NCBI GenBank assembly: GCA_001683735.1
Contig: LUGG01000006.1
Location: forward strand, 620,001 to 684,000
Length of the DNA stretch: 64,000 nucleotides
DNA from: Grifola frondosa
Taxonomy: Eukaryota > Basidiomycota > Agaricomycetes > Polyporales > Grifolaceae
Reading direction: 5' to 3'
The translations under genes were made by a program, and so were the position numbers. Shown piece by piece: positions 1-64,000 of the stretch (positions within the stretch are counted from its first letter, which is position 1; the number at the start of each line of letters is the position of its first letter). The notes beneath the pieces are model-generated. The model was not told the DNA's origin, ran no database searches, and saw only the letters and a program-made list of their open reading frames with translations.

Positions 1-1
1 G

Positions 2-322
2 AGGAATTCGTTTGACAGGGCGTTTACACATTTGACGCCGCATCTTCTGACGCTATTCCCTTCAGTTCGCTTGAGCACAGCACTGGGCATTCTTCACGTT
101 AACGTCCCGAACTCGGATGAGATGGACCAACCGGTATGGCAGTTCCTCGCCGCGCTAGCTCTGAATGCGACGGTGGAGCAACACCATGTTTTGGTTACCA
201 TACTGCGTGAGCTTGTGCTGGAAAATGTGGCCACTGCCAATAAAGGGGTGGGTGCAGATACCGAGGAGGCGCGACGGATGAGACTGGCGAACGCGAATAT
301 CTTCCTACATGCATTGGGTTAG
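2..322 (+). CDS. PAT1: PAT1-like topoisomerase II-associated/mRNA decapping factor, C-terminal end (5' partial)
   Basis: The frame is open from the first bases of the window, so the gene starts upstream of it, and it ends at the TAG at 320-322. The visible 107 residues read through a PHLLTLFPS segment, a helical FLAALALNATVEQHHVLVTILRELV segment (shown here only as a landmark), and end in NIFLHALG. This helical repeat layout and the final FLHALG-type end resemble the C-terminal domain of fungal Pat1, which bridges the Lsm1-7 ring and the decapping enzyme in cytoplasmic mRNA decay. No intron is seen in this part. The family call is from recall of the family pattern, not from an alignment. Confidence 0.6.
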   Translation, partial: RNSFDRAFTHLTPHLLTLFPSVRLSTALGILHVNVPNSDEMDQPVWQFLAALALNATVEQHHVLVTILRELVLENVATANKGVGADTEEARRMRLANANIFLHALG

Positions 323-589
323 ACAGCTCCCAAATTGCGCTGTGAATTTGTACTTTATATCAAGCTGTGTCTGGTCGTCACTATGCATAGATGTTCAGAT
401 TTCTACTCGCGAGTGTAATAAATACTACACGGATTAATATTGCCGATTGATCGATCACTAAGCCTAAGAACCCACTGCAGCTAAGAACAAAATGCGTTCG
501 TAACTTCAGTTGTACTCGACGACGATCACAACATACGTTCCTTTCATACAACGGTCAGGATCCCTTTATCATAACTTGTTCTGCATAGC
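323..589. other. Intergenic spacer between the PAT1-like gene and the TFIIIC gene
   Basis: This 267-bp stretch has no supported ORF. It must hold the 3' UTR of the upstream gene (an AATAAATAC-type stretch lies at about 416-424) and the promoter and 5' UTR of the downstream gene. Both genes are read left to right. No clear TATA box was recognised. Confidence 0.5.
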
Positions 590-3500
590 ATGGATCCCGG
601 CTCTAGTAAACGCCCTCGATGGAGTTGGACGTCATTAGAGTCTGATTACGAGCCCTCCGGTCGGTGGTATGAATTCACTGCATGATCATGTTGCTAATGA
701 CTCTCAAGACGACGATGCAGACGGCTCTGATGATCCAGACTTTGTTGGGAGCAGCGACTCCGGAGATGATGGTTCGGATGACGATTTCAGTGATGAACTC
801 GGGAGCGATTCTCGACTGGACGCCGAGGATGCTCAAGCTGAAGCAGAGATAGAAGGCGACTTCGAGTACGTTGGACTACTTTCACACGGAACCACACTGG
901 CAACTCATAATACCGTAGTCGTCTGGTGCAGAGCATTCGCCAGGGAGCCGATGGATCGAGTTCGGGACTGTTAGGAAAAGGATGGGATTTAACCTTGAGG
1001 AGAAGGAGGCAGAATTCAGAGACGACTTGCGCGCTGCATCTGGAGTCGGTCGTAAAAAAGCAAAGGTACGTCTCTTTCAGAGAGTCAAACTGGTGATTGT
1101 TGAAGCCATCTAGCGTGGACGACGTCCGGGCCCTGTCCTCTCGCAACAAGTCCGAACCCTCATCGGAGAAGGAAATCAGGCTTATGTAGACAGCGATATT
1201 CCCGAAACAATCCGCGTCATGCAAGAAGTTATCCGCATTGAGCCTCGCGCTGCTTCTGCGTGGTCCGTTCTTGCGCAATGCTATACGGACCTTAAGGAGC
1301 CACAGAAGGCGTTACAGCTACGTATCATGGCGGCCCATCTTAATCATGATGCGGATGAATGGGATCAGCTCGCCAAGCAATCAATGTAAGCCAACTCCTC
1401 ATGGTTGCAATTTTATTTTTACAATTGGGCTCAGGGACCTAGGATACAATCAGCAGGCCCTCTACTGCTATGGCAAGATATACAGCCTTGATCCGACGAA
1501 CGTGAGTGCTCTCTGGGACCGTGCATCCCTGGCCAAGGAAATCGGCGATCTGAGAACTGTGTGTATTATCACACTGCCTGATATCATCTCAACCGTTCTG
1601 ACTGAATTTCTAGGCTCGTCATACTATGCTTACTATATTGAAGCGTATCCCCCACAATCTTCATGTTTTGGATGAGCTTCGTCCGATTCTTATCGAACTC
1701 TCGGATCTTGCGTTATGCGCTACTCTTTTTCAGAATGCCTTCAAACACTACCACTCGACCTTCCCCAATGGTCTTGGTTATGACGCGGAAACGCAGACAG
1801 AAGTGCCAGGCGGCGGATTTGGACTATTGCACCTACTCGTACTCGCGGACTTGTATAACACCCTGGGCGAGTACGACAAGGCAGTGGAGACAATTCGACG
1901 GGGTTGCCGATGGCTTCAGGGGCGTGCGACACAAAAGTTCTGGGATACGTGTGAGGATGACCGGGAATACGACGTGGTCGAGGGAATGAGAGGGAGCAAG
2001 GCGAATTGCAGCCCGGCATGTACCCATTGGATGTGAACGCCCGTCATCGTTTGGCGATTGCACGGATCAAAATGGGAGAAGTGGATGAAGGAAAGGTGTG
2101 TGCTCGACAATGCTACAGTCTGTCTGCAGCCCGCTAATTGTGCTTTGTAACTTACTAGATGCACGCCGATATTGTCCTCTCGCAAGACGTTATGGAGTAC
2201 GCGCCGTTATTTGCCGAAATTGCGGATGCCTACTTCGAGCGTGAGATGTATGCCGAAGCCGGGCATATATACGAGACTCTTGGTGGAGATGCTGGAGTAT
2301 GTTCTTTTGCCCACGGAATAAATCCTGCCGCTGAATAGCTGATGTTGACAGACGAGCAGTTTATATGTCCTTCTTCAAGCTGCTGCTTGCAGACGAATGG
2401 TGGGCGATATCAAAGAAGCTGCAGAAGTTTATGAACATGGTGCGTATTGATCCGGTTTGTCGACCTGTGCCGTCTTAAAAAATATGTCGGGCAGTAATCA
2501 CAGCAGACCCAACTCATAATGATGCGAAGATGAAGCTTGCTGAAATATATGAGATAATGAATGAACCAAGGAAGGCGCTTGAGCTTGTCATGCAAGGTAA
2601 ATGCATTACGCCTCCTTGGAGAAAGTCTCTTACCATGGGTTAATTTCATAAAGTCATCGACTCTCGGAAAAGACGCAATGTTCCTCGTCCGGGAGCTGTG
2701 GATGCTATAACGGCCCAATCTGCTGGCACGTCCCTTTTTGAGGAGAAAGTTCCTGCCAAAGGCAAGGTGTCGACCTCAAAGGCGAACAAGCTCAGCACAA
2801 CTCAGTTACGAGAACTTGAAGCTCAGAAAGAGCGTGAAGTCGTGCAGGGCTTCCATAGAGTGAGGGAGTTATGGTCACGTATGCTTGCGGGGGAAGAAGT
2901 AGCAGAAAGAGAATGGTTAGTGGAAGCCGAGAAATTGGTCGAATCTTTCAGGGAGACAAGGAATTTGTTTCTCACAAGTCGGGTAAGCACTCATCTTTCG
3001 AACACTCATGACAGGTTATCGACTCACTTTCCAGCATCGCGGTTTCCGAGGGATGTTCCACGTAGCTCAAGGAAACAAATCACAGAAGCAAGTAAGAAAA
3101 TATGGCTTCACGTCTTCAATTGGAGCTGGGTATGTAGTGCTCGTGTATTTCGCGTGCAGCCACTTACATTATAGCAACTGACATAGGCAGGGAGACAATC
3201 ACAAGAAAGGCCCGAACTGAAGGGGTGAAGTCAGAAGCAGTGCACACGTTCCGCACCATCTCCTTCGATGAATGGTTACGGCTCTTCATGGATGTTCGTC
3301 TTTCGGGCCAGCATTATCGCCATGCTCTCGCTGACTCTGTTGTTCTCCAGTATGCCTTCTTGCTCACGAAGAGGGATCAGTATGATCTTGCAAATGAAGT
3401 GCTCCGCCACATCACCTTCTCCAATGCCTACCAAACCGAATTTGCAAGGAATTCGATAAGGTTCGCCTTGATCAGTGCGTCGTCAGCGCTTTCACTCTTT

Positions 3501-4585
3501 TATTTTATTTTACTGACGATGCTATACATGTAGCGTGTGCGATACATGCAGGTCAATACCTGACTGTAATCGAACACGTTCGCAAACTCATCAATATGCA
3601 TCAATTCAACAACGAGCCACTTCGTATTCTGCTTGCGTCTCTGGGTAACGGCTTACGTGCTACTGATGCATTTCTCGCGTCTACCCTTTCCAAACATCTG
3701 CTTCGTGAAACAAGAATGGCAGACGCCGCCGTAAAGGACAAAGACGCGTTGCGCTGGAATAATACTTTACGGCGCTATGGACCTGGGAAGAGTGGCGAAG
3801 CCGACGATGCACTCGATGACGAGGACGAAGGCGCTCCGGACGAAACGTCAGCTGCAGCGGAACCCTCTGAAAGGGCGAAATTACCTACAAAAGATAATCC
3901 GGTAAACGTCACAGTGTATGGTCAAATCATGCTGGCAGCGAAGAGCTATCAGAGTGCACTTTGTAAGTCTCCGCAGTACAAATGCTGCAGTCACTGAATC
4001 CGCGTTGGAACCAGTTTACCTGTTGCACGCTTTTGACTACTGCCCCGATGATCCGATGATAAATCTATGCTTAGCTATTGCATCCGTTGGACGTGCTATG
4101 CAACGTCAGTCTGACAATCGGCATCATTTGATCACTCAGGTATTTTACATCATTTCGTCCAATCATATCAAATTTATCAAGTCTCGACGCAGGGCATGGC
4201 ATTCTTGACACGATATCGTAACTTGCGAGGAGCCAATGCGGAAGGTTTGGAGGAAGTGGAGTTCAATTTCGGTCGTATCTTCCAACAGCTAGGTATTATT
4301 TAATAGTTGTATATATGAGAATGTCACTGATATGTGTTGAAGGTTTACATTCTCTTGCCATTCGCCATTATGAGCGAGTTCTGGAGCAGGCAGAAGCACG
4401 GTCAAAGGTTGACGAGGAGGTACCGTAGTGATCGATTCTTTTTCATTACACAACATTGACAAGGATGCTATTCTCAGAATTATGGGTTGGCCCGTGAAGC
4501 GGCTTACAATCTCTCGCTCATCTATGTAACGACGGGCGCGACCCCTTTGGCTCAAGCTCTATACCGCCGATGGCTCTCATTATGA
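590..4585 (+). CDS. TFC4: Transcription factor TFIIIC TPR subunit (tau131/Sfc4 type), with apparent frameshifts
   Basis: Multi-exon gene for the TPR subunit of TFIIIC, which binds the internal promoter of tRNA genes and helps load TFIIIB for RNA polymerase III. The protein begins with an acidic D/E/S-rich segment (669-865), then an EAEFRDDLRAASG block, then repeated TPR units (for example the NQAYVDSDIPETIRVMQ region at 1166-1216 and the GYNQQALYCYGKIYSLDP region at 1440-1500), and ends YRRWLSL with TGA at 4583-4585. Short introns are visible at 866-918, 1066-1113, 1386-1434 and 1559-1613, with more downstream. An acidic linker lies near 3795-3870. Two problems: ATG 590 is in a different frame from the acidic segment and meets TGA at 683, so the start is either ATG 669 or there is an indel; and a base seems to be missing near 991, just before AACCTTGAGGAG. 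The stops in the track are otherwise explained by introns. Confidence 0.8.
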
Positions 4586-5425
4586 CACGTCTATGATTTC
4601 AAGGTCGGCGCACTCAAGCTGCGTTCACCGTCATTTCAGGAGCCAACAGAGCAGGAGAGCTGTCTCAGAACGACTCACGTGTCGCTTGGGTAGACGGAGC
4701 GTCGGTGACGGAGCTTCCTGGCGAAACTGTTGGGAAAAGCCAAGCAAACTATCAGAATGCGGATTCCGCTAGCGCAGGAGCAGACCACACCCCAGGGGGA
4801 CTTCTGTCTCACAAGGTTGGCATACGTCGGAGGATGATCAGTCCACGATACACAAGGTCGATGTAAGATAAGAACGGCGGATGTGGGAAGAAGATCGAGC
4901 GGACGATTTAATTCACGGGCGTGGTGGTTGTCATGGTTTGCAAACGCTTTCGGCGAAAAGGCAAGATTATTGACCAAGTATGGAGGATTACTGTAGAAAG
5001 TATGGCGGCTTCTTGTCCAGACTCCAAACACGATGCGGGGATGCACTGCGCTCAAAGTAGCGAGTACAATGGGACTGGAGCAACATTCATCATGCTCACG
5101 AAGAGCAAAGTTTGACCATTATACAAAAGGAACATATTAATTGGTTCTTGACTAGTACCGATATCACAGACACCGAGTCACACTAGAACTCTGCTTGTCC
5201 TTCTGTTCTCTTGTACAACCCCCCGTCCGCTCTCTCCGGGGAATGATGGAAGAAGTAGAAAAGCGTGAGGCTGGAACATACTTTCCTTGTATGAGCCTTT
5301 AGATGAATGTATGAGATAAAAAAAGGATAAAGACAAAACCATGCCATGGCACCATGTGTTCAAGTTTTCGAATCCGAGAATACCAGAAGAAATAGGCGCA
5401 CCGCGCCCAAACACAACTCACTGAC
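4586..5425. other. Spacer with no recognised gene
   Basis: About 840 bp downstream of the TFIIIC gene. Short open frames exist on both strands (the longest is 126 codons on the minus strand, 4675-5055), but none shows a recognisable domain, intron pattern or compositional bias. I see nothing supportable here beyond 3' UTR sequence. Confidence 0.4.
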
Positions 5426-5659
5426 ACCTTCCTATCAGAAGCAATCCATCGCGACGACGACAGCGTCCTCCTCAAGTGTCTGAACCTTGGATATTCTGTC
5501 CCCGGTCATATCATGGTGCACTTATCGTCTCCGGAGCGCACCGCCCTCCTCGAAATTGACGCCGCAGACTACCCGATTGAGCATTTGTCATACGAATCTC
5601 TGATCGAAGCATTCTGGGTGTTTACTAGTCTGAACCAGCCGTTCTACGCTATCCCCTAA
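5426..5659 (+). pseudogene. Unrecognised coding remnant
   Basis: An open frame of 77 codons, without a start codon at its left edge, ends at TAA 5657-5659. The composition is protein-like (for example a RDDDSVLLKCLNLGY stretch, then PERTALLEIDAADYPIEHL, ending SLNQPFYAIP), with few rare residues and no low complexity. There is an internal ATG at about 5513. It may be the last exon of a decayed gene; the family was not recognised. A BTB/POZ-associated fungal protein was considered without adequate evidence. Confidence 0.3.
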
Positions 5660-6680
5660 CCGGAGAGCAAAAAACACAATCACGGAGTCACTGGCCCGAG
5701 AAAGAACAGAGTGCTGTGCTGGGATCTTTCGCTCTCCGATATGTACCAACACACCGCGGTGGCTCACGGTGGCACAGTCCCCCAGCGCAGCTCTCTCTGT
5801 ATACCGTCTGTTACGAGACTAGGCGTTTGCTACAAACACACCAGGCTCGCTGACGAGCCTCTAGTAGAAGAAGTCGTTCCTTCTACAAGCACACAGCGGC
5901 CCGTGTTGAAGGCGAGAATACATCGTTGCGCTCAAGTCGGATTCGCGGTCGGCACGGTGCAAACATGTACAGCACATCGTAGGAACATGAAGGTGCCATA
6001 ACCTCCAGTGCATCAATATGTCCACACGTTTGATAATTTTAAACTCCCTTATTTCACTGAAGTGGGCGGTGATGGCATTCGCACCGGCAGTGCAAATCCC
6101 CCGAGTAGTTCTCCTACGCCAGACCGCCTGCAACTGTCATGAAGAGGACTTGACACGGTGATAGAACCTTTTTTTTTCATCCATTTTACGTCCATTGGGG
6201 CAATGCCCTATGTCGGGCGGATGGAACTTATTGATATGTGAAACACACAACTGGCTGTGACTTCCGTGCTTCGCAAACATGATATTGCCAAAGTTTATTT
6301 CGTTGTGAAGCCACCGCTATAAATTCAGGATTCAGCATGGTTATCGCATCCACCACGTTACATCTGGATCCGGTCGATAACATACTCCTCCTCAAGAGTG
6401 TATCTACGAGACAGCGCTACTGCTTCGCCTTGCGTAAGTGAATTGTAGTATATCGCATTTATGTCCATGCTGACATCCATTACTCCCATTGATCCATCCA
6501 GGCATCGCCATCGTCTAGGATCCTCATTTTCAGTGTGGTCCAAGAGGTTCCATATCCACTATTTGCTCCGTCTTGGTTCTTTGAACTTCGTGGTGCTCGT
6601 CTAAAGTGAATATAATTCCTGTCATCCAGTGAAAGTTTTGTTTATTCTAATATCGGCTTGTAAGACATCCCACAAATATC
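5660..6680. other. Spacer upstream of the HET-domain gene
   Basis: About 1 kb without a convincing gene. It contains a T8 run at 6170-6177 and scattered short open frames on both strands. The promoter and 5' UTR of the HET gene must lie in its right part, but no clear core promoter element was recognised. Confidence 0.4.
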
Positions 6681-8374
6681 ATGCGGCTGTTAGACGTCAA
6701 AGCCGTCGTCAAGTTCTCCCTCTCCTCCAACGCCGCAGAGGCGGCGAACGCATCCACGGATCCTCCTCCAAATGCTCCCAACTCGTCTCAGCTCATCAAG
6801 GCATTCACGGATCCCCCTCCTCCGTATGCCATCCTGTCTCATAGATGGGTGACTGACGAAGAAGTACAGTCCTACGATGCGGAAGAGGAGACAACTTTCC
6901 AGGATGTCATGGGTGGGAAAATTTCTCAGAAGATCATCGAATGCTGTAGGGTTGCTGATCGCGAGTGCTACCAATGGGTCTGGATCGATACGTGCTGTAT
7001 CGATAAGTTTGACGGTGCTGAGCGCTCGGAGGCCATCAATTCCATGTTCATCTGGTACAGCAGGGCGGACGTATGCTATGCATATCTCAGCGATGTGCGC
7101 CGCGGAAACCTTGACCTTCTGAAGAGCAGCAGTTGGTTCACACGGGGGTGACCCTGCAGGAGCTCCTTGCGCCGACAGAGGTAGCGTTCCTTGACGAGAA
7201 TTGGGAATTCATCGGAACGAAGGTCACCTTGGCGGACAGGATATCGGAAGTTACCAGAATCCCGCGCGATGTATTGGTAGATCCCTCCAACATCACGCAT
7301 TACAGCATCGCGCAGAGGATGTCTTGGGCTGCTACACGGATGACCAGGCTGGAGGAGGATCGCGCGTACTCACTCATGGGCCTGTTTGAAATCCGAATGC
7401 CGATCTTTTATGGCGAGGGGAAGAATGCCTTTCGTCGGCTTCAACAGGAGATCATGATGCACTCGCCCGATCAATCCATTTTCGCATGGCAGCAGTCCAC
7501 CATCAATGCTCATGGGTTACTTGCGCCTTCGCCCTCATACTTCCTCCATTCTGGTGACATCGTCATAGGAGGCGGCGGGACGCGGGACCCCCACTTCTCT
7601 GTGACGAACTTCGGTGTTCTCATGCGAATGCCTCTGCGCCAACTCGAGGAGAAGGGCGTCTATCACGCTGCACTCGCGTGCAAACACTATACTGGAGAAC
7701 TCGTATGCATCCAACTAGTGCATGATCACGATGACGTGTATAGAAAGGAATCGGCTTTACTACATTTCTGTCCCATAGATTCGGAGAGGCCATTCGAAAC
7801 CAAAACGGTTCACATTCGGCTCGAGCCTCCTTTATCCAACATTCTAGTCGACATACGTCAATCTCGCAAATCGCTCTCCTGCACATTTGACATACCTCTG
7901 TCGATGCTCAACCGCCACAGACTTGCTGTTGTTGGGCACGCTCCTCCACGGCGATGGACTACAGACGGGAAGGGATGGCATTTGATGGTCGACGGAACCC
8001 TTGAAGTGTGTTGTGGTACTGTCATTCTCACTCAGAATGGGAAAGGTGCATTCGCCGTTATTCTAGGTGCACGTATGGCCAGCGCAGGATCTCTGAATGG
8101 CTCACGCGTTCCGTGGATGGACGTCATTCCTCACGTTGGTACGCGAACTGCTGGTGACATCCAGGCGACGTATTACGGCCAAAGAGTGAAGCCGGAAGTC
8201 GACATACGCAAGGGGGTATCCAAACCTATCGGGTCTACCAAGAATATCAGGATTACGGCTCAGCCGGACGCCGTAGCGGAACATACATCTTATTCCGTTG
8301 GGATTGCTGTCGTCGGGACTGGATTCTTCGACACTGTGAGAACTGCACTTGGCTCGCAACGTGGGGTTCTTTAG
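6681..8374 (+). pseudogene. HET-domain (heterokaryon incompatibility-type) protein, one frameshift
   Basis: The N-terminal 156 codons (6681-7151) carry the HET signature: a YAILSHRW block near 6826-6849, a WVWIDTCCIDK block near 6976-7010, then INSMFIWYSRADVCYAYLSD near 7036-7095, and SSWFTRG. The next expected family motif, WTLQELLAP, continues in another frame (7145 onward), because a single G appears to be missing where GGGGTGACC replaces GGGGTGGACC at about 7146-7152. The second frame is open for more than 400 codons to TAG 8372-8374 and includes the EEDRAYSLMGLF and MPIFYGEGKNAFRRLQQEI blocks typical after the HET domain. The C-terminal 250 residues are not assigned. Together about 560 residues. 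In filamentous fungi HET proteins act in non-self recognition and cell death after fusion. The break is either a true null allele or an assembly indel. Confidence 0.85.
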
Positions 8375-9537
8375 AATGTGCGTATGATAGAATATGAATG
8401 ATTTCACAGGCGCGGTGCCCGGTTTATAGAATGTCGCTCAGACTCAACTAGAGCAGACGAGCGCCACTGCCGACCCACAGAGGATCCCGCGCAACGCTCA
8501 CCGAACTCCGCTCTACTTCCAAGTTCGTTGTGGAAACACCATCCAGATATTCGAGCTGCTTCTTCCGCTATCTCCCAGCAATCTTCACGTACGACGTCTC
8601 CCGTCCACTTCTCTTTCCTACGGAATCTTCCGACAGTGGACACACATGGAAAGGGGCGTGCGCTAGATCCAATCAATTGGCGTGAAACGGCGTCATCAAA
8701 GGAGATATGGTGCCGAAGGAGGAGACGTTCTTCTCCTCTGCGGCGTATCATGTCACAGGCAAGGACTGAGAATGTTTTAGATCTCTAGGGGAGGTACCAA
8801 AGCACAGAGTTCAAACACCGTATACACACGTACTGAGCGAATAGGGCAATAAGATGCCGATGGGAGAAAGGCGCGCGCAGGAACTGCAGACTGGACAGCG
8901 AGTTGCATTGGTGCAGGTAAAGGCTCGCGGAGAGCGACTAGACGGGGGTCGGCACATTCAGTAAGGACATGTGTCTCCATCTCAGCCGCTCTGCGGCAGG
9001 CGCAGAAGCAGCAAACCCGCTGCAGCCAAGGGATGTCGCCGTCAGTCTCTTGCCGCCGACGCTGCTCGATTGTGAAGGGAGATCCGCGGAGAGAAGGCGG
9101 GTGAGCGCTTGGCGATGCGCACGCCGTGGAAGATGGAGGTATTCCCGGAAGGATGTCACCTTATTCAGAGGTTTCCCCTTTCGGCACAAAATCCTGGCGC
9201 TGTTGCAGGAGTACCAGTGACGCGACACCATGACCCCCCGTCATATGTAGGCGAAGAAGGAAGAGTGTATGTCAGCCACCGCTCGTGTATGTGATAGAAT
9301 GGAGTTGTGCGAAATCGAGTGTAACAGGAACGTCGAGAGCCTAAAGCATGATAGAGATCTCCTGTCCAGGAGGAGACCCTTACTATGCCAGAGAATGTGC
9401 CTCCGCAAAAGTGAGGTCGGCCAGAGCCAGTTGTTGCACCAAGAGGTAAGCCATGTAGCACAGCGCTAGAATCATGTATCTACATTGGAGAGAATAGAGG
9501 CCGGTCTCTGTGAAGAGACAGACCGAGCAGCGGCTGT
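8375..9537. other. Spacer with no recognised gene
   Basis: More than 1 kb between the HET gene and a small remnant. Open frames up to 115 codons occur on the minus strand (8404-8751), but they show no domain. I see no RNA gene, tandem repeat or terminal inverted repeat here. Confidence 0.35.
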
Positions 9538-9729
9538 TAAGCCCCAACAAGCACCAGCTTGCGCAGCGCAACATGGTGCACATCTGGCGCAATCTCACAT
9601 CTTGCAGTGAGGTGTGGGTCCACATGCGCCATATACAAAGTGCCAGCCACCACAACCGGAAGGGAGTCCATGTACGACTCCAGGAGATCCAAAGGCACTA
9701 CAACGGGAGCCCAAGTACGACTTCACCGA
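9538..9729 (-). pseudogene. Short unrecognised coding-like remnant
   Basis: On the minus strand a 63-codon open stretch has protein-like composition (hydrophobic VVVPLDLLESYMDSLPVVV, then ARCEIAPDVHHVALRKLVLVGA split here for length) and ends in TAA at 9538-9540. It lacks a clear start and no exon partner is obvious. The family was not recognised. Confidence 0.2.
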
Positions 9730-10450
9730 CAGAGAAGTGTTCGCCATTGTACGTGTTTCCTTGGCTGCAGATAAAGAAAAAAAGTAAAATCCGCCGTCGA
9801 CGCGAACATGGTCCCTACATGGATGTAGCGCCCGACGACGAGAGGACCGTAGCGTAACCTAGAATGAGGAGGCGGTTGAGAGAGCGGGGCCGAACAGCAT
9901 GCACTATGTCTTTAGCAGTTGATAATTAATCCCCGACTTCAGTTTACTGGAAGGAGGGTTTTGTCCACGTCGATATGTGCAGAGGCTCTGCGAAGCCAAT
10001 CTGCCGTGAGACATTAGCACGTGATATACTTGTAACAAATAATCGTCAATAGAGCGTTCGCTGTTGTCGACGAGACGGAGCGCTGCTGTTACTGTTGTCG
10101 ACGTCGCCGTCATTGTCATCACCGCAGGCATCGACTGCTACGAACTACAAGATCTGCTGTGCTTTTGTATTCTTTCACTAACAGCCACTCCACGACCACT
10201 CCCCTAACCTCCGCCCCTACTCCGACTGTTGACATTGGCTGCATTCATAAAGGTGCTGCGAGCTTGCAGTTCTGACACGAGTTATCATCATACTTGCAAG
10301 TCTCCTTGGTGTGTATCAATTGTTCTATGTATGTTCATCAACATCAGCAAATTCCCCCGGGCTTGTCATACCCTGTAACTAGATAGAATTACCACAATTG
10401 CTTGAAATATGAAATAAACATTACCATTACTTACATAGCAACCATATCAA
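9730..10450. other. Spacer with no recognised gene
   Basis: Mixed-composition DNA without a supported gene. A short stretch at 10060-10125 is rich in GTCGAC/TGTTGTCGACG words, but no repeat array forms. Confidence 0.3.
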
Positions 10451-10453
10451 TTG

Positions 10454-10690
10454 GGAAAAGGTACCTTGGCTGGTAAGTCATTGCAATTGGTGGCCGATAA
10501 TTTGCACTTAGATACTGAGGCTTATCAGTGCATTAGCGTGCACTGATAAGCTTATGCCATTCCCGCGTACTGGGATTGCAGCCACCGGCAAGCATTGATC
10601 AGGTACCAGGCCAGTTATGGTACCGCATTACTGACCATTACCAGGCACCATTTGGTATCTGGTAATGATTTGCACAGAGTCAACAGCCAC
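10454..10690. repeat. Candidate small transposon-derived segment with a palindrome
   Basis: The segment contains a perfect inverted repeat with 13-bp arms (10520-10532 and 10539-10551, arm GCTTATCAGTGCA) around a 6-nt loop, and several GGTACC/CTGGTA words. The 15-mer GGAAAAGGTACCTTG at 10454-10468 recurs at 25794-25808 on the other side of the carnitine acetyltransferase pseudogene. This may be a MITE-like or other non-autonomous element. No terminal inverted repeat pair or target duplication was established. Confidence 0.3.
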
Positions 10691-10740
10691 CCGTGGTATC
10701 TTGCAAGATCTCAATATTTCAAATGGATTAGTGTTCGAAT

Positions 10741-11680
10741 TTAAGAACAAATATTATTTACACAACTAAGCTAAGGGCTAAGTCCCGAGAGTGCAGCAAG
10801 GCAGTGGAAAAGGTAGGCAAATTATACATACAGGGAGCAGAGTCCAGCAGGGTCACACACAGCACAGGAAGATGAACGAGAATGCAAGTAGGAATGCAAG
10901 GACATCACAGAGGTAAGAATTGAAGCACAGGGTTACTGCACGAAACATGACTCATGAGCAACAGTCACAGTTGAACTCTGAAGCGTACATACAGTGTACT
11001 TGTCTGGCTCATGCTCAGCTGCCAATGCAACGTGGTCTGGCTCACTTGCTCCAGCAGGAAGTCCTGTTCAATATTGAACAGTATATTGAGCTGCCCCCGA
11101 AATTCAGTGATATGTTGTCCCCTGTGCACAGCTTTTGTTCACAGAGCCCGGCGTGAACATTCCGCCCGGCTCCAGCATCTTCGTGTTCACATCAATGATG
11201 TACTGCGTGAGCCGGAACGATGCCTGCGGAACCTAGATGCAAGTGGACAGTCAGCAGCATGTGCATAAGGCGGGACTCACGAAATAGGGTCGTCGTGCGA
11301 ATGGGAGGAATGGTGAGAGTAGGCATACTAGCGCAAGAGTCTAGACAGTGTGGAAGGTGTGGAATATAACATTAGAATGTTTGATTCATCACGTTTGAAT
11401 GAGATGAGAAGAGAGATGCACCATGTTCATAAAGTCGATGGAATGGTTGTCGAGGAACGGTTGGAGCTGTGTGAGGAACGGCGCAGCTATCTGCACTTCA
11501 GCCAGGAATGGCGCGTCGCGTAGAAGTCCAAGATGTGCTGGTCGAGGTTCTGCGTAGGCATGCTTCATCAGCACAGTGCACACCAGACATTGCTGCACTG
11601 GGTATGAGGTGAAGCTGGCCAGCGAAATGTTCAAGTTTGGCTTGACAGATTTGACAGTGCACGAATTAGTGCCAACTCAA
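10741..11680 (-). pseudogene. Degenerate coding-like DNA downstream of the carnitine acetyltransferase pseudogene
   Basis: On the minus strand, fragments of protein-like sequence are visible. One ends near 11110-11225 with a TQYIIDVNTKMLEPGG-MFTPGS segment, interrupted by stops. It was not confidently assigned to the acyltransferase family and may be a 3' exon or a different gene remnant. Confidence 0.25.
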
Positions 11681-11689
11681 TGTATATTA

Positions 11690-12444
11690 GTCAGGGAATG
11701 CAGTAGGAATGTGTTGGTATCTGCCAAGTGGGCCGACGATCGTCATTCCATTCGTGAGTGTGGCTGGTCTTCACGAATGCCTCGTCCTTGTAGATCTCAG
11801 GCAGGGGCTCGCAGTCGCACAGCAACTTCTTCAGCCTGAACAATGGCAGTCCACGCCCTGGCCATCCGCCACCCATGCTGCGTACTGCAGGTGCCGTGTC
11901 ACAGCGCGGTGAAACAGCAACGCATGGTGCTCGTCCTGACAATGTCATCAACCACAGTTATGCCTTTCGAAATTTGCTGCAATGCGCACCCTCTCCGTGG
12001 GGTTGAGCATGGCCTCTGCCCATGCCTTGCTCTCTTTGCTCGTGCTACGGATCACCTCTGCCCATGCCTTGCTCTCTTTGCTCGTGCTACGGATCACCTC
12101 TGTGCGCCCGAGCTGGAACTTGCGCATTTGCACGCTCTCGTAGATATGCCTGGCCTGCTGAACATCTTGTGGAATGCGAGCTGCTTCACGAGCTGTGCCC
12201 ACGTGTTGGGGATGCCTTGATTTTCTTGATGTACTCCTTGCCGTACCCCTCATAGTGGAGGATCTGTTGCAGAACGGGTATTAGAGGTACGTAGTATCAA
12301 ACCGTCTGAGAGGGCCAAACCTCCATGTCATGCTCGGCGACAAGCTCGTCGAAGTTCCTCTCCGCCTGATTGATATATAAGTGCGACTTCACATCAAGCA
12401 TGAAGGGCAGCTCCCTGGTGCCTCCAAGTCCCTACCCATCTCTG
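11690..12444 (-). pseudogene. Carnitine O-acetyltransferase, C-terminal part, pseudogene
   Basis: Minus-strand fragments follow the order of the choline/carnitine O-acyltransferase family: an FDELVAEHDMEV segment (about 12315-12352), a probable intron ending just before the ILHYEGYGKEYIKK segment (12215-12262), the YESVQMRKFQLGRTEVIRS motif (around 12080-12150), and a GQGVDCH-GLKKLL segment (about 11815-11870), then PEIYKDEAF. The family transfers acetyl groups between CoA and carnitine in mitochondria or peroxisomes. The reading frame is broken several times, and the motif region carries a tandem duplication (12015-12098). The N-terminal part lies at 24318-25160. The two are separated by copy A, so the 4-bp CCGT is present on both sides. 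Confidence 0.8.
12015..12098. repeat. 42-bp tandem duplication inside the acyltransferase pseudogene
   Basis: Two adjacent identical 42-bp units duplicate in frame the EVIRSTSKESKAWA segment (minus strand), directly after the GRT of the YES...GRTEVIRS motif. A length divisible by three keeps the frame, but the duplication changes a conserved acyltransferase region. Confidence 0.85.
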
Positions 12445-12448
12445 CCGT
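12445..12448. repeat. Target-site duplication of copy A, left (CCGT)
   Basis: CCGT lies directly before TGATAC of the left LTR and recurs directly after GTATCA of the right LTR at 24314-24317. Confidence 0.85.
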
Positions 12449-13696
12449 TGATACTCTCTTGCCGACTCTGACCTATAAAATAACAAATATGTATCCTATA
12501 GATCGTAAAGTCAGTAGCAACGAGATATAGCGCGAATGGGCTCTCGATTTCTCGCAGAGGTCCCTTGCACCGAGTTGTGTAACTAGCTATGCTCGCGAGT
12601 CGCACGTGAATCGTACTTCTCTGAGGTAGGGGAAACGCAGAAGAAGATAAAAGTAAATGCTTAGCAATATCGGGTCTTCGCGCACTCCACGCGTATCGCA
12701 ACTAAAGAGGTCTCCTTGATCGTAGGTTCGAAGTCGCAGCGTGTATGATGGTTTATCCGTATAGTCGCAAGTATCGCGGTCGCAGTTTCGCAGTGAGAGG
12801 AGAGCTTTTAGTGAAGAGTGGTCGCGATCGCAAGTGAAGCCGGCGATTTTGAACTCTGTACTTGTGGGGGAAACTCGTGTCTGATTCGTATCGTACTATA
12901 CATGAGTTTTTATGAATTATTCTACGTATCTGAAACGCGAAACGTTCTCGGTACGAATTAAAAGCCGATCGCAAGTGCCTTGCGACCAACATATCCTGTG
13001 AAATACGATAGCTGGTAAGGGAAAGGTCAATCGCTATAATGTCAAAAGTCTGGGATGAAACGCGACACAAGTAAGCTACGATAAATCAAGGAAATGGAAA
13101 TACAGAATGTATGGTGGCTGAACTGCTACACCTGCCACGTATAGCCATGCACTGCACCGGCACGCGAAACATGCGAAGGTACGCGTGAGTAGACGCACGG
13201 CCTTCTCGGGCGTTTATTGTAAAGGGGAACGTGTCGCACCGGTAGTTCGGTCCGGAATATACCGCAAACAATAGTGGCGACGTCGCGTTGACGTGTAGAA
13301 TCGCGTGGCGCAGCTAAATCAGCTATGGGAAGAATCTAAGGCTGGGCAGGAGTCGAAAGGACTGGGATCAGAGTTTGACGCGTGTGATCCGTCAGGCAGA
13401 CGCATGTAGGACGCCGAACAATTGGGTCGCAAGTGTTTTTGACACGTCGCACGTCGCCATGAGGTGAATTTGAATTCGAATATGACGTATCGCGTGAATA
13501 TTGAGTATGCGAAGTATCGGTAGGTGATGCTCGGCTTGCTGCGCGTCGCAACGAGGCGTAGAGTTATTGTTCAGATGACCTGTAACGACGTAATCGCAGG
13601 TGCGATCCTATTGAAATAGCGTGTAGCTCCTGGGTGATCGTCAGAGGTTCGAAATGCGAAAATGATTTGATCCGCGTAGTTAAGGCCATCGTATCA
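12449..13696 (-). repeat. Copy A LTR (3' LTR relative to gag-pol)
   Basis: 1248 bp bounded by TGATAC and GTATCA. In gag-pol orientation the U3 side is at the right (towards 13696) and borders the accessory gene. The R/U5 side is at the left and is almost the same as in copies B and C. It contains four TCGCAAGT octamers (12765, 12828, 12969, 13427). Confidence 0.95.
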
Positions 13697-13732
13697 TCTC
13701 CTCCTCACTGAAATCCGGACCGTCCTCGGTCC
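13697..13732 (-). promoter_or_regulatory. Copy A terminal polypurine tract plus stem-loop
   Basis: Read on the minus strand, a GGACCG-AGGA-CGGTCC stem-loop (13717-13732) is followed by GATTTCAGTGAGGAGGAGA, which ends exactly at the 3' LTR. The purine run GTGAGGAGGAGA (13697-13708) is in the right place to prime plus-strand DNA synthesis. A second, sequence-variant copy of the same module lies at 16144-16179. Confidence 0.85.
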
Positions 13733-13863
13733 GCGCGGGTTGCGACGGTTAAGTTGATACTTGTCGCAAGTGATCTTCTATGATGGTGCTTCCTTTCTGT
13801 ACCGCGCCACGTCGTCCCTTCTTCCGCATCACAACTCGGTTTTCCCTGCCTGTCTTCCCCGCT

Positions 13864-15818
13864 ATGCAGCCCATCCAAGACCAATCTGACTCCGATTTGC
13901 TCAACGAGCTTCGAGATTTGAGTAGGGCTGGTTTGGCCCAAGTGACCGAGAAAGCGAACCGTCGTGCTCTAGATGCTATCGCTGAGTTGTCCGTGCCCAC
14001 TTTGACCATGGAGGGACGGTTATTACACGGACAGCGTCTTTCTCGTGCCATTGTAAGTAGTTTCATCTAATCGCAAATGCAAGGGTAATGAAGTCGTGAT
14101 TTAGAGAATGTTACGGCCTGGTGCTTCGCCTGGTCGGATGGCTGAAATCGATGGTTGGATCGCGACCGCTCGTCGCGCATTCGAGGGTATTTATCACCAG
14201 GAGTGGCTGTCATGGGGAGTTGAGTTCATGGACCGACCGGATACCGCTGCCTTAGAGGCTGAGTTGATGCGTCGACTTGATGCGGATTCGACGTCATCCG
14301 TGGGTAGCGCGGTGCTACGTACGTTGTCCTTGGAAGAAGACCCAGGCAATGTAGCGGAAGTCGTCGCAGGTCCTAATATTGCGACCTTGGTTCATGCTAA
14401 AGGGGGAGCTGATGGAGGAGAGACGTCTGGCGCAGTTGGAGAGATCGAGGAGGGTGAAGAGGAATTAGAAGAAGAGGGAGAAGATGAAGAGGAAGAAGTG
14501 GACCAACTGCACGACTCTCCGCCGCGCAAGCCAGCTACGAAGCGTCGCAAGACAACGAAGGCTGAACAGGAGAGGCCTACGACTGTTGTCGCACCTACTG
14601 ACGTGGCTTCCGTGCGATCTAGCCTTCTCGACCAAGGTTTTACTCTGCTGGCTAATCAGGACGACGACGGCCGTATCAAACGTGTCCTCGTTGCTGGTGG
14701 AGCAGGCAAGCGTAACAAGCAGGGGGTCGATGTAGGGGATGTGGTAGGACCGGTGAGTTCATGTTTCGCATATTTTTCTTTGATCTTGCTGAGTTTTTAA
14801 ACAGTGCGACCATTGTTACGATCTTCAGCGTCCTTTGTTGTGTGCGATTCGACCCCTGGATCGTCTTTGCGAACGCTGCAAACATGATAAGAAGGGTTGT
14901 ATGTGGAAAGGATTGACTCGCGATGCGCTTGCAGGTACGTTCTTTTCGTCCAAATACTTGATTCTTCTACTTGAAAGATTGTTGTCTTGATAGTGCGCGC
15001 TCGTCAGCACCAAGGCGTGCGCTTCTCTACTAGCTCGGATACTCATAGTAGTGTATCGCCCGGGTCCATTCGTATTCCTCCTCGCAAGTCAGCTGGGGCC
15101 TCAATTCCTTCTCCGTTGACTGCTGCTGCTCCTGCTGCTGCGGTGAGAACTCTCCCACCTCTTCCAATGGTGATGATAGAGACGTTGCCTCCAAAGGCTC
15201 CGGTGGTCCGTCGCACGACGCGTTTATCGACTGCAAAGCCTCCAGTCGTCGCAAGTATTCCAGTCTCAGAGGTTCCAGCGGGACCTTTGGAGGCGTCGAA
15301 GGCGGTCTCTAAGAAAACCAAGCGTGCCATGAAGGGGAAGGGAAAGAAAACGGTCCCTCCTGTCGCGACGCCGAGAGCTCCCTCTCCTGTCGATCCTGTC
15401 GACGAACCGTTCCTCCCATCTCCCGACATCAATCCGTTGTTCTTCGCGTCTCCTGCACCCTCACCAGTGCCATCCGCTAGTATGGCTGGCCCATCGCAAG
15501 TGCATGCTCGTCGTCGCGTGCCTCCCATCAATGATCCACACGCTCCTCCACCTTTTGTCCGCGATCCTTTGGCTGCAACTCGTTACCGCGTCTTGAGCGA
15601 GCGCGGCTACGTTTTAGACATGGAGATCGATGTTCGCGATACAGAGGTATTTCGCATCAACGAAGAACTGCGTCGTATCGTAGAAGATGCTGGTGGAGAT
15701 CCTGACGCATGGTCTGGCTCTGCCCGCCTCAGTGAGTATGCGCTTTGGCTCGCTAGTGACGTGTGGTGACTCGTCCCTAGGTCGTTCAAAGAAGCCTTCC
15801 GATGGAGGTCGCAAGTAA
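13864..15818 (+). CDS. Antisense accessory gene of copy A, putative zinc-cluster protein (580 aa)
   Basis: Five exons: 13864-14052, 14105-14752, 14805-14934, 14994-15731, 15781-15818. All introns are 49-59 nt with GT-AG ends, and the joined frame is open for 581 codons including TAA. Residues 1-63 form an N-terminal helical segment. A conserved W-A-RRAF-G-Y-WLSWG region and ALEAELMRRLD follow, then a strongly acidic E/D run (about residue 180) and a basic KRRKTTK patch. Cys residues 280, 283, 292, 301, 304 and 311 form C-X2-C-X8-C-X8-C-X2-C-X6-C. Then come a Pro/Ser/Ala-rich linker and a helical C-terminus with an AGGDPDAW motif. It lies opposite to gag-pol, between pol and the 3' LTR, so its transcription must begin in or near the LTR U3. 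The cluster resembles Zn(II)2Cys6 domains, with a longer first loop (X8, usual X6). Function unknown; nuclear DNA binding is inferred only. Confidence 0.85.
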
Positions 15819-16143
15819 ATATTGCGATACTTGAATGAATCGCGACTTTCGTCGCATGGATTTTGGACCGTGTTTCTTCTCTTTACTTTTTGCCTGGTGT
15901 ATCCTGATGTTTGCGTCTCCCATATGCTCTCCTTCGCCTGCATAGTCGTCTTGCTCCTTGTCGCGTATCTGTACAAAGTATGGTATCTCCTTTTCCTCGG
16001 CCTGCGATCGCTATATCTGTATCTGTAGGATATATTTAAATGAAAATGAATTCTTAGACGAAATATCTGTCTAAAATAAGATAAAGAAAAATCGCGAAAA
16101 TTATGCCATAGAAACTCGCTCATATTGCGTCGTCTTAAGACCT

Positions 16144-16179
16144 TCTCCTCCTCACTGAAATTCTGACTGTCCCCAGTCA
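16144..16179 (-). promoter_or_regulatory. Copy A internal polypurine tract plus stem-loop
   Basis: On the minus strand a TGACTG-GGGA-CAGTCA stem-loop (16164-16179) is followed by GAATTTCAGTGAGGAGGAGA. The arrangement is the same as next to the LTR (13697-13732), but the stem sequence differs in paired positions so pairing is kept. It could act as an internal plus-strand primer like a central polypurine tract, or mark the edge of the accessory module. Confidence 0.8.
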
Positions 16180-16430
16180 TCGTCTCAGTGCTGAGTAAGA
16201 ATCGCAGTCGCGACGCGATTATAATCATCGCAAGTGAAAGAATAAACTCAACAGGAAATATGGTACAAGGGGAAAGGCTCAGTTGTTCTTCATTGCCGTA
16301 AAACCCCTGTGAGGCTTTGCGCGACTGTCGCAGTGACTATCGCGACTTACATGAAACACTATAAGTACAGAAAAATGGTAAGCATATACAAAATGTCTGA
16401 TAGGTAAGGAAAAGTATGCGAATCGCAAAT

Positions 16431-19400
16431 TCATTCTTGAGGAAGATCTTCTTCATCCTCTGCCTCAATGTGCTCCATATCGTCACGTATTTCTTCGTCA
16501 TCTCCTTGCGATGTGACTTCGCGCATTTCTCGCAGACGCTCTTCATCGATATCTAGTAGTGCCTGTGGGACTGCGATCGATTTTCGCGCGAAGAATGGAA
16601 TGACTCTGAATGCTGCGATGGGTCTGTCGAATACTGTGCCATCGAGCTCTGCAAGGATGTAGGCTCCTCCGCGATTTCTTGCTAAACAACTAGCGGTCCA
16701 AGATACCGCGGTCGCATCTTGCGATTAAGTGACTTCTCGATCTGCGTGTGTCGCATGAGTACTAGATCGCCATGTTTGAAGTCGAAATCGCGTATTGTGG
16801 TCTTGTGTTCGCGCTCGAATCGAACTGCTGCTGCAACGCGTGCTTCGAAGACTTTGGAATTGAGTCGCGCTACTGTTCGTGTCTCTTCTGAAGTGCGATC
16901 GCGCGTCTGGCGATGAGGTCTGTGGTCGACATGATGGAATCGGGAGGTGGTTGTAGGTACGTCGCTTCAGAGATGTCGAGAGGAATGATAGGATGTGTTC
17001 CTGTCGCTGCGAAGTAAGGAGAACAACCCATGCGTTTGCGCACCGTGATTCTTTCTGCCCAAAATACTGAGTGCACCACTTGCGACCATCGCTTTTGGTC
17101 TCCATCTGCGGCCTTGAAGAGTGCTCCTCGAATATCGTAGTGCGATCGCTCGACGATACCATTTGCGCGTGAATTGTATCCGCTAATGCGAATGTGGTGG
17201 ACGTGGTATTTCTTCGCAAGGTACTCAGTTGCCTTCACGAATGCAGTGCCATTGTCCGTGACGATCTCGCTGATTGCGCCCCATCTGCAAAGGATATCTT
17301 CGAAGATGAAATCGCCAAGAGTCTTCGCTGTCTCCGCGCGAAGTGCTCGAAATTCGGGATAGAATGTGAGGGAATCGCGACCTTGAACGAGGTATTTGTA
17401 ACCACCCGACGGAGGGAGGTGCATTGTGTCAAGGTGAACTTTCGCGAATAGAGGTGCTGGCATTGCGACGACTGGGGAATGAGGACCTGTCGCGACTGTC
17501 GCTGTTGGCAGATTAGACATGTCGAACAAACCACACGATGTCCTTTAACGTATGAGGCCACCAGAATCGTTCGCAGATAGATGCTCCGTCGCATAGACTC
17601 CTCGATGGCCTATTTCATCGTGACATGCTCGCAGAATATTGAGACGTCCTTCGGGTGCGATGACAAGTTTGTGTGCTCCGTGTGGATCGCGCTTCCAAAG
17701 TCTGTCAGAGTCGACGAAGAATTGTACTGCGAACTTAACAAAAGTCTCGTAGTCTGCATCTGTGAATTGTGCTGGTCGCTCGAGTGTCCTATGCCAGTCG
17801 CGAACAAGTAGAAGTCTTTGATCGAGTGCGATGGCTTGAATACTACGAGGTACGATGTCGTAGGAATCTACGGGTGGGTCCTGCGACTCTGCTTCTCCTT
17901 CTGGTACTTGCGACGAGTGTCGCGAGTTGGTGTGGTTCATCGATGGTGTATATTGAAACAAGTGAGTCGCGGGTGACTTTCTGTGTAGGATGGGGATTGA
18001 CGAGGTGCGCGAAACCGTGTATGCGATCTATCCAGTCCTCGAAGTCGTCCTCAGGTTCGTCTTCATCGTCTGGTTGCCTAGGTCTCCGCGACAGTCCGTC
18101 TGGTCCGTGATTGGTGCCAGGAACGTGAACAAGGGTGAAGTGAAATGTGAGGATTGCGACTATCCATCGATTGATGCTTGCGGACGGTGCGATGTCTGGG
18201 TTCTGTAGCATGCCTTTGATATAGCGTGCGTCGACTTCTATGACCAAGTTGCGAACACCTATGAGATACAGTCGCAACGCGCGTAGTGCGCGAAAGAGTC
18301 CATAAATTTCGAGCTTGGGTTGCGAGAATCGCGACTCGCGATCATTTAGTGTGATGATGAGAATCGGTTGTAGTATCGGATTCGCGGGTTCTCGAGGTCG
18401 CATTGACATAGATGGAATCCGACTGCGATGTATGAGTGTCGACTGCTAGGTAACTGGCGAGTCGGATGTGTAATCGATCGCGCGTAAGGCTGGAGACTCT
18501 AGAGTGCTTGTTTAAGATCCTCTTGCGCTTGAATCTGTCGCGGACCGAATTCGAATGGTATATCTTTGCGCGTAAGATAGACGAGAGGATGTGCGCGTTG
18601 TGCGAAATTGCGAATGAAGATTGAACAACTCCTATGGTACCTAGAAAAGCCCTGACCTCCGACAAGTCTTTGCAAGGGCCCCAATTTTCGATCGCTTTGA
18701 CCCGCGATTCTTCTGGAAGTCTGCCTTTGTAGGTACAGCGATGGCCAATGACGAGTGTTTCCTCTGCGACTAAGAGGGATTTCGTGCCAGAGAACGTACC
18801 ACCACAGTATCGCATGCGCTGTACGATCCTGCTGATGCTATGCATATGTTCCCAGACAAATCTACGAATGCCCGGATTTGTCGCGATGACTTCGTAGCCT
18901 CCATCTGGTAGTTCGTAGCGTGTCTCTGGGCCGCGAACGGGACGTCGTCGATGTAGGGAATTGTAATATGTGGAATTTCGGGCTGTAGGATGTATGTGAC
19001 ATCGTCGTGGAAGATGGGTACTGCGTTTGTCCATCCCATCGGAAGAGTCACCAATCGCAAGCGCCATAGGGTGTCTGGAAGGATGTGAGGTCTCGCGACG
19101 ACTCTGCGATTTCTCGCTCATCGTATCCGACATAAAGATCTAGCATACCGCCGCACGCGCGATTGCCAAATTTCTCTGCGATGTGTTCAGGAATTGGTGG
19201 GACTCCCGAGTGTTGAATCGTAACTGCGTTTAATGGCTCGAGACTGTGTACGAGTCGCAACGCTTTGCCATCCTTTTTGAGGACGCAAAACCATCGCGAT
19301 CGATAGGATGAGTTGGATGGTTCGTAGACTCCTGCCTCGATTTTCTTCCTGATGATGCGACAGACTTCGTCGAAGATCCCCGGGGGATGGGGATATTGCG

Positions 19401-22400
19401 CTGAACCCAGGGCTTGTGTTCGATGACAGGAATTTCGACTGGAGGGAAGAAGTCCTGCCTAAACCGACCTCGTTCCGTGTCATCCCATGCGAAGCCTTCG
19501 TGCTGTTTGCACATGAAATCATCGATGAGATCAAGCTCAGCTGGCCAGAGAAATCCCGTATTGTGTGCTTTGCGAAATGCGTCGCGACGTGCTTGGGTAT
19601 ATCGGCCTGTGGGTTCGAAGGTAGGTGGATTCGGATCGAGTGGTGGCATATCTGCGAGTGGGTCTCCTTGGATGTTGCGTACGATGCGAAAGCGATTGGG
19701 TAGCGTCGCAAGTACTGGTCGCACTTTGAGTGCGACTGGCTTGTATTTCTTCTTCTGCGTGACAAACGCAGATGTCGAATCTTGTCGCGGAGGGAAGAGA
19801 GTTCGATTATCTGGGGAATGGGAGAGAGTGCGAAATCGCGAAGGGTAGGGAACCGCAAATCTTGATATGTTTTGTATTTCTTGAATCGATATTGTCGCAC
19901 CGGTGGTATCTTGAATCTGTGAAGCAGAAATAGATTCTGAAGCGAAAGCGAAGTCGCAAGCTGAAAGATATGTGCTTTTTAGGTTTTCTATATCAGAAAG
20001 GATGCGATCGCAGAGAAGATGAAATGACTGGACGCGCGCGACTGGGTATCATAGTCCAAAACTAGAGCCAACTCTCCTTGATCGTGAATCAAATCCTCGA
20101 GTTCGCTGTAAAATTTCGGTCATGGGTCTCGTGGTGTCGCTAGGTTGCGACGTCTTTTGAATCGCGGGGGTCCTCGTCGCAACGTCGGGACTGTCACTGT
20201 TGATAAGTATTCGGACAGCGTATCGTGATTGTTTGGTCTTCGTTCGCGAAGTTGCGAACGACACTCTCCGTTAAAACGTCGAATGGTCGCCCTAGTAAGA
20301 TTCATATGCAGCCTGTCGAATGACGTGAATCTGGAGGTAAAGGACGATATCAGAGACCTGGAAAGGGACGTTGCGAACAAGTCCAAGAGACTGATCAACT
20401 TCGCCATTAGCTGACTGCATGTTAAGGCGTATGGTGGGGTCGTAATGAGTCCTAGCGCGTGACAGACTTCCTCCGACATTGAGATGATTTGCGATCCTGG
20501 GTCTATAATCCCTTCGACGTCCTCCTTGTTGTCTACGAGACCATTGATGGATCGCAGGGCATGCGACTCTTTTGCGACCGTCAAAACCTCCGGTGTTTCG
20601 CCAGGTTTGAGGCCGCGCAAGTACGTCTCGTAGGGATCTGGTACGACCATGACACCTGGTCGCAGTGGTTGGCCTTCGAAACTAGTTGCGATGCAGGAGG
20701 AATGTGCGATGAGGAATTTGCGACGTCTGGAAGTTCATCTGTATCGTCCTCTATTATATCTGCATGCTCGCGACTGGTTTGTCAGTGGTTTGAACGCGAC
20801 GAGGAGTTACTGCATCGCGATATTTCGCGCGGACTTCTGGAGAGATGGATAAAAGCTCCTCAGGTGTCAGCGTAAGTAGCGGGGCTTTCATGGACCTATT
20901 GAAGACGTCCTCGCTATTCTAGGATCTTGGACAGGCGCAGATGTTTTGTAAGCTGCATCTTTGTCCTTGGGAGGTTTGGGTAGTACTCCCAGGTTGCGAT
21001 CCTGAGGCGGAGCGTACGTCGCATCGCGAGCTTGCGAATATGGATGGATAGGTGCTGGAACCGTCGCAGGTGACGGTGTCGATGATGCCGCAGGAGCGGG
21101 TGCTGATACACTAGGAGGATTGGTAACCTGCGATGCCTCTGTGGGTTCGTGCGTAGGAGGGTTATCGACGCGATTGACTGCTGTCGGTATTGGAGGTCGC
21201 GCTGGAAGGTGCCTAGGAATTTCTACACCGTCAAAGGCCCTTTGCCTTTTCTGAGTGCGAAGATTTCTCTTTCCAAGGCTGTGATCGATCTTCTCTCGTG
21301 AGCTGGTATGATGATGCGACATTGGGATTAGAAGTGATCTCGAAAATCATTTGTCCTGCCGGCGGGTTCGTATTCGAACTAAGTTGTCCTCGCGCGAGAT
21401 TGTTTGGGTGGTGCGATGCCATTCGAGGATGCGATCGCGCATGGTGGCACCAGTTACATTGCGAGGAACGAAGGCTCCCGAAGGTAGGACTACCTTGTTC
21501 TCGATGTTGCGGCGTAACACCTATGTCAATATCTTCCTGAACTTTCGGCACCCTCCTATTACGTGCCCAAATTCTCCGCAGTAGTGACAACCTCCCGAAG
21601 TCGTGTTTGGATTCGCGTTCGCAATATTGGAGACTCGCGATGTCTGTGGTTGCGCATTAGCAAAGGCCATGTTCGCTGACGTTGCGAAGGCTTGTGCGAT
21701 GGTGCGAGTGACGGTTTCGATGAGAGAAGTGAAGTCTTCCGTCTTGATAGTACCTGGCGGTAATGCTGTGGATGTGGTCGCAGCTGCGGGTGTACCCTGC
21801 GCTGGTGCATCGACTCGAGTACCATGTAGAACGTAGTGCGCGGCATCTAAAATATGTCGCAACGGCCAGAAGTCATCAGGATTGTGGTCAGGGTACTTAA
21901 GCTGGAGTCGCGAGTGTACAGACTGCCAAAGAGTTGGTGGAAAGGTTTATAGAACGTCCTCGCGATTTCACTTGTCGAAAGCCTCTGTCGACTACGAAGG
22001 AACTCTGTGATCTTGAAAAACTCCCTGTAATAGTCTCCCAGATCCGTGCCGTAGAAATGCCCAATCGCGATCGTTCTCCTATAAGTAAATCAAGATCCTG
22101 CAACGTATATTTCCTGTTCGCATCGGCAGTAGGATAAAATGCTTTGACCTCCTCGCCATTCTTCGTACGTCTTTGTCGCATCCGCATATGAAGGTAATTG
22201 ATCCCACATGTCTGCGACGTCGATGGGTGCATACCGTACAGCATGCCTCTTCTTCAATTCGTTGGTTGGTGCGGTCGCAAGTGTGGTAAAGAGATATTCG
22301 AGATCTTCAAAGAATCGCAAAAGCGTTCGCGGTTCTTTTGGATCGAAAACTGGCGCGGTATGGTGTCCGCGCGCGGGCATTGCTGTTGCCATGTTAGGAG

Positions 22401-22986
22401 CTGGTGGATTTACAAGAGGTGGTTGAGGAATAGGGGGTTGAGGCGGTATGTTCTGCGTTGTCGCAGGTGGAACTGGTCTAGGTGCTACTGGAGGGCGCGA
22501 TGCTCGCTGGAATGGTCGCGATACAGGAGTGTCTGGGTTTACAGAAGATGTTGATTGTGACCGACGCTGCTGTTGTCTCGCGTAGTTGCGAGTGATAGGT
22601 CGCGGAAGACGCGAAGGTCCTGCCGTGGTTTGCGACTGAGATGGTTCCGGAATGATAGGCGATTCCTCTTCTAATTTCTCGTGCAGCTCTGTCGCGCGAT
22701 CGAGAATAGAAGTATCTTCACCTAGTCTTAGGCCCGAACGAAGTGGAAGTGATGCACGAGTGTGTGTGGAAGCTGGAGTGGGAGATTCAGGCGATTGCGA
22801 CCGGGCTGGAATATCGTCTGCTACTGGAGGTAGTTGTAATTCTGGTGGGGATGACTGCGACGTGATGGAAGATGGAACTGATGTAAGTGGGCTAAGTTGT
22901 GATAGCGGTGTCTGGTAGACAGTTTCGTCCGCAATTGTGCCTAAACTCGAAGAGAGCTTGATACAGAGATATGAACGCGATCGCAA
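16431..22986 (-). pseudogene. Copy A gag-pol polyprotein, frameshifted
   Basis: On the minus strand in order: Pro/Ser-rich gag N-terminus (22986-22400), gag body, CCHC zinc knuckle C-X2-C-X4-H-X4-C (about 21551-21592), aspartic protease with IIDPGSQI (about 20480-20510; DPG in place of the usual DTG/DSG), reverse transcriptase with IPYIDD (about 18945-18965), RNase H, an HHCC-DDE integrase (VTDNGTAF near 17240, NGIVERSH near 17150) and an acidic C-terminal tail ending in TGA at 16431. The frame is interrupted by many one- or two-base indels compared with copies B and C, for example the missing G before the YIDD region and changes near 20146, 20200 and 20590. No ATG begins the gag frame: it opens after a TAG just upstream of 22986, so the true start is not known. 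The gag-pol frame is not functional as written. Confidence 0.9.
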
Positions 22987-23041
22987 GTGTTTTCTCTGCT
23001 AAAAACTCCAGTAGGGACCTTGAGCGAAGGATACGAAAGAA

Positions 23042-23060
23042 CCCCTCGCGGTGGGCTCCA
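23042..23060 (-). promoter_or_regulatory. Copy A putative primer-binding site
   Basis: Four bases (TTTC) after the 5' LTR on the minus strand comes TGGAGCCCACCGCGAG, starting with the TGG expected opposite a tRNA CCA end. The same sequence and spacing occur in copies B (28411) and C (55475). The matching tRNA was not identified. Confidence 0.65.
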
Positions 23061-23064
23061 GAAA

Positions 23065-24313
23065 TGATACTCTCTTGCCGACTCTGACCTATAAAATAAC
23101 AAATATGTATCCTATAGATCGTAAAGTCAGTAGCAACGAGATATAGCGCGAATGGGCTCTCGATTTCTCGCAGAGGTCCCTTGCACCGAGTTGTGTAACT
23201 AGCTATGCTCGCGAGTCGCACGTGAATCGTACTTCTCTGAGGTAGGGGAAACGCAGAAGAAGATAAAAGTAAATGCTTAGCAATATCGGGTCTTCGCGCA
23301 CTCCACGCGTATCGCAACTAAAGAGGTCTCCTTGATCGTAGGTTCGAAGTCGCAGCGTGTATGATGGTTTATCCGTATAGTCGCAAGTATCGCGGTCGCA
23401 GTTTCGCAGTGAGAGGAGAGCTTTTAGTGAAGAGTGGTCGCGATCGCAAGTGAAGCCGGCGATTTTGAACTCTGTACTTGTGGGGGAAACTCGTGTCTGA
23501 TTCGTATCGTACTATACATGAGTTTTTATGAATTATTCTACGTATCTGAAACGCGAAACGTTCTCGGTACGAATTAAAAGCCGATCGCAAGTGCCTTGCG
23601 ACCAACATATCCTGTGAAATACGATAGCTGGTAAGGGAAAGGTCAATCGCTATAATGTCAAAAGTCTGGGATGAAACGCGACACAAGTAAGCTACGATAA
23701 ATCAAGGAAATGGAAATACAGAATGTATGGTGGCTGAACTGCTACACCTGCCACGTATAGCCATGCACTGCACCGGCACGCGAAACATGCGAAGGTACGC
23801 GTGAGTAGACGCACGGCCTTCTCGGGGCGTTTATTGTAAAGGGGAACGTGTCGCACCGGTAGTTCGGTCCGGAATATACCGCAAACAATAGTGGCGACGT
23901 CGCGTTGACGTGTAGAATCGCGTGGCGCAGCTAAATCAGCTATGGGAAGAATCTAAGGCTGGGCAGGAGTCGAAAGGACTGGGATCAGAGTTTGACGCGT
24001 GTGATCCGTCAGGCAGACGCATGTAGGACGCCGAACAATTGGGTCGCAAGTGTTTTTGACACGTCGCACGTCGCCATGAGGTGAATTTGAATTCGAATAT
24101 GACGTATCGCGTGAATATTGAGTATGCGAAGTATCGGTAGGTGATGCTCGGCTTGCTGCGCGTCGCAACGAGGCGTAGAGTTATTGTTCAGATGACCTGT
24201 AACGACGTAATCGCAGGTGCGATCCTATTGAAATAGCGTGTAGCTCCTGGGTGATCGTCAGAGGTTCGAAATGCGAAAATGATTTGATCCGCGTAGTTAA
24301 GGCCATCGTATCA
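23065..24313 (-). repeat. Copy A LTR (5' LTR relative to gag-pol)
   Basis: 1249 bp bounded by TGATAC and GTATCA, matching 12449-13696 with one G of difference. It contains the four TCGCAAGT octamers at 23381, 23444, 23585 and 24044. The gag-pol promoter should lie in its right (U3) part, but no TATA box was assigned with confidence. Confidence 0.95.
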
Positions 24314-24317
24314 CCGT
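24314..24317. repeat. Target-site duplication of copy A, right (CCGT)
   Basis: CCGT follows GTATCA of the right LTR and matches 12445-12448. Confidence 0.85.
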
Positions 24318-25160
24318 GCATGCCGGGCCCAAATTGACCTTACCAGCCACAGGCGACATGAGCGTGAACTCATTCAGGCACATAGTGGCTGTGCTGTCCA
24401 TGCACGAGTGCTCGCCGAGGAAGCCGGACTTGCCATTCTTGAACATGATGACTGGCGGCGCTGCTTGTGAGGGCCATGCTAGGTGAGAAACAGAAACGCT
24501 GGAGGTGCACCTTGGTGTTTGTCATAGAACCGGTTCCTGCTGTCACCGAGCCTGCATGCCCAGCTTGTGTCTTCGCACGTGACGGGCTTGGTATCGTCAA
24601 GACACACCACGATCATGGCAGACTTGATGGCTTTGAGGGAGGCTGTGTTTGATGGTGACACAGCGAGGAGAGCGGCACAGGCCTGACAAGCAGGCTTGAA
24701 ATCAAGTTCTGTCAAAGAAGTATAGACGGCTCACGTCTGTCCAGGTATCGTGGTTGTCTGTAGTCAGGGCTCCAACAGATGCAGCCTTCTTGTCGCCCAC
24801 CAATGCGATTACCTTCTCAATCTGTGCCTCTAGCTCGGCAGCCGTCGCTCGTGCCCGGCCTTGTCTGTACACCACGACGGGGTCCCTGCAGCCCATATAT
24901 GCAACTTCGTTCCACCAATCCGACAGCCAGCTCTTTAGGTTGGGGGTCGCGCATGCACTCCTTGAGACGCGTCTGGAGCACCTTCACCAGTTCTAAGTCG
25001 AGGAATGTCTTGACAGCGGTTAGGCGCAAGAGACGCATGCTTCTGAGTGGGGTGAGGAATGTCTGCGTGGGGTTGTAGGTCAGCAGGTCCTAGAAGAACT
25101 CGAGCCTGTCACCATGGTGAGCGAGGTAGACAATGCCGAGGATTCCAGTGGTGTTCACCA
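24318..25160 (-). pseudogene. Carnitine O-acetyltransferase, N-terminal and middle part, pseudogene
   Basis: On the minus strand, in family order: a KTFLDLELVKVLQTRL segment (about 24960-25020), the SWLSDWWNEVAYMGCRDPVV motif (about 24875-24935, in a shifted frame), a segment AELEAQIEKVIALVGDKKA followed by VGALTTDNHDTW (about 24740-24850), and FLGEHSCMDSTAT with LNEF (about 24365-24425). About 100 residues usually found between the WW-N motif and the AELEAQ segment are absent, and frames change several times. The gene was therefore already decayed, independent of the copy A insertion that separates it from 11690-12444. Confidence 0.8.
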
Positions 25161-25860
25161 TGGCTGGAAATGAGCAAGACGAAGAGAACCAGTGCTGCAT
25201 TCTCTGTGCAGCTTTATATGAGCATGGGCTGAGGAAGACCGTGATGGGAGAAGAGCGGGGGATGGGTCGATGTATGCGCACCCTGGAAAAGATATCTTTT
25301 ATTCAATTCTGAGTGAATCCCAAGATGGAGAGAGAGGTGACATCAAAGGAAAAGCACAGCAGAAGAAATCACCACCAATAAGAGAAGGTAATCACCGAAT
25401 TCGGAAGGTGCCCCGATTTGGCAAATAGGAGGGAACTGGCCCAAATATATCTTTTAGAATAAAATATATAAAACACACTGGATGCATGCAGTCTCTTGCA
25501 GCTCCGGTCCTGTGCAGGCATCTGGTAGCCTCGTGTAGCGTCTTGCCCAAATGCGGTATCTGGTAAGTGCCTACATGTGCAGGCACTTTTTGCTGATGTT
25601 GTGCTTAAATCTACTACAAGTATATAAAATGCATTACAATACATTACAATATGATCCCGGCAGTATATAATCGATCACCCGTGCTGCCCAGCCACGCCAG
25701 AACAGACCTGTGCTTGGAGCACCTTTGAAGATGCCCGGAGGCTGGTAGCCTCATGGCTTCCCTTATCTGGAAGTGTGCTTATGGCAAGGTCCTGGAAAAG
25801 GTACCTTGCACCCGACTTTTTGCTGATGAACTGACTATATCTGAAGTGTATTTTAGGGGT
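25161..25860. repeat. Non-coding repeat-like segment with palindrome
   Basis: No gene was recognised. The segment contains AAGTGCCT-N8-AGGCACTT (25565-25588) and the 15-mer GGAAAAGGTACCTTG (25794-25808) shared with 10454-10468. Composition becomes AT-rich towards the right. It may be the flank of a transposable element that carried the acyltransferase fragment. Confidence 0.3.
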
Positions 25861-26273
25861 ATTGGTTCACTTGCATTCTGTTGTTATTGTTACTGTGTTG
25901 AATTATATTTTGTTTCTCTCTAAGTACTTGCAAATGTGTTTTTGTAAGTATACTTTGTGGTCTGTTGTTATTAATTACATTACATATAACATATATAACA
26001 CCCTGTGCTCAAGCACATAAACTTTTACCGCAGTTGAAGCATACATTTATTGTGTGATACAAAAATGATTATAGTTTCTTTCATTAAGTGATACAAACAT
26101 GTCAAGCCTGCTAAATTTTGATGCACTTATTGTGCTAAATTCTAATCCTTCATGGTTTTCTTTTCAGGATTCTCATTATTTGCATCAACTAATAAATTAT
26201 CAAGATCAACTTTATATAACACTGTTAGAGCATTATATCCTTCAATTTCCTGACATAAGCTACTAAAAACAAT

Positions 26274-27113
26274 TTGTCAAATATGCTTCTCTTACATTTT
26301 ATTACTTCTTGTGCAAAAATAGCTGCATTATCTGATATTGATATATGTTCTTTGGAGCAAAATACAAATAATCAGTATCAATATTGTTACACAAATATAT
26401 GCAACTACTATGATTTATTATATGGCTCAGTAATTGCTAAAGTATTATGTATCTCTCCTAATATCTTTTCACCTAGTGTAACATGTATAAATCATCACAG
26501 TTTATCTTGGTTAAGCACAACACCAAGTATTTTGGAATATCATCTTCAATGCTTAGATCATAATATAATAAAAATAGCTTGTCTTAAAATTTTAGATATA
26601 CTTCCAAAAAAGCAACTTGCTCAAAGATTAGCTTTAACAGAATATATTCATAAGCAGTCAGTTTATCTCGTAACTACATCTAGATATGCTTTTTTAATGA
26701 AATTTTTGCTATACTCCGATGCAATTATTTTGACTTTAGAAACAATTCATGGTTATGCAGTTGTTTCTGTTATATGTAAGACATATGATTCTTTATTAGT
26801 ACATCTTAAAAAAGAAAGGTATGAGCAAAAAGATTTAATATGTGATATAAAACATGAACAGCTGGAAAATAATATGAAGTGGCCTACAACACCATCAACT
26901 GATAACATATATGATTGTATCAATGATTACTATAATGCTATTCAATGGCACATGCCTTCAGTTTGTGCAGTGTGTTCTAGAAAAACTGATGCTATTATTA
27001 TATATACTGTAAATATTAATGAAGATGCAGAATATAATAAAATTGCTGCTGGTCTATTGATGTATGTACATTACAAATTCAAACTGCCAACACTTCACTC
27101 GATTACCCTCTGA
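26274..27113 (+). CDS. AT-rich ORF of uncertain origin, possibly a Helitron-type N-terminal fragment
   Basis: A 279-codon open frame in strongly AT-rich DNA (about 25860-27095), unlike the GC-balanced neighbours. Codon third positions are mostly A/T. The C-terminal part has a WPTTPSTDNIYDCINDYY segment followed by MPSVCAVCSRK, which recalls the CAVC motif of a domain found upstream of the helicase in basidiomycete Helitron proteins. Composition changes abruptly near 27095, so the ORF is probably truncated, with its last 6-10 codons from other DNA. No Rep or helicase motif is present here. The start may lie upstream, since the AT-rich region continues. Confidence 0.35.
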   Translation: MSNMLLLHFITSCAKIAALSDIDICSLEQNTNNQYQYCYTNICNYYDLLYGSVIAKVLCISPNIFSPSVTCINHHSLSWLSTTPSILEYHLQCLDHNIIKIACLKILDILPKKQLAQRLALTEYIHKQSVYLVTTSRYAFLMKFLLYSDAIILTLETIHGYAVVSVICKTYDSLLVHLKKERYEQKDLICDIKHEQLENNMKWPTTPSTDNIYDCINDYYNAIQWHMPSVCAVCSRKTDAIIIYTVNINEDAEYNKIAAGLLMYVHYKFKLPTLHSITL

Positions 27114-27293
27114 GTCGGGGACTGGCGCTCGCACCGCTACAATTTGATAGTTATGAAGTTCATGTCGCACCAATGCGCCAGCTGGGCTAGCGTAAACCCC
27201 CACGCATGCCATACTGTGCACGAACGTCTCTCATCGAGACCGTGCAGAGACAAGGAGGCGGTGATACAGCTATAGTCGTGAGATATGCCGCGT
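27114..27293. other. Short flank of copy B, nothing recognised
   Basis: 180 bp of GC-richer DNA between the AT-rich ORF and copy B. It ends in GCGT (27290-27293), the left target duplication of copy B, matching GCGT at 38906-38909. Confidence 0.5.
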
Positions 27294-28406
27294 TGATACG
27301 CACGCGATACGCACCCCAATATCTTTGCGACTTTATTGCTTATTTTTGCGCAGTACAGCAATGATGCAAAAGGGACATGTTCGCAATATTGACGCATCAT
27401 ACGAACGCGAAGAAGCTATTCGCAGTCCAGAAATAGCGCGGTTCTTGTCTTCGCGACACACACGTGCTGCGATCGGACCGCTTAACTTCGCATCTTAACA
27501 ATAATGTGTCGTTGGGAGTTCCCGGACCCTCGCGAACACTTTGGACATGCGTCGCAGCCACGCATCATAGAAGTGTCATCGTATCGCAGCCACTATTGTT
27601 ATTAGGCGCGTACCGGTCCGCATCTGAAACATGATGCATCATACCTCCTTTAGACGCCCCGAGAAGCCCGCGCGTCTACCCACATATACAGTCGCATCCT
27701 TCCCGTACCAGGTGCGGTGCATATCTAAACATGGCAAGTTTCGTATTCAGCCACCGTATTTCCTGTGTTACTGTTTCCCTGGACTGTCGTGATTTACTTG
27801 TACCGCGTTTCATTATTGACATTGTGGCTGATCCTTTCCCTACTAGTTTACGATATTTCACAGGATATGTTCGCCGCGATATAGTTGCGACAGCCTTACC
27901 GCATACATCGCAATCATTTTGCATTTCAGATACGTAGAATAGTTCATAAAAACTCATGTATAGTACGATACGAATCAGACACGAGTTTCCCCACAAAGTA
28001 CAGAGTTCAAAATCGCCGGCTCTACTTGCGATCGCGACCACTCTTCACTAAAGCTCTCCTCTCACTGCGAAACTGCGACCGCGATACTTGCGACTATACG
28101 GATAAACCATCATACACGCTGCGACTTCGAACCTACGATCAGGAGACCTCTTTAGTTGCGATACGTGCGGAGCGCGCGAAGAGCCGATATTGCTAAGCAT
28201 TTACTTTTATCTTCTTCTGCGTTTCCCTACCTCAGAGAAGTGCGATTCACGTGCGACTCGCGAGCATAGCTAGTTACACAACTCGGTGCAAGGGACCTCT
28301 GCGAGAAATCGAGAGCCCATTCGCGCTATATCTCGTTGCTACTGACTTTACGATCTATAGGATACATATTTGTTATTTTATAGGTTGGAGTCGCAAGAGA
28401 GTATCA
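27294..28406 (+). repeat. Copy B 5' LTR
   Basis: About 1113 bp from TGATACGCACGC to GAGAGTATCA. The right half matches (reverse complement) the A/C LTRs. The first 200-250 bp do not visibly match them. Confidence 0.95.
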
Positions 28407-28410
28407 TTTC

Positions 28411-28428
28411 TGGAGCCCACCGCGAGGG
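28411..28428 (+). promoter_or_regulatory. Copy B putative primer-binding site
   Basis: TGGAGCCCACCGCGAGGG begins four bases (TTTC) after the 5' LTR, the same as in A and C. The complementary tRNA was not identified. Confidence 0.65.
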
Positions 28429-28483
28429 GTTCTTTCGTATCCTTCGCTCAAGGTCCCTACTGGAGTTTTAGCAGAGAAAACAC

Positions 28484-31400
28484 TTGCGATCGCGTTCATA
28501 TCTCTGTATCAATCTCTCTTCGAGTTTAGGCACAATTGCGGACGAAACTGTCTACCAGACACCGCTATCACAACTTAGCCCACTTACATCAGTTCCATCT
28601 TCCATCACGTCGCAGTCATCCCCACCAGAATTACAACTACCTCCAGTAGCAGACGATATTCCAGCCCGGTCGCAATCGCCTGAATCTCCCACTCCAGCTT
28701 CCACACACACTCGTGCATCACTTCCACTTCGTTCGGGCCTAAGACTAGGTGAAGATACTTCTATTCTCGATCGCGCGACAGAGCCGCACGAGAAATTAGA
28801 AGAGGAATCGCCTATCATTCCGGAACCATCTCAGTCGCAAACCACGGCAGGACCTTCGCGTCTTCCGCGACCTATCACTCGCAATTACGCGAGACAACAG
28901 CAGCGTCGGTCGCAATCAACATCTTCTGTAAACCCAGACACTCCTGTATCGCGACCATTCCAGCGAGCGTCGCTCCTCCAGTAGCACCTAGACCAGTTCC
29001 ACCTGCGACAACGCAGAACATACCGCCTCAGCCCCCTATTCCTCAGCCACCTCTTGTAAATCCACCAGCTCCTAACATGGCAACAGCAATGCCCACGCGC
29101 GGACATCATACCGCACCAGTTTTCGATCCGAAGGAACCGCGAACGCTTTTGCGATTCTTTGAAGATCTCGAATATCTTTTACCACACTTGCGACCGCACC
29201 AACCAACGAATTGAAAAGAGACACGCTGTACGGTATGCACCCATCGACGTCGCAGACATGTGGGATCAATTACCTTCGTACGCGGATGCGACAAAGACGT
29301 ACGAAGAATGGCGCGAAGAGGTCAAAGCGTTTTATCCTACTGCCGATGCGAACAGGAAATATACGTTGCAGGATCTTGATTTACTTATAGGAGAACGATC
29401 GCGATTGGGCATTTCTACAGCGGCGGATCTAGGAGACTATTATAGGGAGTTTTTCAAGATCACAGAGTTCCTTCGTAGTCGACAGAGGCTTTCGACAAGT
29501 GAAATCGCGAGGACGTTTTATAAGCCTTTCACGCCAACTCTTTGGCAGTCTGTACACTCGCGACTCCAGCTCAAGTATCCTGACCACAATCCTGACGACT
29601 TCTGGCCGTTGCGACATATTTTAGATGCCGCGCACTACGTTCTACATGGTACTCGAGTCGATGCACCAGCGCAGGGTACCCGCAGCTGCGACCACATCCA
29701 CAGCATTACCGCCAGGACTATCAAGACGGAAGACTTCACTTCCCTCATCGAAACCGTCACTCGCACCATCGCACAAGCCTTCGCAAGTCAGCGAACATGG
29801 CCTTTGCTAATGCACAACCACAGACGTCGCGAGTCTCCAATATTGCGAACGCGAATCCAAACACGACTTCGGGAGGTTGTCACTACTGCGGAGAATTCGG
29901 GCACGTAATAGGAGGGTGTCCGAAAGTCCAGGAAGATATTGACATAGGTCGTATTCGTCGCAACATCGAGAACAAGGTAGTCCTACCTTCGGGAGCCTTC
30001 GTTCCTCGCAATGTAACTGGTGCCACCATGCGCGATCGCATCCTCGAATGGCATCGCACGCACCCAAACAATCTCGCGCGAGGACAACTTAGCTCGAATA
30101 CGAACCCGCCGGCAGGACAAATGATTTTCGAAATCACTTCTAATCCCAATGTCGCATCATCATACCAGCTCACGAGAGAAGATCGCATCACAGCCTTGGA
30201 AAGAGAAATCTTCGCACTCAGAAAAGGCAAAGAGGCCTTTGACGGTGTAGAAATTCCTAGGCACCTTCCAGCGCGACCTCCAATACCGACAGCAGTCAAT
30301 CGCGTCGATAACCCTCCTACGCACGAACCCACAGAGGCATCGCAGGTTACCAATCCTCCTAGTGTATCAGCACCCGCTCCTGCGGCATCATCGACACCGT
30401 CACCTGCGACGGTTCCAGCACCTATCCATCCGTATTCGCAAGCTCGCGATGCGACGTATGCTCCGCCTCAGGATCGCAACCTGGGAGTACTACCCAAACC
30501 TCCCAAGGACAAAGATGCAGCTTACAAAACATCTGCGCCTGTCCAAGATCCTAGAATAGCTGAGGACGTCTTCAATAGGTCCATGAAAGCCCCGCTACTT
30601 ACGCTAACACCTGAGGACTTTTATCCATCTCTCCAGAAGTCCGCGCGAAATATCGCGATGCAGTAACTCCTCGTCGCGTTCAAACCACGGACAAACCAGT
30701 CGCGAGCTACGCAGATATAATAGAGGACGATACAGATGAACTTCCAGACGTCGCAAATTCCTCATCGCACATTCCTCCTGCATCACAACTAGTTTCGAAT
30801 GGCCAACCACTGCGACCAGGTGTCATGGTCGTACCAGATCCCTATGAGACGTACTTGCGTGGCCTTAAACCTGGAGAAACACCGAGGTGTGACGGTCGCA
30901 AAAGAGTCGCATGCTGCGATCCATCAATGGTCTCGTAGACAAAAGGAGGACGTCGAAGGGATTATAGACCCAGGATCGCAAATCATCTCAATGTCGGAGG
31001 AAGTTTGTCATGCGCTAGGACTCATATACGACCCCACCATACGCCTTAACATGCAGTCAGCTAATGGCGAAGTTGATCAGTCTCTTGGACTAGTTCGCAA
31101 CGTCCCTTTCCAGGTTTCCGACATCGTCCTTTACCTCCAGATCACGTTATTCGACAGGCCGCATACGACATCTTACTAGGACGACCATTCGATGTTCTAA
31201 CAGAGAGTGTCGTTCGCAACTTCGCGAACGAAGACCAAACAATCACGATACGCTGTCCGAATACTTATCAGACAGTGACAGTCCCGACGTTGCGACGAGG
31301 ACCCCCGCGATTCAAAAGGCGATCGCAACCATGCGACACCACGAGACCCATGACCGAAATTTTACAGCGAACTCGAGGATTTGATTCACGATCAAGGAGA

Positions 31401-34400
31401 GTTGGCTCTAGTTTTGGACTATGATACCCAGTCGGCGCGTCCAGTCATTTCATCTTTCTCTGCGATCGCATCCGTTTCTGATATAGAAAACCTAAAAAGC
31501 ACATATCTTTCAGCTTGCGACTTCGCTTTGCTTCAGAATCATTTCTGCTTCACAGATTCAAGATACCACCGGTGCGACAATATCGATTCAAGAAATACAA
31601 AACATATCAAGATTTGCGGTTCCCTACCCTTCGCGATTTCGCACTCTCTCCCATTCCATAGATAATCGAACTCACTTCCCTCCGCGACAAGATTCAACAT
31701 CTGCGTTTTCACGCAGAAGAAGAAATACAAGCCAGTCGCACTCAAAGTGCGACCAGTACTTGCGACGCTACCCAATCGCTTTCGCATCGTACGCAACATC
31801 CAAGGAGACCCACTCGCAGAATGCCACCACTCGATCCGAATCCACCACTTTGTCCCACAGGAGATATACACAAGCACGTCGCGACGCATTTCGCAAAGCA
31901 CACAATACGGGTTTCTCTGGCCAGCTGAGCTTGATCTCATCGATGATTTCATGTGCAAACAGCACGAAGGCTTCGCATGGGATGACACGGAACGAGGTCG
32001 GTTTAGGCAGGACTTCTTCCTCCAGTCGAAATTCCTGTCATCGAACACAAGCCCTGGGTTCAGCGCAAATCCCCATCCCGCCGGGGATCTTCGACGAAGT
32101 CTGTCGCATCATCAGGAAGAAAATCGAGGCAGGAGTCTACGAACCATCCAACTCATCCTATCGATCGCGATGGTTTTGCGTCCTCAAAAAGGATGGCAAA
32201 GCGTTGCGACTCGTACACAGTCTCGAGCCATTAAACGCAGTTACGATTCAACATTCGGGAGTCCCACCAATTCCTGAACACATTGCAGAGAAATTTGGCA
32301 ATCGCGCGTGTGGCGGCATGCTTGATCTCTATGTCGGATACGATGAGCGAGAAATCGCAGAGTCGTCGCGAGACCTCACATCCTTCCAGACACCCTATGG
32401 CGCGTTGCGATTGGTGACTCTTCCGATGGGATGGACAAACGCAGTACCCATCTTCCACGACGATGTCACATATATCCTACAGCCCGAAATTCCACATATT
32501 ACAATTCCCTACATCGACGACGTCCCCGTTCGGGCCCAGAGACACGCTACGAACTGGCAGATGGAGGCTACGAAGTCATCGCGACAAATCCGGGCATTCG
32601 TAGATTTGTCTGGGAGCACATGCATAGCATCAGCAGGATCGTACAGCGCATGCGATACTGGGTGGTACGTTCTCTGGCACGAAATCCCTCTTAGTCGCAG
32701 AGGAAACACTCGTCATTGGCCATCGCTGTACCTACAAAGGCAGACTTCCAGAAGAATCGCGGGTCAAAGCGATCGAAAATTGGGGCCCTTGCAAAGACTT
32801 GTCAGAGGTCAGGGCTTTTCTAGGTACCATAGGAGTTGTTCGATCTTCATTCGCAATTTCGCACAACGCGCGCATCCTCTCGTCTATCTTACGCGCAAAG
32901 ATATTCCATTCGAATTCGGTCCGCGACAGATTCAAGCGCAAGAGGATCTCAAACAAGCACTCCTGAGTCTCCAGCCTTGCGCGCAATCGACTACACATCC
33001 GACTCGCCAGTTATTCTAGCAGTTGACACTCATACATCGCAGTCGGTTCCATCTATGTCAATGCGACCTCGAGAACCCGCGAATCCGATACTACAACCGA
33101 TTCTCACATCACACTCAATGATCGCGAGTCGCGATTCTCGCAACCCAAGCTCGAAATTTATGGACTCTTTCGCGCACTACGCGCGTTGCGACTGTATCTC
33201 ATAGGTGTTCGCAACTTGGTCATAGAAGTCGACGCACGCTATATCAAAGGCATGCTACAGAACCCAGACATCGCACCGTCCGCAAGCATCAATCGATGGA
33301 TAGTCGCAATCCTCACATTTCACTTCACCCTTGTTCACGTTCCTGGCACCAATCACGGACCAGACGGACTGTCGCGGAGACCTAGGCAACCAGACGATGA
33401 AGACGAACCTGAGGACGACTTCGAAGACTGGATAGATCGCATACACGGTTTCGCGCACCTCGTCAATCCCCATCCTACACAGAAAGTCACCCGCGACTCA
33501 CTTGTTTCAATATACACCATCGATGAACCACAACCAGACTGCGACACTCGTCGCAAGTACCAGAAGGAGAAGAGAGTCGCAGGACCCCCCGTAGATTCCT
33601 ACGACATCGTACCTCGTAGTATTCAAGCCATCGCACTCGATCAAAGCTTCTACTTGTTCGCGACTGGCATAGAACTCGAGCGACCACACAATTCACAGAT
33701 GCAGACTACGAGACTTTTGTTAAGTTCGCAGTACAATTCTTCGTCGACTCTGACAGACTTTGGAAGCGCGATCCACACGGAGCACACAAACTTGTCATCG
33801 CACCCGAAGGACGTCTCAATATTCTGCGAGCATGTCACGATGAAATAGGCCATCGAGGAGTCTATGCGACGCGAGCATCTATCTGCGAACGATTCTGGTG
33901 GCCTCATACTTAAAGGACATCGTGTGTGTTTGTTCGCACATGTCTAATCTGCCAACAGCGACAGTCGCGACAGGTCCCATTCCCCCAGTCGTCGCAATGC
34001 CAGCACCTCTATTCGCGAAAGTTCACCTTGACACAATGCACCTCCCTCCGTCGGGTGGTTACAAATACCTCGTTCAAGGTCGCGATTCCCTCACATTCTA
34101 TCCCGAATTTCGAGCACTTCGCGCAGACAGCGAAGACTCTTGGCGATTTATCTTCGAAGATATCCTTTGCAGATGGGGCGCAATCAGCGAGATCGTCACG
34201 GACAATGGCACTGCATTCGTGAAGGCAACTGAGTACCTTGCGAAGAAATACCACGTCCACCACATTCGCATTAGCGGATACAATTCACGCGCAAATGGTA
34301 TCGTCGAGCGATCGCACTACGATATTCGAGGAGCACTCTTCAAGGCCGCAGATGGAGACCAAAAGCGATGGTCGCAAGTGGTGCACTCAGTATTTTGGGC

Positions 34401-35028
34401 AGAAAGAATCACGGTGCGCAAACGCATGGGTTGTTCTCCTTACTTCGCAGCGACAGGAACACATCCTATCATTCCTCTCGACATCTCTGAAGCGACGTAC
34501 CTACAACCACCTCCCGATTCCATCATGACGACCACGACCTCATCGCCAGACGCGCGATCGCACTTCAGAAGAGACACGAACAGGTAGCGCGACTCAATTC
34601 CAAAGTCTTCGAAGCACGCGTTGCAGCAGCAGTTCGATTCGAGCGCGAACACAAGACCACAATACGCGATTTCGACTTCAAACATGGCGATCTAGTACTC
34701 ATGCGACACACGCAGATCGAGAAGTCACTTAATCGCAAGATGCGACCGCGGTATCTTGGACCGCTAGTTGTCTTAGCAAGAAATCGCGGAGGAGCCTACA
34801 TCCTTGCAGAGCTCGATGGCACAGTATTCGACAGACCCATCGCAGCATTCAGAGTCATTCCATTCTTCGCGCGAAAATCGATCGCAGTCCCACAGGCACT
34901 ACTAGATATCGATGAAGAGCGTCTGCGAGAAATGCGCGAAGTCACATCGCAAGGAGATGACGGAAGAAATACGTGACGATATGGAGCACGTTGAAGCAGA
35001 GGATGAAGAAGATCTTCCTCAAGAATGA
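28484..35028 (+). pseudogene. Copy B gag-pol polyprotein, frameshifted
   Basis: Same order as in A: Pro/Ser-rich gag (28530-28980), gag body (29200-29760), CCHC knuckle (about 29878-29920), protease with IIDPGSQI (about 30958-30985), RT with IPYIDD (about 32505-32525), RNase H (about 33000-33400), integrase (HHCC near 33830-33960, VTDNGTAF near 34194, NGIVERSH near 34290) and acidic tail ending TGA 35026-35028. The frame is broken at many points, for example near 28975, 29190, 29690, 31805 and 34120. The indels are mostly not shared with A or C, so they arose after the copies separated or in assembly. Confidence 0.9.
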
Positions 35029-35279
35029 AATTGCGATTCGCATACTTTTCACTCACCTATCAGACATTTTGCATATGCTTATTATTTTTCTGTACTTATA
35101 GTGTTTCATGTAAGTCGCGATAGTCACTGCGACAGTCACGCAAAGCCTCACAGGGGTTTTACGGCAATGAAGATAACTGAGCCTTTCCCCTTGTACCATA
35201 TTTCTTGTTGAGTTCACTCATTCACTTGCGATGATTATAATCGCGTCGCGACTGCGATTCTTACTCAGCACTGAGACAA

Positions 35280-35315
35280 TGACTGGGGACAGTCAGAATT
35301 TCAGTGAGGAGGAGA
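35280..35315 (+). promoter_or_regulatory. Copy B internal stem-loop plus polypurine tract
   Basis: TGACTG-GGGA-CAGTCA (35280-35295), then GAATTTCAGTGAGGAGGAGA ending at 35315. It lies between the pol stop (35028) and the 3' end of the accessory gene (35653). Confidence 0.8.
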
Positions 35316-35652
35316 AGGTCTTAAGATGACGCAATATGAGCGAGTTTACATGGCATAATTTTCGCAATTTTTCTTCAGCTGATTTTCAAGCAGATATTCG
35401 TCTAAGGATTCATTTTCATTTTAAATATAACCTACAGATATATAAAGACAAGGATATCGCGATTACAGACCAAAGAAAACAAGACGCCATACATTGTACA
35501 AGATATGTGATGATGGACGAGAGGATTCCGCAAGCGAACGATAGGCATAAGAACAGCCGAAGAAGATGCGACACATACAGCGAAGTGTAGAAAAAGAGAG
35601 ACATGGTCCAGATATCCGTGCGACACAAAGTCGCGAACGCCTCGAAGAAATT

Positions 35653-37562
35653 CTACAGCTTGCAGCCACTGACAGACGCACCACGCGAGCCATCTATAAC
35701 AAAATCAGTAAAAGGATCAACCAGACGTAGAAGACTTACCATAGCGAAATACGTCGACCCACCCAGCCGGAACCCCGCCAGCAGCCTCCACCAACGAATC
35801 CATCTCGGACTGAATCCCTTCCAATTCGCTCTCCTTCATCGCGAGGTCGGTTTGCAGCAGGAGGCGTCTATGCACCAACGCCGCGTATCGGGTCCTCGCA
35901 GTAGAATCCACGAGATTAGGAGGCGGCGCGAGGTTATCTGTAAGGGACCGCGAAGAGGAGGTGGACAGAGGAACGGGCGAAATACGTGAAGGACCGACTT
36001 GGGAAGCACTGGGCAGCGACAAGGATCCTTCAAGTGGAGAAGGAAGGAATAATGGAGTGTTAGAAGAAGGAGGAGTAAACAGGGAAGGAAGGCCGGAATC
36101 AAGGGGAGACGTGATGACTGAGGACGCGGTATCCAAAAGCGAATCGCTGACAGATTGCGCGGTGGCCCTTGCTTTTCCCTTATCTTTCTTCTTATCCTTT
36201 TTCGCCTTCTTAGCCGCGGACCGCGTAGAAACTTGCGAAGAAACGGGGGAGTCGTCCGCACGTTGCGGCAAGTTCTTGACCTCGCGCGAAGGACGCGGAG
36301 TATCCTTGATCGTCTGAGACGTCGTCTCTATAAGGACGAATGGAAGAGGGGGGAGTTTCCTTACCGCCGAGGCATCCAAGCCCGACGCAGGCCGCATAGG
36401 AGGGATCTTGATGGTTGGAATAGGAAGCGCAGCCTGATCCTTCTTATCTTGTTTAGCCGCCTTGGTCCTTGATCGCGTTTGCCTCACTTGCTCAGCTGAA
36501 GAAGACTTTCGGTTAGGCGAAAGGTGTGGAAAATTGAAAGACTCACTAAACCGCGCATCGCGACTTTGACTGCTCCAGACACACCCGAATTTTCCGTTCT
36601 TGCAGCGGAAGCAAACTCGTTCTTCAGGTTTAATCGCGCAGATTAGAGCACGATTATCGTTCCAGCACCGGTCGCACTATTCGCGAAATCAATAGCGATT
36701 CCATAGCGATTTAAAACGAGAGGACAAACCGCGCCTTCCACATAATCTAATTCCACCGCGGCATCCAGACGAAGGCCCATCGTTCCAAGGCATTTGTTAG
36801 GCATCAAATGCCCGTAGCGATCCTCAGAAACGAGCATGGTCCAGCCTTGGGTAATGAATTTCAGACGATCACCGGCAATGCGGTCATTCGAAAGTACGGC
36901 CTTGACAACCTCGGGAGGATCTGTAGTGCCAATCAAAGTTACTCGCCCATCAGTACGACGCTTCTTCGCGACAGGCTCCTTCGGTGAAGGACTCTTATCC
37001 TTTTCAGCACTGTCTCCTCCTTCCGCGGCTATACTATCCGTAATTGGCTCTGGACTCTTCGCTATCGTCTCCTCCCGCATCTCCACATCAATGTCCTTCA
37101 AGGTTAACGACTGCATTCGAGCGCTGTTACCGCTATTCTCTAGTGGCGGATCCAGCATACCCATCCTGCGCACGAATTCTTCCTCCACTGCTTCCTCTTC
37201 TATGAGGTGTGGAACCAACTCGCGACCCCAGACGAGCCAACCGCGATCAGCGATGTTCCGCGCCAACGCTTGAACTTGACCAACGTTATATTCCGTCCAT
37301 TCCAGATACTTGTTATCTCCGTGGAGGCGAAGCACCTCCTACCAAAGAATGAAATCAGACAACAAGAAGGAAGAATAACAGGGATACTCACCACGCATTC
37401 CAAGAAACGACGGGCGGACGCTTCAAAGGCCTCTTTGTCGTCGAACGATGCAAAAAGGACGGGGATAGTCTCTTGCCCTATCTTTAACATCCTCTCGGCA
37501 AAGCGATCACGATTCTCTCCAGAAAGCTTGATAAAGAATTCAGCGTTGGACTGCGTTTGCAT
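35653..37562 (-). CDS. Antisense accessory gene of copy B, putative zinc-cluster protein (568 aa)
   Basis: Five exons on the minus strand: 37562-37392, 37338-36730, 36676-36547, 36495-35740, 35693-35653. Introns are 46-53 nt with GT-AG ends, and the joined frame is open for 569 codons. Exon 3 is exactly 130 nt, as in A and C, and encodes Cys 261, 264, 273, 282, 285 and 292 in the same C-X2-C-X8-C-X8-C-X2-C-X6-C spacing followed by VW. Overall the sequence is far from A and C: outside the cluster mainly the layout is shared (N-terminal segment, a WLVWGRE region like WLSWG, KKRR patch, Pro/Ser-rich linker, a coiled-coil-like C-terminus and AGGVPAGW). A CTATAAG box lies about 70 bp upstream of the ATG. 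Function unknown; a DNA-binding regulator is inferred from the cluster. Confidence 0.8.
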
Positions 37563-37628
37563 TGTGGAAGGGCGAAGAAAGGATAGGCGCAGAGATAGCG
37601 AAGAGCAGGGTAATCGCACGCAGAAAGA

Positions 37629-37635
37629 CTTATAG
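37629..37635 (-). promoter_or_regulatory. Possible TATA box of the copy B accessory gene
   Basis: CTATAAG on the minus strand, 67 bp upstream of ATG 37562. A similar CTATAAG lies upstream of the copy C gene. No counterpart was clear in copy A. Confidence 0.35.
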
Positions 37636-37751
37636 CCCGCAGAAGAACAAGGCACTGGCTGTCGCCCAACCTTAAAGTCGCATTCCCAAATTTAGTACGA
37701 GAAGAAGCGCGAAGGCCAGCAGGATCACACGTGTCGAAGGAAGACTCCGAA

Positions 37752-37787
37752 GGACCGAGGACGGTCCGAATTTCAGTGAGGAGGAGA
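37752..37787 (+). promoter_or_regulatory. Copy B terminal stem-loop plus polypurine tract
   Basis: GGACCG-AGGA-CGGTCC (37752-37767), then GAATTTCAGTGAGGAGGAGA ending at 37787, immediately before the 3' LTR. Confidence 0.85.
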
Positions 37788-38905
37788 TGATACGCACGCG
37801 ATACGCACCCCAATATCTTTGCGACTTTATTGCTTATTTTTGCGCAGTACAGCAATGATGCAAAAATGGGACATGTTCGCAATATTGACGCATCATACGA
37901 CGCGAAGAAGCTATTCGCAGTCCAGAAATAGTGCGGTTCTTGTCTTCGCGACACACACGTGCTGCGATCGGACCGCTTAACTTCGCATCTTAACAATAAT
38001 GTGTCGTTGGGAGTTCCCGGACCCTCGCGAACACTTTGGACATGCGTCGCAGCCACGCATCATAGAAGTGTCATCGTATCGCAGCCACTATTGTTATTAG
38101 GCGCGTACCGGTCCGCATCTGAAACATGATGCATCATACCTCCTTTAGACGCCCCGAGAAGCCCGCGCGTCTACCCACATATACAGTCGCATCCTTCCCG
38201 TACCAGGTGCGGTGCATATCTAAACATGGCAAGTTTCGTATTCAGCCACCGTATTTCCTGTGTTACTGTTTCCCTGGACTGTCGTGATTTACTTGTACCG
38301 CGTTTCATTATTGACATTGTGGCTGATCCTTTCCCTACTAGTTTACGATATTTCACAGGATATGTTCGCCGCGATATAGTTGCGACAGCCTTACCGCATA
38401 CATCGCAATCATTTTGCATTTCAGATACGTAGAATAGTTCATAAAAACTCATGTATAGTACGATACGAATCAGACACGAGTTTCCCCCACAAAGTACAGA
38501 GTTCAAAATCGCCGGCTCTACTTGCGATCGCGACCACTCTTCACTAAAGCTCTCCTCTCACTGCGAAACTGCGACCGCGATACTTGCGACTATACGGATA
38601 AACCATCATACACGCTGCGACTTCGAACCTACGATCGAGGAGACCTCTTTAGTTGCGATACGTGCGGAGCGCGCGAAGAGCCGATATTGCTAAGCATTTA
38701 CTTTTATCTTCTTCTGCGTTTTCCCTACCTCAGAGAAGTGCGATTCACGTGCGACTCGCGAGCATAGCTAGTTACACAACTCGGTGCAAGGGACCTCTGC
38801 GAGAAATCGAGAGCCCATTCGCGCTATATCTCGTTGCTACTGACTTTACGATCTATAGGATACATATTTGTTATTTTATAGGTTGGAGTCGGCAAGAGAG
38901 TATCA
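37788..38905 (+). repeat. Copy B 3' LTR
   Basis: About 1118 bp, nearly the same as 27294-28406, with only small one- or two-base differences noticed (for example an A insertion near 37866 and an extra G near 38891). Followed by GCGT. Confidence 0.95.
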
Positions 38906-38909
38906 GCGT

Positions 38910-38996
38910 GCTAAGTTCAAACTGTACATTTAATAAATTTAATAGTTTTGTCACGCAAAATCACACACGACCTTTACAAAATTAACAGTTCTTGTC
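38910..38996. other. AT-rich flank between copy B and the DIRS-like element
   Basis: A short AT-rich stretch with TTTAATAAATTTAATAG. No gene or repeat was recognised. Confidence 0.4.
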
Positions 38997-39100
38997 AATC
39001 CAGCCTCATCTGCTGCATGCTCGTTGAAGGTGCATGGTACTTGGGAGAAGGTTGGGCTTGTCCCAGCGGAGCTGGGAGCGGACGCGGGGCAGGTCGAGCC
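38997..39100. repeat. 104-bp direct repeat, copy 1 (DIRS-like terminus)
   Basis: It matches 39457-39560 with four differences only, all C/T or G/A changes at CpG positions. It lies downstream of the tyrosine recombinase, where DIRS-group elements carry their unusual split or inverted repeats. Confidence 0.8.
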
Positions 39101-39456
39101 ACCCGGGTGGGCGGGCTCGTCCGTGCCGCGCGGTTTGTTGTCCAAGTATTGCACACTTCATCAGGCGGAGCGGTCAGCCTTGCGGTGGGCACAAAATAGC
39201 GGTTTCACTCGAATGTAGTATACTACAGGCAATTATATACATTTTGTGCCCCCCCTTGCACGGCTACAGGGTGGGTGGGTGGGTCAAAAGAACGCGATGG
39301 TACGTAGGAAACAAGGGAATGCTATGTGGGTGTACGGGTAGGACGGAGGATGGTCGTGGTACGGGAAAGGATGCGCCAGGAAATTTTCAACTGCACGCGC
39401 TTACCGCTCCACTGGATGCTGGGGCCGGCCTCGCGGGCTCGGCAGGCCCCTACACT
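39101..39456. other. Spacer between the DIRS-like direct repeats
   Basis: 356 bp without a gene. It contains a short GGGT run (about 39270-39284) and GC-rich DNA. Together with copy 1 it is probably the terminal/internal repeat region of the DIRS-like element. Confidence 0.35.
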
Positions 39457-39560
39457 AATCCAGCCTCGTCTGCTGCGTGCTCGTTGAAGGTGCATGGTAC
39501 TTGGGAGAAGGTTGGGCTTGTCCCAGCGGAGCTGGGAGTGGACGTGGGGCAGGTCGAGCC
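39457..39560. repeat. 104-bp direct repeat, copy 2 (DIRS-like terminus)
   Basis: Second copy of 38997-39100, offset 460 bp, with CpG retained at the four sites where copy 1 has TpG/CpA or the reverse. Confidence 0.8.
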
Positions 39561-39634
39561 GCCTACCCAGCTGAGACGCAGAGGCGATCCGCGGCGGCCT
39601 GCGCCGCTGTCCCCCCAACCCGAGACGAGGCGGG

Positions 39635-40964
39635 TCAGTACCCGTAGTGTTGCGCTAGCCCCCCGATGTGTCGGTTCGCTACCTGTTCGAAGGCCCGAAT
39701 GTAAGTTTCGTATGCCAGCGACTTCCACCGTCCGAGCAGGCGTACGATCTCGGGCTCTATTTTCTGAGAGAGTAGGAAGGACGCGCCGCCGATGCGGAAG
39801 GAGTGTCCGAAGGAGGTGCCCCAGTCCACGCCTCGAAAATGGAATTAATGTGTCTGAGTGTGGCGTCTCGTGTCATCGGGCGCACTTCGCCAGTGCGGTC
39901 ACACCACGAGAAAAGAGGTGCGTCGGCCGGTGCGGGAACCACTTGGGCCAAGTTTTGTAGGGCTGTCATTGCACAGAGTTCGCCTTGTGAGACAATGAAG
40001 AATCTGTTGCACCTCCCCTGGCTTCGCTGTCTTTGCTGATGGGAGGTCGAGGTGCGCGTACGCCTTGCCATCGAGGTCGTGCCCGAAGTACGCATCGCTG
40101 CATTTCAGATGTCAGTCGCCACGGAACATCTGTCGCGAGGTAACTGACACCTCGCCGAAACGCATGAGGCCCCAGAATGCACACGACGCCATCGCCCATA
40201 TGCAAGCCTCGAAAGGGTCATTGAGGTCTAAGGTGCGTTTCAAGCATGCCAGCATGTGGATTGTGACGGGGGCTGCAGCGGGCGTGTGCGCTTGTTGCCT
40301 TGTATCCGGGCCAGGCCCCGCAGGGAGTGGTTGATGCGGACTTGGTCCTCGTCGGAGAGCGGTGGTGGCCAGCCTTGTGCGAGGTGCCAGGCGCATACCG
40401 CTGAAAGGTACTTGCGTGCGCCGCTCACAGCAATGGGTTCGAGGGTGTGCCCAGGCTAAACACAGGCTCTGCAGGGTTAGGTTCGGCTACCGCCCATAGG
40501 GCAAAGGAGTGCAGGAGCTGGAAAGAGGCGGGAAGGTGCTCACGTTCGGGTATCGAGAAAATGTCGCAGAAGAGGTGGAACTTCCGCAGTCCAGAGCCAT
40601 ACCCGCTGACGGTGGACTCCCGCAATGAGGTGCGTGATGCGGCGTCAGCCAGGTATTGTATGAGCGGGTCACTGATGGTAGGCGAGGCCGGCGTGAGGAC
40701 CCCGCGCCACTGGAAGATGCGCTCGTCGGCGGGGCAATCGGGACAGAGTGACGATGGCCACAGCTGGAGCTTGCCTAGTGGCTCGACTATCCCGGGTCTG
40801 CCTGGGATGGTGGACGGAATGACCCGGAAGCCTTGTGCTGGCATTACAAGGAGATGAGTTTGCCATCGAGGTGCGGTGGCAGCGAAAACACGGTCTGTGT
40901 GGTTGCGGATGGAAACCAGCGAGGAAGGCTGTGACGTCGCCACGTGACAATGCGTCGGTGACAT
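39635..40964 (-). pseudogene. Tyrosine recombinase of the DIRS-like element, frameshifted
   Basis: N-terminal core-binding part in 40425-40964 (LADAASRTSLRESTVSGY-type segment), then an ACIWAMASCAFWGLMRFGE segment (about 40160-40220) with the first catalytic Arg in LMRFGE. The C-terminal part (39635-39829) has HSFR (the His-x-x-Arg box) and GRWKSLAYETYIR with the catalytic Tyr. At least three frame changes separate these parts. DIRS recombinases join the circular cDNA into the genome without target duplication. Confidence 0.85.
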
Positions 40965-42540
40965 TCAGGCAGCTGGGAACATGCTCCGCTGCGAGATGGA
41001 TGCAGTGGTCGGATAGCAGGAGGTAAATCTCCCGTAGCACGGCATTTGTGTTGCGGGAGCGAGAGCATCCTTTGTTGACCACTGTTACTACCCCCGCATT
41101 GTCGGAGTGGACGAGCAGCTTGGGGGAGGCTCGTGGGACCCCCGCAGCATGTCGTGATGCAGTAAAAGCCGGAGACCCAATTCGACGGCCACTGCTTCTG
41201 CCCAGCCGATGTCGAATGCTCTCTTCGGTCCAATCACGAAGCCTGGCATCCAGGACCAAGCAGCCCAGAAGGGGCCCACCACCACACCGATACCAAAGGA
41301 TGTGCTGGCGTCTCCCCACCAGCCAAGATCGAGAGGACGGGTTGAGCGAGAGGCAGCTCGTTGGGCAGATGGGAGAGAAGCATCTGTATCCAACCCAGAT
41401 CGGCTAAGAGGGCTGCAGTTGGATGCAAATGAGCCCGTGGGACTGAAAATGGCTGGCGAAGTGGGAGGCCGACTGCAGGAAAGGGCGGATCAACGGGAAG
41501 ATAGATGAGATATGAACCAGCTTGCCGTGCAGGTGCGCTGCATCGCACATGCCAAACTTCGCACCTGGACTCCGCCAGGCAGTGAGCAGTGAGCACACTC
41601 CTTCTAGCTTCTCCTGTGGGAGTGCTACTGATTGACATGCCAGGTTCCAGTTGAAACCGATGTAGTGCTGACATGTGGCGAGGGGCCGTGTTGTCGGAAT
41701 GCTCCAGGGTACACCAAGCTGCGCCGTTAGGGCAATGAACCGGTCCTCTGTCCAGTCTTGGTCGGGTAGGCAGATGACGAAGAAGTCGTCCACCCATTTG
41801 CACATGGGCCCATAACCCGATGCCTTGTAAATCGCTACCAACATGTCCGCAATGGCCCCAAACACTCCTGCACTGGATGAGAGACCAAAGCAAACGGCGC
41901 GGTCGATGTAAACCTTTCCCCGCCAGTATACGCACAACACGTGCTGCTGGCCTGGTTGGACAGGCGTAATGCGATAGGCAGAGGAGATGTCGAAGACAGC
42001 TGCCCGGCAGCCTGGCGGTAGTGACAGAATGAGGCGAGATGCCTCGTCGAATGTACCCCAAGCTGTGGGAAAATCGTCAGAGTTGATTCCAGCATTTACG
42101 GATTGCACAAGAGGATCGTTTCGAGGGTATGACATATCCTGTACCAAGCGTAACTTGTCTGACCCGGGCTTCGGCACCAGGCCAAGTGGTGATGTGCGAA
42201 AAAACCTATAACTGCTTCTAACTCGTCGGGCTCGAATGCCTGGGAATAGCACCCCGCTTCTTGTTCCACCACAATGTAAGCGTCGATGAAGGTGGGATCC
42301 TGACAGACACCGTGTGAGCATGCGAGAAGAAAGCGGCAACGTAGGTGAGACTATAAGACAAATACGGACCAGTTCCGAGGACGAGTGATTTTGGAAAGTA
42401 AACGAATGAGGGAGGGAGGTGCCAGCACCCACGTCAAAACCATATCGAAGTCCGTGAACGATGTGTGACCATTGATCAAGGATGTTCAAGTCACAGAGAA
42501 GTGACTCGATTTTGTCCGCGTTGAGCGGAGTTGTGACGAA
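40965..42540 (-). pseudogene. Reverse transcriptase and RNase H of the DIRS-like element, frameshifted
   Basis: In one long minus frame (within 41404-42900) the RT motifs are visible: SPLGLVPKPGSDKLRLVQD, AAVFDISSAYR, and KWVDDFFVI (about 41780-41805; VDDF is the polymerase active site in DIRS RTs). RNase H continues in a second frame (LGWWGDASTSFGIGVV, about 41290-41340) and a third (VHSDNAGVVTVVNKG, about 41070-41115, then AEHVPSCLNVTDALSRG). Frame changes make it non-functional as written. Confidence 0.85.
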
Positions 42541-43140
42541 ACGAGGGTCAGTCCTGTCGGCGACAGGAACCGGCACCGTGTCCTGGCTCACTGCAAATGC
42601 TGCAGCCATGGAAATTTTGGCAGTTGTCACCGTATTTGCAGGAGGAAGCAAGGGCAAAGGAGAAACAGAAGGTGCAACCGTCAGCGGCGAGGAGGGCATG
42701 TTTACTCCGGGCTCGGGTGGAAAAGGCTGCGACTGGATGCCCCGTGATGGTGGTGTCAGCGCGGCACTCGTCGGGTAGGTGGTTTCCTCGTCCACAGCGA
42801 AAGCACCGACCCTCCGAGGAGGGCATGCAGGGCTTCTTTCGGGGCGAGAACGACACGGGCTCAGCAACAGCATGACACTTGGGTGAGGGGATAACGGCAT
42901 GTGCTAGCTGTGCAAGCTGTAAGGCTTTGGTTGATATCACAGTCCAAGCTTGAGAGTCGAGGCCGGAAAGATCATGGTCGGGGTGGGCAGCTGATGCCTC
43001 CCGCTGCTGAATGTCGTACTCCAGCACTGTGTGCCAGTCGGAGACATGCGCCAACTCGGTGACCACGGCATGGTGGGAGGCAAGGGCATCTGCTCGAGCG
43101 GCATCGTGATGAGCCCGCATTAACTGCTCGTGCACTCGTG
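42541..43140 (-). pseudogene. Gag-like zinc-knuckle protein of the DIRS-like element, 5' truncated
   Basis: Open minus-strand frame up to the chromovirus LTR at 43141. It contains a CCHC knuckle (CFRCGRGNHLPDEC, about 42775-42816), a C-rich CKYGDNCQNFH segment resembling CCCH, and a second knuckle CSICSEPGHGAGSC (about 42555-42600). It overlaps the RT frame, as is common in DIRS elements. The N-terminus is lost at the LTR junction. Confidence 0.7.
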
Positions 43141-43542
43141 TGTAACGAATCACCAAAACCACGACGGAGTACGCTTACTCCCGGTGTTGAGATTCGTACG
43201 ATTGGTTTCGGTTGAGCGAAGCTGGCAACGAAAGCAGATGTTCAATGAAGTTAATATCAAAATACAACTAATATACAAAAAGCTTACCTGGCAACGAAAG
43301 CAGATGTTCAACGAAGTTGAACGAGCTGACATTCCAGGTAGCAAAAACCAGTCTTAAATAACAAAGTCCGTTTGCGTACGTATGGCCACTATCCCACCAT
43401 ATTGCCTTACTCATCCGCTCACCAATCAGTGTCATCAATATGACACTCGTTCCTTCAACCGTCACCTGATCTTGCAGGTGATCAACGCGACGCATCCCAG
43501 CGCCTACTGGGCGTCTATGTCCAAATCGGGAAATTTGTTACA
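43141..43542 (-). repeat. Chromovirus (element D) 3' LTR
   Basis: 402 bp with TGTAAC at one end and GTTACA at the other, next to a GAAGAGGGGG purine tract on the internal side (minus strand). It contains two 31-bp direct repeats (43222-43252 and 43288-43318, one CpG-type difference). No second LTR was found at the right end of the element. Confidence 0.75.
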
Positions 43543-43551
43543 TTACCCCCT

Positions 43552-44860
43552 CTTCAGGCGAGTTTCTCCGGACGAGCTTCGTGACCAATGATTTTACCTC
43601 GTGTCCAAATCCTGGTGGTTTATCGACGACAGTATAGTTGATCAACGGTTGAAAATGCATGTCGTTCATCGATAATTGACTGATTTGTCGTGGAGCGGAA
43701 GGATGTGTGCGATGGAAATCGGCGACGAGATTGGCGGCATTGTCAAGATTGGAGCAAGGTTCCCAAGAATTCTCGGATTCGGGGTACCCTACCCATTTCA
43801 CGAGGTATTGAAGACGGTTGCGGAACATCCGCGAATCGAGAACCTTTTCAACTTCGTACTCAGGTTCTCCTTCGATGATGACTGCAGGCAGTTTCGTCGG
43901 CTTCCTGCCTGGAATTTGATCTGTTTTGTGGGTGGACAATAACGATACATGAAACATGGGGTGGATGCGCCAGGTTCGGGGAAGTTTAAGCTTGAAGTTG
44001 AGCGGCGAGACTTGTTCGAGAATTTCGAATGGTCCGTGACGTTTTGCGCTTAGCTTTTTGCTTGGCTGTTCTGTATGAATGTTATGAGCGTCCAACCAGA
44101 CTAGATCGCCGACCTTGAACTGGGGAATGTCCTGTACGTGTCGATCGTAGTAACGTTTCATATGATCTGCTGCGAGTTGGAGTGCTGCCTGTGATTCCTT
44201 TCGAGCACTTCACGTTCGCGCATCAAGGTGTCTAAGTCTGGGTGTCGTACCGCTGTAATGAGATCTGGCATTGCCCGTGGATGACGTCCCAAGTCTGCAT
44301 AAAATGGAGAAACTTTGGTAGACTCGTGAGCCTGATTGTTGTATGCGAATTCCGCTTCAATGAGTTTGTCGTGCCAGTCATCTTGGCGGAAGTTACAGTA
44401 GATGCATAAGTATTGTTCGAGTTCCTGGTTTATCCGTTCTGTTTGGCCGTCAGTCTGTGGGTGATAAGCGGTGGACATGGCGGAGGTTATTTCAAGAATT
44501 TTGCATAACTCTTGAAAAACTCTGGACGCGAACTGAGTTCCGCGATCCGAGATGATTTTCTTTGGTAGTCCGTGTTGTGACCAGATTTCTCGATAGTATA
44601 CCTCGGCGACTTCTTGAGCATCGATCGTACCATGAACGGGGAAGAATCGCGCTCGCTTCGTCATTCGATCGGCAACGACCATAATGGCATCGTGTTCAGA
44701 GCTTTCAGTAGGCCCGTGATCAAGTCAACTGTCGTAATGTCCCAAGGTTGGTCTGGAATTTCGTTGGGCTGAAGAGGGCCGTACGGTTGTCGAGGGAAAG
44801 TTTTGTTACGTTGGCAAGCGTCACAGCTGTCGACGTAGTTCCGGACATACACTGAGAGCC
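43552..44860 (-). pseudogene. Chromovirus D integrase core and chromodomain, frameshifted
   Basis: Minus strand: CDACQRNK (second half of the HHCC zinc finger, about 44800-44825), catalytic core with TVDLITGL (first Asp, about 44720), IISDRGTQF (second Asp, about 44540-44565) and TDGQTERINQELEQYL (Glu, about 44420-44450), then KRYYDRHV and GDLVWLDAHNI (GPF/GPY region with KRHGPFEIL), and a chromodomain YEVEKVLDSR with LVKWVGYPESENSWEP (about 43720-43850). Chromodomains target integration to marked heterochromatin. Frame changes occur near 44680 and 44160. Confidence 0.9.
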
Positions 44861-44864
44861 CCGG
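44861..44864. repeat. Target-site duplication of copy C, left (CCGG)
   Basis: CCGG directly before TGATAC; the same four bases follow GTATCA at 56709-56712. Confidence 0.85.
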
Positions 44865-46110
44865 TGATACTCTCTTGCCGACTCTGACCTATAAAATAAA
44901 AAATATGTCTTTTATAGATCGTAAAGTCAGTAGCAACGAGATATAGCGCGAATGGGCTCCCGATTTCTCGCAGAGGTCCTTTGCACCGAGTTGTGTAACT
45001 AGCTATGCTCGCGAGTCGCACGTGAATCGTACTTCTCTGAGGTAGGGGAAATGCAGAAGAAGATACAAGTAAATGCTTAGCAATATCGGCTCTTCGCGCA
45101 CTCCACGTGTATCGCAACTAAAGAGGTCTCCTTGATCGTAGGTTCGAAGTCGCAGCGTGTATGATGGTTTATCCGTATAGTCGCAAGTATCGCGGTCGCA
45201 GTTTCGCAGTGAGAGGAGAGCTTTAGTGAAGAGCGGTCACGATCGCAAGTGAAGCCGGCGATTTTGAACTCTGTACTTGTGGGGGAAACTCGTGTCTGAT
45301 TCGTATCGTGCTATACATGAGTTTTTATGAATTATTCTCCGTATATGAAACGCAAAACGTCCTCGGTATAAATCAAAAGCCGATCGCAAGTACCTTGCGA
45401 CGAACATATCCTGTGAAATACGATAGCTAGTAAGGGAAAGGTCAATCGCTATAATGTCAAAAGTCTGGGATGAAACGCGATACGAGTAAGCTAAAATAAA
45501 TCAAGAAAATGAAATACCGAATGTATGGTGGCTGAACTGCTACACCTGCCACGTATAGCCATGCACTGCACCAGCGAGCGAAGCGCGCGAAGACACGCGT
45601 GAGTAAATGCGCGGCCTTCTCGGGGCGTTTATTGTAAAGGGGAACGTGTCGCACCGGTAGTACGGTCCGGAATACACCGCAAACAATAGTGGCGATGTCG
45701 CATTGACGTGTGTAATCGCGTGGCGCAGCTAAATCAGCTATGGGAAGAATCTAAGGCTGGGTAGGAGTCGAGAGGACTGGGATCAGGGTTCGACGCGTGT
45801 GATCCGTCAGGTAGATGCATGTAGGACGCCGAACAATTGGGTCGCAAGTGTTTCGACCTATCGCACGTCTCCATGTGGTGAATTTGAATGGTTAAATGAC
45901 GTATCGCGTGAGTTTTGGTGTGTACGAAGGGGTGGAGTCTTTGATAGTCTATGTTCGGCTGATCGCACGTCGCAACGAAGTCAGTTACTATTATGCAAGT
46001 GACCTGCGACGACGTAATCGCAAGTGCTACTCGGTGTGCGACTTCTGCATGATCGTCAGATGCTTGAATGCGAAAATAGATTGATCCACGTAGCATGCGC
46101 CTTCGTATCA
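44865..46110 (-). repeat. Copy C LTR (3' LTR relative to gag-pol)
   Basis: 1246 bp, TGATAC to GTATCA. It matches A closely in the left half and differs in the U3 end (about 45870-46090). It contains five TCGCAAGT octamers, the last near 46018. Confidence 0.95.
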
Positions 46111-46146
46111 TCTCCTCCTCACTGAAATCTGGACCGTCCTCGGTCC
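46111..46146 (-). promoter_or_regulatory. Copy C terminal polypurine tract plus stem-loop
   Basis: On the minus strand GGACCG-AGGA-CGGTCC (46131-46146), then ATTTCAGTGAGGAGGAGA up to the LTR, as in A and B. Confidence 0.85.
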
Positions 46147-46241
46147 GCGCGGAGTGTAATGCCGTAACGAATGAATTGTTCCTCGTCGCAACGTCGGGAC
46201 TGTTCGGTGTTTCCTAATTTGAACAGTGCTGTGAATTCGCT

Positions 46242-46248
46242 CTATAAG
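46242..46248 (+). promoter_or_regulatory. Possible TATA box of the copy C accessory gene
   Basis: CTATAAG 90 bp upstream of ATG 46338, between the LTR end and the gene. The same word occurs upstream of the copy B gene. Confidence 0.35.
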
Positions 46249-46337
46249 ACACTGAGATCAAGCTCCCACGCGTTCGTTTCCTTAGCCCCTTTTTACTTCT
46301 CCTACTGCCACAACTTGCGCTTTCTGTCTTCTTCGTC

Positions 46338-48243
46338 ATGCAACCTGTTCAAAACCAGTCTGAGTCCGATTTACTCGAAGGTCTCGACGCCGCGGCTCTA
46401 TCCAATGTTCGTACACAAGCCCATCGCCGCGCTGTAGATGCGGTTACGCATCTTTCCGCGCCAGTTTTGAATCTAGAGACGCGAAGGGTCCATGGGGAAC
46501 GTTTATTTCGTGCGCTCGTAAGCCAGGTTCCCCTTTTCTTTGCGCATTGTACACTGATTTTAATAATTCAGCGTCTGCTCCGTCCTAACGCATCTGCGGA
46601 GACCTTGCGAGAAATCGAAGGTTGGGTCGCAATCGCACGTCGCGCGTTCCAGGGCCTGTATAACCAGGCTTGGCTTTCTTGGGGGTCAGAGTTCATGGTG
46701 CGACCCGATCCCGGTGCCCTGGAGGCAGAGTTAATGCGACGTTTGGACGGAGTGTCTACGCCTTCTGTCGGTAGTGCGGTGATGCAGTCGCTGTCTTTGG
46801 AGGAGAATCCAGGTGATGTGCTGGAGACTGTCGTCGCTCCTGTTCCTGCGATTACTGCTAATATTGAAGAGGGATCGGGAGTGAATGAGTCATCGGAGGG
46901 TGACGATGAAGAGGAGCAAGTGGACCAGCTTCATGAGTCGCCCCCGCGACAACCCGCGACGAAACGCATGAAGACCAAGAAAGCTGAGGAGGAACGGCCT
47001 ACGACTGTCGTCGCACCTGGGGATATCGTGGCAGCACGGGCCAGTATTCGCGGTAGAGGGTTAACTTTGTTAACCAACCTGGACGCTAGTGGTCGGCTCG
47101 AAAACGTTCTTGTCGCCGGAGGGTCGGGGAGACGCAACAAGCAGGGTATCGTTGTTGGTGATATTGTCGGGCCGGTATGTTCTGTGTTTATTATTAGGAG
47201 TATCTGTTACTGAAGATTCATCAGTGCGACCGTTGTCGCGACTTGCAGCGTCCTGCATTGTGTGCCATCCGTCCCAAAGACCGACTATGCGATCGTTGCA
47301 AGCACGACAAGAAAGGGTGTTTCTGGCAAGGAATGACTCGCGACGCGATCGCAGGTTTGTAACTTCGCATTTTCTGCTAATTCTCCTGCTTGATTAGCTT
47401 TTTGTTTGTTAGATCGTGTTCGTCAACAGCAAGGCGTTCGATTCTCCACGAGTTCTGGTGGTACGGATAGTGCCTCTCCAGGCTCTATTCGTATTCCTGC
47501 TCGTAGGCCAGATGGTACCTTGATCCCTTCTCCCTTGACTGCTGCTGCTCCTGCTGCTGCGGTGAGATCTCTCCCACCTCTTCCTATCGTGATGATAGAG
47601 ACATTGCCTCCAAAGGCTCCAATACCGCCTCGAACGACGCGTCAATCTGCTGCGATTCCACCTGCTTCTACCGATGCACCTGTCGCAGGTGTACCGTCGG
47701 GCTCGTTGTTGCTGTCGAAAGCAGCTGCTAGGAAGACCAAGCGCGTCGCGAAGGGAAAGGGGAAGGCGAAGGCTGCTGAGCCTCCTGTCGCCACGCCCAA
47801 ACCTCCTTCTCCTGTTGAGCCAGAAGACGAACCGTTCCTTCCATCGCCCGACATCAACCCTCTGTTCTTCGCGTCTCCTGCACCTTCTCCCGTTCCATCG
47901 GCTAGTATTGCTGGCCCGTCGCAAGTACGCGCTCCTCGCCGTGAGCCTCCCGCCACTGATCCGCATGCTCCTCCGCCGTTTGTTCTCGACCCATTGGCTG
48001 CGACCCGTTATCACGTGCTGAGCGAGCGCGGATACGTCCTCGACATGGAGATCGACGTGCGCGACACTGAGGTGTTTCGCATTAACGAGGAGTTACGTCG
48101 TATCGTCGAAGATGCTGGTGGAGATCCTGACGCTTGGCCTGGTTCAGCTCGCCTCAGTGAGTACGCACTTTGGCTCGCAAGTGACGTGTGGTGACTTGTC
48201 CATAGGTCGTTCGAGGAAGCCATCTGAAGGAGATCGCAAGTAG
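46338..48243 (+). CDS. Antisense accessory gene of copy C, putative zinc-cluster protein (564 aa)
   Basis: Five exons: 46338-46517, 46572-47174, 47225-47354, 47413-48156, 48206-48243. Introns are 49-58 nt with GT-AG ends, and the joined frame is open for 565 codons with TAG at 48241-48243. Exon 3 (130 nt) encodes Cys 262, 265, 274, 283, 286 and 293 in C-X2-C-X8-C-X8-C-X2-C-X6-C. It is similar to the A protein throughout (WLSWG region, ALEAELMRRLD, acidic run, KRMKTKKAEEERPTTVVAP, Pro-rich linker, AGGDPDAW), but with many amino-acid changes. The last small exon keeps RS-KPS-G-RK despite synonymous changes, evidence that it is coded. No frameshift was seen, in contrast to gag-pol of the same copy. 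Confidence 0.85.
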
Positions 48244-48561
48244 TAGGATGGATTGAGGCGTTCGCAATTTAATCCCGTGGATATTTGGACCATTTCTCTA
48301 TTTTCCTCCGTTCGTACGTTGTCGCTTGCCTGTCCACCCATGCGTCGTTTTCCTTTTCTGTTCTATCGTCTCGTTTCCAATTGCGTTGTTTGTACAATAT
48401 ATACTGTCTTGTTTCTGCGGTCGATATATTTCTATAAAACGTTTGTAGGTTATATTTAATGAAACTGAATGTCTTAGACGAATATCTGTTTGATATAAGC
48501 TGAAGAAAAATTGCGAAAATTAAGTCGCAAAACTCGCTCATATTGCGTCGCATTAAGACCT

Positions 48562-48597
48562 TCTCCTCCTCACTGAAATTCTGACTGTCCCCAGTCA
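48562..48597 (-). promoter_or_regulatory. Copy C internal polypurine tract plus stem-loop
   Basis: On the minus strand TGACTG-GGGA-CAGTCA (48582-48597), then GAATTTCAGTGAGGAGGAGA. Same place as in A and B, between the pol stop and the accessory gene 3' end. Confidence 0.8.
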
Positions 48598-48851
48598 TCG
48601 TCTCAGTGCTGAGTAAGAATCGCAGTCGTGACGCGATTATAATCATCGCAAGTGAAAGAATAAACTCAACAGGAAATATGGTACAAGGGGAAAGGCTCAG
48701 TTGTTCTTCATTGCCGTAAAACCCCTGTGAGGCTTTGCGCGACTGTCGCAGTGACTATCGCGACTTTCATGAAACACTATAAGTACAGAAAAAATGGTAA
48801 GCATAAAACAAAATGTCTGATAGGTAAGGAAAAAGTATGTGATTCGCAAAT

Positions 48852-51800
48852 TCATTCTTGAGGAAGATCTTCTTCATCCTCTGCCTCAATGTGCTCCATA
48901 TCGTCACGTATTTCTTCGTCATCTCCTTGCGATGTGACTTCGCGCATTTCTCGCAGACGCTGTTCATCGATATCTAGTAGTGCCTGTGGGACTGCGATCG
49001 ATTTTCGCGCGAAGAATGGAATGACTCTAAATGCTGCGATGGGTCTGTCGAATACTGTGCCATCAAGCTCTGCAAGGATGTAGGCTCCTCCGCGATTTCT
49101 TGCTAAGACAACTAGCGGTCCAAGATACCGCGGTCGCATCTTGCGATTAAGTGACTTCTCGATCTGCGTGTGTCGCATGAGTACTAGATCGCCATGTTTG
49201 AAGTCGAAATCGCGTATTGTGGTCTTGTGTTCGCGCTTCGAATCGAACTGCTGCTGCAACGCGTGCTTCGAAGACTTTGGAATTGAGTCGCGCTACCTGT
49301 TCGTGTCTCTTCTGAAGTGCGATCGCGCGTCTGGCGATGAGGTCGTGGTCGTCATGATGGAATCGGGAGGTGGTTGTAGGTACGTCGCTTCAGAGATGTC
49401 GAGAGGAATGATAGGATGTGTTCCTGTCGCTGCGAAGTAAGGAGAACAACCCATGCGTTTGCGCACCGTGATTCTTTCTGCCCAAAATACTGAGTGCACC
49501 ACTTGCGACCATCGCTTTTGGTCTCCATCTGCGCCTTGAAGAGTGCTCCTCGAATATCGTAGTGCGATCGCTCGACGATACCATTTGCGCGTGAATTGTA
49601 TCCGCTAATGCGAATGTGGTGGACGTGGTATTTCTTCGCAAGGTACTCAGTTGCCTTCACGAATGCAGTGCCATTGTCCGTGACGATCTCGCTGATTGCG
49701 CCCCATCTGCAAAGGATATCTTCGAAGATGAAATCGCCAAGAGTCTTCGCTGTCTCCGCGCGAAGTGCTCGAAATTCGGGTAGAATGTGAGGGAATCGCG
49801 ACCTGAACGAGGTATTTGTAACCACCCGAGGAGGGAGGTGCATTGTGTCAAGGTGAACTTTCGCGAATAGAGGTGCTGGCATTGCGACTGGGGGAATGAG
49901 TACTTGTCGCGACTGTCGCTGTTGGCAGATTAGACATGTGCGAACAAACCACACGATGTCCTTTAACGTATGAGGCCACCAGAATCGTTCGCAGATAGAT
50001 GCTCGCGTCGCATAGACTCCTCGATGGCCTATTTCATCGTGACATGCTCGCAGAATATTGAGACGTCCTTCGGGTGCGATGACAAGTTTGTGTGCTCCGT
50101 GTGGATCGCGCTTCCAAAGTCTGTCAGAGTCGACGAAGAATTGTACTGCGAACTTAACAAAAGTCTCGTAGTCTGCATCTGTGAATTGTGCTGGTCGCTC
50201 GAGTGTTCTATGCCAGTCGCGAACAAGTAGAAGTCTTTGATCGAGTGCGATGGCTTGAATACTACGAGGTACGATGTCGTAGGAATCTACGGGTGGGTCC
50301 TGCGACTCTCCTTCTCCTTCTGGTACTTGCGACGAGTGTCGCGAGTCTGGGTGTGGTTCATCGATGGTGTATATGAAAGCAAGTGAGTCGCGGGTGACTT
50401 TCTGTGTAGGATGGGGATTGACGAATGCGCGAAACCGTGTATGCGATCTATCCAGTCCTCGAAGTCGTCCTCAGGTTCGTCTTCATCGTCTGGTTGCCTA
50501 GGTCTCCGCGACAGTCCGTCTGGTCCGTGATTGGTGCCAGGAACGTGAACAAGGGTGAAGTGAAATGTGAGGATTGCGACTATCCATCGATTGATGCTTG
50601 CGGACGGTGCGATTCTGGGTTCTGTACATGCCTTTGATATAGCGTGCGTCGACTTCTAGACCAAGTTGCGAACACCTATGAGATACAGTCGCAACGCGCG
50701 TAGTGCGCGAAAGAGTCCATAAATTTCGAGCTTGGGTTGCGAGAATCGCGACTCGCGATCATTGAGTGTGATGGACGAGAATCGGTTGTAGTATCGGATT
50801 CGCGGGTTCTCGAGGTCGCATTGACATAGATGGAATCCGACTGCGATGTATGAGTGTCGACTGCTAGAATAATGGCGAGTCGGATGTGTAATCGATGCGC
50901 GCAAGGCTGGAGACTCTAGGAGTGCTTGTTTAAGATCCTCTTGCGCTTGAATCTGTCGCGGACCGAATTCGAATGGAATATCTTTGCGCGTAAGATAGAC
51001 GAGAGGATGCGCGCGTTGTGCGAAATTGCGAATGAAGATGCGAACAACTCCTATGGTACCTAGAAAAGCCCTGACCTCTGACAAGTCTTTGCAAGGGCCC
51101 CAATTTTCGATCGCTTTGACCCGCGATTCTTCTGGAAGTCTGCCTTTGTAGGTGGCGGTGACCAATGACGAGTGTTTCCTCTGCGACTAAGAGGGATTTC
51201 GTGCCAGAGAACGTACCACCACAGTATCGCATGCGCTGTACGATCCTGCTGATGCTATGCATGTGTCCCAGACAAATCTACGAATGCCCGGATTTGTCGC
51301 GATGACTTCGTAGCCTCCATCTGCCAGTTCGTAGCGTGTCTCTGGGCCGCGAACGGGGACGTCGTCGATGTAGGGAATTGTAATATGTGGAATTTCGGGC
51401 TGTAGGATTATGTGACATCGTCGTGGAAGATGGGTACTGCGTTTGTCCATCCCATCGGAAGAGTCACCAATCGCAACGCGCCATAGGGTGTCTGGAAGGA
51501 TGTGAGGTCTCGCGACGACTCTGCGATTTCTCGCTCATCGTATCCGACATAGAGATCAAGCATGCCGCCACACGCGCGATTGCCAAATTTCTCTGCAATG
51601 TGTTCAGGAATTGGTGGGACTCCCGAATGTTGAATCGTAACTGCGTTTAATGGCTCGAGACTGTGTACGAGTCGCAACGCTTTGCCATCCTTTTTGAGGA
51701 CGCAAAACCATCGCGATCGATAGGATGAGTTGGATGGTTCGTAGACTCCTGCCTCGATTTTCTTCCTGATGATGCGACAGACTTCGTCGAAGATCCCCGG

Positions 51801-54800
51801 GGGATGGGGATATTGCGCTGAACCCAGGGCTTGTGTTCGATGACAGGAATTTCGACTGGAGGGAAGAAGTCCTGCCTAAACCGACCTCGTTCCGTGTCAT
51901 CCCATGCGAAGCCTTCGTGCTGTTTGCACATGAAATCATCGATGAGATCAAGCTCAGCTGGCCAGAGAAATCCCGTATTGTGTGCTTTGCGAAATGCGTC
52001 GCGACGTGCTTGGGTATATCGGCCTGTGGGATTCGAAGGTAGGTGGATTGGATCGAGTGGTGGCATATCTGCGAGTGGGTCTCCTTGGATGTTGCGTACG
52101 ATGCGAAAGCGATTGGGTAGCGTCGCAAGTACTGGTCGCACTTTGAGTGCGACTGGCTTGTATTTCTTCTTCTGCGTGACAAACGCAGATGTCGAATCTT
52201 GTCGCGGAGGGAAGTGAGTTCGATTATCTGGGAATGGGAGAGAGTGCGAAATCGCGAAGGGTAGGGAACCGCAAATCTTGATATGTTTTGTATTTCTTGA
52301 ATCGATATTGTCGCACCGGTGGTATCTTGAATCTGTGAAGCAGAAATAGATTCTGAAGCGAAAGCGAAGTCGCAAGCTGAAAGATATGTGCTTTTTAGGT
52401 TTTCTATATCAGAAACGGATGCGATCGCAGAGAAAGAGAAATGACTGGACGCGCCGACTGGGTATCATAGTCCAAAACTAGAGCCAACTCTCCTTGATCG
52501 TGAATCAAATCCTCGAGTTCGCTGTAAAATTTCGGTCATGGGTCTCGTGGTGTCGCAAGTGGTTGCGATCGCCTTTTGAATCGCGGGGGTCCTCGTCGCA
52601 ACGTCGGGACTGTCACTGTCTGATAAGTATTCGGACAGCGTATCGTGATTGTTTGGTCTTCGTTCGCGAAGTTGCGAACGACACTCTCCGTTAAAACGTC
52701 GAATGGTCGCCCTAGTAAGATGTCATATGCAGCCTGTCGAATGACGTGAATCTGGAGGTAAAGGACGATTCGGAGACCTGGAAAGGGACGTTGCGAACAA
52801 GTCCAAGAGACTGATCAACTTCGCCATTAGCTGACTGCATGTTAAGGCGTATGGTGGGGTCGTATATGAGTCCTAGCGCGTGACAGACTTCCTCCGACAT
52901 TGAGATGATTTGCGATCCTGGGTCTATAATCCCTTCGACGTCCTCCTTGTTGTCTACGAGACCATTGATGGATCGCAGGGCATGCGACTCTTTTGCGACC
53001 GTCAAAACCTCGGTGTTTCGCCAGGTTTGAGGCCGCGCAAGTACGTCTCGTAGGGATCTGGTACGACCATGACACCTGGTCGAGTGGTTGGCCATTGAAC
53101 TAGTTGTGATGCAGGAGGAATGTGCATGAGGAATTTGCGACGTCTGGAAGTTCATCTGTATCGTCCTCTATTATATCTGCGTAGCTCGCGACTGGTTTGT
53201 CCAGTGGTTTGAACGCGACGAGGAGTTACTGCATCGCGATATTTCGCGCGGACTTCTGGAGAGATGGATAAAAGCTCCTCAGGTGTCAGCGTAAGTAGCG
53301 GGGCTTTCATGGACCTATTGAAGACGTCCTCCGCTATTCTAGGATCTTGGACAGGCGCAGATGTTTTGTAAGCTGCATCTTTGTCCTTGGGAGGTTTGGG
53401 TAGTACTCCCAGGTTGCGATCCTGAGCGGGAGCGTACGTCGCATCGCGAGCTTGCGAATATGGATGGATAGGTGCTGGAACCGTCGCAGGTGACGGTGTC
53501 GATGATGCCGCAGGAGCGGGTGCTGATACACTAGGAGGATTGGTAACCTGCGATGCCTCTGTGGGTTCGTGCGTAGGAGGGTTATCGACGCGATTGACTG
53601 CTGGCGGTATTGGAGGTCGCGCTGGAAGGTGCCTAGGAATTTCTACACCGTCAAAGGCCTCTTTGCCTTTTCTGAGTGCGAAGATTTCTCTTTCCAAGGC
53701 TGTGATGCGATCTTCTCTCGTGAGCTGGTATGATGATGCGACATTGGGATTAGAAGTGATCTCGAAAATCATTTGTCCTGCCGGCGGGTTCGTATTCGAC
53801 TAAGTTGTCCTCGCGCGAGATTGTTTGGGTGTGTGCGATGCCATTCGAGGATGCGATCGCGCATGGTGGCACCAGTTACATTGCGAGGAACGAAGGCTCC
53901 CGAAGGTAGGACTACCTTGTTCTCGATGTTGCGCGTATACGACCTATGTCAATATCTTCCTGAACTTTCGGACACCCTCCTATTACGTGCCCGAATTCTC
54001 CGCAGTAGTGACAACCTCCCGAAGTCGTGTTTGGATTCGCGTTCGCAATATTGGAGACTCGCGACGTCTGTGGTTGCGCATTAGCAAAGGCCATGTTCGC
54101 TGACGTTGCGAAGGCTTGTGCGATGGTGCGAGTGACGGTTTCGATGAGGGAAGTGAAGTCTTCCGTCTTGATAGTACCTGGCGGTAATGCTGTGGATGTG
54201 GTCGCAGCTGCGGGTGTACCCTGCGCTGGTGCATCGACTCGAGTACCATGTAGAACGTAGTGCGCGGCATCTAAAATATGTCGCAACGGCCAGAAGTCGT
54301 CAGGATTGTGGTCAGGGTACTTGAGCTGGAGTCGCGAGTGTACAGACTGCCAAAGAGTTGGCGTGAAAGGCTTATAAAGTCCTCGCGATTTCACTTGTCG
54401 AAAGCCTCTGTCGACTACGAAGGAACTCTGTGATCTTGAAAAACTCCCTGTAATAGTCTCCCAGATCCGCTGCGTAGAAATGCCCAATCGCGATCGTTCT
54501 CCTATAAGTAAATCAAGATCCTGCAACGTATATTTCCTGTTCGCATCGGCAGTAGGATAAAATGCTTTGACCTCCTTCGCGCCATTCTTCGTACGTCTTT
54601 GTCGCATCCGCATACGAAGGTAATTGATCCCACATGTCTGCGACGTCGATGGGTGCATACCGTACAGCGTGCCTCTTCTTCAATTCGTTGGTTGGTGCGG
54701 TCGCAAGTGTGGTAAAGAGATATTCGAGATCTTCAAAGAATCGCAAAAGCGTTCGCGGTTCTTTGGATCGAAAACTGGTCGGTATGATGTCCGCGCGCGG

Positions 54801-55400
54801 GCATTGCTGTTGCCATGTTAGGAGCTGGTGGATTTACAAGAGGTGGCTGAGGAATAGGGGGCTGAGGCGGTATGTTCTGCGTTGTCGCAGGTGGAACTGG
54901 TCTAGGTGCTACTGGAGAGCGACGCTCGCTGGAATGGTCGCGATACAGGAGTGTCTGGGTTTACAGAAGATGTTGATTGCGACCGACGCTGCTGTTGTCT
55001 CGCGTATTGCGAGTGATAGGTCGCGGAAGACGCGAAGGTCCTGCCTGGTTTGCGACTGAGATGGTTCCGGAATGATAGGCGATTCCTCTTCTAATTTCTC
55101 GTGCGTCTGTCGCGCGATCGAGAATAGAAGTATCTTCACCTAGTCTTAGGCCCGAACGAAGTGGAAGTGATGCACAGTGTGTGTGGAAGCTGGAGTGGGA
55201 GATTCAGGCGATTGCGACCTGGCTGGAATATCGTCTGCTACTGGAGGTAGTTGTAATTCTGGTGGGGATGACTGCGACGTGATGGAAGATGGAACTGATG
55301 TAAGTGGGCTAAGTTGTGATAGCGGTGTCTGGTAGACAGTTTCGTCCGCAATTGTGCCTAAACTCGAAGAGAGTTGATACAGAGATATGAACGCGATCGC
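48852..55400 (-). pseudogene. Copy C gag-pol polyprotein, frameshifted
   Basis: Minus strand, same domain order as A: gag (55370-53150; CCHC knuckle about 53970-54012), protease with IIDPGSQI (about 52910-52935), RT (IPYIDD about 51361-51380), RNase H (about 50700-50900), integrase (VTDNGTAF about 49665-49690, NGIVERSH about 49570-49600), and acidic tail with TGA at 48852. The final 135 codons (49259-48852) are open. Indels break the frame near 53800, 53930, 54770, 55060, 50640 and elsewhere. Confidence 0.9.
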
Positions 55401-55456
55401 AAGTGTTTTCTCTGCTAAAACTCCAGTAGGGACCTTGAGCGAAGGATACGAAAGAA

Positions 55457-55475
55457 CCCCTCGCGGTGGGCTCCA
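55457..55475 (-). promoter_or_regulatory. Copy C putative primer-binding site
   Basis: Same TGGAGCCCACCGCGAG sequence as A and B, four bases from the 5' LTR on the minus strand. Confidence 0.65.
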
Positions 55476-55479
55476 GAAA

Positions 55480-56708
55480 TGATACTCTCTTGCCGACTCT
55501 GTATAAAAATAACAAATATGTATCCTATAGATCGTAAAGTCAGTAGCAACGAGATATAGCGCGAATGGGCTCTCGATTTCTCGCAGAGGTCCCTTGCACC
55601 GAGTTGTGTAACTAGCTATGCTCGCGAGTCGCACGTGAATCCGACTTCTCTGAGGTAGGGGAAAGCAGAAGAAGATAAAAGTAAATGCTTAGCAATATCG
55701 GCTCTTCGCGCACTCCACGCGTATCGCAACTAAAGAGGTCTCCTTGATCGTAGGTTCGAAGTCGCAGCGTGTATGATGGTTTATCCGTATAGTCGCAAGT
55801 ATCGCGGTCGCAGTTTCGCAGTGAGAGGAGAGCTTTAGTGAAGAGTGGTCGCGATCGCAAGTGAAGCCGGCGATTTTGAACTCTGTACTTGTGGGGGAAA
55901 CTCGTGTCTGATTCGTATCGTACTATACATGAGTTTTTATGAATTATTCTACGTATTGAAACGCGAAAACGTCTCGGTAAATCAAAAGCCGATCGCAAGT
56001 GCCTTGCGACGAACATATCCTGTGAAATACGATAGCTAGTAAGGGAAAGGTCAATCGCTATAATGTCAAAAGTCTGGGATGAAACGCGACACAGTAAGCT
56101 AATAAATCAAGAAATGGAAATACAGAATGTATGGTGGCTGAACTGCTACACCTGCCACGTATAGCCATGCACTGCACCGCGAGCGAAACGCGCGAAGGAC
56201 ACCGTGAGTAGACGCGGCCTTCTCGGGGCGTTTATTGTAAAGGGGAACGTGTCGCACCGGTAGTTGGTCCGGAATACACCGCAAACAATAGTGGCGACGT
56301 CGCTTGACGTGTGTAATCGCGTGGCGCAGCTAAATCAGCTATGGGAAGAATCTAAGGCTGGGTAGGAGTCGAAGGACTGGGATCAGGTTCGACGCGTGTG
56401 ATCCGTCAGGTAGATGCATGTAGGACGCCGAACAATTGGGTCGCAAGTGTTTCGACCTATCGCACGTCTCCATGTGGTGAATTTGAATGGTTAAATGACG
56501 TATCGCGTGAGTTTTGGTGTGTACGAAGGGGTGGAGTCTTTGATAGTCTATGTTCGGCTGATCGCACGTCGCAACGAAGTCAGTTACTATTATGCAAGTG
56601 ACCTGCGACGACGTAATCGCAAGTGCTACTCGGTGTGCGACTTCTGCATGATCGTCAGATGCTTGAATGCGAAAATAGATTGATCCCGTAGCATGCGCCT
56701 TCGTATCA
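55480..56708 (-). repeat. Copy C LTR (5' LTR relative to gag-pol)
   Basis: 1229 bp, TGATAC to GTATCA, shorter than its partner by 17 bases through scattered one- to three-base losses (for example near 55500, 55664, 55976 and 56100). Confidence 0.95.
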
Positions 56709-56712
56709 CCGG
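56709..56712. repeat. Target-site duplication of copy C, right (CCGG)
   Basis: Matches 44861-44864. Confidence 0.85.
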
Positions 56713-58022
56713 CCACCAATAGTTATGGCTGACGAGTTCGTACGTCTTCCAGCATCCTGGATGACCAGCGGTAGGATGATCATGGTGTAACTGAACGATT
56801 TCTTTACGAATAGCATCGTCCTTCGGAACGTAGACTTTTCCTCGGTGTAGCAGTAGGCCGTTGTCTACATTCCAGTCTTGTAGACCAGCAGCGAGTTCAC
56901 GTGGGCCATGAGCCATCGCTTTTTGAATCGGCTCAGTCGCGATTTCATCACGTGTGAGAGCTTCACGAATTTGATCGAGTAAGGATTGGTCGGGGACGAT
57001 AGATGCATGACCAGGCTGGATTGCACGGGCTTGAAAGTACTCCGCCTTTAACACGACTTTATCTCTATTGTCTGAGGCAACCCCCTCTTCATGGTCGGTC
57101 CTACGCGATAGCGGATCGGCTTGTTGCATAGTCTTTCCCGGACGATGATGAATCGTGAAGTTAAACCGGGTAAGGTAAAGCGACCAGCGGGCTTGTCTAC
57201 GCGTAAGGTCTTGGGCTTTACGGAAGTACTCAAGATTCTTGTGGTCCGACCAAATTTCGACCGGGTGGGGCCTCCTTCGAGGTAGTGCCTATATTCTTCT
57301 AGGGAGCGAATAATCGCAAGCAACTCCTTGTCATAAATCTCGTAGTTGCGTTCGTGTTCGTTGAGCCCTTTGGAATAAAAGGCGACCGGGTGCCAAGCTC
57401 CTTCTTCATCTCGTTGTTCAAGAACGGCACCTGTCGCAAAGTCCGAGGCATCCGTTTCTAGTCTAAACGGTTGATCCAGATCTGGGAGTTTCAAAATGGG
57501 CGCTGAGGTGAATGCACGTTTCAGGGTCTCGAAAGCGCATTGCTGTTCCTGTCCCCATTGCCATTTAAAGCCTTTTCTAGTCAACACGTTCAACGGTTTG
57601 GAAACGTCTGCGAAGCTTTGAATGAAGCGTCGGTAGAAATTCGCAAAACCTAGAAAAGCTTGTACTTCCTTAACGGTTTTGGGCGCTGGCCAATCGAGCA
57701 CTCCTTCAACCTTCTTTGGATCCATGGAGACGGAGTTCTGCGAGATGATCATGCCGAGGTAGTCAATGGATAGCTCTTCGAACAAGCATTTCTCCGGTTT
57801 CAAGAACAAGTCTCTATCTCCTAAGCGTTTGAGTACTTCACGTGTAATGCGTCGATGAGTGCGAAGGTCGGTGGTGAAAATGAGAATGTCGTCAAGATAA
57901 ACCACCACATGCCCTTCGAGGATGAGATCTTTCAGAATCTCGTTCATCATCGCTTGGAACGTTCCTGGGGAACCGTGAAGACCAAAAAACATGACCGTTG
58001 GTTCGAATAGCCCTCGGTGCAT
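56713..58022 (-). pseudogene. Chromovirus D RT (3' half), RNase H and integrase zinc finger
   Basis: Minus strand: FGLHGSPGTFQAMMNEIL, VVVYLDDILIF (YLDD active site, about 57890-57915), LGFANFYRRFIQSFADV, then RNase H with RLETDASDFATGAVL (about 57430-57475) and NYEIYDKELLAI. The frame changes near 57265 after the HYLEGG motif and resumes as DPLSRRTD. The integrase zinc-finger half HHDHPTAGHPG (about 56770-56800) runs to NYWWPV at the copy C junction. The other half of the integrase is at 43552-44860. Confidence 0.9.
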
Positions 58023-58037
58023 CCTGAATGCTGCCTT

Positions 58038-58712
58038 TCATTGATCACCATCCTTTATCCGTACGTTGTTGTATCCCCAACGTAGGTCCAGCTTCATAAA
58101 GTACTTGGCGCCCTTCAATTGGTCGATTAAAGAGCTGATACGAGGAAGTGGGTAGCGGTTCTTGACCGTGACTGCATTCAGCTTTCGATAATCCTGGACG
58201 AGTCGAAGAGATCCATCCTTCTTCTTCACGAAGAAGACTGCTGCACCGACGGGGCTCTTTGATGGACGGATGTAACCTTTTCTGAGGTTTTCATCCAAGA
58301 ACTCATCCAGTTGACGAGTCTCCTCCGGTGACAAGGGGTAAACCTTCGAAATGGGCGGCAGGTTTTGGTCCGGCATTAAGTCAATCGCATGATCGTAAGA
58401 CTTGCTCGTAGGGAAGCGTTCACTAGCCGTTTTGGAAAAAACATCCTCAAAATCGTGGAGGTGGTCCGGAACGATCTCTTTCCATTCTCTCTTCTGCTTT
58501 CCTGCTTGGGCCACCTCTTCGATCTCTTGCGACTTGGTGTACTTTGCGCAAATCTCTACCCATTGGTCGAGGACTGCGTTAGACTCGGGATCATGTGAAT
58601 CGACCTCGTACCAGGCCACCGTGTCCTTGTAAAACTCCCAGTACCGCTTCGAATAACGGTATCCAAGGGGAACTTCATCGTCCGCACGAATGAACTCTTC
58701 TTCTAGTTCCAT
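58038..58712 (-). pseudogene. Chromovirus D RT (5' half), ended by a nonsense codon
   Basis: Minus strand: [56 protein letters not shown] and [20 protein letters not shown]. It ends in TGA at 58038-58040, exactly where the family has TGG (W) before KAAFR. The frame continues downstream (56713-58022) with no shift, so one G-to-A change (C-to-T on the plus strand) breaks it. Confidence 0.9.
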
Positions 58713-58796
58713 TCGTTCCTCCCAAGCAGGCCGCGATGGGACTTTCGCGTCATTTGTCTCGGTCGTACGAAGTCCTTTGTTGACGCCAAGATTCGA

Positions 58797-59300
58797 TCAG
58801 CTTCCTCCATTGTCTGCGGCTTCTTCTTGTCCTTCTTCGCGAACCTTGGTCCGCACTCCTTTGGGACACCTAGTAAATTCCAAGGTTCCAGCGTCCCAGT
58901 CTATCTCCGGATTGTGTTGTCGAATATAGTCGAGGCCTATAATCAGGTCTCGATCGCCTACGTTAGTCACTAACATAGGGACCTCGTGTCTCATGATCTC
59001 CTATCTTCAATTTCAACACCGTGTAGACTTGGATCGGTCCTCCTTCATTTTCGGATCGATCCGCATTGTAGACGACCAGGGTTTTTTGAGGGGTTTCACT
59101 CCAACGTTGTGCTTCCGCACGAAGTCTTCGTGAACGAATACTGAGAATGCTCCGGAGTCTAGGAGTGCCTGCGTTTGTACGGATCCCTTGCTGCCGCTTA
59201 CTGTAACTGGAAGATCAAAATTTTGACGACTTTTTGATATTTCGGTTACACTAATACAATTGTAGGTTGCGAGAGAGAGAGGCCTTCACGTCAGCAGGGA
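58797..59300 (-). pseudogene. Chromovirus D aspartic protease region
   Basis: Minus strand: a LLDSGAFS-type active site (about 59130-59165, different frame), then MLVTNVGDRDLIIGLDYIRQHNPEIDW (split here: VGDRDLIIGLDYIRQ and HNPEIDW, about 58890-58980). Frames change between these pieces. The DSG is the catalytic Asp triad of a retroviral-type protease. Confidence 0.75.
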
Positions 59301-59392
59301 CACATGAGGCCGCTCTAAAAATCCATATTTCACGTCGACGACGACGTGCCAATCGCTCCTATCTCCTCGATCTTGGCCGTTGACTCGGGTCC

Positions 59393-60806
59393 TTAGCCGT
59401 CTCTTTCTGCTTGCCCTTGTCGACGGCCTTCTTCTTCTTTTCCTGACGAGCTCCTGTCCGAGAGGCGAATTAACTCGTCGATACTCATATCGCGGATGGA
59501 CTTCCCACTGGGCTTCTTATCTGGACACGCATTTGCCAGATGGCCCACCTTGCCGCAGACGAAACATGCTCCTTTTGCACGTGCCACTGCGCGATCAACG
59601 TCCATTGCATTGGGGTCGCGGGTATGAGTCAGAGCGGGATGAGACTGAGCTTGCGAGTGGGGGTGACGATAAGCAGTCGTCTTTGACTGCTGTGGAGCCG
59701 ATCCAGGGTGGGCGTAAGTGCCGCGGGCCTGATCGACTCGTTGGGCCCGTTCGAGGTACTTCTCCCAGGTGTCCGGCTGCGTCTCATGACCGGCGATCGC
59801 ATCCCGAATCGACTGCTTAACCTGGGTCCGAAGAAGGGAGAGGAGGGTTTGCTGGTTGTGTCCGGATGCGGGGGCCCAGCGGCGGAAATGTTCGGCATAC
59901 GACTGTACCGGTCCGTCGTTGCGAAGGCACATCAGCGCCTGTTGCGCGTCAAACTGTGAGTCGAGGCGTCCGTATTGACCAAGAAACTTTTTCTTGAAGT
60001 CCTCCCACGAGCCAACGGGAACGTTGTTATTAAAATTATCGCTGTAAGAGGATGCCCAGTCTAGGGCTCCCTCCTTGAGCGATCCAAGGATCAGAGCAAT
60101 ATGATCCATCGACGATTGGACTTCGTAATAAACGAAGTACGTCTCCCATGCCTTCATCCACTGTTCCGCGGTCATTTCCTTCGTAGGCTTGGTGAAGGGT
60201 GCAGGAGCGGGGAACTTGGGCTTACGAATAGTGCCCTCGTGCGGCGCGGCAGGCCCTCTCGTAGTCGGGAGCGGGGACATCAGTCGTCGCGGGGAGAGGG
60301 TGAAGTGGGTCGTGGGTCTGGAATGGGAAAGGCGGGCCGGTAGGAAACGTTCCGGTTCGAATGTCTGGACGTACGAGAGCGTGACCTTCCTCGGAACGGA
60401 GGGTTCTCGAGAGCTAGACATCGTGCCTTGAGATTCTTGATCGACAGCCTCAACGAAGCGATGTCGTCCCGGAGTTCCTGGACGACCTGGTCGGCTTCAC
60501 CTCGGCTTTCGATGCTCTGTCTGCTAGAGTGACTGCGTCCGCGATCCGGCTCCTGTTCTCTTCCTCGAGAGCGTTCACCCGACCTACTCCGGCGTTCACC
60601 AACCGGGTCAGTGAGGTCGAGTCTTCCTCGAGTGTCGTGATGCGGCGGGTATGATCGGTCAGGCCTTCCGCGAGAAGGTTCGTAACCACCCTGGTTATGA
60701 ACGCTTCGAGCTCCTGTTGGGCCTGAGTTTGTGGAGGAGGAGGAGGTGGAATTGCCGTGGCTTCCGTGGGTGTCCACGGGTTCTCGGATGGTCCGGCTGC
60801 ATCCAT
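59393..60806 (-). pseudogene. Chromovirus D gag, frameshifted in its N-terminal part
   Basis: The main frame (60421-59393, 342 codons) has the retrotransposon gag domain (TAEQWMKAWETYFVYYEV, YGRLDSQFDAQQAL, AEHFRRWA) and a CCHC knuckle CFVCGKVGHLANAC (about 59530-59575), then a basic C-terminus. Upstream, 60806-60450 in another frame encodes a Pro-run followed by a coiled coil (TRRITTLEEDSTSLTRLVN), and the coiled coil continues (DDIASLRLSIKNLKAR) in a third frame. Real gag therefore probably starts at 60806 or above, with one or two indels. Confidence 0.8.
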
Positions 60807-61002
60807 GAGACTCGTCCGAATGGGTGGGAGCTGCGGACGTGGGCTGAAGATCCGTTCCGTCCGTCCAGGGAGTTCTTGCGACTCGTATATGAACCTCTGT
60901 GTAGGTTCGGAGGAGGTAGTAGAAGAGACCGACGATGGAGAGGATAGAGATAGTGGTGACGACAGTTTGGGTAACGATAAGAACGATCACGGGGTTGGAC
61001 AT
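60507..61002 (-). other. ORF with an N-terminal hydrophobic segment in the chromovirus D leader
   Basis: The minus frame from ATG 61002 opens with about 30 hydrophobic residues (VIVLIVTQTVVTTISI then LSIVGLFYYLL), predicted membrane-spanning, and then overlaps the gag N-terminus in another frame as a Ser/Arg-rich sequence. It could be a small leader ORF or a chance frame. No family was recognised. Confidence 0.25.
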
Positions 61003-61087
61003 GTGTCACAAACAAAAGTTCTTTTTTCTCAAGCTCGCGGAGTGAATACAATTGTACACGATACTAGGCCCTCGCCGTTCCCTTGAC

Positions 61088-61360
61088 CTACAGCCAGTAC
61101 TTCTCGCAATACTGCACGTTGGTCTCAAAGAGACGCTTAGCGAGCTCCGCGACTTCCTTGCACGACTTATGTACGTTTCCACGTGCTTTGTAAATCTGAC
61201 GGAAGGCGAAGTGGAAGTTGACTAAGTCGAAGATCTCCCACAGGGGAAGGGGGCGATTGTCGTCAAGGTAAAGGAGGATGTTCGTCAAGTAGATGGAAAG
61301 GAGATGTAAGGAAAGGCGAACAGCTGTGGTCACCATTTTGGTAATACAATATAGCATCAA
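61088..61360 (-). CDS. Small ORF upstream of chromovirus D gag, unknown
   Basis: 90 codons on the minus strand with ordered protein-like composition (PLPLWEIFDLVNFHFAFRQI, then KARGNVHKSCKEVAELAKRL), ending YCEKYWL. It is co-directional with gag and lies where the element's 5' leader would be. It may be a host gene remnant or an element-encoded extra ORF. The family was not recognised. Confidence 0.35.
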   Translation of the reverse strand: MMLYCITKMVTTAVRLSLHLLSIYLTNILLYLDDNRPLPLWEIFDLVNFHFAFRQIYKARGNVHKSCKEVAELAKRLFETNVQYCEKYWL

Positions 61361-61410
61361 CCTGCTACAACCATTGTGAGTTAGCTGGTCAGGTTGTCAA
61401 AAATGCCGTA

Positions 61411-62690
61411 GTACAATACTGGGCAGATTGTAATATATATTGTATTACAATAGGAGCATTGTAATACAGCTAGGCTGCATTTTTTTACAATTAGGGCTGC
61501 TTGTAATATTTCTATAGTACAATCTGACCTGATTGTAATACTAGATAATACAATCAGGCCAGGTTGTAATTTTCGATAAAACAATCTGGTCAGATTGTAA
61601 TATTCAATAGTACAATCTGACCTGGTTGTAATACCAGATAATACAATCAGGCCAGGTTGTAATTTTCGATAAAACAATCTGGTCAGGTTGTAATACTGGA
61701 TAAAACAATCTGGTCAGATTGTAATATTCAGTAGTACAATCTGACCTGGTTGTAATATTCAATAAAACAACCAGGCCAGGTTGTAATTTTCGATAAAACA
61801 ATCTGGTCAGATTGTAATATTCAATAGTACAATCTGACCTGATTGTAATACTAGATAATACAATCAGGCCAGGTTGTAATTTTCGATAAAACAATCTGGT
61901 CAGATTTTAATATTCAATAGTACAATCTGACCTGATTGTAATACTAGATAAAACAACCTGGTCAAATTGTAATATTCAATAGTACAATCAGGTCAGGTTG
62001 TAATACTGGATAATACAATCAGGCCAGGTTGTAATACTAGATAAAACAACCTGGTCAAATTGTAATATTCAATAGTACAATCAGGTCAGGTTGTAATACT
62101 GGATAATACAATCAGGCCAGGTTGTAATTTTCGATAAAACAATCAGGCCAGATTGTAATACTACTGGTAATACAATCTGACCTGATTGTAATATTCAGTA
62201 GTACAATCTGACCTGGTTTAATACTAGATAATACAATCAGGTCAGATTGTAATTTTCGATAAAACAATCTGGTCAGATTGTAATATTGAATAGTACAATC
62301 AGGTCAGGTTGTAATACTAGATAAAACAATCTGGTCAGATTGTAATATTGAATAGTACAATCAGGTCAGGTTGTAATACTAGATAATACAATCAGGCCAG
62401 ATTGTAATACTACTGGTAATACAATCTGACCTGATTGTAATTTTCAATAAAACAACCTGGTCAGATTGTAATATTCAGTAGTACAATCTAACCTGGTTGT
62501 AATACTAGATAATACAATCAGGTCAGATTGTAATTTTTGATAATACAATCAGGCCAGATTGTAATTTTCGATAAAACAACCAGGTCAGATTGTAATACTA
62601 CTGGTAATACAATCTGGCCTGATTGTAATATTCAGTAGTACAATCAGGTCAGGTTGTAATACTTCATTATTACAATCCCACCTGCTTGTA
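61411..62690. repeat. Tandem array of short palindromes (about 40 units of about 31 bp)
   Basis: Each unit has an 18-20 bp palindrome of the form ACAATCTG-GT-CAGATTGT (or the ACAATCAG/CTGATTGT and CAGGTTGT variants), followed by a 12-15 bp AT-rich spacer such as AATATTCAATAGT, AATACTAGATAAT, AATTTTCGATAAA or AATACTGGATAAT. Spacers recur in a partial order, suggesting a higher-order repeat of about three units (about 93 bp). Each unit can form a hairpin in single-stranded DNA or RNA. It is bounded on the left by chromovirus D leader DNA. Confidence 0.9.
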
Positions 62691-62699
62691 TTATCCATA

Positions 62700-64000
62700 T
62701 CAGGATGATAGAGCTCGGGGTAAATACAGGATTTGTCACATGTTGCGGAAACATACCACATTTGGTATGTTTTAAACATAGCCACCATATGTTTTCTCCT
62801 CCACTACTCCCTCAATTCTGCACAGATATTCTTCATTTTAGGTTCGTCTGAAAGCGGTCGTCGAGTATAATTAGATTATGTACATATCTTTGTATGATAT
62901 TAAAATAAAAACATACCATTCTGGGCAACCACCCCAGAATGTTCTGCTGCATTGCTCCTTCAAATCTTCACCAAATTTCTTAATTCCTTCATCCCCTTGG
63001 TCGCCTTAGTGTCCCATTTTATGTTCTACATTTATTTTGGCAGAATATGTGACGGAAAACATACCATTTCTGGTGGGTGCAGGCTCAGCCACACCAGAAT
63101 TCCTCCCCCTCCTCCTCCCTCAATACTTCATGGATTCTCTTTATTTAACATTCCCCGTAGTCCTACATATGTCTATTTTAATTTTATGTATAGTAGACAG
63201 CCCCAAACAATGATAATATTTCGTCTCCTCCTGCTTTGCTGGCAGGGATCCATCCTAATTTGGGAAATGAATATTGGACGGAATCTGGAACGAAGGGCAC
63301 CGTCTAAAAGGTGTATTTTATTCTAATAAGGCGATGTTCACGCCGAAATATTCCGTCCGGTACTCATTTCAGGACACACACAACAACATTGGGTGGCAGT
63401 TGCCACACTGATCACCCAATATCCTTCCACCCAGTTGCTATTTTTTTATCGTCTCTTTTGTATCCATCTACCATTGTATATATCTCTCAGATCCTCCTTC
63501 TATTTCACTGTTTGATGCATATTTGATAATGCTGAATCCCAAACACTGAAATGTAATATCCCCCTGTTAGGGATTTTTCTGGCAGCTTTAAAAACACAAA
63601 AAGTTCCATATATATAACACTCATACAGCTCTACAATATACAACAAAGATCACAAGAATACATGAGGAAGTGAGGGAGATATGAGGAAAAATACCTAATT
63701 GTGGCTGAAACCTCAATACTGCTGTACCGGGCTCAAGTCACCTGTACAAGTGAATCAGGGGCAAGTACACTGATTCCTGAATTACTCCCTCAATTCCTCA
63801 TCAATTTTTATGATCTTGGACTTGTTTGGAAGCTGTTATATTCCTTTATCCTCTCCTACAATCCGATCTGTTATTATATTTCGTGTAGTAGGACAATTGT
63901 ATAATCTATAGGGGAAGCTGATAAGGATTTCACCATATGGGATCGTCTCTGATAAGCGTAATGTATAGCTCATAATGATACCCCAATATAAAGGAATACA
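62700..64000. other. AT-rich DNA with repeated hairpin modules
   Basis: No supported gene. Three modules share an AAACATACCA start: 62749-62772 (perfect 10-bp inverted repeat around CATT), 62907-62940 (followed by ATTCTGGG...CCCAGAAT) and 63055-63100 (followed by TTCTGGTG...CACCAGAA). Each is followed by a pyrimidine-rich CTCC...CTCAA stretch, and they are spaced about 150-160 bp. A weaker relative lies near 63690-63830. Confidence 0.6.

Follow-up and report, generated by a model that had tools for sequence, protein, structure and literature searches.

Genes placed antisense to gag-pol are already known in LTR retrotransposons. In plants, the aORF-3R genes, exemplified by Grande gene23, RIRE2, Retand TRP28 and PvRetro13, were suggested to have a nuclear or DNA-binding role (excerpts of PMC7264820 and PMC11963269). 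In fungi, excerpts of three papers describe brtn, an additional antisense gene between pol and the 3′ LTR of Boty in Botrytis cinerea (PMC7264820, PMC8365987, PMC4227169, citing Zhao et al. 2011), a description that answers the statement in the first-pass annotation of our locus that no fungal equivalent was known to it. This gene was reported in both B. cinerea and Sclerotinia sclerotiorum (excerpt of PMC7264820). In Tnt1, divergent U3 classes occur on a conserved coding part within one family (excerpt of PMC1838419). No function is known for the antisense genes so far recorded in LTR elements of plants and a fungus. The HBZ gene of HTLV-1 is spliced, and the immunity regions of lambdoid phages differ in both the regulator and its target region while the other genes are near-identical. 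HBZ is named among the antisense retroviral genes (excerpt of PMC11963269).

The locus described here lies in the basidiomycete Grifola frondosa. Like brtn as described, it is an antisense gene between pol and the 3′ LTR of a fungal gypsy-type element, whereas its introns, its cysteine-rich exon, the doubled PPT around it and the exchange of its versions set it apart from brtn as presented by the citing papers. It shares with the excerpted plant aORF-3R genes the position, the antisense orientation and the presence in most copies, but differs from them in having no match to TRP28 (PF04195, at E up to 1 in the proteins of the three copies of the window), in its four introns and in versions that are far more diverged than gag-pol. 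Unlike in Tnt1 as excerpted, a protein-coding antisense gene is part of the block that is exchanged here. The likeness to HBZ is one of layout, an antisense gene close to the 3′ LTR, and the lambdoid immunity regions serve as a working likeness that implies no membership, the regulator role being here a proposed one. Among the titles and abstract openings listed by literature searches, none reported an antisense gene with introns in an element of a basidiomycete. As far as such listings go, two things are new: an antisense gene that is rich in introns and whose deep versions have been exchanged against a background of uniform gag-pol, and the doubled hairpin-PPT that flanks it, the version exchange being the unusual part.

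The window, that is the whole stretch of 64,000 nucleotides analysed (C6:620001-684000, in a genome of 39 Mb in 64 contigs), carries three complete LTR elements, A, B and C, within 44 kb. Element A (12449-24313, minus strand; TSD CCGT) is bounded by a 3′ LTR at 12449-13696 and a 5′ LTR at 23065-24313, which differ by one gap and no substitution. Element B (27294-38905, plus strand; LTRs 27294-28406 and 37788-38905; TSD GCGT) shows 1 substitution and 6 gap openings between its LTRs, and element C (44865-56708, minus strand; LTRs 44865-46110 and 55480-56708; TSD CCGG) shows 23 substitutions and 18 gap openings. LTR ends of the form TGATAC..GTATCA and 4-bp target duplications are present in all three elements, each of which combines paired LTRs with TG..CA ends, a TSD, a putative PBS and a PPT. 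The candidate PBS, TGGAGCCCACCGCGAGG, follows the 5′ LTR, and part of its complement occurs 70 times in the genome, the elements included. The gag-pol of A runs on the minus strand from approximately 16725 to 22986 and contains an RNase H piece (17843-18409) and an integrase piece (16870-17529), both slightly under the Pfam cut-offs. Its frames are interrupted, as are those of B and C, in keeping with the first-pass annotation. In the main family, to which the three elements belong, a protease was matched in L014 and, below the curated cut-offs, RNase H and rve in A and rve in B, while the domain order is clearest in L024, a copy of a relative family, with the PF13650 protease, the PF17917 RNase H and the PF17921 integrase in that order and a pol that matches the Ty3-G Gag-Pol structure 7q5b. 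No RT domain was matched in the pieces scanned with Pfam. Taken together, these matches support the assignment of A, B and C to a Ty3/gypsy-type family.

Between pol and the 3′ LTR, the strand opposite gag-pol carries a gene of five exons in each of the three elements. In A, it occupies 13864-15818 of the plus strand (exons 13864-14052, 14105-14752, 14805-14934, 14994-15731 and 15781-15818; 580 aa), in B, which bears a divergent class II version, 35653-37562 of the minus strand (exons 37392-37562, 36730-37338, 36547-36676, 35740-36495 and 35653-35693; 568 aa) and in C, 46338-48243 of the plus strand (exons 46338-46517, 46572-47174, 47225-47354, 47413-48156 and 48206-48243; 564 aa). The first-pass annotation had given these coordinates and lengths exactly, and its four introns at matching positions with an open spliced frame in A, B and C hold as well: all 12 introns are GT-AG, measure 46-59 nt and fall in phases 0, 0, 1 and 1 in every copy. 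Intron 2 of B and intron 3 of C were each picked from several choices that leave the frame open, and the GT-AG alternatives that retain the cysteine exon leave the phase unchanged. All three proteins align end to end, with 70% identity between A and C and 31% between A and B, and because the exon structure is common to A and B at only 31% identity, it must be old. The persistence of the introns can soundly be attributed to the orientation of the gene, which is antisense in the genomic RNA that is reverse-transcribed. A chance open reading frame is excluded by the 564 to 580 open codons, by phases that match at 31% identity and by dN/dS of 0.13-0.17 at dS above 1.

Selection on this extra gene, for which the first-pass annotation had argued, is borne out by comparisons among its copies. 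Between A and C, dN/dS is 0.17 (dS 1.23, dN 0.21), and B compared with L052, L056 and L057 gives 0.128-0.134 at dS 1.1, which amounts to nearly one comparison since these three copies are near-identical to each other. Both values are well below the ratio near 1 that would mark a gene as degenerate. Along the A-C alignment, dN/dS is 0.14 for residues 1-130, 0.18 for 131-225, 0.07 for 226-330, which include the cysteine exon, 0.32 for 331-450 and 0.07 for 451-580. The A-B comparison gives 0.33 at a saturated dS of 2.5 and B-C yields no finite dS, while the twin pairs A-C3 (2 synonymous and 2 non-synonymous changes) and C-C21 (1 and 3, a ratio of 1.05) are uninformative. Judged by its codons, the antisense gene is evidently coding and under purifying selection. 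Its intactness, also claimed by the first-pass annotation, stands for A, B and C and does not extend to the family: among ten further copies surveyed, only C21, the twin of C, is free of frameshifts in the coding sequence, while a single frameshift is present in C3 (twin to A) and in C13 and two are present in C6b and in C1; C7b, C2, C12, C7a and C6c have roughly 4, 6, 8, 5 and 8, counted against references that are just 55-66% identical.

In the genome, at least 14 near-complete pol matches, L009-L022, belong to the main family, together with fragments, and a relative family has about 71% nucleotide identity to it, all such counts being lower bounds. The antisense gene is present in 13 of the 14 main-family copies, namely A, B, C and, by tblastn, 10 of 11 further 3′ ends; the exception, L058, yielded neither the gene nor a PPT within the 4.4 kb taken from its 3′ end. 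In the relative family, tblastn matched the gene in three of five 3′ ends (L060, L061 and L063) and gave no match in those of L062 and L064. The 3′ ends span 4.4-4.5 kb, and missing genes may lie beyond. L006 and L007, both part of a broken partial copy on C1, were also matched. A protein search of the genome mostly returned the same element loci, plus partial copies (C21:301-303 kb) and smaller matches at C16:697453, C2:3114883, C2:1366324 and C12:1487209. The one larger match with no listed pol nearby (C2:3304300-3307300), a possible orphan host gene, proved to be the 3′ end of a decayed element and includes PPT1. The antisense gene is almost certainly a standing accessory gene of this element lineage.

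The 130 nt of exon 3 encode the pattern C-x2-C-x8-C-x8-C-x2-C-x6-C-x-W. Its six cysteines, the tryptophan and an RD pair are invariant in nine aligned exon-3 sequences, one of them from the relative family, in an alignment that omits L057, whose protein is identical to that of L056, and L051, in which the six cysteines and the tryptophan are kept and a stop follows shortly after. An AG precedes the exon in 8 of 8 listed copies and a GT follows the 130 nt in 6 of 8, while no match to the pattern was found in L007, L053, L055, L060 and L064. The canonical spacing of Zn2Cys6 clusters is C-x2-C-x6-C. The spacing in exon 3 resembles that of the fungal Zn2Cys6 cluster (PF00172), yet differs from it, and a Pfam search gave no PF00172 match for the three antisense proteins or the nine exon-3 sequences. 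More generally, no match in Pfam or the PDB marks the protein as DNA-binding; weak profile matches (RanBP-type, TRAF2, HrpB1, DUF4611 and others) were taken as chance. The protein of A also has basic stretches, KRRK and KKTKRAMKGKGKK among them, which have counterparts in B and C and may be nuclear signals. Among 5.8 billion predicted proteins, alignment revealed no homologue of the antisense protein in the 7996 candidates sharing most words with it, and none of the cysteine region in 1167 candidates. A control search with the pol of the relative family returned 1847 proteins at E up to 1e-10, including one from Mycena chlorophos among the best 120, and fungal elements are therefore represented in the set. 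The missing homologues are nevertheless weak evidence, since four introns break gene predictions and length limits drop fragments. No pol was found in viral contigs.

Each element carries twice a hairpin followed by the tract TTTCAGTGAGGAGGAGA, once adjoining the 3′ LTR (PPT2) and once shortly beyond pol (PPT1). In A, both on the minus strand, PPT2 (13697-13713) with its hairpin (13717-13732) spans 13697-13732 and adjoins the 3′ LTR, and PPT1 (16144-16160) with its hairpin (16164-16179) spans 16144-16179, past the 3′ end of pol and across the antisense gene from PPT2. The corresponding plus-strand units of B span 35280-35315 (PPT1 at 35299-35315) and 37752-37787 (PPT2 at 37771-37787), and the minus-strand tracts of C lie at 48562-48578 (PPT1) and 46111-46127 (PPT2). 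The gene is bracketed by the two tracts and so lies between two possible plus-strand primer sites. The hairpins differ in their stems, GGACCG-AGGA-CGGTCC at PPT2 and TGACTG-GGGA-CAGTCA at PPT1, and both fold, with predicted energies of -6.7 to -12.9 kcal/mol, one base pair being missing in some copies of PPT2. In the main family, PPT1 with its hairpin is present in 13 of 14 copies and PPT2 in 11 of 14; in the relative family, four of five ends have both, the same two letters being altered in both tracts. The module that holds the gene probably arose by the joining of two element ends. The doubled hairpin-PPT, just past the inner copy of which an exchange border is located, suggests a place of exchange during reverse transcription.

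This border appears when A, B and C are compared along their length. Over gag-pol, identity is 94-100% in nearly all 200-base bins (93-100% for A against B and C), whereas about 65 bases beyond PPT1 it drops across the gene and, for A-B and B-C, across U3 as well, before returning to about 94-98% in R-U5. The variable module, formed by the antisense gene, its non-coding flanks and the U3 of the 3′ LTR, lies at approximately 13100-16080 in A. Where identity is lowered, it is 57-86% for A-C and about 50-60% for A-B and B-C, little above that of unrelated DNA in such an alignment. Similarly, dS between A and C is 1.23 in the antisense gene against 0.022 in pol, and the pol dS between the two element families, 0.96, is below the former value. 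Most pairs of module versions differ at 26-55% of nucleotides.

Trees of pol and of the module disagree. B groups with C1 and C13 in pol (support 100/99), whereas in the module C1 and C13 group with C6b (100/100) and B falls outside, C1 differing from C6b by 2.1% and from B by 26%. Likewise, C7a belongs with A, C3, C and C21 in pol (100/99) and with C6c in the module (100/100, with a long branch flagged). Two classes of the gene can be distinguished, class I with A, C3, C, C21, C7a and C6c, and class II with B, C6b, C1, C13 and C7b. Wherever U3 is usable, its class agrees with that of the gene (10 of 10 copies), C13 being left out as both its LTRs are without about 545 bases of U3; U3 distances are at most 0.23 and 0.12 within the classes and at least 0.52 between them. 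Module and U3 distances are correlated (Mantel r 0.78, p 0.0002 for ten copies; 0.60, p 0.0014 with C13), and a weaker class signal is retained in pol (module-pol r 0.36, p 0.0014 for ten copies), where class II as a single clade is not rejected by the AU test (p 0.058). Inside a class, the divergence of U3 does not closely follow that of the gene, C and C7a differing by 4% in U3 and by 47% in the module. From these identities and trees, deep versions of the gene with its U3 have evidently been exchanged among elements whose gag-pol and R-U5 are near-identical.

The reading that we tentatively prefer, at somewhat less than an even chance, is that the antisense product is a nuclear regulator of its own LTR, as suggested by the cysteine exon, the basic stretches, the adjacency to U3 and the class-wise link to U3. 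With its cysteine exon, two basic stretches and acidic and proline-rich linkers, the product would be a nuclear, metal-binding regulator acting on the promoter in the adjoining U3. Modules would be swapped during reverse transcription of two co-packaged RNAs: in first-strand transfer, the R-U5 of one RNA would be carried to the 3′ end of the other, the U3 and gene of this second RNA would then be copied, and a template switch near PPT1 would lead back to gag-pol. A different version of regulator and U3 might allow an element to escape the regulation, or the silencing, that targets some other version. Several observations weigh against this model. For exon 3, AF2 yields a poor model (pLDDT 59), and Pfam and PDB matches are missing, the class signal is also present to some extent in pol, and the loose coupling of gene and U3 within a class speaks against a strict pair of regulator and target.

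A product directed at the host instead, as a nuclear anti-silencing or chromatin-directed factor diversified by an arms race with host defence, is unlikely. It would account for the deep diversity of versions on one gag-pol and for the conserved basic stretches, and the class-wise link to U3 could then reflect hitchhiking on one exchanged block, but purifying selection is seen in every region of the A-C comparison (dN/dS 0.07-0.32). Rather unlikely is a trans-acting transposition factor, involved in nuclear import of cDNA, integration targeting, or RNA export or packaging, and antisense by historical accident. Such a factor would be present in nearly all copies, as the gene is, like a needed element gene, and a role in retrotransposition was proposed by the authors on plant aORFs (excerpt of PMC7264820); however, a factor serving a shared gag-pol should be about as uniform as gag-pol itself, whereas most module pairs differ by 26-55%.

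In a further reading, the gene would merely be preserved like the rest of the element, and its contrast with the broken gag-pol would result from assembly error in high-copy DNA. The first-pass annotation had taken this contrast between a broken gag-pol and an intact gene as an argument for selection on the gene, which fails on several counts. In codon comparisons over stretches that are open in A and match the relative family, gag-pol dN/dS is 0.17-0.53 for A against 11 other main-family copies, the upper value resting on 12 differences, and 0.26 for A against the relative family; all comparisons share A and are not independent, and some stretches may be in the wrong frame, since those with dC8 and dC1 contain 10 and 11 stop codons. 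These ratios show that gag-pol, as far as its codons tell, is under purifying selection as well. Most of the lesions are deletions of one base: scored against the commonest state over 5.27 kb of 12 copies, private changes comprise 161 one-base deletions, 18 one-base insertions, 41 longer indels and 344 substitutions. Homopolymer slippage is rejected as the sole cause, 135 of these 179 one-base indels lying outside runs.

Short gaps are also found between the two LTRs of single insertions, which should be identical when the element inserts. In the main family, 11 comparable pairs of 14 tried, some of them compared over part of their length, show 94 gap openings (109 gap columns) beside 85 substitutions; once the two oldest pairs, C and C6c, are set aside, 42 gap openings and 19 substitutions are left. 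Three relative-family pairs read of four tried show 3 substitutions and 0 gaps, 21 and 13, and 8 and 19. Another gypsy family is similarly shortened, 11 of 14 copies being shorter than a 1501-base query, two longer and one equal at 99-100% identity. In the low-copy module, by sums over four pairs of which two share L056, there are 11 indels and 52 substitutions in 3597 non-coding columns and 8 and 34 in 6831 coding columns, against 11 and 5 in 1181 columns of the pol ends of two twin pairs. The ratio of indels to substitutions is about the same in coding and non-coding module DNA, and indels per substitution hence track copy number more than coding status. Per base, however, the coding DNA of the module has 2.6 times fewer indels than its non-coding DNA (p 0.05), which weakly favours the contrast drawn in the first-pass annotation.

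Any such error is not uniform, since some high-copy stretches have few or no gaps, such as the LTR pair of dC8 (3 substitutions, 0 gaps) and the R-U5 of L056 and L052 (29 substitutions, 0 indels). Moreover, the 23 deletions common to exactly two copies occur in closely related pairs (mean distance 0.0149), much like the 26 two-copy substitutions (0.0160; all pairs 0.0205), so that part of the gag-pol deletions is inherited and fully independent random errors are out. Residual assembly error or late damage is likely behind the one-base deletions, error being the first reading and a late deletion process the second, and the data do not show gag-pol to be decaying. Until a second assembly is at hand, broken frames in the repeats of this one should not be taken for decay. 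As an account of the gene itself, assembly error is improbable: the one-base deletions and short gaps that high-copy DNA shows and the low dN/dS of gag-pol fit it, but it leaves the constraint on the gene, its structure, its presence in two families and its mosaic versions unexplained, and some deletions are common to near copies while some high-copy stretches are nearly gap-free. A function of antisense transcription itself, by RNA pairing with the genomic RNA and with the protein incidental, has been discussed as a form of control for other retroelements (excerpt of PMC7264820) and is very improbable here, being largely refuted by the codon-level constraint (dN/dS 0.13-0.17), the conserved intron phases and the cysteine pattern.

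A single genome thus holds several versions of the gene at or near synonymous saturation, an almost uniform gag-pol and two classes of U3 in step with those of the gene. Because the versions come with matching U3 classes, the function of the gene is directly testable, each product acting on its own U3 class or not, and the intron-bearing antisense layout allows a simple RNA test of expression. Returning to the preferred reading of a nuclear regulator, a bolder form of it, unlikely on the whole, is that gene and U3 form an exchangeable cassette of the immunity type, pairing an antisense regulator encoded by the element itself with the cognate promoter. If so, several ancient cassette versions would persist in one genome, a new one escaping the control of an old one, and the doubled hairpin-PPT would be the mark of the cassette exchange border. 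Elements that share a replication engine would in that case fall into separate regulatory groups, in the manner of temperate phages.

Within 44 kb of the window (12449-56708), one LTR family has inserted three times, as the Ty3/gypsy-type elements A, B and C, and the target duplications of these insertions are 4 bp long and GC-rich. This pattern possibly reflects clustering or a target preference. Two tandem repeats lie in the same window: a 31-bp unit in approximately 37 copies (61501-62661), with a higher-order period of 93 bp, and an exact 42-bp unit repeated 2.1 times (12013-12102), about 350 bases away from the end of element A. In the stretch that separates elements B and C (40425-44682), the minus strand carries a series of ORFs, some of them overlapping, the longest of which encodes 498 aa and gave no match in a Pfam search.

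Matches to parts of the five-exon antisense gene, which lies opposite gag-pol, are also found elsewhere in the genome. On contig C2 (1361186-1366819), the pol of another gypsy family (plus strand) is followed, approximately 3 kb further on, by a fragment of the class II version of the antisense gene (minus strand), an arrangement that may reflect a nested insertion or a second family carrying this gene. Short matches to the Cys exon (exon 3) of copy B occur at C16:697453 and C2:3114883; among the matches listed, there is no pol on contig C16 and none near the C2 site.

In two copies of the relative family on contig C3 (L062 and L063), the two polypurine tracts flanking the antisense gene are only ~1.4 kb apart, versus the usual ~2.3 kb, and from this spacing the module is partially deleted. 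In that other, gypsy-like family, represented by the query C5:1828400-1829900 and 14 further copies at 99-100% identity, 11 of the 14 are shorter than the query, by 1 to 14 bases, which may reflect a deletion bias in the repeats of this assembly. In copy C13 (loci L057 and L041), each LTR measures 557 bases and lacks approximately 545 bases of U3 that are present in copy C1. Despite this missing stretch the two LTRs are alike, and therefore the shortened U3 seems to have passed through a transposition.
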